DNA from: Paludibacteraceae bacterium
Lineage (GTDB): Bacteria; Bacteroidota; Bacteroidia; Bacteroidales; Paludibacteraceae
Assembly (NCBI GenBank): GCA_024399535.1
Contig: JAKSNU010000005.1
Span: forward strand, 1 to 46,192
Reading direction: 5' to 3'
DNA length: 46,192 nucleotides
The position numbers and the translations under genes are program-made. Under the pieces are notes generated by a model. It was given only the letters and a program-made list of their open reading frames with translations. It ran no database searches and was not told where the DNA came from. Every line of letters begins with the position of its first letter. Position 1 is the first letter of the stretch. Shown in pieces: positions 1 to 46,192 of this stretch.

Positions 1-128
1 TCAGCATACTCGTCAACCTTCTGCTGCATAGGGTCCACGGCAGGAGCCTCCTCAGTCTGTTTTTCGGATTCGCATCCCATAGCTAAAAGCATGGAAAATG
101 CAATCATTACTAATGCAATTTTTTTCAT
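1..128 (-). CDS. Small lipoprotein, partial (3' end outside window)
   Basis: The gene begins with ATG at 128 and runs off the left edge, so 42 residues are visible. The N-terminus is a lipoprotein signal: MKK, a hydrophobic stretch (IALVMIAFSMLLAMG), then a Cys in the lipobox context LAMGC at residue 18. The mature part starts acidic (ESEKQTEEAP). It probably becomes a lipid-anchored envelope protein. No family can be named from this fragment. It lies downstream of the RND pump genes on the same strand but has its own promoter at 166-197, so it need not belong to that operon. Confidence 0.7.
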   Translation of the reverse strand, partial: MKKIALVMIAFSMLLAMGCESEKQTEEAPAVDPMQQKVDEYA

Positions 129-165
129 ATTAAATAGTTTTTAATTGTGTCTAAGAAAAGCGGTG

Positions 166-197
166 GCAAGGGTACGATATTTTTGCAGAACGGCAAA
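166..197 (-). promoter_or_regulatory. Bacteroidota-type promoter of the partial lipoprotein gene
   Basis: Read on the minus strand there is TTTG (197-194), a 19-base spacer, then TACCCTTGC (174-166). This matches the Bacteroidota primary sigma pattern of a -33 TTTG and a -7 TAnnTTTG, with one change in the -7 box. It lies about 40 bases before the start codon at 128. Confidence 0.6.
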
Positions 198-204
198 GAG
201 AATG

Positions 205-3200
205 TTATTTTTTATTTCCACGTTCTTTAAGACGATAAATCATCCAATACGATACAGGCATCAGAAGCACTACCATAACGATTGACAGCATAGTGCCGAA
301 GCATATCACGACACCCATAGGCATCCAGAGCAGTTCGCCGGCGATAATCATAGGAATGACACCAAGGGCAGTGGTGCAGGAGGTGAGGAAGATAGGTCGC
401 ATACGTCGCTGACCTGCGAGCATGGCAGCTGTCCGAGCGTCCATGCCTTCGTTGACACGCAGTTCTTCGGCATATTCGAACATAATGATACCATTACGCA
501 CAATGATTCCGACAAGCGATATCAGTCCAAGCACTGAGGTGAGTCCGAAATCGAGGTCGAAGAGCCAAAGACCGAGGAATGCCCCGAAGAGGCAGAGCGT
601 CGAGAGCAACATGGTCAGCACAGAGAGCGACACCTTCTTGAAATGGAAGAGCAGAAAGAGGAAGAGCACAGCGACGGCTGCTATGAACGAGAGTATGATT
701 TCGGGTATCACATTGTCGTTGATTGAAGCAAGTCCGGCAGGTTTGATGGTGATGTCGGACGGCAGTATCGGGCGGATATGCGTATCAATGTATTGGTTCA
801 GACGTTTCATGGCTGCAGGGTGGCTCTGCCCGTATTTCAGGTCGGCACCTACTGCTATGGTCTCAATTCCCGCATTGCGGTAATATTGCTCGGCATCAAT
901 CTTTGGTGCTACCGACGCAACGCTACGCAGAGGTACTTTGACAGGCGGCAGCATCGTAGGAACAATCTGATTGCCTATGACGTCGTACGACGATGAGTCG
1001 GTTATCTCATTATTATACAATACAACAGGTATGCGCTCGTCGCCTTCGTAGAGAGTTGTGACGGTGATGCCGTTCAGCGAGTTGTTCAGGAATAGCGAGA
1101 GCATTGTGCGGTTGATGCCGAGACGTGCAGACTCGTCAGGGTCGAGGTCTATGCCCACTGATGTGATGCAGCCGTCGGCTGTGCTGCGGACGCATTGCAA
1201 CATATCGTCCATCGTCAGCATATAGTCGCGGATAGAGTCAGCCACCCATTTCATCTCCTCGGTCGAAGCTCCCGAGATATTCACGACGAGCGGTTGGGGT
1301 GTGGCTTGATAGTCCATCTGCTTGTAGCGTATCACAGCATTAGGGAAGATGTTGTTCTCGGTGTTCTGATATTCACGCAGCATGGCATTGGTGGCACGTT
1401 TCGAGTGGGTGTTCACTATCATCTGTGCAAACGAAGGCTGAGGGACGACAGGAGCGTATGTTGCATTGAAACGCGGAGCAGAAGTGCCGACGAACGAGGT
1501 GACCGACTTGACACGCTTGTCGGCAATGAGTATGTGTTCGAGTGAGTCGGTGACAGCTTTGGTCTCGTCAACTGTAGAATTAGGCTCAAGATAGACCTCG
1601 ACAGCGAAGAAATCGCGTGCTGCCATAGGCATCATCTGGATGTTGAGATTCAGGAAAATCACTATGCTGACTGCCACAAGCGCAAGACCGGCTGAGATGG
1701 TGAGTATAGGACGGTCGAAGCACCATTGCTGTATTTTCTCGTAACCTTTCTGCAATGCATCGAAGAAGTGGTGCTGTATGCGCTCGAAACGTGATGTGCG
1801 GTGTGTGGCAGGGTTGAATTGCTGGATGAAACGCACTTCGAGCGACGGCACGACAAAGACGGCATATGCCAACGAGGCACCAAGGGCAAAGGTGATGACC
1901 CAAGGGAAGAGTCGGACGAAATCGCCGAGATAACCGGAAATAATGCCTGTCATAGGAAAGAACATCGTGCATATGGCAGCAGTAGCCATGAACATCGGCA
2001 TGATCAACTCTTTGCCGCTGCGTGCTGCAGCATCTTCGGGTGAGGCACCAGTGTTGAGGTGCGCCATATAACCATCCATCGTTATTATGGAATCATCGAC
2101 AATCATTCCGAGCACTACAATCAGTGCGGCGAGTGTCACCGTGTTGAGGTCGATATGTGTGACGTACATTACGGCAATAGCTATAGCTGTGCAGACAGGT
2201 ACACCCGACGACGCAATGAGCGCGGAACGCATAGGGAAAAGCAGCAACATCACAGCTATCACGACAAGCATAGAAATCACGAGGTCGCGAAGGAAGGAGA
2301 GGATAGAGTCGTCAACGACACGCGGCTGGTCGGTGATGTTGCTCATGGTGACGCTTGGCGGCAGGGTGGTGCGGAAATCGTCGAGCACGCGGTTTACCTC
2401 ACGACCGAACTCGACGATGTTGTTGTCGTTGCGCATCTCGACCGATAGGATGATAGCATCGTTGCCATTGAACGACACCATGGCGTCAGCCTTGCGATAG
2501 CGACGTTCGATAGTAGCTATGTCCTTAAGGCGAAGCGCATTGCCCTGTGGATCGGTATAGATGATATGGTTGGCAATTTCGCCTTCGTTGGCGAGATTGC
2601 TGTTGATGTAGATAGGCGATGTGATGGTAGAGGTACGGAAAGTGCCGCTGATGGTTTGAAGTCCCGATGTCTGGAAGTTAGCCATAAGTGTGGCAGGGTC
2701 AATACCATAAGCTGAAAGGCGGTTGAAGTCAACATTGATGGCAATCTCCTCCTCCTGAGCACCCGTAATCTTGACAGACGCAAGTTCGGGAATTGACTCA
2801 AGACGTCGAGCGAGATTGTCGGCATATTCCTTGAGTTCGACATATCCCTTGTCCGACGACTCGAGAGCTACTAACATAGTTGCCACGGACGAGAAATCGT
2901 CGATGACAGCTACACCAAGCACCCCTGCAGGCAGTTGAAGTTTCGCCTGATTGAGCTTAAGCTTGATTTTAGACCACACCTCGTCCTTGCGGTTCTGGTC
3001 AACCACGAGATCGACATAAATATAGCAAATGCCATTCTTGGAATATGAATATGTGGTGCTACGTGACACTTCGGGGAACGAAAACAGTATCTTTTCGAGA
3101 GGACGTGTCACCTGCTCCTCGACCTCGCGTGCCGATGCACCAGGGTAGATGGCAGCAACGAGGCCCTGCTTAATTTGGAAGGTCGGGAACTCATCGCGGT

Positions 3201-3303
3201 TCATCTTGAAAATGCCGATGATGCCTATAGCGATAAGAGCCAATAAAATGACATAGACAACCTTCTTATGGGCTATTGCCGAATGGATAATGTTTCGTTT
3301 CAT
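205..3303 (-). CDS. RND efflux pump, inner-membrane permease (AcrB/MexB/HAE superfamily)
   Basis: This is a full-length RND transporter of 1032 residues, using the proton gradient to export substrates through a tripartite pump. It has the family layout: a TM helix at the N-terminus (VVYVILLALIAIGIIGIF), a long periplasmic loop, a helix cluster containing the paired acidic residues of TM4 (VLGMIVDDSIITMDGYM), a second periplasmic loop, and a closing helix cluster. An in-frame ATG exists at 3333, but the ATG at 3303 is preferred because it overlaps the stop of the adaptor gene as ATGA. The adaptor gene is immediately upstream. No TolC-like outer-membrane gene is visible here. The substrate cannot be told from sequence; two acidic TM4 residues fit the drug/solute (HAE) class better than metal pumps. 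Confidence 0.92.
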   Translation of the reverse strand: MKRNIIHSAIAHKKVVYVILLALIAIGIIGIFKMNRDEFPTFQIKQGLVAAIYPGASAREVEEQVTRPLEKILFSFPEVSRSTTYSYSKNGICYIYVDLVVDQNRKDEVWSKIKLKLNQAKLQLPAGVLGVAVIDDFSSVATMLVALESSDKGYVELKEYADNLARRLESIPELASVKITGAQEEEIAINVDFNRLSAYGIDPATLMANFQTSGLQTISGTFRTSTITSPIYINSNLANEGEIANHIIYTDPQGNALRLKDIATIERRYRKADAMVSFNGNDAIILSVEMRNDNNIVEFGREVNRVLDDFRTTLPPSVTMSNITDQPRVVDDSILSFLRDLVISMLVVIAVMLLLFPMRSALIASSGVPVCTAIAIAVMYVTHIDLNTVTLAALIVVLGMIVDDSIITMDGYMAHLNTGASPEDAAARSGKELIMPMFMATAAICTMFFPMTGIISGYLGDFVRLFPWVITFALGASLAYAVFVVPSLEVRFIQQFNPATHRTSRFERIQHHFFDALQKGYEKIQQWCFDRPILTISAGLALVAVSIVIFLNLNIQMMPMAARDFFAVEVYLEPNSTVDETKAVTDSLEHILIADKRVKSVTSFVGTSAPRFNATYAPVVPQPSFAQMIVNTHSKRATNAMLREYQNTENNIFPNAVIRYKQMDYQATPQPLVVNISGASTEEMKWVADSIRDYMLTMDDMLQCVRSTADGCITSVGIDLDPDESARLGINRTMLSLFLNNSLNGITVTTLYEGDERIPVVLYNNEITDSSSYDVIGNQIVPTMLPPVKVPLRSVASVAPKIDAEQYYRNAGIETIAVGADLKYGQSHPAAMKRLNQYIDTHIRPILPSDITIKPAGLASINDNVIPEIILSFIAAVAVLFLFLLFHFKKVSLSVLTMLLSTLCLFGAFLGLWLFDLDFGLTSVLGLISLVGIIVRNGIIMFEYAEELRVNEGMDARTAAMLAGQRRMRPIFLTSCTTALGVIPMIIAGELLWMPMGVVICFGTMLSIVMVVLLMPVSYWMIYRLKERGNKK

Positions 3304-4322
3304 GACTGTACGTTCACTTTCATTCCTGTGCATACCTTTTGCATACCTTCGGTGATGACGCGGTCGCCAATTGTGAGCCCTTCAAGGACTATAACGCCAT
3401 GGCTTACAAATTCGCCGAGAGTTATGTATTTCTTCGAAACAATGTTGTCGCTATCGACACTCCAAACGTATTTGCCACGACTATCCATCTTGATTGCATT
3501 GGCAGGAATGATAATGTCGGCTTGCGTTCTGCTGTTGCTATAGATATGGCAGACCATACCAGGCATCATGCGATCAGACCTCACTAAAGGGCGCAGACGG
3601 CACATGAACGTGTGTGAAAGTGGCGAACTGACCATATCTTTGGTGATAACGACTGCCTGACATGTGTATCCGATGGCGGAGATTTCGGCTGTTGTCGTGT
3701 CGCCAATGTTGAAATTGCTGATTTCGCTTTCAGGTACAGCAAACTCGATTTCGGCATTGTGCATATCGATTATGGTGGCAATACGGTCGATAGGCGAGAC
3801 TGAAATGCCTGTTTCGGTGATTATGTCGCTGACCACACCAGCAAAAGGAGCACGTATGTTGCATTCGTCAAGCGCATGTTCGGCAGCTGCTGCTGCAGCT
3901 TTGGCTTGTTGCAGTTTGGTCTCAATTTCGACCATTTTCATGTCGGATACTACATTTGCATCGTGTACACGTTTCACGCGTTTCATAGCATCTTCGGCTT
4001 CAGACAGCGAAGCACGAGCGGCATTGCAGGCACTGATGACGCTTTGTGATTCAATGATGGCAATCACTTGCCCCTCGGCGACATGTGCGCCTTGACGAAC
4101 CATCACCTGTTTCAAACGACCCTCGTGACGCGAAGTGATGTTGCTCTCTTTGCTCGGCTTGATAGTTCCTATATAACTCGTCGATATGCCATCGTGCGAA
4201 CTATTGATGACCATCGTGCGCACCTCGACTATGGCTGAATGTTCGGCTTTGGTTCGCCTAATGCACCCAGTGAAGAGTATGAGCATGACAGCTGCAAATA
4301 TAATGTGCCTTTTCATATCCAA
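3300..4322 (-). CDS. RND efflux periplasmic adaptor (membrane fusion protein), lipoprotein
   Basis: A 340-residue MFP/HlyD-type adaptor that bridges the inner-membrane pump and an outer-membrane channel. The N-terminus is a lipoprotein signal ending in LFTGC, so it is probably lipid-anchored. The order is half lipoyl/barrel-sandwich (SRHEGRLKQVMVRQGAHVAEGQVIA), a coiled-coil hairpin (about residues 75-145, rich in Ala/Glu/Lys), second lipoyl half (CNIRAPFAGVVSDI), then beta-barrel and membrane-proximal regions. The start could equally be the Met at residue 3 (4316). It is translationally coupled to the RND permease through ATGA at 3300-3303. A -7 box at 4332-4340 lies directly upstream. Confidence 0.9.
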   Translation of the reverse strand: MDMKRHIIFAAVMLILFTGCIRRTKAEHSAIVEVRTMVINSSHDGISTSYIGTIKPSKESNITSRHEGRLKQVMVRQGAHVAEGQVIAIIESQSVISACNAARASLSEAEDAMKRVKRVHDANVVSDMKMVEIETKLQQAKAAAAAAEHALDECNIRAPFAGVVSDIITETGISVSPIDRIATIIDMHNAEIEFAVPESEISNFNIGDTTTAEISAIGYTCQAVVITKDMVSSPLSHTFMCRLRPLVRSDRMMPGMVCHIYSNSRTQADIIIPANAIKMDSRGKYVWSVDSDNIVSKKYITLGEFVSHGVIVLEGLTIGDRVITEGMQKVCTGMKVNVQS

Positions 4323-4331
4323 AAAATTTTT

Positions 4332-4340
4332 GCAAATTTA
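4332..4340 (-). promoter_or_regulatory. Candidate -7 box for the RND efflux operon
   Basis: On the minus strand the bases read TAAATTTGC, a match to TAnnTTTGC. It sits only 10-18 bases before the adaptor start at 4322, so the leader would be very short or the start may be the second Met. I see no good TTTG at the expected -33 distance. Confidence 0.4.
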
Positions 4341-4493
4341 CTCAGTATTTCGTTTGGTTGCGCATTATGTGTGCGTCTTTAACATGAATTTAACATACAA
4401 TCGTAATAAATAGAACTTACCTATAGAACTTGCCATATTAAAATTGGAGGAAAAATAAATTGCGAAGGATTAGGCTATATCGAAAAAAAACAT

Positions 4494-4502
4494 TAACTTT
4501 GC
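4494..4502 (+). promoter_or_regulatory. Candidate -7 box for the lipoprotein-pdxB operon
   Basis: TAACTTTGC at 4494-4502 fits the Bacteroidota -7 consensus and lies 18 bases before the ATG at 4520. No clear -33 TTTG is present. The remainder of the 4323-4519 intergenic stretch is AT-rich, with no other feature that I recognise. Confidence 0.55.
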
Positions 4503-4519
4503 ACCCAAATTTGCAAGGT

Positions 4520-4783
4520 ATGAAAAGGAAGGTTATTATGCTGATTGTTGCAGCTGTGGTAGTGCTGGCATTCAGCTCCTGTAAAAAAGATTATGTCCGT
4601 TGTTGGAAAGGTTCGTATCGTTACAAAGGGTTTGAGTACGTTGAATATGCGTGGTGTACCGAGGCTGAAATGCTACTTTCTGTGGAACAGTTGAAATCGA
4701 CAGGTGATTATACAAACATCACATTCATGTCGGTTGATGGCTATGCTTCGCGTGCAGAATGTCTGGACAACAACGTACAATGA
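4520..4783 (+). CDS. Small conserved lipoprotein upstream of pdxB
   Basis: An 87-residue protein with a lipoprotein signal peptide (MKRKVIMLIVAAVVVLAFSSC, lipobox Cys at residue 21), followed by a short Cys-containing domain (YVRCWKGSY, YAWCTEAEM, RAECLDN). The frame stays open upstream to 4460, but the ATG at 4520 is chosen because it starts the signal peptide and lies just after the -7 box. Its stop overlaps the pdxB start as ATGA (4780-4783), so the two are translationally coupled. I do not recognise a family. The three mature cysteines could form a disulfide in the periplasm, which is inference. Confidence 0.75.
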   Translation: MKRKVIMLIVAAVVVLAFSSCKKDYVRCWKGSYRYKGFEYVEYAWCTEAEMLLSVEQLKSTGDYTNITFMSVDGYASRAECLDNNVQ

Positions 4784-5778
4784 AACCATATATTGTCATA
4801 GATGATGCCATTCCGTTCGTTCGTGGAGTGTTCGAAAATTGTGCAGATGTATGTTATATCAATGGCTCAGACATCAGTCGTAAGGATGTGGCAGAGGCAG
4901 ATGCACTGATAATAAGGACACGTACGAAATGCAACAAGGCATTGTTGGACAACAGCAGGGTGAGAATGATTGCTACAGCCACAATTGGTACTGACCATAT
5001 TGATTTGAAATATTGTGCAGAACGTGGTATAAAGGTCTGCAATGCACCAGGTTGCAACGCAGGTTCTGTGGCTCAGTGGGTGATGTCGGCAATAGCAGAA
5101 TGGATGGCGGAAAGCAAATTTACGCACCCTATCGTTGGTGTAGTGGGGTATGGAAATGTAGGACATAAGGTTGTGGAAATGCTTAGGTGTATGGAGCTTG
5201 AAGTGATGATTTGCGACCCATATGTGGCTGGCACTTTTACGTTCGATGAATTGCAGCAAAAAGCTGATATATTGACATTCCATGTTCCGTTGACTCGCGA
5301 AGGTGAATATCCGACATACCATATGGCAGATAATTTTCCACATGCCCGGTATGTGCTCAATGCCGCAAGGGGCGGGGTAGTGGATGAACGTGCTTTTATT
5401 GAATTGGTAAAACGAGGCGGAGCTTGTGCGGTGGATTGTTGGGAAGGTGAGCCAAATGTAGATAGAGAACTGTTGCAACGTTCGTTTGTGGCTACACCTC
5501 ACATAGCGGGATATTCGGCTGACGGTAAATGGAACGGCACTACAATGGCAGTTCAGGCTGTGGCAGAATATTTTGCTCTGAAGCCAATTATGCCCTTGCC
5601 TCTGAACGAGCAAAAACAAATAGCCGCAGATTGGAAAGCTATCCGTGAAGGTTACGACATAATGGCTGACAGTTGCGCATTGAAAAAAGAACCAGAGAAA
5701 TTTGAACAAATACGTCGCTTGTATCCCGAGCGACGTGAATACAAAATACTATGGAACAACAAGAAATACAAGCAGTAA
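4780..5778 (+). CDS. pdxB: 4-phosphoerythronate dehydrogenase
   Basis: A 332-residue member of the D-isomer-specific 2-hydroxyacid dehydrogenases, most like PdxB, which oxidises 4-phosphoerythronate in the DXP-dependent route to pyridoxal 5'-phosphate. The Rossmann motif GYGNVG lies at 123-128, the catalytic Arg in NAARGG near 197, and the catalytic His in TPHIAGYS at 241. The segment RTRTKCNKALLD (46-57) and TIGTDHID (68-75) are typical of PdxB. It is shorter than E. coli PdxB (about 380) and has a reduced C-terminal dimerisation domain, as in other Bacteroidales as far as I recall. An in-frame ATG at 4759 was not chosen; 4780 gives the ATGA coupling. The next gene starts inside its 3' end (5751). 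Confidence 0.88.
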   Translation: MKPYIVIDDAIPFVRGVFENCADVCYINGSDISRKDVAEADALIIRTRTKCNKALLDNSRVRMIATATIGTDHIDLKYCAERGIKVCNAPGCNAGSVAQWVMSAIAEWMAESKFTHPIVGVVGYGNVGHKVVEMLRCMELEVMICDPYVAGTFTFDELQQKADILTFHVPLTREGEYPTYHMADNFPHARYVLNAARGGVVDERAFIELVKRGGACAVDCWEGEPNVDRELLQRSFVATPHIAGYSADGKWNGTTMAVQAVAEYFALKPIMPLPLNEQKQIAADWKAIREGYDIMADSCALKKEPEKFEQIRRLYPERREYKILWNNKKYKQ

Positions 5779-6959
5779 AACAACGATTTTCGATTGTGGG
5801 ACTCTCGCCTGTGCTAAATCGTGCTATTGATTTGGCAGTGCGTGTGGCGCCTACTGATCTCGCTGTACTCATTCAAGGGGAGAGTGGTGTAGGTAAGGAG
5901 GTGTTCCCAAAAATAATCCACCAGTACAGCTCGCGTAAGACGAAACCCTATTTTGCAGTTAACTGCGGAGCAATACCTGAAGGAACTATTGATTCAGAAC
6001 TGTTCGGGCATGAGAAGGGCGCATTCACCAGTGCTACGTCCGACCATAAGGGGTATTTCGAGGAGGCAGATGGTGGCACTTTGTTTCTTGACGAGGTGGG
6101 CGAACTGCCTATGTCAACGCAAGTCCGTCTGCTGAGGGTGCTTGAGGCTGGGGAGTTTCTCCGTGTAGGTTCGAGCAAGATACAGAAGACAAGTGTGCGT
6201 GTGGTCGCTGCAACAAATGTAAATATGGAGCAGGCTGTGCGCGAGGGACGTTTCCGTGAGGACCTATATTACCGACTGAACGCAGTCTCGGTATTTATTC
6301 CGCCTTTGCGTGAGCGACGCGAGGATATACCATTGCTTTTCCGTAAATTTGCAACTGATTTTGCAGAGAAAAACCATATACCATCTGTGCGCTTGACACC
6401 TGAAGCTACGGAGTTGCTTAAAAAATGCTACTGGCGTGGTAATATCAGGCAGTTGCGTAATGTGGCGGAACAATTGTCGGTGGTCGAAGTTTCGCGCGAG
6501 ATTGATGCTGTCACTCTTTCGGCATATCTTCCGCAAGGCGAAAACAGCAACCTTCCAACGGTCATAAAACATGAACAATCGTCCGAGAATTTTGCAAACG
6601 AACGTGAGATACTCTACAAGGTGCTTTTTGATATGAAGAAGGATATGGACGAGATGAAACGCGTGATAAGCGAACTCACTCAAGGGCAACACCCACAGTA
6701 CCATCCGCAGGATATCAGTTTCGCCAATGTCGATGAGGAGTATAAACCTATCCAACAGGAGCATGTGCCTGAATCTTCGCACATAACTGATGTCGAAGAG
6801 TACGTTGAGGAGTCGCTATCATTGCCCGACCATGAACGCGATATGATAGTCAAGGCACTTGCAAAATATAGCAACAACCGCCGTCTCGCAGCACGTGAAC
6901 TCGGAATTTCTGAACGAACTTTATATCGCCGTATAAGTGATTACGGACTTGAAAAATGA
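5751..6959 (+). CDS. Sigma-54-dependent transcriptional activator without receiver domain
   Basis: A 402-residue NtrC-type bacterial enhancer-binding protein. The AAA+ domain starts almost at the N-terminus: Walker A GESGVGKE at 43-50, the sigma54-contacting GAFTSA loop at 90-95, Walker B region (TLFLDEVGELP) near 110-120, and the R-finger region (FREDLYYRLN). A charged linker (about 270-360) leads to a Fis-type helix-turn-helix at the C-terminus (NNRRLAARELGISERTLYRRI). There is no N-terminal receiver, so control must come from elsewhere. The gene overlaps the end of pdxB by 28 bases and its stop overlaps the lptE start as ATGA. Its targets are unknown. Confidence 0.9.
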   Translation: MEQQEIQAVKQRFSIVGLSPVLNRAIDLAVRVAPTDLAVLIQGESGVGKEVFPKIIHQYSSRKTKPYFAVNCGAIPEGTIDSELFGHEKGAFTSATSDHKGYFEEADGGTLFLDEVGELPMSTQVRLLRVLEAGEFLRVGSSKIQKTSVRVVAATNVNMEQAVREGRFREDLYYRLNAVSVFIPPLRERREDIPLLFRKFATDFAEKNHIPSVRLTPEATELLKKCYWRGNIRQLRNVAEQLSVVEVSREIDAVTLSAYLPQGENSNLPTVIKHEQSSENFANEREILYKVLFDMKKDMDEMKRVISELTQGQHPQYHPQDISFANVDEEYKPIQQEHVPESSHITDVEEYVEESLSLPDHERDMIVKALAKYSNNRRLAARELGISERTLYRRISDYGLEK

Positions 6960-7456
6960 AACGTACACTACTTGCAACACTTGTTATGATGATTTGCTCG
7001 AGCTGCCTTGTCTCTTATAAATTCAATGGCGCGAGTATAGATTATACCAAGACCAAATCAATTACCATCAGCGAGTTCCCTAACTACGCACCATTGGTAT
7101 ATACACCGCTGACCATACAGCTCAACGATGCCATAGCCAATAAATTCGCTCAACAGACGCGTCTGAATATCGTGCGTACTGGCGGTGACTTGCAACTCGA
7201 TGGAGAAATAACGGGCTATCAGCTCGCTGCAACTGCTATTGGTGCTGACAATCGTGCTTCTGAGAACAAACTAACGTTGACAGTGAAAATACATTTTGTT
7301 AATAATGTGACCGGTGATGAGATTGAAAATCAGTTTAGTGCATACCGTACTTTCTCGTCATCATCAACTCTCAACGATGTGCAGGACGGATTGATTTCAG
7401 AATTGGTGGAGGAGGTAGTTGACCAAATATTCAACGCAACAGTAGCCAATTGGTAA
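6956..7456 (+). CDS. lptE: LptE-family LPS-assembly lipoprotein
   Basis: A 166-residue outer-membrane lipoprotein of the Bacteroidota LptE family, expected to plug the LptD barrel during lipopolysaccharide insertion. The signal peptide ends with Cys17 (MMICSSC). The mature start YKFNGASIDYTKTKSITISEFPN is the family hallmark, followed by LQLDGEITGYQL and a helical C-terminus. The start is coupled to the sigma54 activator (ATGA), and its stop shares a base with the next start (TAATG at 7454-7458). The position between the activator and secG is a recurring arrangement in Bacteroidales. Confidence 0.85.
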   Translation: MKRTLLATLVMMICSSCLVSYKFNGASIDYTKTKSITISEFPNYAPLVYTPLTIQLNDAIANKFAQQTRLNIVRTGGDLQLDGEITGYQLAATAIGADNRASENKLTLTVKIHFVNNVTGDEIENQFSAYRTFSSSSTLNDVQDGLISELVEEVVDQIFNATVANW

Positions 7457-7998
7457 TGAACTTTTCGAAAAACGACATATCTGCATCACTTGCTTCGCCG
7501 TTTGATTCTAAGCTGACAGCTTCGGATTGGTTGTCGTTAGTCGAAAAATATCCTTATTGCGAGATTTTTCTCTGGCACTATCTACGTGTTTTGTATTGTT
7601 CTGATGCTTTTGATTTTGAAAATGAACTGCTGAGGCTCGGCATACGCATATCCAATAGATCGGATTTCTATCTGTTCATGACTTCGAAAAAGCCGAAGCA
7701 GGATTCTGCGGAATATAACCTTGTCTCGACTGATTATTTTTCGCATGCAGACAGTGTAACTGCCGAACGTCATGAATCGTTGCGCCAACTTGCACGCAAA
7801 CTTCGTGAAAAACGCATTGAAGAACAATCGAAACATATTGAAAACGAAAAAGTTGATTACGTAAAATTGATAAAGGAAAAAAGATATTCAGAGGCTCTTG
7901 AAATTTTAAGGCAAATAAATTTGGAAAATCCAAAAAAAAGTCGTTACTTTGCAGTCCAAATCAGATATTTGGAAACAATCTTGAATAATAACAAATAA
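7456..7998 (+). CDS. Conserved protein of unknown function between lptE and secG
   Basis: A 180-residue cytoplasmic protein with no signal peptide or TM segment. The N-terminal half is helical with aromatic residues (WLSLVEKYPYCEIFLWHYLRVLY). A charged, probably coiled segment (about 110-140) follows, then a short TPR-like helical pair (KLIKEKRYSEALEILRQINLENPKKSRYFAVQIRYLETIL). I take the ATG at 7456, which overlaps the lptE stop as TAATG; a TTG two codons upstream is possible. Genes at this place are common in Bacteroidales but I know of no assigned function. Confidence 0.8.
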   Translation: MNFSKNDISASLASPFDSKLTASDWLSLVEKYPYCEIFLWHYLRVLYCSDAFDFENELLRLGIRISNRSDFYLFMTSKKPKQDSAEYNLVSTDYFSHADSVTAERHESLRQLARKLREKRIEEQSKHIENEKVDYVKLIKEKRYSEALEILRQINLENPKKSRYFAVQIRYLETILNNNK

Positions 7999-8012
7999 AA
8001 CGTAGATAATAT

Positions 8013-8303
8013 ATGGTATTGGTATCTATTTTAATCGTCTTTTTTGCAATAATTCTTATTGCTGCAGTATTGATTCAGAACTCGAAAGGTGGTGGATTGG
8101 CATCGAGTTTTTCGAGTGGTAATCAGATGCTTGGCGTTCGCAAGACGACTGATGCTCTTGAGAAAGCAACATGGACAATCGTAGCTATCATTGTTGTGCT
8201 TTGCATTGTTTCTTCTGCTTTGAGCAAGACTTCGGTTTCTGCTGCTTCTGAGGTTTCTGACCAAGTTGAAGTACCTGCTACAACAGGTGTTCCTCAAGAA
8301 TAA
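8013..8303 (+). CDS. secG: Preprotein translocase subunit SecG
   Basis: A 96-residue protein with two TM helices (about 3-22 and 52-71) separated by the SecG signature loop NSKGGGLASSFSSGNQMLGVRKTTD. SecG is the auxiliary SecYEG channel subunit that stimulates protein export. The C-terminal tail is rich in Ser, Ala and Val, as is usual in Bacteroidota. It is the last gene of the plus-strand operon and is followed by the terminator at 8329-8359. Confidence 0.95.
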   Translation: MVLVSILIVFFAIILIAAVLIQNSKGGGLASSFSSGNQMLGVRKTTDALEKATWTIVAIIVVLCIVSSALSKTSVSAASEVSDQVEVPATTGVPQE

Positions 8304-8328
8304 ATGACGATTCACTGACAAAAAAAAA

Positions 8329-8359
8329 GCGATGGCTAACGAAATTGCCATCGCTTTTT
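8329..8359. terminator. Bidirectional hairpin terminator between secG and rdgB
   Basis: Perfect 8-bp stem GCGATGGC (8329-8336) / GCCATCGC (8347-8354) with a 10-base loop. A run of A lies on the left and TTTTT on the right, so it can stop both the secG operon and the convergent minus-strand operon ending at 8361. Confidence 0.9.
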
Positions 8360-8360
8360 G

Positions 8361-8942
8361 TTATTCTTCAAGACTCTTTTTCCAGGCTCGGAAAGCATTC
8401 CCTCTATGCGACATACTGTTCTTCACTTCGGCAGACACTTCGGCAAATGTCTGTTCGTATCCCTCCGGAACGAAGACTGGGTCGTAGCCAAACCCTCCAT
8501 TTCCGCGACATTCGTTGATGATAGTTCCTCTTACTTCGCCTTCGAAAAATTCGGTTTGACCATTGTGCATATATGCCAATACTGTCACGAAACGTGCACT
8601 TCGGTCGTCGCTGTTTTTTAGATTCTCAAGTAATTTTGCAGTGTTTGCATTGTCGTTGTGTGCTTCTCCTGCGTAACGTGCGGAAAGCACTCCGGGCTCT
8701 CCACCGAGAGCAAAGACCTCAAGTCCGGAATCGTCTGCAAGTATTTCAACTTCATCACCCATACGTTGGCGCACATATTCTGCTTTCTGTCGGGCATTCT
8801 CCATAAATGTATTGCCAGTTTCGGGAATATCTTCAGTGATGTTGATGTCATCAAGCGAGACCACTTCCCGACTATTCTTCATCAACTCTAAAAGTTCGTC
8901 GCATTTGTGGCGGTTGTGAGTTGCAAGTATCAGTTTTTTCAT
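8361..8942 (-). CDS. rdgB: Non-canonical purine NTP pyrophosphatase (RdgB/HAM1)
   Basis: A 193-residue inosine/xanthosine triphosphate pyrophosphatase that hydrolyses dITP, ITP and XTP to monophosphates and so keeps deaminated purines out of DNA and RNA. Family motifs are intact: LATHNRHK near the N-terminus (phosphate binding), ADDSGLEV (69-76), ARYAGE (88-93), GFGYDPVF (150-157) and the base-recognition motif SHR (178-180) followed by GNAFR. Length is normal. Its start overlaps the stop of the threonine aldolase gene as ATGA. It is the last gene of the long minus-strand operon. Confidence 0.95.
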   Translation of the reverse strand: MKKLILATHNRHKCDELLELMKNSREVVSLDDINITEDIPETGNTFMENARQKAEYVRQRMGDEVEILADDSGLEVFALGGEPGVLSARYAGEAHNDNANTAKLLENLKNSDDRSARFVTVLAYMHNGQTEFFEGEVRGTIINECRGNGGFGYDPVFVPEGYEQTFAEVSAEVKNSMSHRGNAFRAWKKSLEE

Positions 8943-9970
8943 AAGTTATTCAGTTCGTTTATTAGTTTTGTCACATCTTCTTCGTGTGTAGCCCAATCTG
9001 TTGCTATTCTCACTTGTGTTGTGTTTCCGTCAGGGTGGCACCAAGGGTCGAATATGAAGTTTGCCGACAGTTTATTCAATTGTTCATTAGTGAAAATAGG
9101 TAGTATTTGGTTGGTGGGTGAATCAATCAATAGTGGTATATTCTTGTTTTTTAGTGTTTCGCGAATGCGTTGTGCCTGCTGTATGGCGTGACGTGAATAG
9201 CGTTCGTAAGTGTCGCCTTGCATGAGAGCTTCGAATTGTGCTCCGAGCAGAAAACCCTTAGCCATCAAGGCTCCACGCTGTTTCATAATGTATCTGAAAT
9301 CTTTTTTCAGTGCAGGGTTGTTGATTACCAGTGCTTCGCCGAATAGTGCCCCCTGTTTTGTTCCACCTATGTAGAAAGCATCTGTCAGGAGTGTAAGGTC
9401 GTGCAATGTAAGGTCGTTTTCAGTTGCTGCCATAGCATATCCCAAACGTGCACCATCCATATATAGAGGTATGTCTTGACGTTTGCAAACCTCATGCAGT
9501 TCCTCCAATTCGTGTTTTGAATATATGGTTCCTACCTCTGTCGAATTTGAGATATACACCATTCCTGCTTTAACAATATGTTCGAAGTTTGGGTCGTTGA
9601 AATTGTCGGAAATGTATCTGTCTAATGTTGCTGCATTGATTTTACCATCTTCTGATTCAATGATAAGCACCTTGTGTCCAGTTGATTCTATTGCTCCAGT
9701 TTCGTGAACATTGATATGTCCTGTAGCAGCAGCGATGACTCCTTCGTGCGGACGTAAGACTGACGATATAAATGTGCAATTGGTTTGTGTTCCACCAACA
9801 AGGAAGTGAACGTCTGAATTTGTGCAATGACATTTCTGCTTCACGAGCTCTTTAGCTCTTGCAGTGATTTCGTCCTCAGAATAGCCAGGATATTGTCCAG
9901 AAGCATTTGCTATGGCATTCATCACCTCTTGGCAACCCGCTCTGGTGTAATCACATGTGAAATTTATCAT
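8939..9970 (-). CDS. ltaE: Low-specificity threonine aldolase (PLP-dependent)
   Basis: A 343-residue fold-type I PLP enzyme of the threonine aldolase/beta-eliminating lyase family, which cleaves threonine or allo-threonine to glycine and acetaldehyde. Recognisable parts are FTCDYTRAGC at the N-terminus, VGGTQTNC, HINVHETGAIESTGHK, the Asp in LYMDGARLGYA, and the PLP-lysine segment FYIGGTKQGALFGEA. The frame is open for 25 more codons upstream, but ATG 9970 is chosen because it overlaps the preceding stop as ATGA and starts the conserved domain. The related aminoacyl-lyase class cannot be fully excluded. Confidence 0.85.
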   Translation of the reverse strand: MINFTCDYTRAGCQEVMNAIANASGQYPGYSEDEITARAKELVKQKCHCTNSDVHFLVGGTQTNCTFISSVLRPHEGVIAAATGHINVHETGAIESTGHKVLIIESEDGKINAATLDRYISDNFNDPNFEHIVKAGMVYISNSTEVGTIYSKHELEELHEVCKRQDIPLYMDGARLGYAMAATENDLTLHDLTLLTDAFYIGGTKQGALFGEALVINNPALKKDFRYIMKQRGALMAKGFLLGAQFEALMQGDTYERYSRHAIQQAQRIRETLKNKNIPLLIDSPTNQILPIFTNEQLNKLSANFIFDPWCHPDGNTTQVRIATDWATHEEDVTKLINELNNL

Positions 9971-12609
9971 ATTTTCTTTTTGAATATTCTTATTATTTCT
10001 GGTATTATCAGAATAGCGGATGATCCAGCGATAATAATCATCCAATCTTTAAATGCCAATGGTACAACATCGAACATATTGCCGCCAATATTGACAATCA
10101 ATATTTGTCCTACTATTATGACAATTGTTGTTAGGATAAATCCTCGGCATTTCAAAATGTCGAATAAGGCAAAATGGTTGGTCATAAATGCTTTCGCATT
10201 GAATAGGTTCCAGAACTGCATGATGACGAACGTAGTGAAGAATAGCGACAATTCGTATGGTGACAGCAACCCATTTTGGTCTAAAACAGGATACGAAGTG
10301 AGCGATGTGACATCGTAATTTTTGAATAATATGAGAATTCCAGTCAGTAGTGCGAAAAACGTTCCTCCTATACCGAAAATCCTATTTGTCATATCGTTTG
10401 AGATTATTGAAGCATTGACATCCCTTGGCGCTTCGTACATCACCTCGTGTGATGGAGGGAGCGATGCAAGTGCCAATGCAGCAAAAGTATCCATAATGAG
10501 ATTTACCCATAGCATCTGCGTTACTGTCAACGGAGATTGTGTTCCGATGAAAGCACCTACCACAACAATAAGGCAAGCGACGACATTAATGGTCATTTGG
10601 AACATCACGAATCGTTGAATGTTTTTGTACAGCGACCTACCCCACATTACTGCGTTGGAGATACTCCCGAATGATGAGTCAAGTATCGTCATATCAGATG
10701 CCTCCTTAGCAACGGCAGTACCGTCGCCCATTGAAAGTCCGACATCAGCAGCATTCAATGCCGGTGCATCGTTTGTGCCATCGCCAGTCACTGCTACTAC
10801 GTTGTCCATTGATTTCAGCAACTTCACGAGACGTTGCTTGTCGTTAGGACGTGCGCGTGATAGCACTTTCAGTTTGCCTATTCTCATTTTCAACTCTTCA
10901 TCGCTCATATTGGCAAACTCTTTTCCTGTCATTATTGCGGTTTCATCGTCTTCTGGACCTATCACTCCGCATTGACGACCTATCTCGCGTGCTGTGCCCA
11001 CAACGTCGCCAGTTACAATCTTGACATCAATACCGGCTTCTTTACATATTCTCATTGCTCCTGGAACCTCATCTCGCACAGGATCTGAAATACCCATTGT
11101 TGCTATGAGTGTCAGTTCTTTTACGGCAATATTTCCGTCAACAAAAGCCATTTCGTTGTCGTCCAATATTTTGTATGCCAAGGCGAGTGTTCTCATAGCC
11201 TTGTTTTGCAGCGCAGTGAGAGTCGCTTGAACGTCAGCCAATTCGTCATTGTTGATGCTGCACATTGTCAATATTATTTCTGGTGCACCTTTTACGAACA
11301 ATGCGCGTTTGTTGTCTTCAAGTTTTACCACCGTGGCCATATATTTCAGATTGGTGTTGAACGGCAAACGGTCAATCAATTGATATTTTTGTCGGATATC
11401 TACATAGTTGACATTATTCTTGTTCATCCATAACAGGAGTGCTCCTTCCGTAGGATTGCCTATTGTCTTAACTTTTGTATTGTCTGAAAAATCGAGGTTG
11501 GCAGTTGTGTTGCATGCTATTGCTTCATAAATGCGTTGTTCTGCTCCTTGCAGTATGCGCCATTCGGCTACCTCCATCCTGTTTTTGGTGAGCGTTCCGG
11601 TTTTGTCTGTGCAAATGACTGTTATAGCGCCCATTGTCTCGCAAGCGTGCATTGTCCTTGGTAAGGTGTTTTCGCGCATAAGTTTCTTCATCGAGAATGC
11701 CAACGAGAGGTTTACGCTCATAGGTAGCCCTTCTGGCACGGCTACGACTATGAGTGTAACAGCTGTCATCACCGTGTCTAAGCAATATTTCACTGCCGAG
11801 AGCCAGTTGCCATCATATTCTTCACTTATCACGAAATAATTCAGTGTGCGTCCTACGATTATCAATGCGGCAAGCGAATACGAGATTATTGTAATTAGGT
11901 GTGCCAGGTTGTTAAGCTTTTCACCAAGTGGAGTTTGTTCTCCTTCAACCACTTGGGCAGCAGTGAATACCTTGCCACAATCAGTATTGTCGCCAACGGC
12001 AAACACCTGTGCCGTACAGTATCCATCGATTATCGTGCAACCTTTCATTATGTGGTTGTAAGGGTATGTAGTCTCAGGTCTTCCTTCGGGATGAGGGTCA
12101 ACGAATTTATCGCATTTCAGTTCTCCTGTCAGCGATGATTCATCGACTACGAGATTGAATGACTCCAGTATAGTGCAATCTGCAGGAATCTCCTCTCCAG
12201 TTTCCAAAAGCACAATATCGTCAACTACAATATCTTTACGAGGAACTTGAGATACATTGCCGTTTCTGATTACTTTGACCGGGGTCTCATCGTTTACTTC
12301 GTTCAGCGATTGGAAAGTCTTCTCGTTCTTTTGTTCCAATACGAACCCTATCAGTGTCGCCAATATAATGGCAGCAAAAATTCCAGCAGGTTCGAAAAAC
12401 ACTGATATGTCCTCTTCGGTGAATGCGAATTGGTATATAGATATACATATTGATAATCCCAATGCTACGAGCAGGATTGTGATTATCGGGTCCTTGAAAC
12501 ATTCGAAAAACTTTTTTAATGCTGATTCCTTTTTCGGCGGTGTCAGCACATTCGAACCGTGAGTCTCTCGGCTGACGATTACTTCATGATCTGTTAATCC
12601 TTTATACAT
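9967..12609 (-). CDS. Calcium-translocating P-type ATPase (P2B/PMCA-like)
   Basis: An 880-residue P2-type cation ATPase. The N-terminal hydrophobic pair (about 42-63 and 76-92) is followed by the actuator domain with TGEL (161-164), the ion-site helix with VAVPEGLPMS (290-298), the phosphorylation motif DKTGTLTK (Asp335), the nucleotide domain with KGAPE, the TGDGTNDAPAL hinge motif, and six C-terminal helices including NLIMDTFAALALA. Full length, no regulatory tail. PEGLP together with the NLIMDT helix fits Ca2+ export. Its stop overlaps the aldolase start; the thioesterase gene ends 7 bases upstream, so it lies inside the operon. Confidence 0.92.
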   Translation of the reverse strand: MYKGLTDHEVIVSRETHGSNVLTPPKKESALKKFFECFKDPIITILLVALGLSICISIYQFAFTEEDISVFFEPAGIFAAIILATLIGFVLEQKNEKTFQSLNEVNDETPVKVIRNGNVSQVPRKDIVVDDIVLLETGEEIPADCTILESFNLVVDESSLTGELKCDKFVDPHPEGRPETTYPYNHIMKGCTIIDGYCTAQVFAVGDNTDCGKVFTAAQVVEGEQTPLGEKLNNLAHLITIISYSLAALIIVGRTLNYFVISEEYDGNWLSAVKYCLDTVMTAVTLIVVAVPEGLPMSVNLSLAFSMKKLMRENTLPRTMHACETMGAITVICTDKTGTLTKNRMEVAEWRILQGAEQRIYEAIACNTTANLDFSDNTKVKTIGNPTEGALLLWMNKNNVNYVDIRQKYQLIDRLPFNTNLKYMATVVKLEDNKRALFVKGAPEIILTMCSINNDELADVQATLTALQNKAMRTLALAYKILDDNEMAFVDGNIAVKELTLIATMGISDPVRDEVPGAMRICKEAGIDVKIVTGDVVGTAREIGRQCGVIGPEDDETAIMTGKEFANMSDEELKMRIGKLKVLSRARPNDKQRLVKLLKSMDNVVAVTGDGTNDAPALNAADVGLSMGDGTAVAKEASDMTILDSSFGSISNAVMWGRSLYKNIQRFVMFQMTINVVACLIVVVGAFIGTQSPLTVTQMLWVNLIMDTFAALALASLPPSHEVMYEAPRDVNASIISNDMTNRIFGIGGTFFALLTGILILFKNYDVTSLTSYPVLDQNGLLSPYELSLFFTTFVIMQFWNLFNAKAFMTNHFALFDILKCRGFILTTIVIIVGQILIVNIGGNMFDVVPLAFKDWMIIIAGSSAILIIPEIIRIFKKKI

Positions 12610-12616
12610 AATTTGA

Positions 12617-13339
12617 TTATTTTGTCAAAATAGCTGACGTACACAGGTCGTCAGTGCTGTTGTAAATAAGTACTTGTATGTTTTCTTGATCAATAGGTGT
12701 ATATTTCACCTTGAGGCATTCGCCGAAACGTACTTCTCGCGAATAACTCACTTGAATATTTTTAAACGATGGTACGCATTCTTTGCCAAAGGCATTGGTT
12801 ATTATTTGCATGTATCTTGCCGAATTGCAATGTCCGTTTTGGTCTATGTCAGCATATTGGATTGTATAAGAATATTCACCTGTAGTTGTTTTTTTGTCAG
12901 GGTGTTTTAACGTTGAGAATTGAATCTTTTCGCCATCCACATATTTTGTGAACTGCTCTCTATCAAATAGGTTTACATTTTCTCTGGTTTTGAGGTCAAT
13001 GATTGCCCATACTGACCTACAAACTCCGATCAATTTATGTTGTCCGTTTGTGATTCTCCATAATCTGAAGTTTCGTGTCGAGAACGAAAAATAGTTTCTT
13101 TCAATCCAGGTCTCTACCTCTATATCGTCTTTCAGTTTCGGGTAATCGTCCATTGCTACCTGAAATCGTGCGAGTACCCACGATTTCCCTTCTCTGTTCA
13201 GGTCGGGTATTCCGAATCCGCAATCGTCGGCTGCACGACATGCGATATTCAGTATCTGTTCTTCCAGAATATAAGGTTTTATTTTGCACTCAATATCCAC
13301 ATCAGCATAGTGAACATGAAAAGTATATCTCTGTTTCAT
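12617..13339 (-). CDS. Acyl-ACP thioesterase (FatA/FatB-like, double hotdog)
   Basis: A 240-residue thioesterase that releases fatty acids from acyl carrier protein. The first hotdog domain contains YHVHYADVD-like and [14 protein letters not shown] (about 52-65), and [17 protein letters not shown]; the second begins near [21 protein letters not shown], the second hotdog catalytic region with an Asn-Gly-His core. The bacterial family is usually about 240-250 residues. Its start overlaps the prfA stop as ATGA (13336-13339). Its role in lipid supply for the envelope is inference. Confidence 0.88.
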
Positions 13340-14409
13340 AGTTTGTTGATATTTTCTGCCATATTCAATGCGTCAATCATCACTTGAATGTTTCCGTTCA
13401 TGAAATCGTCCATTGAATGTAGCGTGAGTCCTATTCTGTGATCGGTTATGCGGTCTTGTGGGAAATTATATGTACGTATCTTTGCAGAGCGGTCGCCTGT
13501 CGAAACCAGCGTACGACGTTTTTCGGTTATAGCGTCATTATGTTCCTGCATTGCCATATCATACAATTTGTTACGTAGCATTTGTAGTGCTAATTCCCGG
13601 TTTTCGGTCTGTTTCCTTGTTATTTGGCATTGTATCATTATGCCAGTTGGTTTGTGGTATAGTTGCACTTTGGTTTCAACCTTGTTGACGTTTTGTCCTC
13701 CAGCTCCTGACGATCTCGCAGTTTGCCATTCGAGGTCAGCGGGATTTATTTGTACATCCACTTCGTCAGCCTCTGGCAATACGGCAACGGTAGCAGCTGA
13801 AGTGTGTATTCTTCCTTGAGTCTCGGTGACTGGTATTCGTTGAACACGATGTACTCCCGATTCGTATTTTAATATTCCGTAAGCCCCTTCAGTGTCTGAC
13901 GATACATTGAATATCACCTCTTTGTATCCACCGACGGTACCTTCGGTGAACGAAACTATTTCGGTTTTCAGTTTGCGTAATTCGCAATATTTGGTGTACA
14001 TCCTGAACAAGTCGCCAGCGAATAATGATGCTTCGTCTCCTCCAGTTCCTGCGCGAATCTCAACGGTACAATTTTTTGCATCTTCTGGATCTTGTGGGAT
14101 GAGGGCTGTTCTCAGACGTTCCTCTGTATCTGGCAGAAGCGCTTCCTTTTCGTCCAATTCAGCCTTTGCTAACTCTTTAAGTTCTTCGTCATCAGTGTTA
14201 AATACGATGTCCTTTGCGTCCTGTATTTCTTTGGTCAGAGTGTTGTATTCGTCTCTGACGGCTATGATTTTTTCGAGTGAGGCATACTCTTTGTTGAGTT
14301 TCACATATCTTGATTGGTCAGCAATGATTGCTGGGTCGGTAATCATAACCTTCAGTTCCTCGAATCGTGCGCTGAGTGTTTCTAATTGTCCTAATAATTT
14401 ATCGTTCAT
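13336..14409 (-). CDS. prfA: Peptide chain release factor 1
   Basis: A 357-residue class I release factor that reads UAA and UAG and triggers peptide release. The anticodon-like tripeptide is PVT at 193-195 (PxT, the RF1 type rather than the SPF of RF2), followed by [18 protein letters not shown]. The catalytic GGQ is at 237-239 within [14 protein letters not shown]. Helical N-terminal domain and C-terminal domain are complete. Being essential, its place inside an operon that begins with surface-polysaccharide genes is striking: 12 bases separate it from the PCMD gene, and it overlaps the thioesterase start. A separate internal promoter is likely, but I could not identify one. Confidence 0.97.
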
Positions 14410-14421
14410 GCTTTTACAAAA

Positions 14422-15390
14422 TCAATAAATCCATTTCACGTTGTCTATCCAGAATGTGTTCCCTGGATAACCGTAGAATGCAGGGTAGCATCCTCCTGTT
14501 ATCATCAATATTACGTGGGTTGGTGTCTCGTCAGCATCTGCCCACCCAACTTCGTCAATTCTCTCCATTTTCCCTTTGGAATTCAGTGCTTTGAACTGTC
14601 CTCCGTCTGGGAAAAGTCCCATATATTTCTTGAACCAAGGTTCTTTGCTGATGTCGCCATAATGTATGTCGAGTCTGTAGTTGTTCACCCATTGTGGAAC
14701 TGATTGGCTGAACCTTACGCGAGCTGTTCCTACACGTTTGGCTTTAATATGTCCGTCATTGTCTTCCCATCGTTTTTGTAGGAACACGTAAACTTCTGGT
14801 TCGTCATGACCATCAAACCATTTCTTTTTGCCGAATCCCGTAGCTTTCAGTACTTTATGTTCGCTGCCTATCTTAGCTTTGAAGTCGAACATCAATGCTT
14901 TTGGCTTTTCGGTGAAAGGTATTCCGACATTTATCGAAGCGTAAGGATCGGAAGCAGATTTCACTGGTTCAAGCACACTCCCGAGGAACATTGACCCTGC
15001 GACACATACCTCTATGTCTATGCAGCCCAATACTTTGACCGTCACTATTTTAGTGTCTAATCTTGCGCACCATCCGTTGCCTCTTCTCTCTGGTTGAGTG
15101 GAATTTGCAGCCTTATCAATTCCTGCCGGCGACGCATATGCGTTCGAAATTCCCCAAATTGTCTTTTTGAAGTTGTATGCTTTGTTTGTCCTAATGGTGT
15201 CTGTTGGTCCGAGATTATATAGTGTTTGCACTTTGCCTCCGAGCAGGGCAGACTCTTTGATGTACCTCACGCACCAATTTTCCATATCTCCCCACTTGAC
15301 GGGAACTGATTTTTCCCCACTCTGCAATTGTCCATAAACTGAAACAAATGAGCAGATTGTCAATAATGAAAAAAGATATATTTTTCTCAT
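14422..15390 (-). CDS. Exported PCMD-domain protein (putative carbohydrate metabolism)
   Basis: A 322-residue exported protein with a Sec signal peptide (MRKIYLFSLLTICSFVSVYG). The body resembles the Bacteroidota PCMD family (putative carbohydrate metabolism domain), a beta-sandwich often found with glycan-utilisation proteins: the features are the central ALMFDFKAK strand, the Asp/Glu-rich EVYVFLQKRWEDNDGH, and the C-terminal THVILMITGGCYPAFYGYPGNTFWIDNVKW. Start chosen at 15390 because it gives a clean signal peptide and an ATGA overlap with the SDR gene; an ATG nine codons upstream is less likely. It may bind or process glycan at the cell surface. Function is not established. Confidence 0.75.
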   Translation of the reverse strand: MRKIYLFSLLTICSFVSVYGQLQSGEKSVPVKWGDMENWCVRYIKESALLGGKVQTLYNLGPTDTIRTNKAYNFKKTIWGISNAYASPAGIDKAANSTQPERRGNGWCARLDTKIVTVKVLGCIDIEVCVAGSMFLGSVLEPVKSASDPYASINVGIPFTEKPKALMFDFKAKIGSEHKVLKATGFGKKKWFDGHDEPEVYVFLQKRWEDNDGHIKAKRVGTARVRFSQSVPQWVNNYRLDIHYGDISKEPWFKKYMGLFPDGGQFKALNSKGKMERIDEVGWADADETPTHVILMITGGCYPAFYGYPGNTFWIDNVKWIY

Positions 15391-16883
15391 GACCATGATT
15401 TCAAATCGCCTTCCCATCCTTGTAGTATTTCTTCTGGATAAACTCTTGACTCTTCTCCGTTATGGAGCGGTTCCCATACTTGAGCGAAGAATGGGTTGCC
15501 TTTTGCAATCTCACCGTAGTTCCATGGCGAAGGCAGACATTCAGGGCACCAATGTCCACCGAGCAACACCAATACTGGCGAAGCCTTGAATTTGTGTCCG
15601 AATTGGCATTCCCACTCCAATGGAGTTCTCCAGTCACCTTTTGTCATTGTCTCGCTCAAGCATTTTCCACCACGGAAAGCTGCAGCTTGTTGCATATCTT
15701 CAATCGTCCATTCGTCTCTTGATTTTGATTCGTCAAATCCGTGGTCTAAATGTCGTACGTTATCCGATGGCCGGCTGATGTCAACCTTGTCCCACGATGT
15801 CCCGATAGCTTGCCATTTTTCTTTCGAACCATAGTATGCTGTTATTCTGTTCTCCTCGTTATTCTCAATCCACCATTGTGTTCCCCATTTCTCTTTGTGT
15901 GCCAATGGTTTGAGCACCATTTTGAATAGGAATGGAGGGCAAAGTCTTGCCAGATGGTAGAACCAAGGCACTTGTCGTCCCATTCTTTTGAAATACTCTT
16001 TCACTGGCAGGTTTTCGCGGAAATGCAGATAATCTTCGAGCACTTGCGAGTCCTCATACCATTGCCCATGGAAATTGCGAAGAACAAACCAGTTAGGGTC
16101 GAAACATTTCTCTGGGTCGGGCGCACCTATTGTATTGAGCAGCAGTTTTTCGAACTCATAATTCGACAATCTGTATTCAGGACCAGAGCCGATGTTGTAG
16201 AACCTGCACCAGAATTCTTCAGGCACGTTTTCTTCGCAAAGGTTAGCCATCAGACGTCCTGAATCTTCGATAGTTGCCCATTCCAGCACACCTCTCAGAG
16301 GGACATGGAACATTATAGGGTCGAAGTTTTTCAATATTCCAGCATATAAAATTCCTGATTGTCGAAGTGAAACCCAATGTTTAATACCTGATTCAACGAA
16401 TATCCTTTCGGCGATAGTTTTAGATATTGCATAGTGGTCATATACCGAAATTGAAATTGGGTCGCCTGTTCTTCCCCAATGAATAGGTTCGTTGCGATCC
16501 GAAGTCTGAGCCACTGTTCCGATGTAGCATACTTTAATCTCGTCTTTGTTTGGTTGAGCTAAAACAGCTTTTACGATGTTTTTTGCAGCTGTGGTGTTTA
16601 CCTTACGTGTCTTGTTTGGATAATAGTCCGTAGCTGGCGACACCAATCCTCCGACATGTAACACGTAGTCTGCACCTTCTACTCCGCGTGCGACATCTTC
16701 ATAATTCATAAGGTCTCCCCATACGACTGTTATTTTATCTATATATGGTGCTAATAATTTTCTGTTTTTCTTGCTATCGCGAGCTAATACTGTGAGGGCG
16801 AATCTGTCGCGTCTTCCCATGAATTCTTTCATAGTGGCGAATCCCATGTTTCCTGTAGCTCCTGTAAGAAATACCTTTTTCAT
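15387..16883 (-). CDS. NAD-dependent epimerase/dehydratase-like SDR fused to C-terminal zinc-ribbon domain
   Basis: A 498-residue protein. Residues 1 to about 300 form an extended short-chain dehydrogenase with the NAD(P) motif TGATGNMG (7-14) and the YxxxK pair Y151/K155, so it probably acts on a nucleotide sugar or an isoprenoid-like substrate. A helical region (300-380) follows. The last 110 residues form a separate domain whose Cys/His pattern suggests a treble-clef or zinc ribbon: C408, WEC (426), GH (430), and WCPEC (446/449). Such a zinc module is not part of ordinary SDRs. The gene is 23 bases from the sugar-phosphate transferase and coupled to the PCMD gene by ATGA. Substrate unknown. 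Confidence 0.8.
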   Translation of the reverse strand: MKKVFLTGATGNMGFATMKEFMGRRDRFALTVLARDSKKNRKLLAPYIDKITVVWGDLMNYEDVARGVEGADYVLHVGGLVSPATDYYPNKTRKVNTTAAKNIVKAVLAQPNKDEIKVCYIGTVAQTSDRNEPIHWGRTGDPISISVYDHYAISKTIAERIFVESGIKHWVSLRQSGILYAGILKNFDPIMFHVPLRGVLEWATIEDSGRLMANLCEENVPEEFWCRFYNIGSGPEYRLSNYEFEKLLLNTIGAPDPEKCFDPNWFVLRNFHGQWYEDSQVLEDYLHFRENLPVKEYFKRMGRQVPWFYHLARLCPPFLFKMVLKPLAHKEKWGTQWWIENNEENRITAYYGSKEKWQAIGTSWDKVDISRPSDNVRHLDHGFDESKSRDEWTIEDMQQAAAFRGGKCLSETMTKGDWRTPLEWECQFGHKFKASPVLVLLGGHWCPECLPSPWNYGEIAKGNPFFAQVWEPLHNGEESRVYPEEILQGWEGDLKSWS

Positions 16884-16906
16884 ATTTTCCTAATTTATAT
16901 CTCAGC

Positions 16907-17494
16907 CTATTTTATTATGGCTGAAAATGTTTTGAATATTATTTTAATATCGTTCCAAATTGTGTTGTGACGGACGTATTCGAGGTTCATTGCGAGCTTC
17001 TCCTGCATAATATTTTCGATATAGAACTTCTCGGGGTCGTCAGCCTTTCCGAGTATTTCGCTTTCGTCTCTGAAACGTATTGATGCAGGGTCGGTGATAC
17101 CCGGCCTTATGCTCAGCACCTCCATCTGTTCTTCAGTCCAATAGTTTACGTAGTAGCGCACCTCTGGTCTTGGTCCTACAAACGACATATCTCCAATCAG
17201 CACGTTTATCAATTGTGGAATTTCATCGAGTTTGTATTTTCTGATGACTTTTCCAGAACGTGTGACTCGTTGTTCCTCGTTTCCTATTGAGATTAGACTT
17301 CCTTTGTCAGCTCCGACTATCATCGACCGGAACTTGAATATCTCGAAATCTTTGTTTCCCTGTCCGACTCTGATTTGTTTGTAGAATACAGGTCCTTTCG
17401 AGTCAAGTTTTATCCATATTGCAATTATTGCGAACATTGGCGTTAGAATCAGTAGTCCGATTGCCGATGCTGCGATGTCAAACGCTCTTTTCAT
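16907..17494 (-). CDS. Initiating sugar-phosphate transferase (small monotopic PGT, PglC/WcaJ-like)
   Basis: A 195-residue bacterial sugar transferase that starts repeat-unit assembly by moving a sugar-1-phosphate to undecaprenyl phosphate. It has the re-entrant N-terminal helix (FDIAASAIGLLILTPMFAIIAIWIKLDS), GPVFYKQIRVGQ, the FKFRSM motif, the catalytic Asp-Glu in KLDEIPQLINVL, and SFVGPRPE. The length is that of the minimal PglC-type class, lacking the extra TM domain of WbaP. Its start overlaps the DegT aminotransferase stop as ATGA. It is probably the first committed step of the polymer coded by this locus; the sugar is likely a diacetamido or amino sugar, which is inference. Confidence 0.93.
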   Translation of the reverse strand: MKRAFDIAASAIGLLILTPMFAIIAIWIKLDSKGPVFYKQIRVGQGNKDFEIFKFRSMIVGADKGSLISIGNEEQRVTRSGKVIRKYKLDEIPQLINVLIGDMSFVGPRPEVRYYVNYWTEEQMEVLSIRPGITDPASIRFRDESEILGKADDPEKFYIENIMQEKLAMNLEYVRHNTIWNDIKIIFKTFSAIIK

Positions 17495-18699
17495 ATACTT
17501 TTCATTACCTCAATGAAATTCTCAATTATATATTGTAGATCCTCTTCTGTCAACTTTGTGTATAAAGGCAATGTTATTTCGTTTTCAAACAGATGGTATG
17601 CGTTAGGATAGTCTTTTATATCGAATCCCATTTTCTTGTAAGCTGTCATCATTGGCAGAGGTTTGTAATGCACGTTGCATGCAATACCTCTATCTCCCAT
17701 CATCTCTATCACCTTGTTTCTCTCTTCCCAACTTTTCCCGTTGAGTCTCACCATATATAGGTGTCCTGACGATTTGAAATCCTTGCCTGTGTGTTGCATG
17801 ATATTGACGTTCAGCCCTTTGAATGCCTTGTTGTATTTTTCTATCATTGCGTGGCGTTTTTTCGTCATCTCAGCGTATCGCTTGAGTTGTGCCAATCCTA
17901 TACCCGCAGTGATATCTGTCATATTGCATTTATACCAAGGTCCTATGACGTCATATTCCCACGAGCCTGCATGTGATTTTGCCAAAGCGTCTTTGCTTTG
18001 TCCGTGTAATGAATATAGCTGGCATTGTCTGTATAAGTCCTCAGAATCCATACCTGGGAACTCTCGCCATGTCAATGCACCACCTTCAGCAGTCGTCAGG
18101 TTTTTTACGGCATGGAACGAGAAAGCAGTGAAATCGGCAATTGATCCGCACATCTTTCCGTATCTCATAGCTCCGAAAGCGTGGGCTGCATCTGCCAATA
18201 CTGCTACTCTTCCGAAGAATCTCTGCACGTCGGTCTTGGCGCGGAATAGTTTTCGCTGTCTTTCCACTATTTCGAATATCTTGTTATAATCAGCCACAAC
18301 TCCGCCGAGATCAACTGGTATTATCACTTTGGTTCGTGGTGTTATTGCTTTTTCCAGTTGCTCGTAATCCATCTCAACGCTATTTGTTTGCGAATCGACC
18401 ATCACGATTTTGGCTTTTACGTGGTCCACTACCGAAGCAGAAGCTGTGAATGTATATGCAGGTACTATGACTTCATCTCCCTTTGTGACGCCAATCAACT
18501 TCAGCGCCATTTCCAATGCGGCGGTTGCCGAACTGAGACATACAGTTTTGTTGGTTCCGCAAAACTCGGCAATCTTTTTTTCAAACTCCTTCGTCTTTGG
18601 TCCGGTTGTTATCCATCCGCTGAGAATAGCCTCTTTCACCATTTCTACTTCTTCTGCTCCCATGTCTGGAGGCGAGAAGCTTATTTTCTTGTATTCCAT
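17491..18699 (-). CDS. DegT/DnrJ/EryC1/StrS-family sugar aminotransferase
   Basis: A 402-residue PLP enzyme that aminates a keto nucleotide sugar. The PLP-phosphate region is SSATAALEMAL (56-66), the Asp contacting the pyridine ring is in ADAAHAFGA (D170), and the Schiff-base lysine is K199 in SFHAVKNLTTAEGGAL. It carries an insertion around 141-163 (VERQRKLFRAKTDVQR) seen in some 4-aminotransferases. A likely substrate is the 4-keto-6-deoxy sugar made by RfbA/RfbB at the head of the operon. It sits 4 bases after the beta-helix gene and is coupled to the PGT gene. Confidence 0.88.
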   Translation of the reverse strand: MEYKKISFSPPDMGAEEVEMVKEAILSGWITTGPKTKEFEKKIAEFCGTNKTVCLSSATAALEMALKLIGVTKGDEVIVPAYTFTASASVVDHVKAKIVMVDSQTNSVEMDYEQLEKAITPRTKVIIPVDLGGVVADYNKIFEIVERQRKLFRAKTDVQRFFGRVAVLADAAHAFGAMRYGKMCGSIADFTAFSFHAVKNLTTAEGGALTWREFPGMDSEDLYRQCQLYSLHGQSKDALAKSHAGSWEYDVIGPWYKCNMTDITAGIGLAQLKRYAEMTKKRHAMIEKYNKAFKGLNVNIMQHTGKDFKSSGHLYMVRLNGKSWEERNKVIEMMGDRGIACNVHYKPLPMMTAYKKMGFDIKDYPNAYHLFENEITLPLYTKLTEEDLQYIIENFIEVMKSI

Positions 18700-18703
18700 T
18701 ATA

Positions 18704-20086
18704 TTATTTGATTATTTTCAGTTTATTGACCGTTTTCAGCGATGATGGCATTACTTTTAATTTTGCCTTTCCGTTGATTTTCAGGTCATTTAGGTTGACA
18801 AATTTTATGTGGTCAAACCGTTCTTTGCAGTTTGTTTTTATGTCGAATATTTTTATTTCTTTTAGCTCGTTGGTCGTGTTTATCGTACATGCTGTCATTG
18901 TAATGTTTGGTAAACATTTTTGTGATAATTCAGGACGGCTGTTTGTTTGGTTTTCTACCCACCCGAGCTCTACAACGCTATTTACCTTCTTGTCGAAATT
19001 GAATGTGCATTCGTTGAATATCAGTTCATATGGGGTGAAAGCATTATACGAATATTCCGTCAGCAGTGGTGTGCATCTGTCGAATGTGCACCTGTCGAAT
19101 ATCACCAAACCGTATATTGATGAAAACTGGTTGTAAGTATCTGCAAAACGGCAATTTCTTGCTGTTATGTCTCGTCCGTAACAATGTATGTCATATCTGT
19201 TTATATCGCAATCTTCGAGTGTCGTGCGGTTCACGAAGTTTGTTCCGAATATTCCCCATCTCGCTTTAGCTCTGAGTTTTATCCCTTTGAAGTCGTAAAT
19301 GTTGTTCAAGTGAAATCCGTATCCCGAACTTCCTGCAGCGCAATACGTCTTATTGATTGTTATGTTGTCAAGTCGGATATCGGCGGAACTGCTCAGTCTT
19401 ATGGCGAGGTCGCTTGCTAATGTCGAGTCATTAGGTGTGTCAATGGTTATGTTTTCCATAGCCACCCTGTATTGGAGGTGAATCCATATAAGATATGTTT
19501 TGTATCCCGAGTCGCTGCTGCGTACGAGATTCAAGTTTTTGATGATTTTTTCTCTGTCGTTCACCTTGCATGCTTCTGCCATAGGTTTCGATTGTTCGTT
19601 GCCGTATGGCATTACGGTCTGGTTTATGGCTTTCCCATTTACTACGATTGCTAAATCTTCTCTGTTTGTTCCGTATTTATATCCGATTCTTTGCTCAACC
19701 CATGGGTTACTATCTTTTATGCTGACGAGATAGATTCCATCTCCGGTGTTGTAATCTCCTGCGTCTATCTTTTTTCCGTCCACTTCGATAGGAGTGGCAT
19801 CGTTCTTCATGTTGAATAGATAGATGTCGTGGCTGTTGTTTTTCACTGTTATTCTTGCCCCTGCGAAATCAGTGTATTCGGTGAGTTTTATGCTTTCTGC
19901 TCCATCGGGTATTTCTATAGTTATATCTCCGACACCCTCGTATGTAACTCCATTGCCTTGAGCGTATGCTTCAGCGTGACAATGTCTTATAGCTTCGTAT
20001 CTCTCAATGTCGGTTTTTGCTTCGCCGAGTCCGAAGTCCAATGGGTTCAGCAGTATGGCAATCAATATGTTCAGCAACGATGTCAT
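18704..20086 (-). CDS. Predicted parallel beta-helix protein of the polysaccharide locus
   Basis: A 460-residue protein with a hydrophobic N-terminus ([19 protein letters not shown]) that may be a signal peptide or anchor. From about residue 200 it has the short repeating pattern of right-handed beta-helices ([83 protein letters not shown]). This fold is used by pectate lyases, polysaccharide lyases and epimerases. I see no lyase active-site motif that I can name. It overlaps the WbpD-like gene (ATGA). It might bind, cleave or modify the polymer made by the operon. Confidence 0.65.
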
Positions 20087-20580
20087 TTTACTATTTCTCC
20101 TTTTTCATCCACTGTTCCTATTCTGCGGGCTGGTACCCCAGCCATCAGTGCAAAGTCTGGTACATCATGAGTCACTACTGCTCCGGCTGCTATCATAGCG
20201 CAACGTCCGACAGTATGTCCGCATACTATTGTGCAGTTTGCTCCGAGCGAAGCACCTTCGCGTATGATGGTCTTTGCATATACTCCATGTACTGGGTATG
20301 CTGCTCTTGGCACTCTCACGTTTGTAAACACACACGATGGTCCGCAGAATACGTTGTCCTCCAGTTCTACTCCTTCGTATATCGAGACATTGTTCTGTAC
20401 TCTCACTCCGTTTCCGATTATCACGTTGTTACCTACGTTTACGTTTTGTCCGAACGAGCAGTTTTTCCCTATCTTTGCTCCACTCTGTATGTGACAGAAA
20501 TGCCAAATTTTTGTCCCTTCGCCTATCTCGACATTGTCATCCACATACGACGATTCGTGTATAAAATATTCCTTTCCCAT
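20083..20580 (-). CDS. UDP-2-acetamido-3-amino-2,3-dideoxyglucuronate N-acetyltransferase-like (WbpD/WlbB)
   Basis: A 165-residue left-handed beta-helix acyltransferase. The start ([34 protein letters not shown]) and the hexapeptide coils that follow are characteristic of WbpD/WlbB, which acetylates the 3-amino group on the way to UDP-GlcNAc(3NAc)A. The conserved segment [12 protein letters not shown] and the last coils ([30 protein letters not shown]) are complete. It works directly after a WbpE-type aminotransferase, and such a gene lies two positions upstream. Its start abuts the preceding glycosyltransferase stop. Confidence 0.88.
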
Positions 20581-21804
20581 TTATTTCATTCTCTTTATTG
20601 CATCTATAAACTTCTCTGCAAGCACCTGATATGTATGATTTTTTAATACAAATTCATGTCCGTTACGTCCTAATTCCTCTCTTTCCTCATTGCTCATTTC
20701 CTTTATTTTCAATATAGCTTCGCCTATTGATTTTGCATTTTCAGGTTCGGCATATATTCCGCATTTTGCTTCTTCCACGATGTTGTTTCCTGCGTCAATT
20801 GCTTGGACTATAGGTTTCCCAGCCATCATATAATCGTACATTTTGTTTGGACTGATTCCGTATTTGAACAGCGATTGTTTCTGCAGTCCAACGTATAGGG
20901 CATCCATCTCGCTGAGCAGTGTCGGAATTGCCATTTTGTTGATAGGAGGCAGGAAATGAACGTTTTTGCATCCTTTCTCTTGTGCGTATTTCGTCAGCTT
21001 TTCTTTGTCTTGTCCTGTTCCTATCAGCACCAATTCCACTCCCTTGTCTTTTATGTTTTCTACAGCATCAATCACTGATTCGAGCGAGTTGGCAGGTCCG
21101 TGTGCTCCGGCGTATCCTATTACGAATTTTCCCTCGCTATGCAATTGGTTCAACAGATTTTTGTGTTCATCTGGCATCTCAGTCGGATTTTCCCAATCCT
21201 CAATCACTATTCCGTTTGGCACGCAATGGAACTTTCCATTTGCGAGCCCTCTTTCCTTCATGTGCTCTTCTGCTTTTGGCAGTATTGATACTACTCCGTT
21301 CACATGCTTATAGCAGTAATCCTCAGCTGTTTGCATCACCATGATGAAAGGGTGTTTTGCTGAATATCCACCGAGCTCCATAGGCGATAGTGGCCATAGG
21401 TCGTGCACTTCGTAAATCAATTTTGCATTGAACCTTTTGGCAATTTTCCTTGCAGGATAAATGTCCAATGGATATGTCGATGAAGCTACGACCACATCTG
21501 GTGCGAATCCATTGAGATACTTTTTGTATCTGCACATCAACTTGCCGATAAAAAGGAACATTGAGATGATTCTTCCTACACCATTTCCGTCGTATTTGTT
21601 CACCTTTACCCACGAATATTCCACTCCTTCCACCGTCTCCATTCCTTCGCGTTCGGGCTGTTTACGTCTGAGGTGCGAATATGTTCCACCTATATTCAGC
21701 ACGTTATGACCCATCTTCATCCACTCCCTCGCCAAATAGTATGGTCTGAACTCCATACCGTGCTCTGGACTTCCTGCATAGTGGTTGATTACCAATATAT
21801 TCAT
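20581..21804 (-). CDS. Glycosyltransferase family 4 (WbuB/WcaI-like)
   Basis: A 407-residue GT-B glycosyltransferase. The N-terminal MNILVINHYAGSPEHGMEFRPYYLAREW is like WbuB-type enzymes that transfer amino-deoxy sugars. The C-terminal donor domain has IGYAGAHGPANSLESVIDA and the acidic motif in SPNKMYDYMMAGKPIVQAI. The frame is open 40 codons further upstream, but ATG 21804 gives the conserved start and an ATGA overlap with the aminotransferase. It probably adds one sugar of the repeat unit at the cytoplasmic face. Confidence 0.88.
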   Translation of the reverse strand: MNILVINHYAGSPEHGMEFRPYYLAREWMKMGHNVLNIGGTYSHLRRKQPEREGMETVEGVEYSWVKVNKYDGNGVGRIISMFLFIGKLMCRYKKYLNGFAPDVVVASSTYPLDIYPARKIAKRFNAKLIYEVHDLWPLSPMELGGYSAKHPFIMVMQTAEDYCYKHVNGVVSILPKAEEHMKERGLANGKFHCVPNGIVIEDWENPTEMPDEHKNLLNQLHSEGKFVIGYAGAHGPANSLESVIDAVENIKDKGVELVLIGTGQDKEKLTKYAQEKGCKNVHFLPPINKMAIPTLLSEMDALYVGLQKQSLFKYGISPNKMYDYMMAGKPIVQAIDAGNNIVEEAKCGIYAEPENAKSIGEAILKIKEMSNEEREELGRNGHEFVLKNHTYQVLAEKFIDAIKRMK

Positions 21805-22931
21805 CTCTTCCAATCTTTTATGCTTTCTATTATGTAATCCATCGTCTCTTTGGTCAGTTCTGTGTGCATAGGGATTGACAGAACAGACCTTGCGCATTCT
21901 CTTGCAGTTTCCAGCTCTCCGCAACTCCTTGTGATTCCTTTGAATGCTTCCTGTTCCTGCAGAGCTAATGGATAATATATCATTGAAGGTATTCCCTTTG
22001 TAGCTAAATACTCTTTCAGTTCGTCTCTTCTGCCGTTCTTCACTTTCAGTGTATATTGGTGATATACATGAGTCGAGTTTTCTGCTTCAAATGGTGTTAC
22101 TATATCTTCCGTCCCTTTCAGTCCTTCTGTATAATATTGTGCTGCATCGTGTCTTGCCTTGCAGTATTCATCGAGGTGTTCGAGTTTCACTTTTAGTACT
22201 GCTGCTTGTATCGAATCGAGTCTCGAGTTGCAACCTATCACTGTATGGTGGTATTTGACTTTTTGTCCGTGGTTGGCTATCATATGTATTCTCTCTGCTA
22301 ACTTCTCGTCACGGCAGAATATTGCTCCTCCGTCACCGAAACACCCGAGGTTCTTCGAAGGGAAGAACGATGTGCAACCTATAGTTCCCATTGTTCCTGT
22401 TTTCATTTTGCGTCCATCGCTGAACGTATAGTAAGCTCCGATAGCTTGGGCGTTGTCCTCAATGACATATAGGTTGTGCTCTTTGGCGAATTTCAGTATT
22501 GGTTCCATATCTGCACTTTGTCCGAACAGATGCACAGGTATTATAGCTTTTGTCTTTTCGCTGAGGGCTTTTTTCATTTCCTCTATCGAGATGTTGAATG
22601 TCTTCTCGTCCACATCCACCATTACTGGTTTGAGTCCTAACAATGCTATGACTTCAGCCGATGCTACGTATGTGAAGGCTGGTACTATCACTTCGTCTCC
22701 TGGCTTGAGTCCGAGAGCCATCAGTGCTATTTGCAATGCGTCTGTTCCGTTCCCGCAGGTGGTAGTGTGTACTCCCTCTCCCATATATATATCCAAATTG
22801 TTTTGGAACTCTTTGACAATCTTTCCGTTTATGAAGGCTGTCGTATCTATCACCTTTTTTATCTCTCTGTCAACTTCCTCTTTGATTTTCAGATACTGTC
22901 CTCCTAAATCAACCATTTTGATTTCGTTCAT
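21801..22931 (-). CDS. DegT-family aminotransferase, WbpE-like
   Basis: A 376-residue PLP aminotransferase most like WbpE/WlbC, which converts UDP-2-acetamido-3-keto-glucuronate to its 3-amino form. Key points are GNGTDALQIAL (60-70), D159 in VIEDNAQAIGA, and the PLP lysine K193 in SFFPSKNLGCFGDGGA. These match the 3-aminotransferase branch (VioA/WbpE/QdtB). With the adjacent WbpD-like and WbpI-like genes it forms three of the five steps from UDP-GlcNAc to UDP-ManNAc(3NAc)A; the WbpA and WbpB dehydrogenases are not in this window. Confidence 0.88.
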   Translation of the reverse strand: MNEIKMVDLGGQYLKIKEEVDREIKKVIDTTAFINGKIVKEFQNNLDIYMGEGVHTTTCGNGTDALQIALMALGLKPGDEVIVPAFTYVASAEVIALLGLKPVMVDVDEKTFNISIEEMKKALSEKTKAIIPVHLFGQSADMEPILKFAKEHNLYVIEDNAQAIGAYYTFSDGRKMKTGTMGTIGCTSFFPSKNLGCFGDGGAIFCRDEKLAERIHMIANHGQKVKYHHTVIGCNSRLDSIQAAVLKVKLEHLDEYCKARHDAAQYYTEGLKGTEDIVTPFEAENSTHVYHQYTLKVKNGRRDELKEYLATKGIPSMIYYPLALQEQEAFKGITRSCGELETARECARSVLSIPMHTELTKETMDYIIESIKDWKR

Positions 22932-24133
22932 ATCTTGTTGTGGTTTAATTGCATGAAACTTCCTGCCATTCCCATTACTAATGGGTTCACGATTACAAAT
23001 ACATCAAACATATATTGTATCAAGAATATTCCTACAATTGCTACTGTTATCCACCTTCTTTTTATTACCATTGCTGCTATCATAGCCATCAGCAGCAGCA
23101 CTCCGACCGCTCCATTTGCCACCCATTCGTTCAATACTATATTGTGTGGGTGTTCCAAATAGATATTGTTGCCTAACGGACCGAGTTCTGTTTCGAATAT
23201 CTCTTTTTCCATTCTGAGTCCTCTTTCGATGAACTCATGTCTGCCATCTATAGCTCCCCATCCAGCGATTGGTTTTTCTTTTATTTGCGACCATGCCACC
23301 GACCATATTCCTATGCGGTCGTTTTTCATTACCTCTTCCCAGTTCACTCTCGGGTGGTTTGCCATCACTACCACTCCTGTCACTATCACCAATGGTGCCA
23401 CTGCTATCACAACTGCTTTTTTCCATCTCCACACATAATATATCAATACACCGACCACAATCAGCAGGAATGTTGCCAATCCGACTCTTCCTTCGGTTAC
23501 TATCAGCAGTGCGATGTTTGGAATTGCTGCTATGCCTGCAATAATCTTAATCCATAGTTTTATATCCTTTCTGTTTATTATGTATAGAGTCGAAATCACT
23601 GCTAAATTGAACGTCAGGTTTGCTATCATATGGCAGTTGAATTTCGTCAGCCGTTTGTAGTTTATCTCGTCTATCACTCCTTGCATTGTGATAGGGTGGA
23701 GTAGCGACTTGTTGTCGAAATTCATCAGCACATCCTTAACTCCGATGAATGTTGCCACAGCTATCAGGGCATAAGCGATATATTTGAAATCCATCCCTTT
23801 GGGCCATCCTGCCAATCCCACTATTGCGAATATCACGAATGGCAATCTGCTGTCTATTTCCCTTCTGACTATCACATCCCCCATATCTTGTCCGTGGATC
23901 AATGCCATTAGTGGTGTAATGGCGAAATATGTAGCCATGATAATATATACCCACATCTCCTTTCTCCATTTCCACCCATCGAATCCTTTGTTGATGACTT
24001 TGTCAGCAACGAACATCACTCCGGCAACCCACATTGCTGGACGTTGTATGCGGAAATCTGTTGGCCATAGACCTGCTACGACTGCCAACGAAGCGATGCT
24101 TAATGCGTGTATTATCTCTCCTGCTTTTTTCAT
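22928..24133 (-). CDS. O-antigen polymerase/ligase-like membrane protein (Wzy or WaaL type), copy 1
   Basis: A 401-residue integral membrane protein with about ten predicted helices. It contains the signature of the Wzy_C/O-antigen ligase family, a large periplasmic loop followed by HPHNIVLNEWVANGAVGVLLL, and a conserved Arg region (IVRREIDSRLPFVIF). Such proteins either polymerise undecaprenyl-linked repeat units or attach the chain to lipid A core. The locus encodes a second one at 26292-27527, so one may be the polymerase and the other a ligase. Both junctions are ATGA overlaps. Confidence 0.82.
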   Translation of the reverse strand: MKKAGEIIHALSIASLAVVAGLWPTDFRIQRPAMWVAGVMFVADKVINKGFDGWKWRKEMWVYIIMATYFAITPLMALIHGQDMGDVIVRREIDSRLPFVIFAIVGLAGWPKGMDFKYIAYALIAVATFIGVKDVLMNFDNKSLLHPITMQGVIDEINYKRLTKFNCHMIANLTFNLAVISTLYIINRKDIKLWIKIIAGIAAIPNIALLIVTEGRVGLATFLLIVVGVLIYYVWRWKKAVVIAVAPLVIVTGVVVMANHPRVNWEEVMKNDRIGIWSVAWSQIKEKPIAGWGAIDGRHEFIERGLRMEKEIFETELGPLGNNIYLEHPHNIVLNEWVANGAVGVLLLMAMIAAMVIKRRWITVAIVGIFLIQYMFDVFVIVNPLVMGMAGSFMQLNHNKI

Positions 24134-25254
24134 TTAAGATATTCTATTATCTCGTTCAGTATCTGTTCCGAAGCTTTTCCGTTCCCGAACAGAGGAGGAA
24201 ACTCCACCTTCCTTCCGACCAGTTCTCTGTATGCTTCCAATATCTTTTCGTACGAAGCGTCTGCTATTATCCCTGCTCCATGTTCTGTGATTTCAACCCA
24301 TTCTGTCTCTGGCCTGAGTATCACGCAAGGTCTTTCGAAGAAGAAAGCCTCTTTCTGCACACCTCCGCTGTCTGTCAGTACTATACGGGCATTTTTCTCT
24401 AATGCCGTCATCTCTAAGAACGATGCTGGTGCTGTTATTTCGATTCTCTCGTTCTCCATTATTCTGCGTCTCATCTCCTCCGTGAGGTTCACCTCCATCA
24501 TCTTCAGTGTCCTTGGGTGCAGTGGTAGCACCACTTTTATATCTTTCGAAATCTCCTCTATAGCTTTGAAAATCGTTGTCAGTCTCTCTCTTGAATCTGT
24601 GTTGTTATCCCTGTGGATAGTAGCCAATGCGAATTCTCCTTTCTCTTTGACGTTGTAGTGTTTTTCTGCTATTTTGCTGAACCACATCGAATTGTCGTAC
24701 ATCACATCGCCCGATTTGACTATTTTCCTTTTCCTTCCGTTGGCAAATGTTGCTTTTGATGTCTCGAAACCCTCTTCTCTGAGGTTTCTCATTGCGGTCT
24801 CTGTAGGAGCAAAACATATTGATGCCACTTGGTCGCATACTATTCTGTTTATCTCCTCTGGCATTGCCATGTTGTACGACCTCAGTCCAGCTTCGATATG
24901 GAACACTGGTATATGTAGTTTCGATGCAGCCACAGCTCCAGCCAATGTCGAGTTTGTGTCGCCATATAATATCATGCCGTCAAACTGCTCTTTCATGAGC
25001 ACCTCCTCAATTCCTGCAATCATTTTTGCTGTTTGTGCTCCGTGGATTCCTGACCCTACTCCGAGGTTGTAGTCTGGTTTCGGTATCCCGAGTTCATCGA
25101 AGAACACTCCCGACATGTTTTCGTCGTAATGTTGTCCTGTGTGCAGTATCTTCTCTTCGATGCAATCAGCGAACTTTCCCCTGACCGCTCTCGATATAGC
25201 GGCAGCCTTAATTATTTGTGGTCGTGCTCCTATTATTGTCAGCAGTTTAATCAT
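24130..25254 (-). CDS. Non-hydrolysing UDP-N-acetylglucosamine 2-epimerase family (WbpI/WecB-like)
   Basis: A 374-residue GT-B-fold epimerase. The start IGARPQIIKAAAISRAV and the motifs LHTGQHYDENMSGVFFDELGIPKPDYNL, YGDTNSTLAGA, HIEAGLRSYNMAMPEEINR and DSGGVQKEAFFF are diagnostic. The ARPQIIK variant (rather than GTRPEAIK of WecB) resembles WbpI/WlbD, which epimerise UDP-GlcNAc(3NAc)A to the mannuronate form, and this fits the nearby WbpD- and WbpE-like genes. The pathway assignment is inference. It overlaps the glycosyltransferase gene by 8 bases. Confidence 0.88.
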   Translation of the reverse strand: MIKLLTIIGARPQIIKAAAISRAVRGKFADCIEEKILHTGQHYDENMSGVFFDELGIPKPDYNLGVGSGIHGAQTAKMIAGIEEVLMKEQFDGMILYGDTNSTLAGAVAASKLHIPVFHIEAGLRSYNMAMPEEINRIVCDQVASICFAPTETAMRNLREEGFETSKATFANGRKRKIVKSGDVMYDNSMWFSKIAEKHYNVKEKGEFALATIHRDNNTDSRERLTTIFKAIEEISKDIKVVLPLHPRTLKMMEVNLTEEMRRRIMENERIEITAPASFLEMTALEKNARIVLTDSGGVQKEAFFFERPCVILRPETEWVEITEHGAGIIADASYEKILEAYRELVGRKVEFPPLFGNGKASEQILNEIIEYLK

Positions 25255-26329
25255 AATATTCCATTATCTTTTTTGCTACCACTTCCGATGCAAAATTCTT
25301 CTCCACGAATTCTCTGATTCTTTTCGCATCAAACTTCTCCCTGTTGTTGTAAATATACTCAATTGCCTGTTTTGTCTCTTCAGTGTTTCCTATTCTCACC
25401 ATCACTCCGTTTTCGTCATTTACGAAATCCTCTGGACCTCCGCATCTTGTCGCTATCACTGGTAGTCCTGTTGCCATTGCCTCAATATAAGCTACTCCGA
25501 AAGTCTCGCTCTCCGATGTCAGTACGAAGCAGTCAGCCTCTTCGTATCTTTTCCCGATTTCTTCTCGTTTCAACATTCCGTCGAACTTCACTCTCTTCTC
25601 TATTCCTAACTCTTTTGCTCGTTGTCCGAGCTCTTTTCTGTAGGGTCCGTCGCCTATTATCTCCAGTTCGGCGAACTCTAAACTTTTCATGGCTTCCAAC
25701 GTCACCTCTATTCCTTTCCCCTTTATCAATCTTGCTGTTGTCGCCATTCTCAGTCGTCCATCAACAGCTTTTCTCTCTTTTGCCAGTCTGAACGCTTCGT
25801 AATCCACAATGTTTGGTACCATTTCGCATTTTATTCCGAATCGTCCTTCTAATGTTTCAGCGAACTTGTTGCTGACGGCTATTACGTGTTTTGCTTCTTT
25901 GTATCCCTCCAGTGCTTCGTTTTGTACTCTTGACGAATGTTCGGTGATTATCAGCGGAATGTTGCACTTTTTTGCCAAAGCAGCTCCGAACTCGCTGGCG
26001 AAATGTGTGTGGATGTAATCTGGTGCTGTCTCTCCTCTCTTTACGAACACTTTCTCATACAATCTTCTTATCATCCATCCTCCGATTTTAGCCGTCATTT
26101 TGTACCCCACGTTTCCGATTGGTATCCTGAATCCGTAGCATCTCAGCCCCTCGCGCTCCTCTTCCCATATTCCGATTCTTCTTCGCCACCTGAGCGAGAA
26201 GGTGTCTATTGCGAATACCACCACCTCTACACCTGCTTCTGCCAATGCTTTAGCTTGGTCTATGGCGAATATTCCGTTCATCGGGTATCGCCTACTCGGC
26301 AACTGGTTGCTCACTACGAGTACTTTCAT
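25247..26329 (-). CDS. Glycosyltransferase family 4
   Basis: A 360-residue GT-B glycosyltransferase. It opens with KVLVVSNQLPSRRYPMNGIFAIDQAKALAEAGVEV, has the interdomain segment TTARLIKGKGIEVTLEAMK and the donor-site EX7E motif in ESETFGVAYIEAMATGLPVIAT. The 5' end overlaps the previous gene by 38 bases, which is long but the ATG at 26329 begins the conserved domain. Arginine codons AGA, AGG and CGA are frequent, unlike the flanking housekeeping genes. It probably adds the second sugar linkage of the repeat unit. Confidence 0.9.
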   Translation of the reverse strand: MKVLVVSNQLPSRRYPMNGIFAIDQAKALAEAGVEVVVFAIDTFSLRWRRRIGIWEEEREGLRCYGFRIPIGNVGYKMTAKIGGWMIRRLYEKVFVKRGETAPDYIHTHFASEFGAALAKKCNIPLIITEHSSRVQNEALEGYKEAKHVIAVSNKFAETLEGRFGIKCEMVPNIVDYEAFRLAKERKAVDGRLRMATTARLIKGKGIEVTLEAMKSLEFAELEIIGDGPYRKELGQRAKELGIEKRVKFDGMLKREEIGKRYEEADCFVLTSESETFGVAYIEAMATGLPVIATRCGGPEDFVNDENGVMVRIGNTEETKQAIEYIYNNREKFDAKRIREFVEKNFASEVVAKKIMEYYD

Positions 26330-27527
26330 AAATCATTAAATATAACGACCCTAACGACACATAGAACATTGGCGATAGCAAGTATCTGCTGTCCATTATG
26401 TAGCATATTGGCAATGCCACAGCAGTTGCTATCATCAGTACCATCTTCTCTTTCTCTTTGACTTTGAATATGTTCATCGCATATTTTATCACTCCGAACA
26501 TTAACAATGCGAACCATACTCCTCCGAAACAGTAGAGGAACTCTAAGAACAGATTGTGTGGCGATATTGTCTGCATCGACCCTACGCCTTGTCCTATTAC
26601 CCATTTCATTGGCGACTCTTTTTCTCCATTTACCATCTCCTCTGCGATTACCTCTCTTGTTGTTCCATCTACGATTCTCTTTGTGTCAGTTCTCATTGCA
26701 ACCACACGACCTGTATCTATATCAACTTTGTTTTCGTATATCCACGAAGTCACTCCTATAATGGCAATTATTCCGATTGTTGTCAATGCTCCTTTCCATC
26801 CGTATCTGATTCCGTATATCGTAACGATTGCTGTTGCCATGACTATTGTGACTATCAGTCCCCCTCTTGTTGCATTGAATCTCATGAACGCATAGCATAT
26901 CACTATCAGTGCGCCAGCCGTTGTTTTCATCCATTTCGTCTTGCTCCAAAGCATTTTCCATATAATGAAAGGCATTGCAAATACCATCAGCACATCGTAT
27001 TCACTCATGTTTTCGAATGTTGCTCTTGCTATTCTCCTCTGCACTAAGGAATCGTCTTCGAGGTGTATTGCTAAATTGTTTATGTTTGCATTTTCAAATG
27101 GGATATGCCATCCTGTCGTCACTTCCACTATTCCTATTATTGCTGTTCCTGCTATTGCTATGAGCCATCCTGTCCCGATTGCGTTCATGCTGCTTGCTCC
27201 CTGCTCGTTTGTCTTCATTCCGAATACTAATATCTCCATCAGTATCAAGAAATGAACTGCGTATAGGCATATCTCCTTCGCTCCTGCCGTTCTGTCTGGC
27301 GACCATATCAGTGTCACGCATCCGTATCCTGACAATGCCGCACAGAATGCTCCTATCCATATCAGGTCCTTGTTCTTTTTCGCAGTCTGAACCACCTCCT
27401 TTACAAGGAAATAACTCAATGCCAATCCCACTACTCTCGCAGCTTGTAGCGCTCTGAAACATGCTCCGAATCCTAATGCAGCTGTCAGAACCACAATCAT
27501 CAATATATATCTATTCTTTTCTGTCAT
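26292..27527 (-). CDS. O-antigen polymerase/ligase-like membrane protein, copy 2
   Basis: A 411-residue membrane protein with about ten helices and a large periplasmic loop (about 270-330) that carries MRTDTKRIVDGTTREVIAEEM. The conserved SPHNLFLEFLYCFGGVWFALL motif places it in the O-antigen ligase/Wzy family. It starts inside the end of the flippase gene (17-base overlap). It is the better polymerase candidate because it neighbours Wzx, but that is positional inference. Confidence 0.82.
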   Translation of the reverse strand: MTEKNRYILMIVVLTAALGFGACFRALQAARVVGLALSYFLVKEVVQTAKKNKDLIWIGAFCAALSGYGCVTLIWSPDRTAGAKEICLYAVHFLILMEILVFGMKTNEQGASSMNAIGTGWLIAIAGTAIIGIVEVTTGWHIPFENANINNLAIHLEDDSLVQRRIARATFENMSEYDVLMVFAMPFIIWKMLWSKTKWMKTTAGALIVICYAFMRFNATRGGLIVTIVMATAIVTIYGIRYGWKGALTTIGIIAIIGVTSWIYENKVDIDTGRVVAMRTDTKRIVDGTTREVIAEEMVNGEKESPMKWVIGQGVGSMQTISPHNLFLEFLYCFGGVWFALLMFGVIKYAMNIFKVKEKEKMVLMIATAVALPICYIMDSRYLLSPMFYVSLGSLYLMIYESTRSEQPVAE

Positions 27528-28812
27528 AATTTATCACTTTTCTCTCCACTATCCATAACACTGCAACTCCCATTGCTGTCATTCCGCATGCTATCCAATA
27601 TACTCCTTCGTAATCAGATCCGCAAACTATTCCGACTATTGCAGCTGTCAACACTCCTAAATTCGTCACTCCCGACACTATGTTGTACCACATCATCTTG
27701 CCCGAAGCGTGCACTAACATTGTCATGGGCGACGACAATTTGTCGAAAGCCATTGTCACTATTGCCACTCTCATTATTACCACTGCCTCCTCCATAAATC
27801 CGTCTGCCAACCATAATTTCAGTATCCACTCGGCTCCTATCCATAGAGGCACCACCATTGCAGTCAGTACTCCTGCCATTAGCATGGCAATACGTCTTGC
27901 GAGCTTGATGGCTTCATGTTTTTTCCCTTCTGCAAATAGTTGGATGACCTGCGGTCTTCCTGCTATCACCACGCTATCTGCTATTGCGGCAATTGCCATT
28001 TCTACTTGTAGAACCACTCCTCTCGCTGCATTTACCACCACTTTGAACCCGAGGTTTATAGCCATTGTCAGTCCTTGTATTTTGACCATTCTTGCCGATG
28101 TTTCGAATAGGTTCCAACCCGAGAACGACAGCATTTTTTTAGTCAATTCCCTGTTCGCCCTTCCTTCGAATTTCACCTCCTCTCCGAATTTCAATTTGCA
28201 GTATGCTGCATACATTGCCGACGACAATAACCTCACTCCCATCAGACATCCTCCATAAACTATCAGTCTGTCCGCCGAACATCTGACCATTGCCATTGCT
28301 ATCCCTAATTTCAAGGCTGCTTCAGTGACGGTCACTACGGCATACCATCCCATCTTCTCGTGGGCTATCACTCCAGCCATATATGGTGTTCCGATGATGA
28401 TGAATGCTATTCCTGCCAGTCCGAATTGGAAAATCCATCTTACTGCATTCATCCTTCCTTCTGGCACTACCATCACCTGTTCTATGTATGGCACCCCTAT
28501 TATTTCAGCCACAACGATAAATGCTGCTGCCAAGGCTATATGTATCCACATTCCGGTGACGAACACCTCTTTCACCTCATTCTGGTCTTTGTGTCCTAAT
28601 GCCACGTTGTAGAACCTCTGCATTCCGTTCGTAAGGGCTGTGTTCAGCACTGTGCATAGGTTCACGATTCCCATCACCACATTGTATAGTCCGTAGTCTT
28701 CGACTCCGAGACCGCGTAGAACGAATCTTGTTGTGAACAGTGTGATGCACATTATCATCACCATTCTCAACCCGAGTACTATGCTGTTTCGTTCTACCTT
28801 CGAAATGTTCAT
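27511..28812 (-). CDS. Polysaccharide repeat-unit flippase (Wzx/MATE-like)
   Basis: A 433-residue membrane protein with 12-14 helices. The N-terminus ([45 protein letters not shown]) is typical of Bacteroidota lipopolysaccharide flippases of the MOP superfamily, which move undecaprenyl-linked repeat units to the periplasmic face. The body is Met/Val/Ile-rich with few charges. It is coupled to rfbA by an ATGA overlap at 28809-28812. Confidence 0.88.
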
Positions 28813-29693
28813 CTTTTCAGTTCGTCAATCACCTTTATCAGGTACTGTCCGTATTGGTTCTTGAGCATTGGTTTTGCTATCTCGCACATTTTCTCTTCGG
28901 ATATCCAGCCGTTTCTGTAGGCTATTCCTTCGAGACATGCTATCTTCAGCCCTTGGCGTTTTTCGATTACTTCAACGAAAGTCGATGCCTCTGCCAACGA
29001 GTCGTGCGTTCCTGTGTCGAGCCATGCGAATCCTCTTCCTAATGTCTGGACCTTCAGTTCTTTATCCTGAAGGAACCATTGGTTGACGGTTGTTATCTCG
29101 TATTCTCCACGGGCTGACGGTTTGATGCGTGAAGCAACGTCCACCACCTTGTTAGGGTAGAAATATAGTCCTACCACTGCATAGTTGCTTTTGGGGTTGG
29201 CAGGTTTCTCTTCTATGCTGAGGCAGTTTCCCTGTTTGTCGAATTCTGCCACTCCGTATCGTTCCGGGTCGTTCACCCAGTATCCGAATACGGTCGCTTT
29301 CTTCTCCTCTTCTGCTGCACGGACAGCCTCTTTCAGCATACCCGAAAAACCCGAACCATAGAATATGTTGTCGCCCAGCACCAAGCATGCACTATCCTCT
29401 CCGATGAACTCCCGTCCGATGGTGAAAGCCTGAGCCAATCCGTCAGGACTTGGTTGTTCTGCATATTCGAGATTGATTCCGTAGTCCGACCCGTCACCCA
29501 ACAGACGTTTGAATCCTGGCAGGTCGTATGGTGTCGAGATTAGCAGGATATCCCTTATTCCGGCGAGCATCAAAACGCTTATCGGATAATAAACCATCGG
29601 TTTGTCGTATATTGGCAGCAATTGTTTGCTGACTCCTTTGGTGATAGGGTAGAGGCGTGTTCCTGAACCTCCGGCGAGAACTATTCCTTTCAT
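28809..29693 (-). CDS. rfbA: Glucose-1-phosphate thymidylyltransferase
   Basis: A 294-residue nucleotidyltransferase that makes dTDP-glucose from dTTP and glucose-1-phosphate. The signature [26 protein letters not shown] is at the N-terminus, followed by [20 protein letters not shown] and [13 protein letters not shown]. Length and motifs are those of RmlA/RfbA. The frame is open 16 codons upstream through a repeat element, but ATG 29693 begins the conserved domain. Between it and rfbB lie 118 bases containing copy A of the palindromic repeat (29694-29770). Confidence 0.96.
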
Positions 29694-29770
29694 AAAATCT
29701 GCGATTTTAAAGATTTTCATCCTCACCTCAGCATAGCTCAAGCAAGCTGGCTCTGCATTCGGTTCGTCGA
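29694..29770 (-). repeat. Interspersed palindromic element, copy A (upstream of rfbA)
   Basis: Read on the minus strand, this 77-base stretch runs from CGACGAAC to the rfbA start and contains GCTTGCTTGAGC, then GAGGATGAAAATC and a terminal hairpin (AAAATCT / AGATTTT). It aligns with the 80-base insertion at 43173-43252 in order and spacing: CGACGAAC, TGCA, GCC, GCTTGCTTGAGC, TGC, GAG, GAGGA, GAAAA, closing hairpin. The remaining 41 bases to the rfbB stop are AT-rich with no recognised feature. Confidence 0.7.
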
Positions 29771-29811
29771 AAATTCATATATTGCTAATTAGTTAACTGT
29801 TAATTTTTCTT

Positions 29812-30945
29812 TCATCTATCTTTGTACATACCTTCGTAGTATTTGAGATAATCCCCACTCGTCACATTGTCCATCCACTCCTGGTTGTCGAGATACCATT
29901 TCACGGTCTTTTCGATTCCCTCTTCGAATTGCAGCGAAGGTTCCCAACCGAGTTCCCTCTGCAGCTTCGATGAATCTATTGCGTAGCGGAGGTCGTGACC
30001 TGCACGGTCCGTAACGTATGTTATAAGGTCCATGTCTTCACCCTCTTTGCGTCCGAGCAGTCTATCCACAGTCTTGATGAGCACCTTGATGATGTCGATG
30101 TTTTTCCATTCGTTGAATCCACCGATGTTGTAGGTGTCGGCTATGTTTCCCTTATGGAATATCAGGTCTATGGCGCGGGCATGGTCTTCGACGAACAGCC
30201 AGTCGCGTACGTTCTCGCCCTTTCCATATACAGGCAATGCTTTGCGATGACGTATATTGTTGATGAACAGCGGAATCAGCTTCTCTGGGAACTGGTATGG
30301 ACCATAGTTGTTCGAGCAGTTTGTCACGATTGTAGGCATTTCGTATGTGTCGTGGAAAGCTCTCACGAAATGGTCTGACGAAGCCTTTGATGCTGAATAA
30401 GGGCTGTGAGGCATGTATTTTAAGTCCTCGGTGAAGAATTCTGTTCCATAAGCGAGGTGGTGTTCGCCCGATGATGCTTTGGTTGTGAACGGAGGTTCCA
30501 CACCCTCTGGGTTGGTCATTTCCAATGCGCCATACACCTCGTCGGTCGAGATATGGTAAAATCTCTTCCCTTCGTATTTTTCAGGGAGCGATTCCCAATA
30601 TAACTTGGCAGCTTGCAGCATCGAAAGCGTACCCATCACGTTTGTGCGAGCGAAGGTGAATGGGTCCTTTATCGAGCGATCCACGTGACTTTCGGCAGCT
30701 AAATGTATCACTCCGTCAATGCTCTTTTCCTGCATCAATTTGTAGATAGTGTCGAAATCACAGATGTCAGCCTTGACGAAAGTGTAGTTTGGCTTGCTCT
30801 CGATGTCCTTTAGGTTGGCGAGATTTCCAGCGTATGTCAACTTGTCCACGTTGTAGATGTGGTACTCTGGATACTTGTTTACAAATAATCTAACTACGTG
30901 ACTGCCAATGAATCCGGCACCTCCTGTGATGATGATGTTCTTCAT
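29812..30945 (-). CDS. rfbB: dTDP-glucose 4,6-dehydratase
   Basis: A 377-residue extended SDR that converts dTDP-glucose to dTDP-4-keto-6-deoxyglucose. It shows the NAD motif GGAGFIGSHV (8-17), HLAAESHVDRSI, the catalytic TDEVYG, the YSASKASSDH active-site YxxxK, and NNYGPYQFPEKLIP. Length is normal. It is the first gene of the polysaccharide operon. RmlC and RmlD do not follow, so the product may feed an aminotransferase rather than rhamnose synthesis. Confidence 0.97.
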   Translation of the reverse strand: MKNIIITGGAGFIGSHVVRLFVNKYPEYHIYNVDKLTYAGNLANLKDIESKPNYTFVKADICDFDTIYKLMQEKSIDGVIHLAAESHVDRSIKDPFTFARTNVMGTLSMLQAAKLYWESLPEKYEGKRFYHISTDEVYGALEMTNPEGVEPPFTTKASSGEHHLAYGTEFFTEDLKYMPHSPYSASKASSDHFVRAFHDTYEMPTIVTNCSNNYGPYQFPEKLIPLFINNIRHRKALPVYGKGENVRDWLFVEDHARAIDLIFHKGNIADTYNIGGFNEWKNIDIIKVLIKTVDRLLGRKEGEDMDLITYVTDRAGHDLRYAIDSSKLQRELGWEPSLQFEEGIEKTVKWYLDNQEWMDNVTSGDYLKYYEGMYKDR

Positions 30946-30983
30946 ATTGTTTTATGTTTTGTTTTGACGACATTAATGCGGCT

Positions 30984-30992
30984 GCAAAGTTA
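30984..30992 (-). promoter_or_regulatory. -7 box of the polysaccharide operon promoter
   Basis: The minus strand reads TAACTTTGC about 40-48 bases before the rfbB start, a perfect Bacteroidota -7 box. No strong -33 TTTG is seen. I see no upxY-like antiterminator gene or invertible repeat around it. Confidence 0.65.
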
Positions 30993-31027
30993 CAAATTAT
31001 TTCTGATATAAAATCATTTTTTAGGCA

Positions 31028-31057
31028 CAAAAAAAGCCGCACATTTCTGCACGGCTT
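31028..31057 (-). terminator. Terminator for minus-strand transcripts entering from the island
   Basis: The minus strand has AAGCCGTGC and GTGCGGCTT around a short AT loop, followed by a T-run (A-run on the plus strand). It lies just downstream of the aminotransferase remnant and upstream of the rfbB promoter, so it insulates the polysaccharide operon from the island. Confidence 0.75.
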
Positions 31058-31060
31058 AAC

Positions 31061-31088
31061 CTCTCAGCTCTAAGCTCTCAGCTCTAAA
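31061..31088. repeat. 14-base tandem repeat, two units
   Basis: CTCTCAGCTCTAAG is followed directly by CTCTCAGCTCTAAA and a partial third unit. It lies just beyond the 3' end of the aminotransferase remnant. Function unknown. Confidence 0.7.
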
Positions 31089-31095
31089 CTCAAAA

Positions 31096-31257
31096 CTACT
31101 CCATTGCTCTCTTGATGCACTCTACGATATATGCCACATCCTCATCGCTCACGCATGGACCCGAAGGAAGGCACATGCCCACTTTGAAGAGATCTGTTTC
31201 GACCTCGCAGGTATAGACATCAAAACCAGCATACACCGGCTGCTTGTGCATAGGTTT
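31096..31257 (-). pseudogene. 3' remnant of a DegT-family aminotransferase, copy B
   Basis: The last 53 codons of a DegT/DnrJ/EryC1 aminotransferase remain, starting at KPMHKQPVYAGFDVYT and ending with GMCLPSGPCVSDEDVAYIVECIKRAM. In intact members KPMH directly follows ARPLW; here the upstream part is replaced by 33 bases of the palindromic element (31258-31290) and unrelated sequence. The PLP lysine and most of the protein are missing, so it cannot be active. It is about 85 percent identical by eye at DNA level to the corresponding end at 43008-43172. The two copies flank a 12-kb accessory island. Confidence 0.85.
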
Positions 31258-31290
31258 AAGATGCTTCGCGGCTTTTCCTCCTCCTCGCTC
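31258..31290 (-). repeat. Palindromic element remnant, copy B
   Basis: 33 bases match positions 43173-43205 with two differences (31/33 by eye) and join the aminotransferase remnant at exactly the same codon (before KPMH). Only the gene-proximal end of the element remains, including GAGGAGGAGGAAAAG; the closing hairpin has two changed bases. Confidence 0.8.
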
Positions 31291-31324
31291 ATATGAGCCA
31301 GACACAGGTAAATTCTTTTGGAAC

Positions 31325-31351
31325 GAACCAGTCAAAATTTTTGACCAGTTC
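31325..31351. repeat. 27-base palindrome between antitoxin gene and aminotransferase remnant
   Basis: Two 13-base arms (GAACTGGTCAAAA / TTTTGACTGGTTC on the minus strand, with two G-T wobbles) surround a single A. It lies 33 bases beyond the antitoxin stop. It could end the toxin-antitoxin transcript, though no T-run follows, or be a protein-binding site. Confidence 0.6.
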
Positions 31352-31383
31352 CCGTAATGAGTACAATAAAATTTAAATGATTA

Positions 31384-31722
31384 TCACTTAGTCACAAAAG
31401 ATATCTCCTCGGCAACTATCGACAAATGTTCTTCCTTGGGCAAGGCATATCCCAGAGGGCAAGTTTGAATGATGGGGTGACCGAAGAAACTGGAAAGCAT
31501 AGCGAGCGTGCGTATCGTGAAGTTATGCTGTCCGCTGAGCCATTTTGTCACTTCACTCGGTTTCTTGCCCAAAGCATCAGCAAACTGCTTCTTTGTCAGT
31601 CCTTTTTCGCGCATAAGGGCATCTATCTCCTTGGCAATGGCAAAGGAAAGGTCAATCTCCATCGAGATATCCTGAGGCACGCTGGAGAGCATCTGCTGGA
31701 ACTTATCGTTTATCGTTTTCAT
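31384..31722 (-). CDS. XRE-type antitoxin (HigA-like)
   Basis: A 112-residue protein with a helix-turn-helix of the Cro/C1 type at about 37-80 (LMREKGLTKKQFADALGKKPSEVTKWLSGQHNFTIRTLAML). The flanks are helical. It lies 2 bases after the toxin-like gene, so the pair is co-transcribed with toxin first, the HigBA order. It should neutralise the toxin and repress their promoter at 32273. Confidence 0.82.
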   Translation of the reverse strand: MKTINDKFQQMLSSVPQDISMEIDLSFAIAKEIDALMREKGLTKKQFADALGKKPSEVTKWLSGQHNFTIRTLAMLSSFFGHPIIQTCPLGYALPKEEHLSIVAEEISFVTK

Positions 31723-31724
31723 CG

Positions 31725-32231
31725 CTATTCGTTGTTAGAAGTTTTGCTTTCCTTGTCTGAGGTATTCTGATTTTCACCCTTGATTTCTATGGTCTTCTCT
31801 GTGATGGTGACAAATCCCTTCTTTTGTCCCTCTTTAAGGAGTTTCTCAAAATTCTGAAGGGTTATGACATACCCCCTGAGACTATCATCCACATTGTAGG
31901 TGCGCGTGTTCTTCACCCCACCATTACCCAGGATAAGTATCTTGTCCGACAACCTGAGGCAATAGAGACGGAGTTTCGAGCTGACGACAGGAAGAGCCAC
32001 AACGTGATCCGACATCTTTCCTTCGGGACGGAACAAGCGTTCAAAAGCACCATCCTTTGCTATCTTGTTGATGAAAGCAACAATACGCATCAGATCCGGA
32101 TTATATACCGCATCATCCTTGAACTTGTTATAGAAACGCTCAAATTCAGTTTCATTCTCACCCTCGAACTGAAGAGTATAAATAGTACAGTTATCAGTTT
32201 CGTTTACAAGTACAAGATCTATTTCGCTCAT
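31725..32231 (-). CDS. Candidate HigB/RelE-superfamily toxin
   Basis: A 168-residue protein whose middle (VVSSKLRLYCLRLSDKILILGNGGVKNTRTYN, about 80-115) resembles the beta-sheet core of HigB/RelE mRNA interferases and related phage-derived proteins, with conserved Arg and Tyr. An acidic N-terminal part and a charged, disordered tail (GENQNTSDKESKTSNNE) frame it. It is longer than classical HigB (about 100). The assignment rests on this motif and on the adjacent XRE gene; enzymatic activity is inference. Confidence 0.62.
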   Translation of the reverse strand: MSEIDLVLVNETDNCTIYTLQFEGENETEFERFYNKFKDDAVYNPDLMRIVAFINKIAKDGAFERLFRPEGKMSDHVVALPVVSSKLRLYCLRLSDKILILGNGGVKNTRTYNVDDSLRGYVITLQNFEKLLKEGQKKGFVTITEKTIEIKGENQNTSDKESKTSNNE

Positions 32232-32272
32232 TGTGAAGTAATGCTTTTATTGGTTAATATTGAAATTCGGCT

Positions 32273-32281
32273 GCAAAGGTA
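32273..32281 (-). promoter_or_regulatory. -7 box of the toxin-antitoxin promoter
   Basis: The minus strand reads TACCTTTGC, 42-50 bases before the toxin start at 32231. The -33 region is AT-rich without a clear TTTG. The rest of 32282-32400 is AT-rich leader with no gene visible. Confidence 0.6.
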
Positions 32282-32403
32282 CAAATAATATTTCATTTAT
32301 AAGTAAAATACTAATCATTTTAACATTAATTTAACTTTTGAGCCTATGCGCCTTTAGATTAGATTGCCTGCACCGGAACAAATCCGGCACAAATGCCCGA
32401 AAC

Positions 32404-32433
32404 AAAAAAGGCCGTCCCCTTTCAGGAACAGCC
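32404..32433 (-). terminator. Terminator after the DUF6266-like gene
   Basis: On the minus strand GGCTGTTCC and GGGGACGGCC pair (two wobbles) around TGAAA and are followed by six T. It lies about 110 bases downstream of the stop at 32545. A related hairpin with the same CCCTTTCAGGAAC core occurs at 46003-46034. Confidence 0.8.
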
Positions 32434-32544
32434 CAATTCAAAAGTCGTACAGACGCATATCATTGGCGTATGTACGAAGTCTGAGGGTCGGAGGCGAGGG
32501 CGGGATTCCCTCATCCCTCACCTCTCATCCATCATCCTTCATCG

Positions 32545-33885
32545 TCAGAACGTCACTCCGCCGTCTTCGTTCTCAACGCCTCCGCCGGTGTCGCCTCCGC
32601 CTTCATCGCCGGAACCGCTGCCACCGCCAGGGTTTTCGTTTTCGTCATCGTTGCCTCCGCCTCCTTGAGGAGCGTCAGCGGCGAAGATTGCCTGCAGGCT
32701 CAAATCTCCGTTCACGGTCACAGTGCGGGTTGCAGAGGTGTTGTTGTCACTCCACTTCACGAAGTGGAAACCGCTTGCAGCCACAGCCTTCAGCGTTGCC
32801 GAAGCACCGGCATCATACTGACCGCCACCGGTCACAGTACCTGCCCCTGCAGGCGAAACGCTCAGCGAAACCATCTTCTTCACCACCGGATTATCTCCCT
32901 CACCGGAACCAGAGCCGCCAGTGCCCTCACCGTCACCAGAGCCAGAACCCGAGCCCGAGCCGCTTCCAGTCCCGCCGCCAGAAGTCCCGCTTCCCATCGG
33001 CTCCATACCGATGCTGAACTTCGACCCCGGCTTCAGATACACCGCACTCACATTCACGCCGCCATAGCTGTTCGCAGCACCCACCATAGCCTGCGCACTC
33101 TGATACGATGCCAGCAGAGCCGAATCCACATACATAAACTGCGTACTCACACGCACCGCCGAACCATTCGACACATCGTCACGCGAATGCACCCACACGG
33201 CAGCACCGCTCGCAATCGCACGGTCCATCGCCAGACAGCCGTCCACCACCGTGAACCCCAGCGCACTCACCACCTCCAGCAACGGAGTCGTATCGCCCGG
33301 ATTCAGCATCACCTTCGACCCGTAGATTCTCGCACGCGGAATCCCCGTCACAGCATCCGTCGCCTGCTCGCCATAGAAGAAAGTAATCTGGTCACCCTCC
33401 TCCCACTCAGCATTCATCGCCACAACCGCACACGCCAGATCCGCCACCGTGGTCTCCTCGCCAATCACCAGGCTCCCCACAGCAATGTCGCTCACCAGCA
33501 CGCCGCTCGCATCCTTGTGCATCGCCACACTCGGCAGCGTCCCCCTCGTAATCTGATACGGAGCCAGCACACTGCCGCCGTTCAGCCTCACGCTCTTGGG
33601 CACATACACCTTCACCACATTCATATTCGCCTGGACGAACGCATTGAAATCGCTCATCTTCCCGTTCAGCCCCTCAAAACCTCTCTTCAGAGTCTTGTTG
33701 AACTGACCATACACAGCAGCCAGATTCCCCAACTGCGTCCTCACCTGCATCTGCGCCTCACTTCTCTGCGGCACATTCGCCTTCACCGGTGCCTCATACA
33801 CCACCGTACCATACTTGGTCTGTCTGTAAATCAACTGACCCACCTTGCCGCTCAACTGAGAGGCAACACCATTCACTTTTGCCAT
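32545..33885 (-). CDS. DUF6266-like protein with InlB-type repeat and Gly/Ser linkers
   Basis: A 446-residue protein. The N-terminal 280 residues (GVASQLSGKVGQLIYRQTKYGTVVYE, then QRSEAQMQVRTQLGNLAAVYGQF) resemble the Bacteroidota DUF6266 family of unknown function. A long Gly/Ser/Glu linker (about 298-335) leads to one beta-grasp repeat of the InlB/Listeria-Bacteroides type (SLSVSPAGAGTVTGGGQYDAG...FVKWSDNN, about 340-405), then an acidic Gly-rich tail. There is no signal peptide. A perfect AGGAGGA lies 7 bases before the ATG. It is the last gene of the lysis-cassette operon. A role as a fibre-like or adhesive product is possible but unproven. Confidence 0.72.
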   Translation of the reverse strand: MAKVNGVASQLSGKVGQLIYRQTKYGTVVYEAPVKANVPQRSEAQMQVRTQLGNLAAVYGQFNKTLKRGFEGLNGKMSDFNAFVQANMNVVKVYVPKSVRLNGGSVLAPYQITRGTLPSVAMHKDASGVLVSDIAVGSLVIGEETTVADLACAVVAMNAEWEEGDQITFFYGEQATDAVTGIPRARIYGSKVMLNPGDTTPLLEVVSALGFTVVDGCLAMDRAIASGAAVWVHSRDDVSNGSAVRVSTQFMYVDSALLASYQSAQAMVGAANSYGGVNVSAVYLKPGSKFSIGMEPMGSGTSGGGTGSGSGSGSGSGDGEGTGGSGSGEGDNPVVKKMVSLSVSPAGAGTVTGGGQYDAGASATLKAVAASGFHFVKWSDNNTSATRTVTVNGDLSLQAIFAADAPQGGGGNDDENENPGGGSGSGDEGGGDTGGGVENEDGGVTF

Positions 33886-33892
33886 AATGCAA

Positions 33893-33899
33893 TCCTCCT
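33893..33899 (-). promoter_or_regulatory. Shine-Dalgarno site of the DUF6266-like gene
   Basis: AGGAGGA on the minus strand, 7 bases from the ATG. One of four identical sites in this operon; strong SD sites are unusual in Bacteroidota. Confidence 0.85.
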
Positions 33900-34401
33900 A
33901 AACTTTAAAAAAGTTAAATATTTTTATTACTATCAACAGTACTGTTATACTCACAATAATCCAGAACACCCTCTTCAACGCCTGCACCACAGGGGACGCC
34001 CGAGCGGTTCCTGAGCCTGCTGGAGAACCAGTAAACTCCTTCACCGAAGTCGAGTCACTCCGCTGCACATACACAGTATCCCGAACCACTCTCACCTTTT
34101 CTTTCTTCCGTCTTACATCTGACATCGAGCGTGCTCTGGTCCTATCAGTAACGGTACTCACCTTCACCGTGTCAGGCGGATCCAATGGGTCCTGAGCCTG
34201 TTTGAGGAGCACCGTCACCGTAGTCACCTCTTTCAATGTATCACGGAACTCTACCACAACCGAGTCCCTTGCTTCCGTGATTCTTTCTTCTGCCACACGC
34301 GATTCCACGCTCTCGCTAGTCGCCGTCCTGCTTACTGCGCAGCCCGTCAACCACAGGGCAGTTAGCCCTATGAGGGCAGGTGTCAATCTTTTGAATGGCA
34401 T
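33898..34401 (-). CDS. Lipoprotein of the lysis cassette (outer-spanin-like candidate)
   Basis: A 167-residue protein with a lipoprotein signal peptide (FKRLTPALIGLTALWLTGC, Cys21), a charged Ser/Thr/Arg/Val-rich middle (about 25-130) and a C-terminal hydrophobic segment (RVFWIIVSITVLLIVIKIFNFF). Its first 86 bases overlap the end of the preceding membrane/coiled-coil gene in another frame. This recalls the nested Rz/Rz1 spanin genes of phages, where the outer spanin is a lipoprotein. The C-terminal TM segment is not typical of Rz1, so the call is tentative. It ends 12 bases before the next ATG. Confidence 0.6.
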   Translation of the reverse strand: MPFKRLTPALIGLTALWLTGCAVSRTATSESVESRVAEERITEARDSVVVEFRDTLKEVTTVTVLLKQAQDPLDPPDTVKVSTVTDRTRARSMSDVRRKKEKVRVVRDTVYVQRSDSTSVKEFTGSPAGSGTARASPVVQALKRVFWIIVSITVLLIVIKIFNFFKV

Positions 34402-34639
34402 ACCTCAGTTCTGTGATTTCCTGGCGTAGTTCACCCACCTCGCGCTGCAAGGGTTCAGCTATGTAGGTGCGCCATTCGCTCACGTAATCCTTACTCAAGT
34501 TCATGTCTTTCTGCCGATTGTCGGCCATCAGACTCTCAATCTCCTGACGATGTTTACGGCGATCGAAGAACCACCCAAACCCGCCCAACAGAGTCATCAC
34601 TCCCAGGATGATTTCTGTCCAGTTAATACCTGTCACCAT
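34316..34639 (-). CDS. Membrane/coiled-coil protein (holin- or inner-spanin-like)
   Basis: A 107-residue protein with one N-terminal TM helix (WTEIILGVMTLLGGFGWFF) followed by a charged coiled coil (KHRQEIESLMADNRQKDMNLSKDYVSEW...LQREVGELRQEITELRYAIQKI). This is the layout of phage inner spanins (Rz) or of small holin-like proteins. The tail has CPHRANCPV, a possible metal or disulfide motif. AGGAGGA lies 7 bases before its start. It is placed between the endolysin-like gene and the lipoprotein gene. Confidence 0.6.
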   Translation of the reverse strand: MVTGINWTEIILGVMTLLGGFGWFFDRRKHRQEIESLMADNRQKDMNLSKDYVSEWRTYIAEPLQREVGELRQEITELRYAIQKIDTCPHRANCPVVDGLRSKQDGD

Positions 34640-34646
34640 GTTCTTA

Positions 34647-34653
34647 TCCTCCT
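34647..34653 (-). promoter_or_regulatory. Shine-Dalgarno site of the membrane/coiled-coil gene
   Basis: AGGAGGA on the minus strand, 7 bases from the ATG at 34639. Confidence 0.85.
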
Positions 34654-34659
34654 ATACAT

Positions 34660-35022
34660 TTATTTGTTAAACTTCATTTTCCGATTCACTCCGTTCCGTT
34701 TCCACGATACGTGAAGGAACGTTTCATAGTCTATCAACTGGTCGTAGCGGCCATTGTCGATAATAATCTGCTTGAGCCGTCGGATATCGTCGCAGCGTAT
34801 ATCTGCCGCCTCACCCTTAATGTGCTGGCTGTTGGCCGCGCCGCCCACTTCCGCATTATGCCTCGGGCAGCGGTAGCCGCTGTTGACCGACACCGGCCCG
34901 CCAAATGCTTGACGAGCTGGATCCAGTACATTATCCACCAAGGCCTCTATATTCGCCCTGACCAAAGGCGGGAGTCCGCCGCAACAACGGCAGCGGAACT
35001 CCTCAAATTTGAAATGTTTCAT
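34660..35022 (-). CDS. M15-type D-Ala-D-Ala peptidase, phage-endolysin-like
   Basis: A 120-residue zinc peptidase of the M15A group (VanY/DD-carboxypeptidase fold, as in small phage endolysins). It has VNSGYRCPRHNAEVGGAANSQH with metal His67, GEAADI with metal Asp74, and the last metal His104 in FLHVSW. The N-terminus (FRCRCCGGLPP) is typical of the phage versions. There is no signal peptide, so it would need a holin or spanin partner to reach peptidoglycan, and candidate partners follow directly. AGGAGGA precedes the ATG by 7 bases. Confidence 0.88.
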   Translation of the reverse strand: MKHFKFEEFRCRCCGGLPPLVRANIEALVDNVLDPARQAFGGPVSVNSGYRCPRHNAEVGGAANSQHIKGEAADIRCDDIRRLKQIIIDNGRYDQLIDYETFLHVSWKRNGVNRKMKFNK

Positions 35023-35029
35023 CTTTTCA

Positions 35030-35036
35030 TCCTCCT
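35030..35036 (-). promoter_or_regulatory. Shine-Dalgarno site of the M15 endolysin gene
   Basis: AGGAGGA on the minus strand, 7 bases from the ATG at 35022. Confidence 0.85.
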
Positions 35037-35070
35037 TTCACTCATATTAGAAGCGAAATTCCGCCCTCTT

Positions 35071-35247
35071 TTAGTCATCGGGACGGAACTTCTTCTCCTT
35101 TTCTGCCTTGACGCGTTTCTTCGTTTCAGCCAAATGTTGTTTCATTCTTACTCTGAATTCCTCCAGCGAGCTACCGGTCAATCGTTTATACTCGTCATTG
35201 CTCACCATGTTGGCCTCCAAGAGGAGGTATTTATCTAACAGGTTCAT
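35071..35247 (-). CDS. Small charged helical protein, 58 residues
   Basis: An intact 58-codon frame from ATG 35247 to TAA 35071. It begins MNLLDKYLLLEANMVSNDEYKRLTG, continues as a basic/acidic helix (SLEEFRVRMKQHLAETKKRVKAEKEKKF) and ends RPDD. It lies between the regulator-like gene and the endolysin gene on the same strand with 19- and 48-base gaps. I see no SD site before it. Function unknown; a small DNA- or protein-binding helix is possible. Confidence 0.6.
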   Translation of the reverse strand: MNLLDKYLLLEANMVSNDEYKRLTGSSLEEFRVRMKQHLAETKKRVKAEKEKKFRPDD

Positions 35248-35266
35248 AAGCTATATAATTTGGAAA

Positions 35267-35839
35267 CTATTCCTTTTTATTTTTATTGTTTTTTCTCTTT
35301 TCCAGGCGTCTTAACAGCTTGCGCTGTCGCTGGTACACTTGCCGCACCGGAATGTCCAGGGTTTCGGCTATCAGTTCGTAGTCGTCGCAGTAGCGCATGG
35401 CCTTCAAGTAGTCCAGCAGATCCTGGTCACCATCGGCGGCGCTTTCTGCAATTTCGTACACCACATCCATAAAGTCCACATCGTCGGTCAGATGGTTGGC
35501 CAGTCGTTCGTCTATCTCCACCATCTGCGGATGCTCGTCGCTGTTGTTCCAACTGTCCAAGTGGTGATGGATATCGCTCAGGGCAATCTTGATAAGCTGT
35601 GTATGCACGGCGCAGTGCGAGTTCCATTCCCATACGCCTGTGTACAGTTTATCAAATGCATCATACACGAAATGCTCAGCCGCGGGCATTCCGAAATTCT
35701 CTTCAGCCATCGCCGCTCCACAGTTCATCTTTGCCAGTTTCTTGGCAATGAATTTTACGGATACTTCCATCCCGAGTTCCCACTCGGGGTCTGTCACCAG
35801 CTCGCGGCTGGCATGTTGTTTCAATTTTACTTTCGTCAT
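35267..35839 (-). CDS. Putative regulator heading the lysis cassette (sigma-region-4-like C-terminus)
   Basis: A 190-residue cytoplasmic protein. The middle is helical with conserved His/Trp (YTGVWEWNSHCAVHTQLIKIALSDIHHHLDSWNN). The C-terminus (about 145-190: LLDYLKAMRYCDDYELIAETLDIPVRQVYQRQRKLLRRLEKR) looks like a helix-turn-helix of the sigma region 4 type, followed by a basic tail. No known family name. It is the first gene of the minus-strand lysis operon and has AGGAGGA 7 bases from its ATG, so it could be a late-gene regulator. That role is inference. Confidence 0.55.
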   Translation of the reverse strand: MTKVKLKQHASRELVTDPEWELGMEVSVKFIAKKLAKMNCGAAMAEENFGMPAAEHFVYDAFDKLYTGVWEWNSHCAVHTQLIKIALSDIHHHLDSWNNSDEHPQMVEIDERLANHLTDDVDFMDVVYEIAESAADGDQDLLDYLKAMRYCDDYELIAETLDIPVRQVYQRQRKLLRRLEKRKNNKNKKE

Positions 35840-35846
35840 AGGCAGG

Positions 35847-35853
35847 TCCTCCT
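35847..35853 (-). promoter_or_regulatory. Shine-Dalgarno site of the regulator-like gene
   Basis: AGGAGGA on the minus strand, 7 bases from the ATG at 35839. Confidence 0.85.
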
Positions 35854-35904
35854 ATAAATTTTTGATGTAAATAAAAATTCATTTTCATAAGCCAATCATT
35901 TTCG

Positions 35905-36061
35905 TTGTCCTTACACTTTTGTTTAAAGCGGGGGAAAAATGTTTTTAGTCATAGACCTCGATTTTTTGAAAAAAATGTGGCAGAGGTTTGTGGCCACCTG
36001 CCACACCATCGAGAACCTATTAGACTTCGTAGCCTTCCGATTACACTTTTATTGAAGCGGA
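35905..36061. repeat. Intergenic stretch with hairpin and a 22-base imperfect direct repeat
   Basis: No gene is supported here. TTACACTTTTGTTTAAAGCGGG (near 35911) recurs as TTACACTTTTATTGAAGCGGAG (near 36040), two units about 130 bases apart. Between them is a strong hairpin with arms TGTGGCAG (35976) and CTGCCACA (ending 36004). It lies upstream of the lysis operon, so it may hold its promoter or operator, or mark an insertion junction. Confidence 0.5.
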
Positions 36062-36090
36062 GCTTGCTGCCTTTTTGGTCACGGCGAACA

Positions 36091-36135
36091 AAAAAAGCGG
36101 CGAACACCAGAATTATCTTCCGACGTTCGCCGCTT
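36091..36135 (-). terminator. Terminator after the PHP-ATPase/small-protein operon
   Basis: Eleven-base perfect arms AAGCGGCGAAC (36095-36105) and GTTCGCCGCTT (36125-36135) with a 19-base loop; on the minus strand the stem is followed by a T-run. It lies 130 bases downstream of the small gene ending at 36266. Confidence 0.8.
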
Positions 36136-36154
36136 ATACTTATATACAATACAT

Positions 36155-36193
36155 CCCCGAGCAGCGAACATCAGCGTGTTCGTCGCCTCGGGG
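36155..36193. terminator. Second hairpin, possible terminator
   Basis: Arms CCCCGAG (36155-36161) and CTCGGGG (36187-36193) enclose an inner pair GCGAACA / TGTTCGT. The T-run is weak on both sides. It shares the GCGAACA core with the terminator at 36091. Confidence 0.5.
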
Positions 36194-36265
36194 GGTCTTT
36201 ATTCGTTATATGTAAATTGCAATCATTGAACTAATATCCTCTCTATTTTATTGATCACTACTACT

Positions 36266-36505
36266 TTAAAACAAACGTGGATTTCCATTCTCGTCTGTAT
36301 GTATTTTATTATAGATGGCCTTATTCAGACTCTCGATCTGCTCCTTTTCCTCCGGAGTCATATCCTCTGAAAACTCGCAATCCAATGTCTGACCATCCAG
36401 CAGGGCGCCAATCATTTTCACATACGAGAAATCCAGTTTCTCCTTGTCGTCAAGGATATAGGCGGCTATGTCGCCACCCTCAGTCTTTTGAAATTTAAGC
36501 TTCAT
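36266..36505 (-). CDS. Small protein, partner candidate of the PHP-ATPase
   Basis: A 79-residue acidic protein without TM or signal (MKLKFQKTEGGDIAAYILDD, LDFSYVKMIGALLDGQTLDCEFSEDMTPEEKEQIESLNKAIYNKI). A beta-hairpin followed by helices is likely. It starts 4 bases after the ATPase stop and shares its terminator, so the two are one operon. Function unknown; a regulatory or antitoxin-like subunit is inference from position. Confidence 0.7.
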   Translation of the reverse strand: MKLKFQKTEGGDIAAYILDDKEKLDFSYVKMIGALLDGQTLDCEFSEDMTPEEKEQIESLNKAIYNKIHTDENGNPRLF

Positions 36506-36509
36506 ATAC

Positions 36510-38822
36510 TTAGTTGTATTTCTTAAAGTTATACTTCTTTACACGTTTTTTAATGCTTGTCATGCCACCATCGGTCTGGTCAGCAATATAGTCCAGTACT
36601 TTCTGGCCAAATACATTCCCCTCCAGCGCAGCAGAACGGATGGTAATCTTATTGCCGTCGTTCTCACACACCACTATGGTCTGTGCGTCAGCCATCATCG
36701 GAATGGTGGCGTTGTGGCTTACCATAATCACCTGCTTGTTCCATTTCATATCCTTGATAGTTTCCGTCAGTGTGCTGTTAATGTACTTTACTGCAAGGTT
36801 ATCCTCAGGCTGGTCAATGATAATGGGTGCCGTATCTTTGGCATATCCAAGAATCAAGTCCAGCAGAATGGCAGTCTTCCATCCGGGGCTTAGGCTGTTG
36901 AAATCATTTCCATCCTTCGTCACTATCTTGTAAGTCTGCTTGTTCAAGTCCGCCAACTGCGTATATACCTTCTGACCAAGTTCTGTATATGAATCTATGT
37001 TCATATTGCCTTTGAAATACTCTTTCCGGAGTTTCCAAGGCGTAACATCTGCAATAGAACTAATGCCGGCATCAGCCTTCAGATAGTGTCTCAGCGCATC
37101 TATTAGCACATGACCGTCAAATTTGAAATTGTTGATGACGGACAACTTATGCCCTCTGGCCTCCACTTCCTTGGTTTTTAGGACAAAGTTCATTCCTATC
37201 AACTCCCGCTTACATTCCTTGAATTTGAGTTGTGCCTTAACATACGTGCTAATGGTCGTCAGCAGGTTCTCCTTGTTTGTAATGCGGTTCTGCTTTTGAC
37301 CCATTTCCTCTTTCAGGTTTATATCCACAGTCTGTTTGTGCTGCTTCACAATACCTGCCACCTCGTCAAACAATTCCCAAGCCTTGGCGGCCTGCGTCAG
37401 TTTCTTGATGATGGAAGCCACCTCATCGTTGGCGTCATCCACCAAGGGGTTATTTTCCAAGAAATTCCTAATCCGTTCTATGACCGCAAAATCTTTTTCT
37501 TGCTGCGTATCGGTATATTTCACAATGGCTATTTCCGCCTCCTTTGGTTGCAACAAATTGATGGCATTCTTCTTAAGCGGCTCTGTAACCACCAATTGTC
37601 CCGGGTTCGGTATTGCATTCAGTGTCAATTCGCAGTTTTCAATAGTCTCCACCTGCTGCATCATATCGCTGATAACCTCATTCAGTCTGTTCAGCGCTGC
37701 CGTAATGCTCTTGTTCAAGTCATCATCAGCTGGGAATATATTGTGCAGTATCTCAATCTTGTCTATGCTCTTCTCATTGTTATCGGAGATGTTTTCAGCA
37801 ATAAAGTTCTGCGAAATATAGTATGGTGCCATACCGCTGGGGTTCACTACGTTCATCTTGTCCACCCCATAACGAGCCACATATTTTGAACCCGTAAACT
37901 TGCCTTTGATGGCATTCACCACGGAGTCCACAAACAAGGTTTTTCCAGATGATGAACCACCAATCACCACATTCAAGCCCTCACTCAACTCCACGTCCAC
38001 ATCTATATGCTCATTCTGCAACTTAACGTGACCGATGTAGTCAGATTTCCTTACAGGCTTTTCGTTGCTATAAACCAGTCGGGTACTCTCCGATAAGGAC
38101 AACCTCAAGCCGTCAAACGTTGGTTCTGCAAACATCCAGGTGGGCACAAAATCATCATCTGGGTTTCCACTATGGGTCTTAGGATATTGACTGGGCACAT
38201 AATTGTCTGAACAAGTTACAAGATTAATAAAGGCTGCAATACCCAAACGCTCAAAGTATTCACGGGTCAATTCCACGCCTTTGGTACTTCTAGCAGTGAA
38301 GCCGTCAAACTGGTTGTAGTAGATACTCCTGTTGATGGCGTTGTCCAGATTAGCTCCTGGTCCTATGCTGTAGTTGAATGCACCATGTTGCTGTGATCCG
38401 TGCGGTAAGAGGATAAAATCATACTCATCGAAGTAGTTGATGGTTTTCTGTATACCTGGCGTGTTTGGATCATCCCTGTTGGGACATTTGTTCTCATAGA
38501 GTTTGTCCAGAATGGCGTTCAATTTATCTATTACATCCTCCTCAATGGGCACATTGAAGTAAATGTGACAGTGATAGGATTTCGCGTCTTCTTTGTTCTG
38601 AATATGCAGTTCTGCACCCAGAATCAGATTAATGCCCAGCCCCTTGGCTTTCATATACGCAGCCTTATTGATGGTGTTGTGATCGGTCAAAGAAATCATA
38701 AACGGAGAATCCCCGTTCAGTCGTTTTATCTGACTGACCAGTTCTGCCACATCGTAGTCTGCGTTCAAATGGTTCGCATCATTCGACGTATGAATGTGTA
38801 GGTCTATATATACTGGCTGCAT
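36510..38822 (-). CDS. PHP-domain phosphoesterase fused to SMC/ABC-type ATPase (TrlF-like)
   Basis: A 770-residue two-module protein. Residues 1 to about 240 are a PHP domain with its metal motifs intact: DLHIHTSND (H9, H11), SLTDHNT (D47, H48), GAELHI (E71), HCH (84-86), LPHG (H141) and TCSDN (D206). The rest is an ABC/RecN-like ATPase split by a coiled-coil: Walker A GGSSSGKT (288-295), YISQNFIAENI, a long helical middle, signature SLSPGWKTAILLDLIL, Walker B PIIIDQPEDNL and MVSHNA. It resembles the family called TrlF and other PHP-ATPases found in defence islands; the name is from memory. A further ATG lies 18 codons upstream, but 38822 begins the PHP strand. A good promoter lies at 38949-38980. 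Confidence 0.8.
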   Translation of the reverse strand: MQPVYIDLHIHTSNDANHLNADYDVAELVSQIKRLNGDSPFMISLTDHNTINKAAYMKAKGLGINLILGAELHIQNKEDAKSYHCHIYFNVPIEEDVIDKLNAILDKLYENKCPNRDDPNTPGIQKTINYFDEYDFILLPHGSQQHGAFNYSIGPGANLDNAINRSIYYNQFDGFTARSTKGVELTREYFERLGIAAFINLVTCSDNYVPSQYPKTHSGNPDDDFVPTWMFAEPTFDGLRLSLSESTRLVYSNEKPVRKSDYIGHVKLQNEHIDVDVELSEGLNVVIGGSSSGKTLFVDSVVNAIKGKFTGSKYVARYGVDKMNVVNPSGMAPYYISQNFIAENISDNNEKSIDKIEILHNIFPADDDLNKSITAALNRLNEVISDMMQQVETIENCELTLNAIPNPGQLVVTEPLKKNAINLLQPKEAEIAIVKYTDTQQEKDFAVIERIRNFLENNPLVDDANDEVASIIKKLTQAAKAWELFDEVAGIVKQHKQTVDINLKEEMGQKQNRITNKENLLTTISTYVKAQLKFKECKRELIGMNFVLKTKEVEARGHKLSVINNFKFDGHVLIDALRHYLKADAGISSIADVTPWKLRKEYFKGNMNIDSYTELGQKVYTQLADLNKQTYKIVTKDGNDFNSLSPGWKTAILLDLILGYAKDTAPIIIDQPEDNLAVKYINSTLTETIKDMKWNKQVIMVSHNATIPMMADAQTIVVCENDGNKITIRSAALEGNVFGQKVLDYIADQTDGGMTSIKKRVKKYNFKKYN

Positions 38823-38948
38823 ATTGAATGCTTTATCTCTTTTAAACAAAAAAGCCAAACAGAAGATGAATTCCATTAGGCTGATTAATTTTCTTTTTTT
38901 GTTAACTTACAGCTGAATGCCCTAATTGGTTAGTTTTATATTTCGGGT

Positions 38949-38980
38949 GCAAAGGTACGATATTATTTGGAACTAACAAA
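38949..38980 (-). promoter_or_regulatory. Promoter of the PHP-ATPase operon
   Basis: TTTG (38980-38977), exactly 19 bases, then TACCTTTGC (38957-38949) on the minus strand: a full match to the Bacteroidota -33/-7 pattern. Confidence 0.8.
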
Positions 38981-39035
38981 ATGATTTTGTAATTTTGTTG
39001 CGAAATTGGTGGAAAAGGCACTTATAATTTGGGGG

Positions 39036-39209
39036 AGGCTGTCCGAGAACTCAAAATCAAGCGAGAATTAAAGTATTTATTAGTACTTTGGTATTCTTAG
39101 AATATTTTCTATGTCGCTGTTATACAAGGTGTTACTTTGAATTGTCAATTGCTTGCTCATTCAGTACGCAAGGGCGGAAAGGCAAGCTTTTTGAGTTCTC
39201 GGACAGGCT
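39036..39209. mobile_element. MITE-like element, 174 bp
   Basis: Terminal inverted repeats of 21 bases (20/21 identical): left 39036-39056 begins AGGCTGTCCGAGAACTC, right 39189-39209 ends GAGTTCTCGGACAGGCT. GGGGG lies immediately outside both ends and may be a 5-base target duplication. The 130-base interior has no coding frame of note. It looks like a non-autonomous derivative of an insertion sequence. The rest of the 38877-39343 interval holds only the promoter at 38949 and the 3' flank of hamB. Confidence 0.8.
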
Positions 39210-39343
39210 GGGGGGCACTTTACTTTTAAAGGAAAGGAGCCGAGATAATCCCGAATGAAAACACCGCACCAAAACATAGAATAGACTTAATTCATCATCT
39301 GCAAACGTTCCCTTCGTTATTATCTAACAATCTCTGAAAATCG

Positions 39344-41680
39344 TCAACTATCATAACAAAGATCAATAATCATGTTGATCTTTCTAACATTACTCTTTTC
39401 AAATTCATCAAGAGCATTGAATGCTTGGTCTATCACCCATTGCTGTTCATTATTGTTCTCTATGGCATCATAATACTTAACAACTTTGAATGATGCACCA
39501 ATGTCGCTGGCTTTACGGCCAAGCATAGTGTCAGCACTGTATTCAAGTCTCAACAATAGGGCTTCTATTCCATTAACTTCCTCCGCATTACATCCTTTCG
39601 CTGCAGCCACGAAATTTTTATACACCATATTGAAAAGGCCAAAATACTTCACTACCTGGTATCGCAAAGTGTTAAACACAAATTCTGATGCTTTGCGCAC
39701 TCCGCTATCTACATCCATGCCTTTCCTGATGTAATAATTAACAGAGCCGGCGAAACCATTTGCCACAAATGCTCCTATCATGTCCACCAAATAACAATTC
39801 CCTCTATCGGGTGCACCATTTTCAACTAAAAACCTAAGTTTTTCATTTTTTACTATTGACTTGATACTGCGGCATATCAATTCTATACCTGCTTTCGTTG
39901 TTCTTTTCTGACCGACAAAGCGACTTATCAAATCCCTTATAATTGCATGCTCAGCATTCGAGAATCTGCTGATTGTGATGAACAAATACATTTTATCATC
40001 ATATGAAACAGTTTTAAAAGTATCAAAGCAAGCCTGTGGCATTAATCTTCTTGCCCGCATTTCATCAAGTCGGCGTTTTCTTTCAATCTGATCAGCAGTT
40101 AAGTATTGAGGTTCCATTATTAGAATATCAACATCTTCTTTATGCTCGTCTACCTCAAATTGCTTATGACGTAGGGGCTCGTCCTCAGACTCTATACATT
40201 TGCTAAAATCTTTATCTAATATAAACACCCGCCCTTGATAGTGTTTCATAAAGCGGCCTGCACGCCCTTCAATATTCTGAGCATCGAATTTTTTTAAGTC
40301 TTTTGTACCCTTCTTTCCTGAAAGTACAATCATGTTCTTTGCCGTTGTATTAACCCCCTCTGTGATAGTTGTCGTACAAATCAGCACTTTTAATACTCCT
40401 TCATTGAACAGGTTGATGATCTCTTGTTGTATATATTTGGGCACAAGACCATGATGCACGCCTACACCTTTTTTTAAGGCTTTGGTTACTATCCATTGTG
40501 CTCCTTTTCTATCAGCGAATAATCCTTCCAAATGGTTGGTAAGGTTACTTAGGCGCTCATCTTGAACTAATTGTAGTGCTTGAGGGGTTTCTATCAAAGT
40601 CTTTGCCCACTGTTCGGTTATAGCCTTTTGGCTACAATAAATGATAGCATTTTCATTTCTGTCCAGCAGCTGTTTCACAAGTTCGACTACTCTTTCCTTC
40701 TTTCCTGGGCCCGTAAACGTAAGACTGAAATCCTCTTCCACGTCGATAAGTTTCGCCGTTTTTATGGGGACCTCTATTTTACTTACAACATCGTATTTAT
40801 TGAAGTCCTCTATGTTGAACCCATATGAATTCAAAAATGTTTTGAATGAAGAACCTTGACCACCTTCTCCTTCTGGCAAAATGATGTATGGGCCTACTAA
40901 TAATGCATCCGCGGTATTGTTTCTCAACAATTCGTTAAGGGCCAAGCGGTAAGCAACATCCCTTTCGTTTTCCTTGGAGACATCATCAATTATGTACCCG
41001 TTATCTAACTTGTATACTTCATCCACAAATACAAAGTCTAGGTTAGCACCAACATTTTTATCCAAAAAGGATAAATATCTCTCGGGCGTATAGATAAATA
41101 TGTTGCGTTCACCTAGTGCCTGAACATCGCTTAATGTATGGATGGCATAATTCTCTTTTATCCAGGAATACTCTATGTCAGTATGTATTTTAAAAAGATT
41201 TTCAGACAACAGAGAAACTGTTGGGAATAGAAGTGCAATATTCTTATATCCCATTTTCCTAATAACCTCATATACAAGAAATGTCTTGCCAAATGAAGTT
41301 GTGGCAGACAAGAATATCCTATTTCTCTGGCCAATAATAAAACGATTTAATACTTCCCATTGATACAGATGTAACTCCGTGCCTTCCGTGATGTGCATCG
41401 AACTCTCGCGAACCATCATTGATAGCTCATCGAGAGTCACATCTATTTCACGTTCCTGGAAGTGTGGAACAAAGTTACCAAGCATTGTATAATATTGTGG
41501 GACCCCAGCATTTATGGCTAAATAACGCATAAAATGCAGATCTGCAGAAGAAAAACCATCCGCTTTCACATCATTAAAGAAATTACAAACCTCGTTCAAT
41601 AATTTAGGCGAGGGCTTTCCTTTCTGACGGCTATCATTGATAGTTTTTATCAAATGAGCGCTTCTTTCGTATCTATCCAT
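39344..41680 (-). CDS. hamB: Hachiman defence helicase HamB
   Basis: A 778-residue superfamily 2 helicase, the second component of the Hachiman anti-phage system. Motif I is SATTSFGKT (125-133), motif II is the DEVY box in FVFVDEVYKL (220-223), and motif VI is in NIEGRAGRFMKHYQGRVFIL (Ski2-like). The C-terminal third is helical and family-specific. HamB together with HamA forms a complex in which the helicase senses damaged or phage DNA and holds the HamA nuclease inactive until triggered (published family knowledge). It overlaps hamA by 31 bases, consistent with coupled expression. The start at 41680 is the only good one near the overlap. Confidence 0.85.
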   Translation of the reverse strand: MDRYERSAHLIKTINDSRQKGKPSPKLLNEVCNFFNDVKADGFSSADLHFMRYLAINAGVPQYYTMLGNFVPHFQEREIDVTLDELSMMVRESSMHITEGTELHLYQWEVLNRFIIGQRNRIFLSATTSFGKTFLVYEVIRKMGYKNIALLFPTVSLLSENLFKIHTDIEYSWIKENYAIHTLSDVQALGERNIFIYTPERYLSFLDKNVGANLDFVFVDEVYKLDNGYIIDDVSKENERDVAYRLALNELLRNNTADALLVGPYIILPEGEGGQGSSFKTFLNSYGFNIEDFNKYDVVSKIEVPIKTAKLIDVEEDFSLTFTGPGKKERVVELVKQLLDRNENAIIYCSQKAITEQWAKTLIETPQALQLVQDERLSNLTNHLEGLFADRKGAQWIVTKALKKGVGVHHGLVPKYIQQEIINLFNEGVLKVLICTTTITEGVNTTAKNMIVLSGKKGTKDLKKFDAQNIEGRAGRFMKHYQGRVFILDKDFSKCIESEDEPLRHKQFEVDEHKEDVDILIMEPQYLTADQIERKRRLDEMRARRLMPQACFDTFKTVSYDDKMYLFITISRFSNAEHAIIRDLISRFVGQKRTTKAGIELICRSIKSIVKNEKLRFLVENGAPDRGNCYLVDMIGAFVANGFAGSVNYYIRKGMDVDSGVRKASEFVFNTLRYQVVKYFGLFNMVYKNFVAAAKGCNAEEVNGIEALLLRLEYSADTMLGRKASDIGASFKVVKYYDAIENNNEQQWVIDQAFNALDEFEKSNVRKINMIIDLCYDS

Positions 41681-42543
41681 GATAACACTTGTGTTTTTAT
41701 TGCTTTTGAAGACTTAACGGGAAGTAGCATAAAAAACAATTTGGTGGGGATTGCAACATTATATGAAATAGTTGGGTATTCTCTGTTGATATACTCTACT
41801 ACCTCCTTAATAATGTTGTCATAAATCTGGCTTTTATCATCAAAAATAACCATCATTGGATACACTAATGTCATGTTATACTTCACAAGCTCATCTTTAA
41901 TGACAATACTTGGATTATCCAACCACGCGTTAATGATGTGGTCTATTTGGCTTTTTGGATTCACCTCCTTCACATGCTGAGAAATATCCAGGATATTTGC
42001 TTCTAAATAATCATCTGATAACGAAGTTCCGACCTTCTTTAAAATCTTTTTTACAGCCTCGATATAGCTTTGGTAAAACTTTACTTCCCCAAACCATAAT
42101 TCTACTGAGCCATTGCGTTCAACCATTTGGTAGGTGTCATATCCTGTTACCTCAGCAAGAGCTGTTGGTTGATAAAACCAGCCACGTGAAATAACCGTAT
42201 CGGCATTATGATAATACTGAAGGAACAGAAAGAGAAGCACCTCTCCATAAAAACCATATTTTAGCCTTATGTCTTCGGCTGCTGCTGCATTATACTTTAG
42301 TTTTGTTTTGAGAGCAATAATCTGAGCATCACTCAGCCTATCCAAATAGGAATCAAGGTTATCAAAAGAATACTCGACAATGCCATTGTAGATAACCTTT
42401 GCCAAATCTTGATTAGACGTTGATACACGATAGCACCCATCAGGTTCTGTTGAGATAGCCACCTTGGGTATAGCGCCATCTATGGGCAAGGTGTATTCCA
42501 AACCCACCACTTGTCTAATTAGGTCTTTTAATGTCTGTCTCAT
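41650..42543 (-). CDS. hamA: Hachiman defence nuclease HamA (DUF1837)
   Basis: A 297-residue protein. A PD-(D/E)xK-type nuclease core is visible: E101 in GFYGEVLLFLFLQ, D136 in EVTGYDTYQM, and E153/K155 in ELWFGEVKFYQS. The C-terminal region (about 210-290) is alpha/beta and rich in Ile/Tyr, as expected for DUF1837. HamA cuts DNA when released by the HamB helicase and causes abortive infection (family knowledge). It is 5' of hamB with a 31-base overlap, the standard Hachiman order. I did not find a clear promoter in the 140 bases upstream. Confidence 0.82.
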   Translation of the reverse strand: MRQTLKDLIRQVVGLEYTLPIDGAIPKVAISTEPDGCYRVSTSNQDLAKVIYNGIVEYSFDNLDSYLDRLSDAQIIALKTKLKYNAAAAEDIRLKYGFYGEVLLFLFLQYYHNADTVISRGWFYQPTALAEVTGYDTYQMVERNGSVELWFGEVKFYQSYIEAVKKILKKVGTSLSDDYLEANILDISQHVKEVNPKSQIDHIINAWLDNPSIVIKDELVKYNMTLVYPMMVIFDDKSQIYDNIIKEVVEYINREYPTISYNVAIPTKLFFMLLPVKSSKAIKTQVLSWIDTKEALI

Positions 42544-42684
42544 CAGATTATTGACTTTATTGATATTGATTCACTCTTTTATACTTCTCACTCAGTTACA
42601 TTACATCAACTCCTCAAACTTCGCTACTCTATCCTCTTTTAAGAGGCTCCGCCGCATACAACTTTCTATTATGCTACGCCTAAT

Positions 42685-42972
42685 TCAAATGCCACTCCTC
42701 TCCTCATTCCTATTATCTATCGCATATCGCACCGACATCATACACGAAGTCTTTCCCGCGCCACGGTCGCCGCAGAAAGCTATGATTCTTGAATTCCCCT
42801 GCCCAGGGAAGAACGTATCACCGTTCGGTATCTCTATCAGTCTTTTCAGGATGCCGAAGGCAGTAGTATATTGTGACGAGAAGAGCGACGTTTCGTAGTC
42901 TTTCTTTTCTATCACCACTCGGTCTTCGTCACACTCTACGAATACTATAGGTTTTTCGTTATTTGGTCGCAT
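42685..42972 (-). pseudogene. N-terminal fragment of a P-loop ATPase
   Basis: A 95-residue frame beginning MRPNNEKPIVFVECDEDRVV that contains a complete Walker A (FCGDRGAGKTS, 68-76) and then stops 20 residues later. A P-loop NTPase cannot end there, as Walker B is absent, so the gene is truncated; no continuation is visible in other frames before hamA. The full-length protein was probably a STAND- or AAA-type ATPase of a defence or surface-regulation system, which cannot be decided. The 42544-42684 stretch downstream has no gene. Confidence 0.72.
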
Positions 42973-43007
42973 ATAATTTACTTATTGTGTTATCGTTATC
43001 GTTGGCG

Positions 43008-43780
43008 TCAGCCCTCCATCGCCTTCTTGATGCACTCTACGATATACTCCACATCCTCGTCGCTCACGCAAGGGCCGGAAGGGAGGCACATGCCGACTTT
43101 GAAAAGGTCCACCTCCACATCGTTGGTATAGACCAGAGCATCGGCATACACCGGCTGCTTGTGCATAGGCTTAAGATGCTTCGCATCTTTTCCTCCTCCT
43201 CGCTCGGCAATGCTCAAGCAAGCTTGGCATTGCACTCACTCGTTCGTCGGTTCCACAAAGGCCTTGCTTCGGCACCGGCCTTGTCAAGATAGTCGCGAAG
43301 AGCCTCCACATTGGCGTTCGGCTCGCAATCGGTATGAGGATCCTTCACATCGTGCAAAACTCCAGCTGCACCGCCAACGGCACCCTCCACCGTCTTTTCG
43401 TACGCGTGCTCCTGCCCCACAACGTGCACCGAAGGATCAATGGTGATGGTATTCAGCCAATAGTTGCTCCCCTCGGCAGCCCAATCCGGCCCCTTGTGGA
43501 ACTCAATCCCCTGCACCTCCTCAAACGCCTTCTCATACAGCTGGGCGATATGCCTGTGATGGGCGATATGCGCATCAGCTACCGTCATCTGACCGATGCC
43601 GATTCCGGCACATACATTCGACATCCGGTAGTTATATCCTATCTTCACGTGCTGATAATAAGGATATTTCTCGCGATACTGGGTGGCATACCTCATAACC
43701 TCCTCCCATTCCTCTTTGCACGCTGTAATCAACGCACCACCGCCAGAAGTGGTAATCATCTTGTTGCCTATTCCGACCAT
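43008..43780 (-). pseudogene. Frameshifted, 5'-truncated DegT-family aminotransferase, copy C
   Basis: From about 43780 the protein begins at the PLP lysine motif GNKMITTSGGGALI, continues through NYRMSNVCAGIGIGQM and GSNYWLNTITID to AEARPLW, and then hits an 80-base insertion (43173-43252) that shifts the frame and brings in a stop. The last 54 codons (KPMHKQPVYADALVYTNDVEV...SDEDVEYIVECIKKAMEG) follow in another frame. About half of the gene 5' of the PLP lysine is missing; it abuts the stop of the 142-residue gene at 43803. It is therefore doubly broken. The C-terminal end is closely related to the remnant at 31096. Confidence 0.88.
43173..43252 (-). repeat. 80-bp palindromic element inserted in the aminotransferase, copy C
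   Basis: It separates the Trp codon of ARPLW from the Lys codon of KPMH, which are adjacent in intact proteins, so its limits are exact. It carries two hairpins: GCAATGC / GCATTGC flanking CAAGCTTGCTTGA, and AAGATGC / GCATCTT with a 3-base loop next to the gene. GAGGAGGAGGAAAAG lies between them. Similar elements are at 29694-29770 and 31258-31290. Confidence 0.85.
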
Positions 43781-43802
43781 TTTCCCGGTGCCGGTAAGAC
43801 GA

Positions 43803-44231
43803 TTAGAACAACTTCTTGATATTCTTCGGAACAACCGTACTGAGCTTCACACCCTTGGCCACAAGCTCCAGATCCGATTCTGTCAAGTCACCATCGAGCC
43901 TGCGAACCTTACCGTCCTTCAGCATCCGCGAGAACTCACCCAAACCGCAACGAATCACATTGTTACAGTTAAGGTACGTCAGTTCCTTCGTAAACTTATT
44001 CACGTCATCTTTCTTCAGCACAGGAAACGTATTCAAGTCCCATCCCCTCAACTGAGCCAGTCTGAAAGCAGTATCAATCTGCGAACTGCAGGTCGAAAAA
44101 ATCAACACCTCATCAGTTTTCTTGATGCACACATGCATATGGTCAGCTACACCAATAGGGCACTCCTCGGTGAAAAAATAGATATTCCCCTCACCCACCG
44201 AATCAGCCATCAACGCTACAGGCAAGTCCAT
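43803..44231 (-). CDS. Unassigned protein paired with Panacea antitoxin (candidate toxin)
   Basis: A 142-residue protein of unknown family. Its start (MDLPVALMADSVGEGNIYFFTEECPIGVADHMHVCIKKTDEVLIFSTCSS) is rich in beta-strands, with a pattern loosely like SH3-barrel toxins such as PemK/MazF-type proteins; LTYLNCNNVIRC and a helical C-terminus follow. It begins 3 bases after the Panacea-domain gene stop, and such antitoxins are paired with very diverse toxins. Function as a toxin is inference from position. The decayed aminotransferase begins right after its stop. Confidence 0.55.
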   Translation of the reverse strand: MDLPVALMADSVGEGNIYFFTEECPIGVADHMHVCIKKTDEVLIFSTCSSQIDTAFRLAQLRGWDLNTFPVLKKDDVNKFTKELTYLNCNNVIRCGLGEFSRMLKDGKVRRLDGDLTESDLELVAKGVKLSTVVPKNIKKLF

Positions 44232-44234
44232 ATC

Positions 44235-44816
44235 TCAGCACCCCCTGTACTCGTGATAAACCTGCTTCGTGAGCGACAGCAACTCGTTCGAATCCACAAA
44301 CAAGCCGCTATCCTCATCCTTATTCTCAAAGAACAGATCCATATCAATCTTGTGGCTTTTCTTGTTGTCCTCAGCCACCAGCAGAGACTTATACGCCAGC
44401 CACTCAGGGAACTGATGCGACAAATCGCTCAACTGATACTGATCCATACCGCCGAAAGCCTCAAGCACCTTATCCATAGCCTCCACATCCGACTGCGAGA
44501 AAACGTCCATATCAGGTTCAGCAATAGCCGAATAAACATAGTCCGAATCCACCTTGATATACGCATCAAGCATACCCTTGTTCGAACTCAACCTTGTCAA
44601 CTTATCCTCCAGAAGATGCTTCGCATCCGTAGGCACCACACCATGAGGCATAGCATAATATGCATCCCCAGTCACAGTCCGGCCATACTGACGCAAATGA
44701 TAACGATCCACAAGCCACATCAGCTTGTAAGCCTTCATCTTATTTAATCGCCCATCCGGCTGCTTACTTGCCAGATAAACCAGAGTCTGTATAATCTTCT
44801 GAGTATCCATAGTCAT
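44235..44816 (-). CDS. Panacea-domain (DUF4065/SocA-like) antitoxin
   Basis: A 193-residue protein whose first 130 residues match the Panacea fold: KMKAYKLMWLVDRYHLRQYGRTVTGDAYYAMPHGVVPTDAKHLLED is diagnostic, followed by a helical region with DVEAMDKVLEAFGGMDQYQLSDLSHQFPEW. Panacea proteins are antitoxins shared among many toxin families (family knowledge). The gene is first in a two-gene operon with the 142-residue protein. The start may be the second Met (44810). A -7 box lies at 44846-44854. Confidence 0.85.
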   Translation of the reverse strand: MTMDTQKIIQTLVYLASKQPDGRLNKMKAYKLMWLVDRYHLRQYGRTVTGDAYYAMPHGVVPTDAKHLLEDKLTRLSSNKGMLDAYIKVDSDYVYSAIAEPDMDVFSQSDVEAMDKVLEAFGGMDQYQLSDLSHQFPEWLAYKSLLVAEDNKKSHKIDMDLFFENKDEDSGLFVDSNELLSLTKQVYHEYRGC

Positions 44817-44845
44817 AAATACGTTTCCTTAAAAACTTTGCGACT

Positions 44846-44854
44846 GCAAAGTTA
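44846..44854 (-). promoter_or_regulatory. -7 box of the Panacea operon
   Basis: TAACTTTGC on the minus strand, 30-38 bases before the ATG. A short inverted pair GCAAAG / CTTTGC overlaps it and could be an operator. Confidence 0.6.
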
Positions 44855-44965
44855 CGACTTTTTTCGGACATGAACGGAAATTCTGCCGAAAAAATTTGGA
44901 AGAATAAAGATTATTTATTATAGGACCCGTCTCCATTAACAATTCTTAACCGATGCTCCAGTTTT

Positions 44966-44997
44966 CGTTATCGTTATCGTTAGCGTTAGCGTTAGCG
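44966..44997. repeat. Hexanucleotide tandem repeat (CGTTAK)
   Basis: Five units: CGTTAT twice, then CGTTAG three times, ending CG. A shorter run of the same hexamer occurs at about 42990-43006, next to the 3' end of aminotransferase copy C. Confidence 0.85.
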
Positions 44998-45027
44998 AAG
45001 TCCTCCCTAATTCCCTAATTGTCCCCC

Positions 45028-45121
45028 GACCCCAACAGGGGTCACACTCTGGTTAACCGCTGGTCAACGACCTGCGGATGCTGGTCGCAGACCTCACCCT
45101 CCAGCGTCCCCAGCGGGGTCG
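45028..45121. repeat. REP-like hairpins on the 3' side of the transposase gene
   Basis: GACCCC/GGGGTC (45028-45043) and CGTCCCC/GGGGTCG (45104-45121) are short GC hairpins with the same design as those on the other side of the gene. Between them is GC-rich sequence with GGTTAACC and repeated GGTC words. On the minus strand the second is preceded by TGTGCGAC, exactly as for the hairpin at 45598. Confidence 0.7.
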
Positions 45122-45128
45122 CACATGA

Positions 45129-45578
45129 TCAGTCCGTCATCATCCACTGGTCGGGTTCTATGCCAAACTCACGTAACAAAGCTTCATACTCATCCTTGAA
45201 TGATGTGGTCTTATGGTGTTCTTTCTGATTGACGATATAGCTCTTCACCATCTCCTTATCCCTGTCGCAATAGGTCAGAGCGCAATAACTCTTGCTCCAT
45301 GCCTCGAAGTTCGGGAACTCCTCCTTATGTTGTTTCATCCATGAGTTAGTGCTTATCTTCACCTCCCGCACAAAGTCGGCTACTGCAATAGTCGGATGAA
45401 TCTCAACGAGTATATGCAGATGGTCAGGCATCCCGTTTATGTGATGGAGGAAGCATTTCTTCTCCTTGCAGATACCCCAGATATAGGAGTATAGTTTCTT
45501 CTCATGCGCCTCCGTGATGACAGGCTTGCTCGCCTTGGGGCGTATCACGATGTGGTATAACAGGTATGTATATGCCAT
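45129..45578 (-). CDS. IS200/IS605-family Y1 transposase (TnpA/RAYT-like)
   Basis: A 149-residue HUH single-strand transposase. The HUH motif is DHLHILV (H53, H55) in HHINGMPDHLHILVEIHP; the catalytic tyrosine is Y114 in KSYIVNQKEHH, with the Q118 helix after it. The sequence is complete and probably functional. There is no TnpB partner. The flanks carry several short GC hairpins in inverted arrangement, which is the context of REP-associated tyrosine transposases; whether this is a simple IS200 or a domesticated RAYT remains open. Confidence 0.88.
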   Translation of the reverse strand: MAYTYLLYHIVIRPKASKPVITEAHEKKLYSYIWGICKEKKCFLHHINGMPDHLHILVEIHPTIAVADFVREVKISTNSWMKQHKEEFPNFEAWSKSYCALTYCDRDKEMVKSYIVNQKEHHKTTSFKDEYEALLREFGIEPDQWMMTD

Positions 45579-45592
45579 TGTACTTGTCTGAT

Positions 45593-45735
45593 TGTGCGAC
45601 CTCTTCGAGGTCGCTGTATTTGGCTGTATGCCAAAACCGAAGGTCTTCGACCATCGGTTAACCTATGTCACGACCTCTCCGAGGTCTTTCTTTATTTTCC
45701 TTGCATGCCGTCTGCACCACAACCTCTCCGAGGTC
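45593..45735. repeat. REP-like hairpin array on the 5' side of the transposase gene
   Basis: Three 15-base hairpins of GACCTC-NNN-GAGGTC type at 45598-45612, 45672-45686 and 45721-45735 (the last begins AACCTC), plus a longer imperfect hairpin at 45635-45659 (AACCGA / TCGGTT around GGTC-TTC-GACC). TGTGCGAC at 45593-45600 is the inverse of GTCGCACA at 45118-45125. Confidence 0.8.
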
Positions 45736-45744
45736 TTTCGTAGC

Positions 45745-45900
45745 CTACACCAATTCCGAGCATTTTGAGAGCTTCTCATAAACGGCCAAAGCGCGTTCAA
45801 CCTCCTCTTTCGTAACAGCACGCGGATGCTCTACCGAGTATGCAAAATGCTCAGCATCAGAACCCGTAAGTATTGGCGTTTCTTTAATTGGTTTTGCCAT
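45745..45900 (-). CDS. Small protein, 51 residues
   Basis: An intact frame from ATG 45900 to TAG 45745: MAKPIKETPILTGSDAEHFA, then SVEHPRAVTKEEVERALAVYEKL, ending SKCSELV. The N-terminal MAKPIKETPxLTG pattern recurs, as far as I recall, in short bacterial proteins linked to toxin-antitoxin loci, but I cannot assign a family. A promoter box lies at 45932-45940. The partner, if any, is not adjacent, since transposase repeats follow. Confidence 0.65.
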   Translation of the reverse strand: MAKPIKETPILTGSDAEHFAYSVEHPRAVTKEEVERALAVYEKLSKCSELV

Positions 45901-45931
45901 ATCTGTATAAATTTCAAAACAATATTCCGCT

Positions 45932-45940
45932 GCAAAGGTA
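45932..45940 (-). promoter_or_regulatory. -7 box of the 51-residue gene
   Basis: TACCTTTGC on the minus strand, 32-40 bases before the ATG at 45900. A TTG lies upstream but at 23 bases, longer than the usual spacing. Confidence 0.6.
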
Positions 45941-46002
45941 CAACTTTTCCCCGACTAGGAAGCCAATTCCAAGAAAAATCTTTACACATTAACGATTCTT
46001 AA

Positions 46003-46098
46003 CAAAAAAAAGCCGCTCCCTTTCAGGAACTTCCGGGGATGAACGCCACATCGGAGGCAGGAAAAACAAAAAAAGCCCCCGCAATCTTGCAGGAGCTT
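46003..46098 (-). terminator. Two hairpin terminators for a gene beyond the right edge
   Basis: At 46067-46098 a stem AAGC...GCAA / TTGC...GCTT is followed on the minus strand by seven T. At 46003-46034 a second hairpin with the CCCTTTCAGGAAC core, like that at 32404, is followed by eight T. The last 55 bases of the window may contain the 3' end of that gene, but the frame is uncertain. Confidence 0.65.
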
Positions 46099-46192
46099 CC
46101 AACTATTGATGAATATGTCTGGTAAAAGCTTACTTCACGTCCAATTACCGCCTCCTAATTCCGAACCTCTTTTTCTGTTTGGTGGTAAGGGT

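What the first reader, a model, noticed from the sequence alone, without database searches (positions are those of the whole stretch)
36266..38822. PHP-ATPase plus a 79-residue partner: candidate two-gene defence system
A PHP phosphoesterase with a full set of metal ligands is fused to an SMC/ABC ATPase, in a promoter-terminator unit with one small acidic gene, next to Hachiman. The ATPase could sense DNA ends or structures and switch on the nuclease-like PHP domain, with the small protein as regulator. The partner appears not to have been characterised.
Basis: inference. Interest (0 to 1): 0.7.

Follow-up and report, generated by a model that had tools for sequence, protein, structure and literature searches.

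The report
Two-gene PHP-ATPase defence-like module
A bacterial gene for a metal-dependent cutting enzyme fused to a DNA-sensing type of ATPase was found, wherever it could be checked, with one tiny unnamed partner gene, sometimes beside known anti-virus systems, so it is probably a new two-part version of a known kind of phage defence.

Summary
Window 36510-38822 (-) encodes a 770-aa PHP-ATPase; 36266-36505 (-) encodes a 79-aa partner that reaches no family cut-off. In 16 of 17 members seen, the window included, a homologous 74-95-aa partner starts 26 nt before to 6 nt after the large gene's stop; the 17th is cut by a contig end. The 16 sit on one branch (100/100). None of 28 loci of distant TrlF/Ppl-type relatives matches the partner profile.

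Defence genes were identified near 7 of 17 loci: Hachiman, type I and II R-M, Septu, AbiJ-like, Mokosh-like.

One correction: PHP metal ligand 9 is Tyr in 17 of 17, so the set is not full.

Best reading: a two-subunit variant of Ppl/TrlF-type defence, the partner being a fixed gating subunit of a DNA-end-directed nuclease. Linkage is shown; defence is likely; nuclease activity and partner role are inferred.

The parts
36510..38822 (-). PHP-ATPase, 770 aa: PHP domain about 1-215 (H9, H11, D47-H48, E71, H84, H141, D206, Tyr208), Walker A 287-295, Q-loop 338, signature LSPG 644-647, Walker B IIIDQPED 667-674, H-loop 703, basic tail 750-770 (domain limits by eye from the alignments)
36266..36505 (-). 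small partner, 79 aa, net charge -7; starts 4 nt after the stop of the large gene
   Evidence: no family over its cut-off
38950..38980 (-). candidate Bacteroidota promoter TTTG-N19-TACCTTTG (consensus recalled, not from a call)
36095..36135 (-). terminator-like hairpin, 18 pairs and a T run, downstream of the partner
39344..41680 (-). hamB of the adjacent Hachiman system (context, not part of the pair)
41650..42543 (-). hamA of the adjacent Hachiman system (context)

Best explanation
The two genes are a fixed, translationally coupled two-subunit module of the Ppl/TrlF kind of phage defence. SHOWN: the large protein has PHP metallo-phosphoesterase motifs and a split ABC/SMC-type ATPase head; it belongs to one group of proteins in which each complete locus seen has the small partner; it lies beside known defence systems in several genomes. 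INFERRED: the ATPase head dimerises around nucleotide and samples DNA ends or replication intermediates. The Gln in place of the usual Walker B Glu suggests a slow switch rather than a motor. Productive binding lets a 3' end reach the PHP domain, which degrades it or nicks next to it. The small protein is bound co-translationally at about 1:1 and gates this, most likely as a fixed subunit that keeps the nuclease off until DNA or a fall in nucleotide displaces or repositions it. It may stand in for the roughly 50-170 residues that the ATPase insertion lacks compared with most TrlF/Ppl proteins. Ends made by neighbouring systems (type I R-M, Hachiman) could be substrates.
For: Partner in 16 of 17 members (the other is cut off), intergenic -26 to +6 nt. 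Partner identities track those of the ATPase over 15 pairs (Mantel r 0.94, 0 of 5000 permutations as high). In 395 genomes of the window's phylum the partner profile has two credible hits of four, both beside the ATPase. One branch, support 100/100. Kinship to TrlF (195 bits) and Ppl (C-terminal 75 bits). E. [quoted passage not shown] Defence genes identified near 7 of 17 loci. Shorter Walker A-Q-loop and Q-loop-signature stretches than in most of the wider family.
Against: No activity or phage data. PHP ligand 9 is lost in 17 of 17, so nuclease activity cannot be assumed; variant PHP sites are also frequent among the distant relatives. For 10 of 17 loci no defence neighbour was identified; not every neighbour was scanned, and one search lists only 25 of 77 families. 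One partner (L014) has net charge +3, against simple DNA mimicry. L030, without a partner, has an insertion as short as the core's (289 aa), against the 'replaces a lost segment' idea.
Confidence: 0.45

Rival explanations
1. Toxin-antitoxin type module: the PHP-ATPase is a toxic hydrolase of a host molecule (RNA, tRNA or nucleotides) and the small protein is its antitoxin; infection frees the toxin and the cell dies.
For: Small, mostly acidic partner fixed next to a potentially toxic hydrolase; the altered metal site (Tyr at ligand 9, invariant H73, H86, Q144, H146) allows a substrate other than DNA; another toxin-antitoxin-like gene (SocA/Panacea) lies in the window.
Against: The partner gene is downstream and matched no DNA-binding family over a cut-off; relatives of the Ppl/TrlF kind work or are annotated without such a partner.
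Confidence: 0.22
2. Accessory of the neighbouring restriction or Hachiman system: the pair processes DNA ends made by type I R-M, type II R-M or Hachiman and has no protection of its own.
For: In L002, L003 and L005 the ATPase gene starts 20 bp after hsdR on the same strand (HsdR, in L005 by sequence likeness and position); the window has Hachiman 521 bp upstream.
Against: The neighbouring system differs between loci and was not identified near 10 of 17; in the window the pair has its own candidate promoter and terminator.
Confidence: 0.15
3. DNA-repair or housekeeping SMC-like nuclease, not a defence system.
For: RecN/SMC/Rad50-like ATPase matches; around L006, L011 and L026 the neighbours look like housekeeping genes by eye.
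Against: Patchy: 1 of 358 genomes of the own family, 1 of 397 of G322's family, 2 of 395 of the phylum, yet spread over several phyla; the related Ppl is named anti-phage.
Confidence: 0.1
4. Anti-plasmid or anti-conjugation system rather than anti-phage, similar in use to SMC-like Wadjet or Lamassu.
For: SMC-like head with a putative nuclease; Wadjet and Lamassu act on plasmids, Lamassu also on phages (PMC10586767, passages).
Against: No specific evidence here; one Mob_Pre gene was identified beside the pair (L003), and mobility genes were not searched for in all loci.
Confidence: 0.08

Closest known systems
Ppl, anti-phage protein (NCBIfam NF042955, PADLOC PDLC02208)
   Same: N-terminal PHP plus split ABC/SMC ATPase with IIDQPED Walker B and a homologous C-terminal motif; [quoted passage not shown]
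   Different: 74.7 bits against a cut-off of 1000, C-terminal part only; Ppl is single-gene; a true Ppl (L037, 1137 bits) has His at ligand 9; the 15 aligned core proteins are 767-779 aa, L037 885
TrlF family AAA-like ATPase (NCBIfam NF045780)
   Same: best family match (195 bits); same domain order; R-M genes flank it in 2 of 4 plasmid loci looked at (not in 31, 32)
   Different: below the cut-off of 350; none of the 28 distant loci, most of them TrlF type, matches the partner profile; longer insertion in 20 of 22
Spaf_1101 family AAA-like ATPase (NF045781)
   Same: ATPase part, 92 bits
   Different: cut-off 475 not met
Lamassu (LmuB with small LmuC) and other SMC-like defence
   Same: SMC-like ATPase with a small companion in the operon (PMC10586767, passages)
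   Different: no LmuA or LmuC among the matches of the nine window proteins scanned; only a weak LmuB match over 38 residues; here the hydrolase is fused to the ATPase

Membership tests
Ppl (NF042955) | score at or above the curated cut-off (1000 bits) | tested here: not met
   74.7 bits, residues 631-762 only; L037 scores 1137 as positive control
Ppl (NF042955) | single-gene system | tested here: not met
   partner in 16 of 17 members, the other cut off
Ppl (NF042955) | ssDNA 3'-5' exonuclease activated by 3'-OH ends and NTP depletion | not testable with these tools
   needs biochemistry; the property is taken from PMC12904381
TrlF (NF045780) | score at or above the curated cut-off (350 bits) | tested here: not met
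   195.4 bits; 9 of 10 distant relatives scanned pass, one of them (L037) also passing the Ppl cut-off; L030 fails
Spaf_1101 (NF045781) | score at or above the curated cut-off (475 bits) | tested here: not met
   92.4 bits
PHP superfamily (PF02811) | nine metal ligands H H D/H H E H C/H D/N H (PMC3666897 Table 1) | tested here: not met
   1 H9, 2 H11, 4 H48, 5 E71, 6 H84, 7 H141, 8 D206 in 17 of 17; 3 tentatively D24 (16 of 17); 9 is Tyr208 in 17 of 17; assignment by motif order, not by structure
PHP superfamily (PF02811) | Pfam gathering score 26.4 bits | tested here: not met
   24.5 bits over residues 7-86, 25.6 in the genome search; just below
ABC/SMC-type ATPase | Walker A, Q-loop, signature, Walker B, H-loop in order | tested here: met
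   present in the 16 complete members
ABC/SMC-type ATPase | catalytic Glu after the Walker B Asp | tested here: inconclusive
   Gln671 in 16 of 16 with letters there; DQPE also in 22 of 22 distant relatives aligned, so a trait of the wider family
Hachiman (neighbour) | hamA and hamB together | tested here: met

The most novel reading that the evidence does not exclude
A separate class of PHP-ATPase immunity: a group whose PHP site has been rebuilt (Tyr for ligand 9, invariant H73/H86/Q144/H146) so that it acts on a substrate other than the DNA ends attacked by Ppl, with an obligatory small subunit of a new fold that is the actual infection sensor rather than a mere regulator.
Probability: 0.15. 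Interest if true: 0.78.

Novelty: new variant of a known kind. Interest (0 to 1): 0.55.

Why it matters
Ppl is described as a single-gene system (PMC12904381), and the TrlF-type loci looked at here show no comparable partner. A distinct group that, in each complete case seen, carries one small unannotated subunit gives a natural handle on how such enzymes are kept off in healthy cells. It also adds a small protein family that I could not match to Pfam, NCBIfam, PADLOC or PHROGs, which would let annotation tools find the system.

Tried and rejected
Filing it as TrlF, Ppl or Spaf_1101: rejected on curated cut-offs. Partner as a known family: nothing over a cut-off for P0002 in Pfam and NCBIfam, nothing in PADLOC, nothing convincing for 3 partners in PHROGs (best E=0.012), nothing in the PDB. 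For the 15 partners in Pfam and PADLOC no family is shared by more than 2. One of 15 matches Pfam GvpK at E=1e-6 (the output does not say which); as it is not shared I did not build on it. Stand-alone partners: two genome hits (E=9.6e-5 and 4.0e-4) lie in open frames of 479 and 366 aa and are taken as chance. Phage or plasmid carriage: no match covering 80% of the protein in 50,697 phage and 72,556 plasmid records at E<=1e-10; the 1 phage and 25 plasmid matches cover 11-16%, the C-terminal ATPase. With the window protein alone no relative in viral contigs. Window DNA 30900-46192 has no near match in phages or plasmids. dN/dS: synonymous sites saturated in 6 of the 10 comparisons, not used.

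Literature searches listed no paper on this two-gene form; titles and abstracts were seen as listings only. Papers opened: PMC12904381 (passages, section 5), PMC10586767, PMC5636811 and PMC3666897 (passages), PMC10952713 (term search, no occurrence). The review's sentence on Ppl carries no reference number, and I did not find the primary paper. The library holds open-licence papers only, so this does not show that nothing is in print.

Limits of the controls: one search was given 88 of 127 neighbour ORFs and lists 25 of 77 families. The sets are not matched, so no ratio is claimed.

Full report
OBSERVATION. Window 36510-38822 (-) encodes 770 aa (P0001), and 36266-36505 (-) encodes 79 aa (P0002). 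A longer frame starts at 38876, but the homologues start in line with the ATG at 38822. A terminator-like hairpin follows the partner (36135-36095). A TTTG-N19-TACCTTTG promoter-like site lies at 38980-38950 (consensus recalled). Hachiman hamB and hamA lie upstream on the same strand.

FAMILY. P0001's best curated family is TrlF (195 bits, cut-off 350), then Spaf_1101 (92, cut-off 475) and anti-phage Ppl (75, cut-off 1000, C-terminal part only). Pfam PHP scores 24.5 against a gathering score of 26.4. Among solved structures, sequence search gives only short Rad50 and AriA ATPase matches. A true Ppl (L037) has only a short SMC match there. P0002 reaches no family cut-off.

LINKAGE. A scan of species genomes with peptides of P0001 gave 15 relatives, of which 14 full-length ones are 42-74% identical to the window. 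Their records name Bacteroidota, Planctomycetes, Nitrospirae, Komeilibacteria, Parcubacteria and Erysipelotrichaceae; several are metagenome bins, so single assignments may be wrong. With the window that makes 17. In 16 of 17 a homologous partner of 74-95 aa follows at -26 to +6 nt; the 17th, L005, ends at a contig end behind a transposase-like frame (by eye). These are not 16 independent cases: L002/L003, L006/L008 and L007/L011 are close pairs. The partner's invariant positions over 15 rows are M1, K2, F5, Y28 and E53. Its identity matrix tracks that of the ATPase (15 pairs, Mantel r 0.94, 0 of 5000). In the same 395 genomes the partner profile gave 4 hits: the two beside the ATPase, and two weak ones inside long frames.

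GROUP. A profile of the core scores the 16 complete members at 1112 bits or more and the 28 distant relatives (24 viral contigs, 4 plasmids) at 121.5 bits or less; none of the 28 loci matches the partner profile at E below 0.8. Of 27 with sequence downstream, none has a 50-120-aa frame starting between -30 and +6 nt; four have one at +16 to +55 that does not match the profile. A tree of the 16 core proteins and 21 of the 28 distant ones puts the core on one side of a branch with support 100/100 (midpoint root and several long branches, so 'clade' assumes the root lies outside). The group is rare: 1 of 101 genomes near the window, 1 of 358 in the own family, 1 of 397 in G322's family, 2 of 395 in the phylum; the sets overlap. 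No protein of intermediate score was seen in the surveys, whose limits (1e-40, 1e-60) would have let one through. The seed scan used peptides of the window protein, which favours close relatives.

ACTIVE SITES. PHP domains that bind metal use nine ligands, H H D/H H E H C/H D/N H (PMC3666897, passages). By motif order, ligands 1, 2, 4, 5, 6, 7 and 8 are present in 17 of 17 and ligand 3 is probably D24 (16 of 17), but ligand 9 is Tyr208 in 17 of 17. Of 22 distant relatives aligned, 19 have His there, the true Ppl included; 3 do not, and 8 of 22 lack H48 and H141, so variant sites are common in the wider family. Further invariant residues in the core are H73, H86, Q144 and H146. Mtb DnaE1 D226, proposed to activate the attacking water (PMC5636811, passages), should correspond to D206 (inferred). 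In the ATPase, G(G/E)SSSGK(T/S), Q338, LSPG/LSAG, IIDQPED and H703 are conserved; the Glu that usually follows the Walker B Asp is Gln, as in 22 of 22 distant relatives aligned. The C-terminal DGGxxSIKKRxKKYN (one member has V for I) lines up with the EGGxxAFxxRxxKY of many distant relatives, so the basic tail is not an invention of this group.

SIZE. The core is short between Walker A and the Q-loop (43-44 aa against 48-87) and between the Q-loop and the signature (304-311 against 289-483, 20 of 22 at 357 or more) (8 core and 22 distant rows). The partner may fill that place; L030, short there and partner-less, speaks against it. A crude propensity profile suggests strand near the N-terminus and two helices for the partner, at low reliability. 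No structure was predicted.

DEFENCE CONTEXT. Window: Hachiman. L002: PDC-S02 nuclease, S subunit and HsdR, with the ATPase gene 20 bp after hsdR, and Septu PtuB and PtuA beyond the pair. L005: the same upstream order; its S subunit and PDC-S02 fit the two members counted, its HsdR was seen by sequence and position only. L003: HsdR 95% identical to that of L002 and a Mob_Pre gene after the pair. L013: type II restriction enzyme and methyltransferase. L007: AbiJ_NTD5 gene. L016: helicase resembling Mokosh MkoC, E=3.5e-36, about 3.3 kb away, the weakest case. That is 7 of 17 loci, on three separate branches of the tree (window/L002/L003/L005; L007; L013 with L016). In the other 10 I identified none; not every neighbour was scanned, some contigs are short, and one search was cut at 25 of 77 families. 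The sets are not matched, so no ratio is claimed.

MECHANISM. A review describes E. [quoted passage not shown] By kinship the pair most likely works alike, with the small protein as a fixed gating subunit. Shown: anatomy, linkage, grouping, context. Inferred: end sensing, PHP catalysis, gating. Not decided: whether the partner inhibits, activates or senses. Rivals are a toxin-antitoxin module, an accessory of the neighbouring system, a repair enzyme, and an anti-plasmid role.

VERDICT. Real and conserved; a new variant of a known kind. Interest 0.55: the partner is new to the family libraries searched and the group is well set apart, but the general idea (PHP-ATPase defence at DNA ends) is already known.

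Noticed in passing
window 31099-31290 and 43014-43205: Direct repeat of 192 bp (84% identical): 3' ends of broken DegT/DnrJ/EryC1 aminotransferase genes (two of three pieces score just under the Pfam cut-off) flank an 11.7-kb block that holds the PDC-M64-like pair, a cassette, the PHP-ATPase pair and Hachiman; the block may have entered or recombined there as an island.
   Followed up: partly
window 31384-32231 (-): Two-gene unit matching PADLOC candidate defence PDC-M64B (E=3e-47) and an HTH gene PDC-M64C (E=1e-24).
   Followed up: no
window 32545-35839 (-): GC-rich (53.5%) cassette: InlB B-repeat protein, holin- and spanin-like small genes (by eye), Peptidase M15, and a 190-aa gene without a Pfam match; looks phage-derived.
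   Followed up: no
window 42685-42972 (-): 95-aa frame with an ATPase-like N-terminus (AAA_23 E=0.02, PbeC E=0.002, both weak), perhaps a remnant of a further defence gene beyond hamA.
   Followed up: no
window 43803-44816 (-): SocA/Panacea-domain gene (E=8e-21) next to a 142-aa gene of no family: candidate toxin-antitoxin pair; an IS200-type transposase lies at 45129-45578.
   Followed up: no
window 39040 and 39195: Inverted 11-base words TGTCCGAGAAC / GTTCTCGGACA between the PHP-ATPase gene and hamB; possibly ends of a small mobile remnant.
   Followed up: no
L005:7634-7939: A transposase-like frame (by eye) overlaps the end of the PHP-ATPase frame at the contig end, so this copy appears interrupted.
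   Followed up: no
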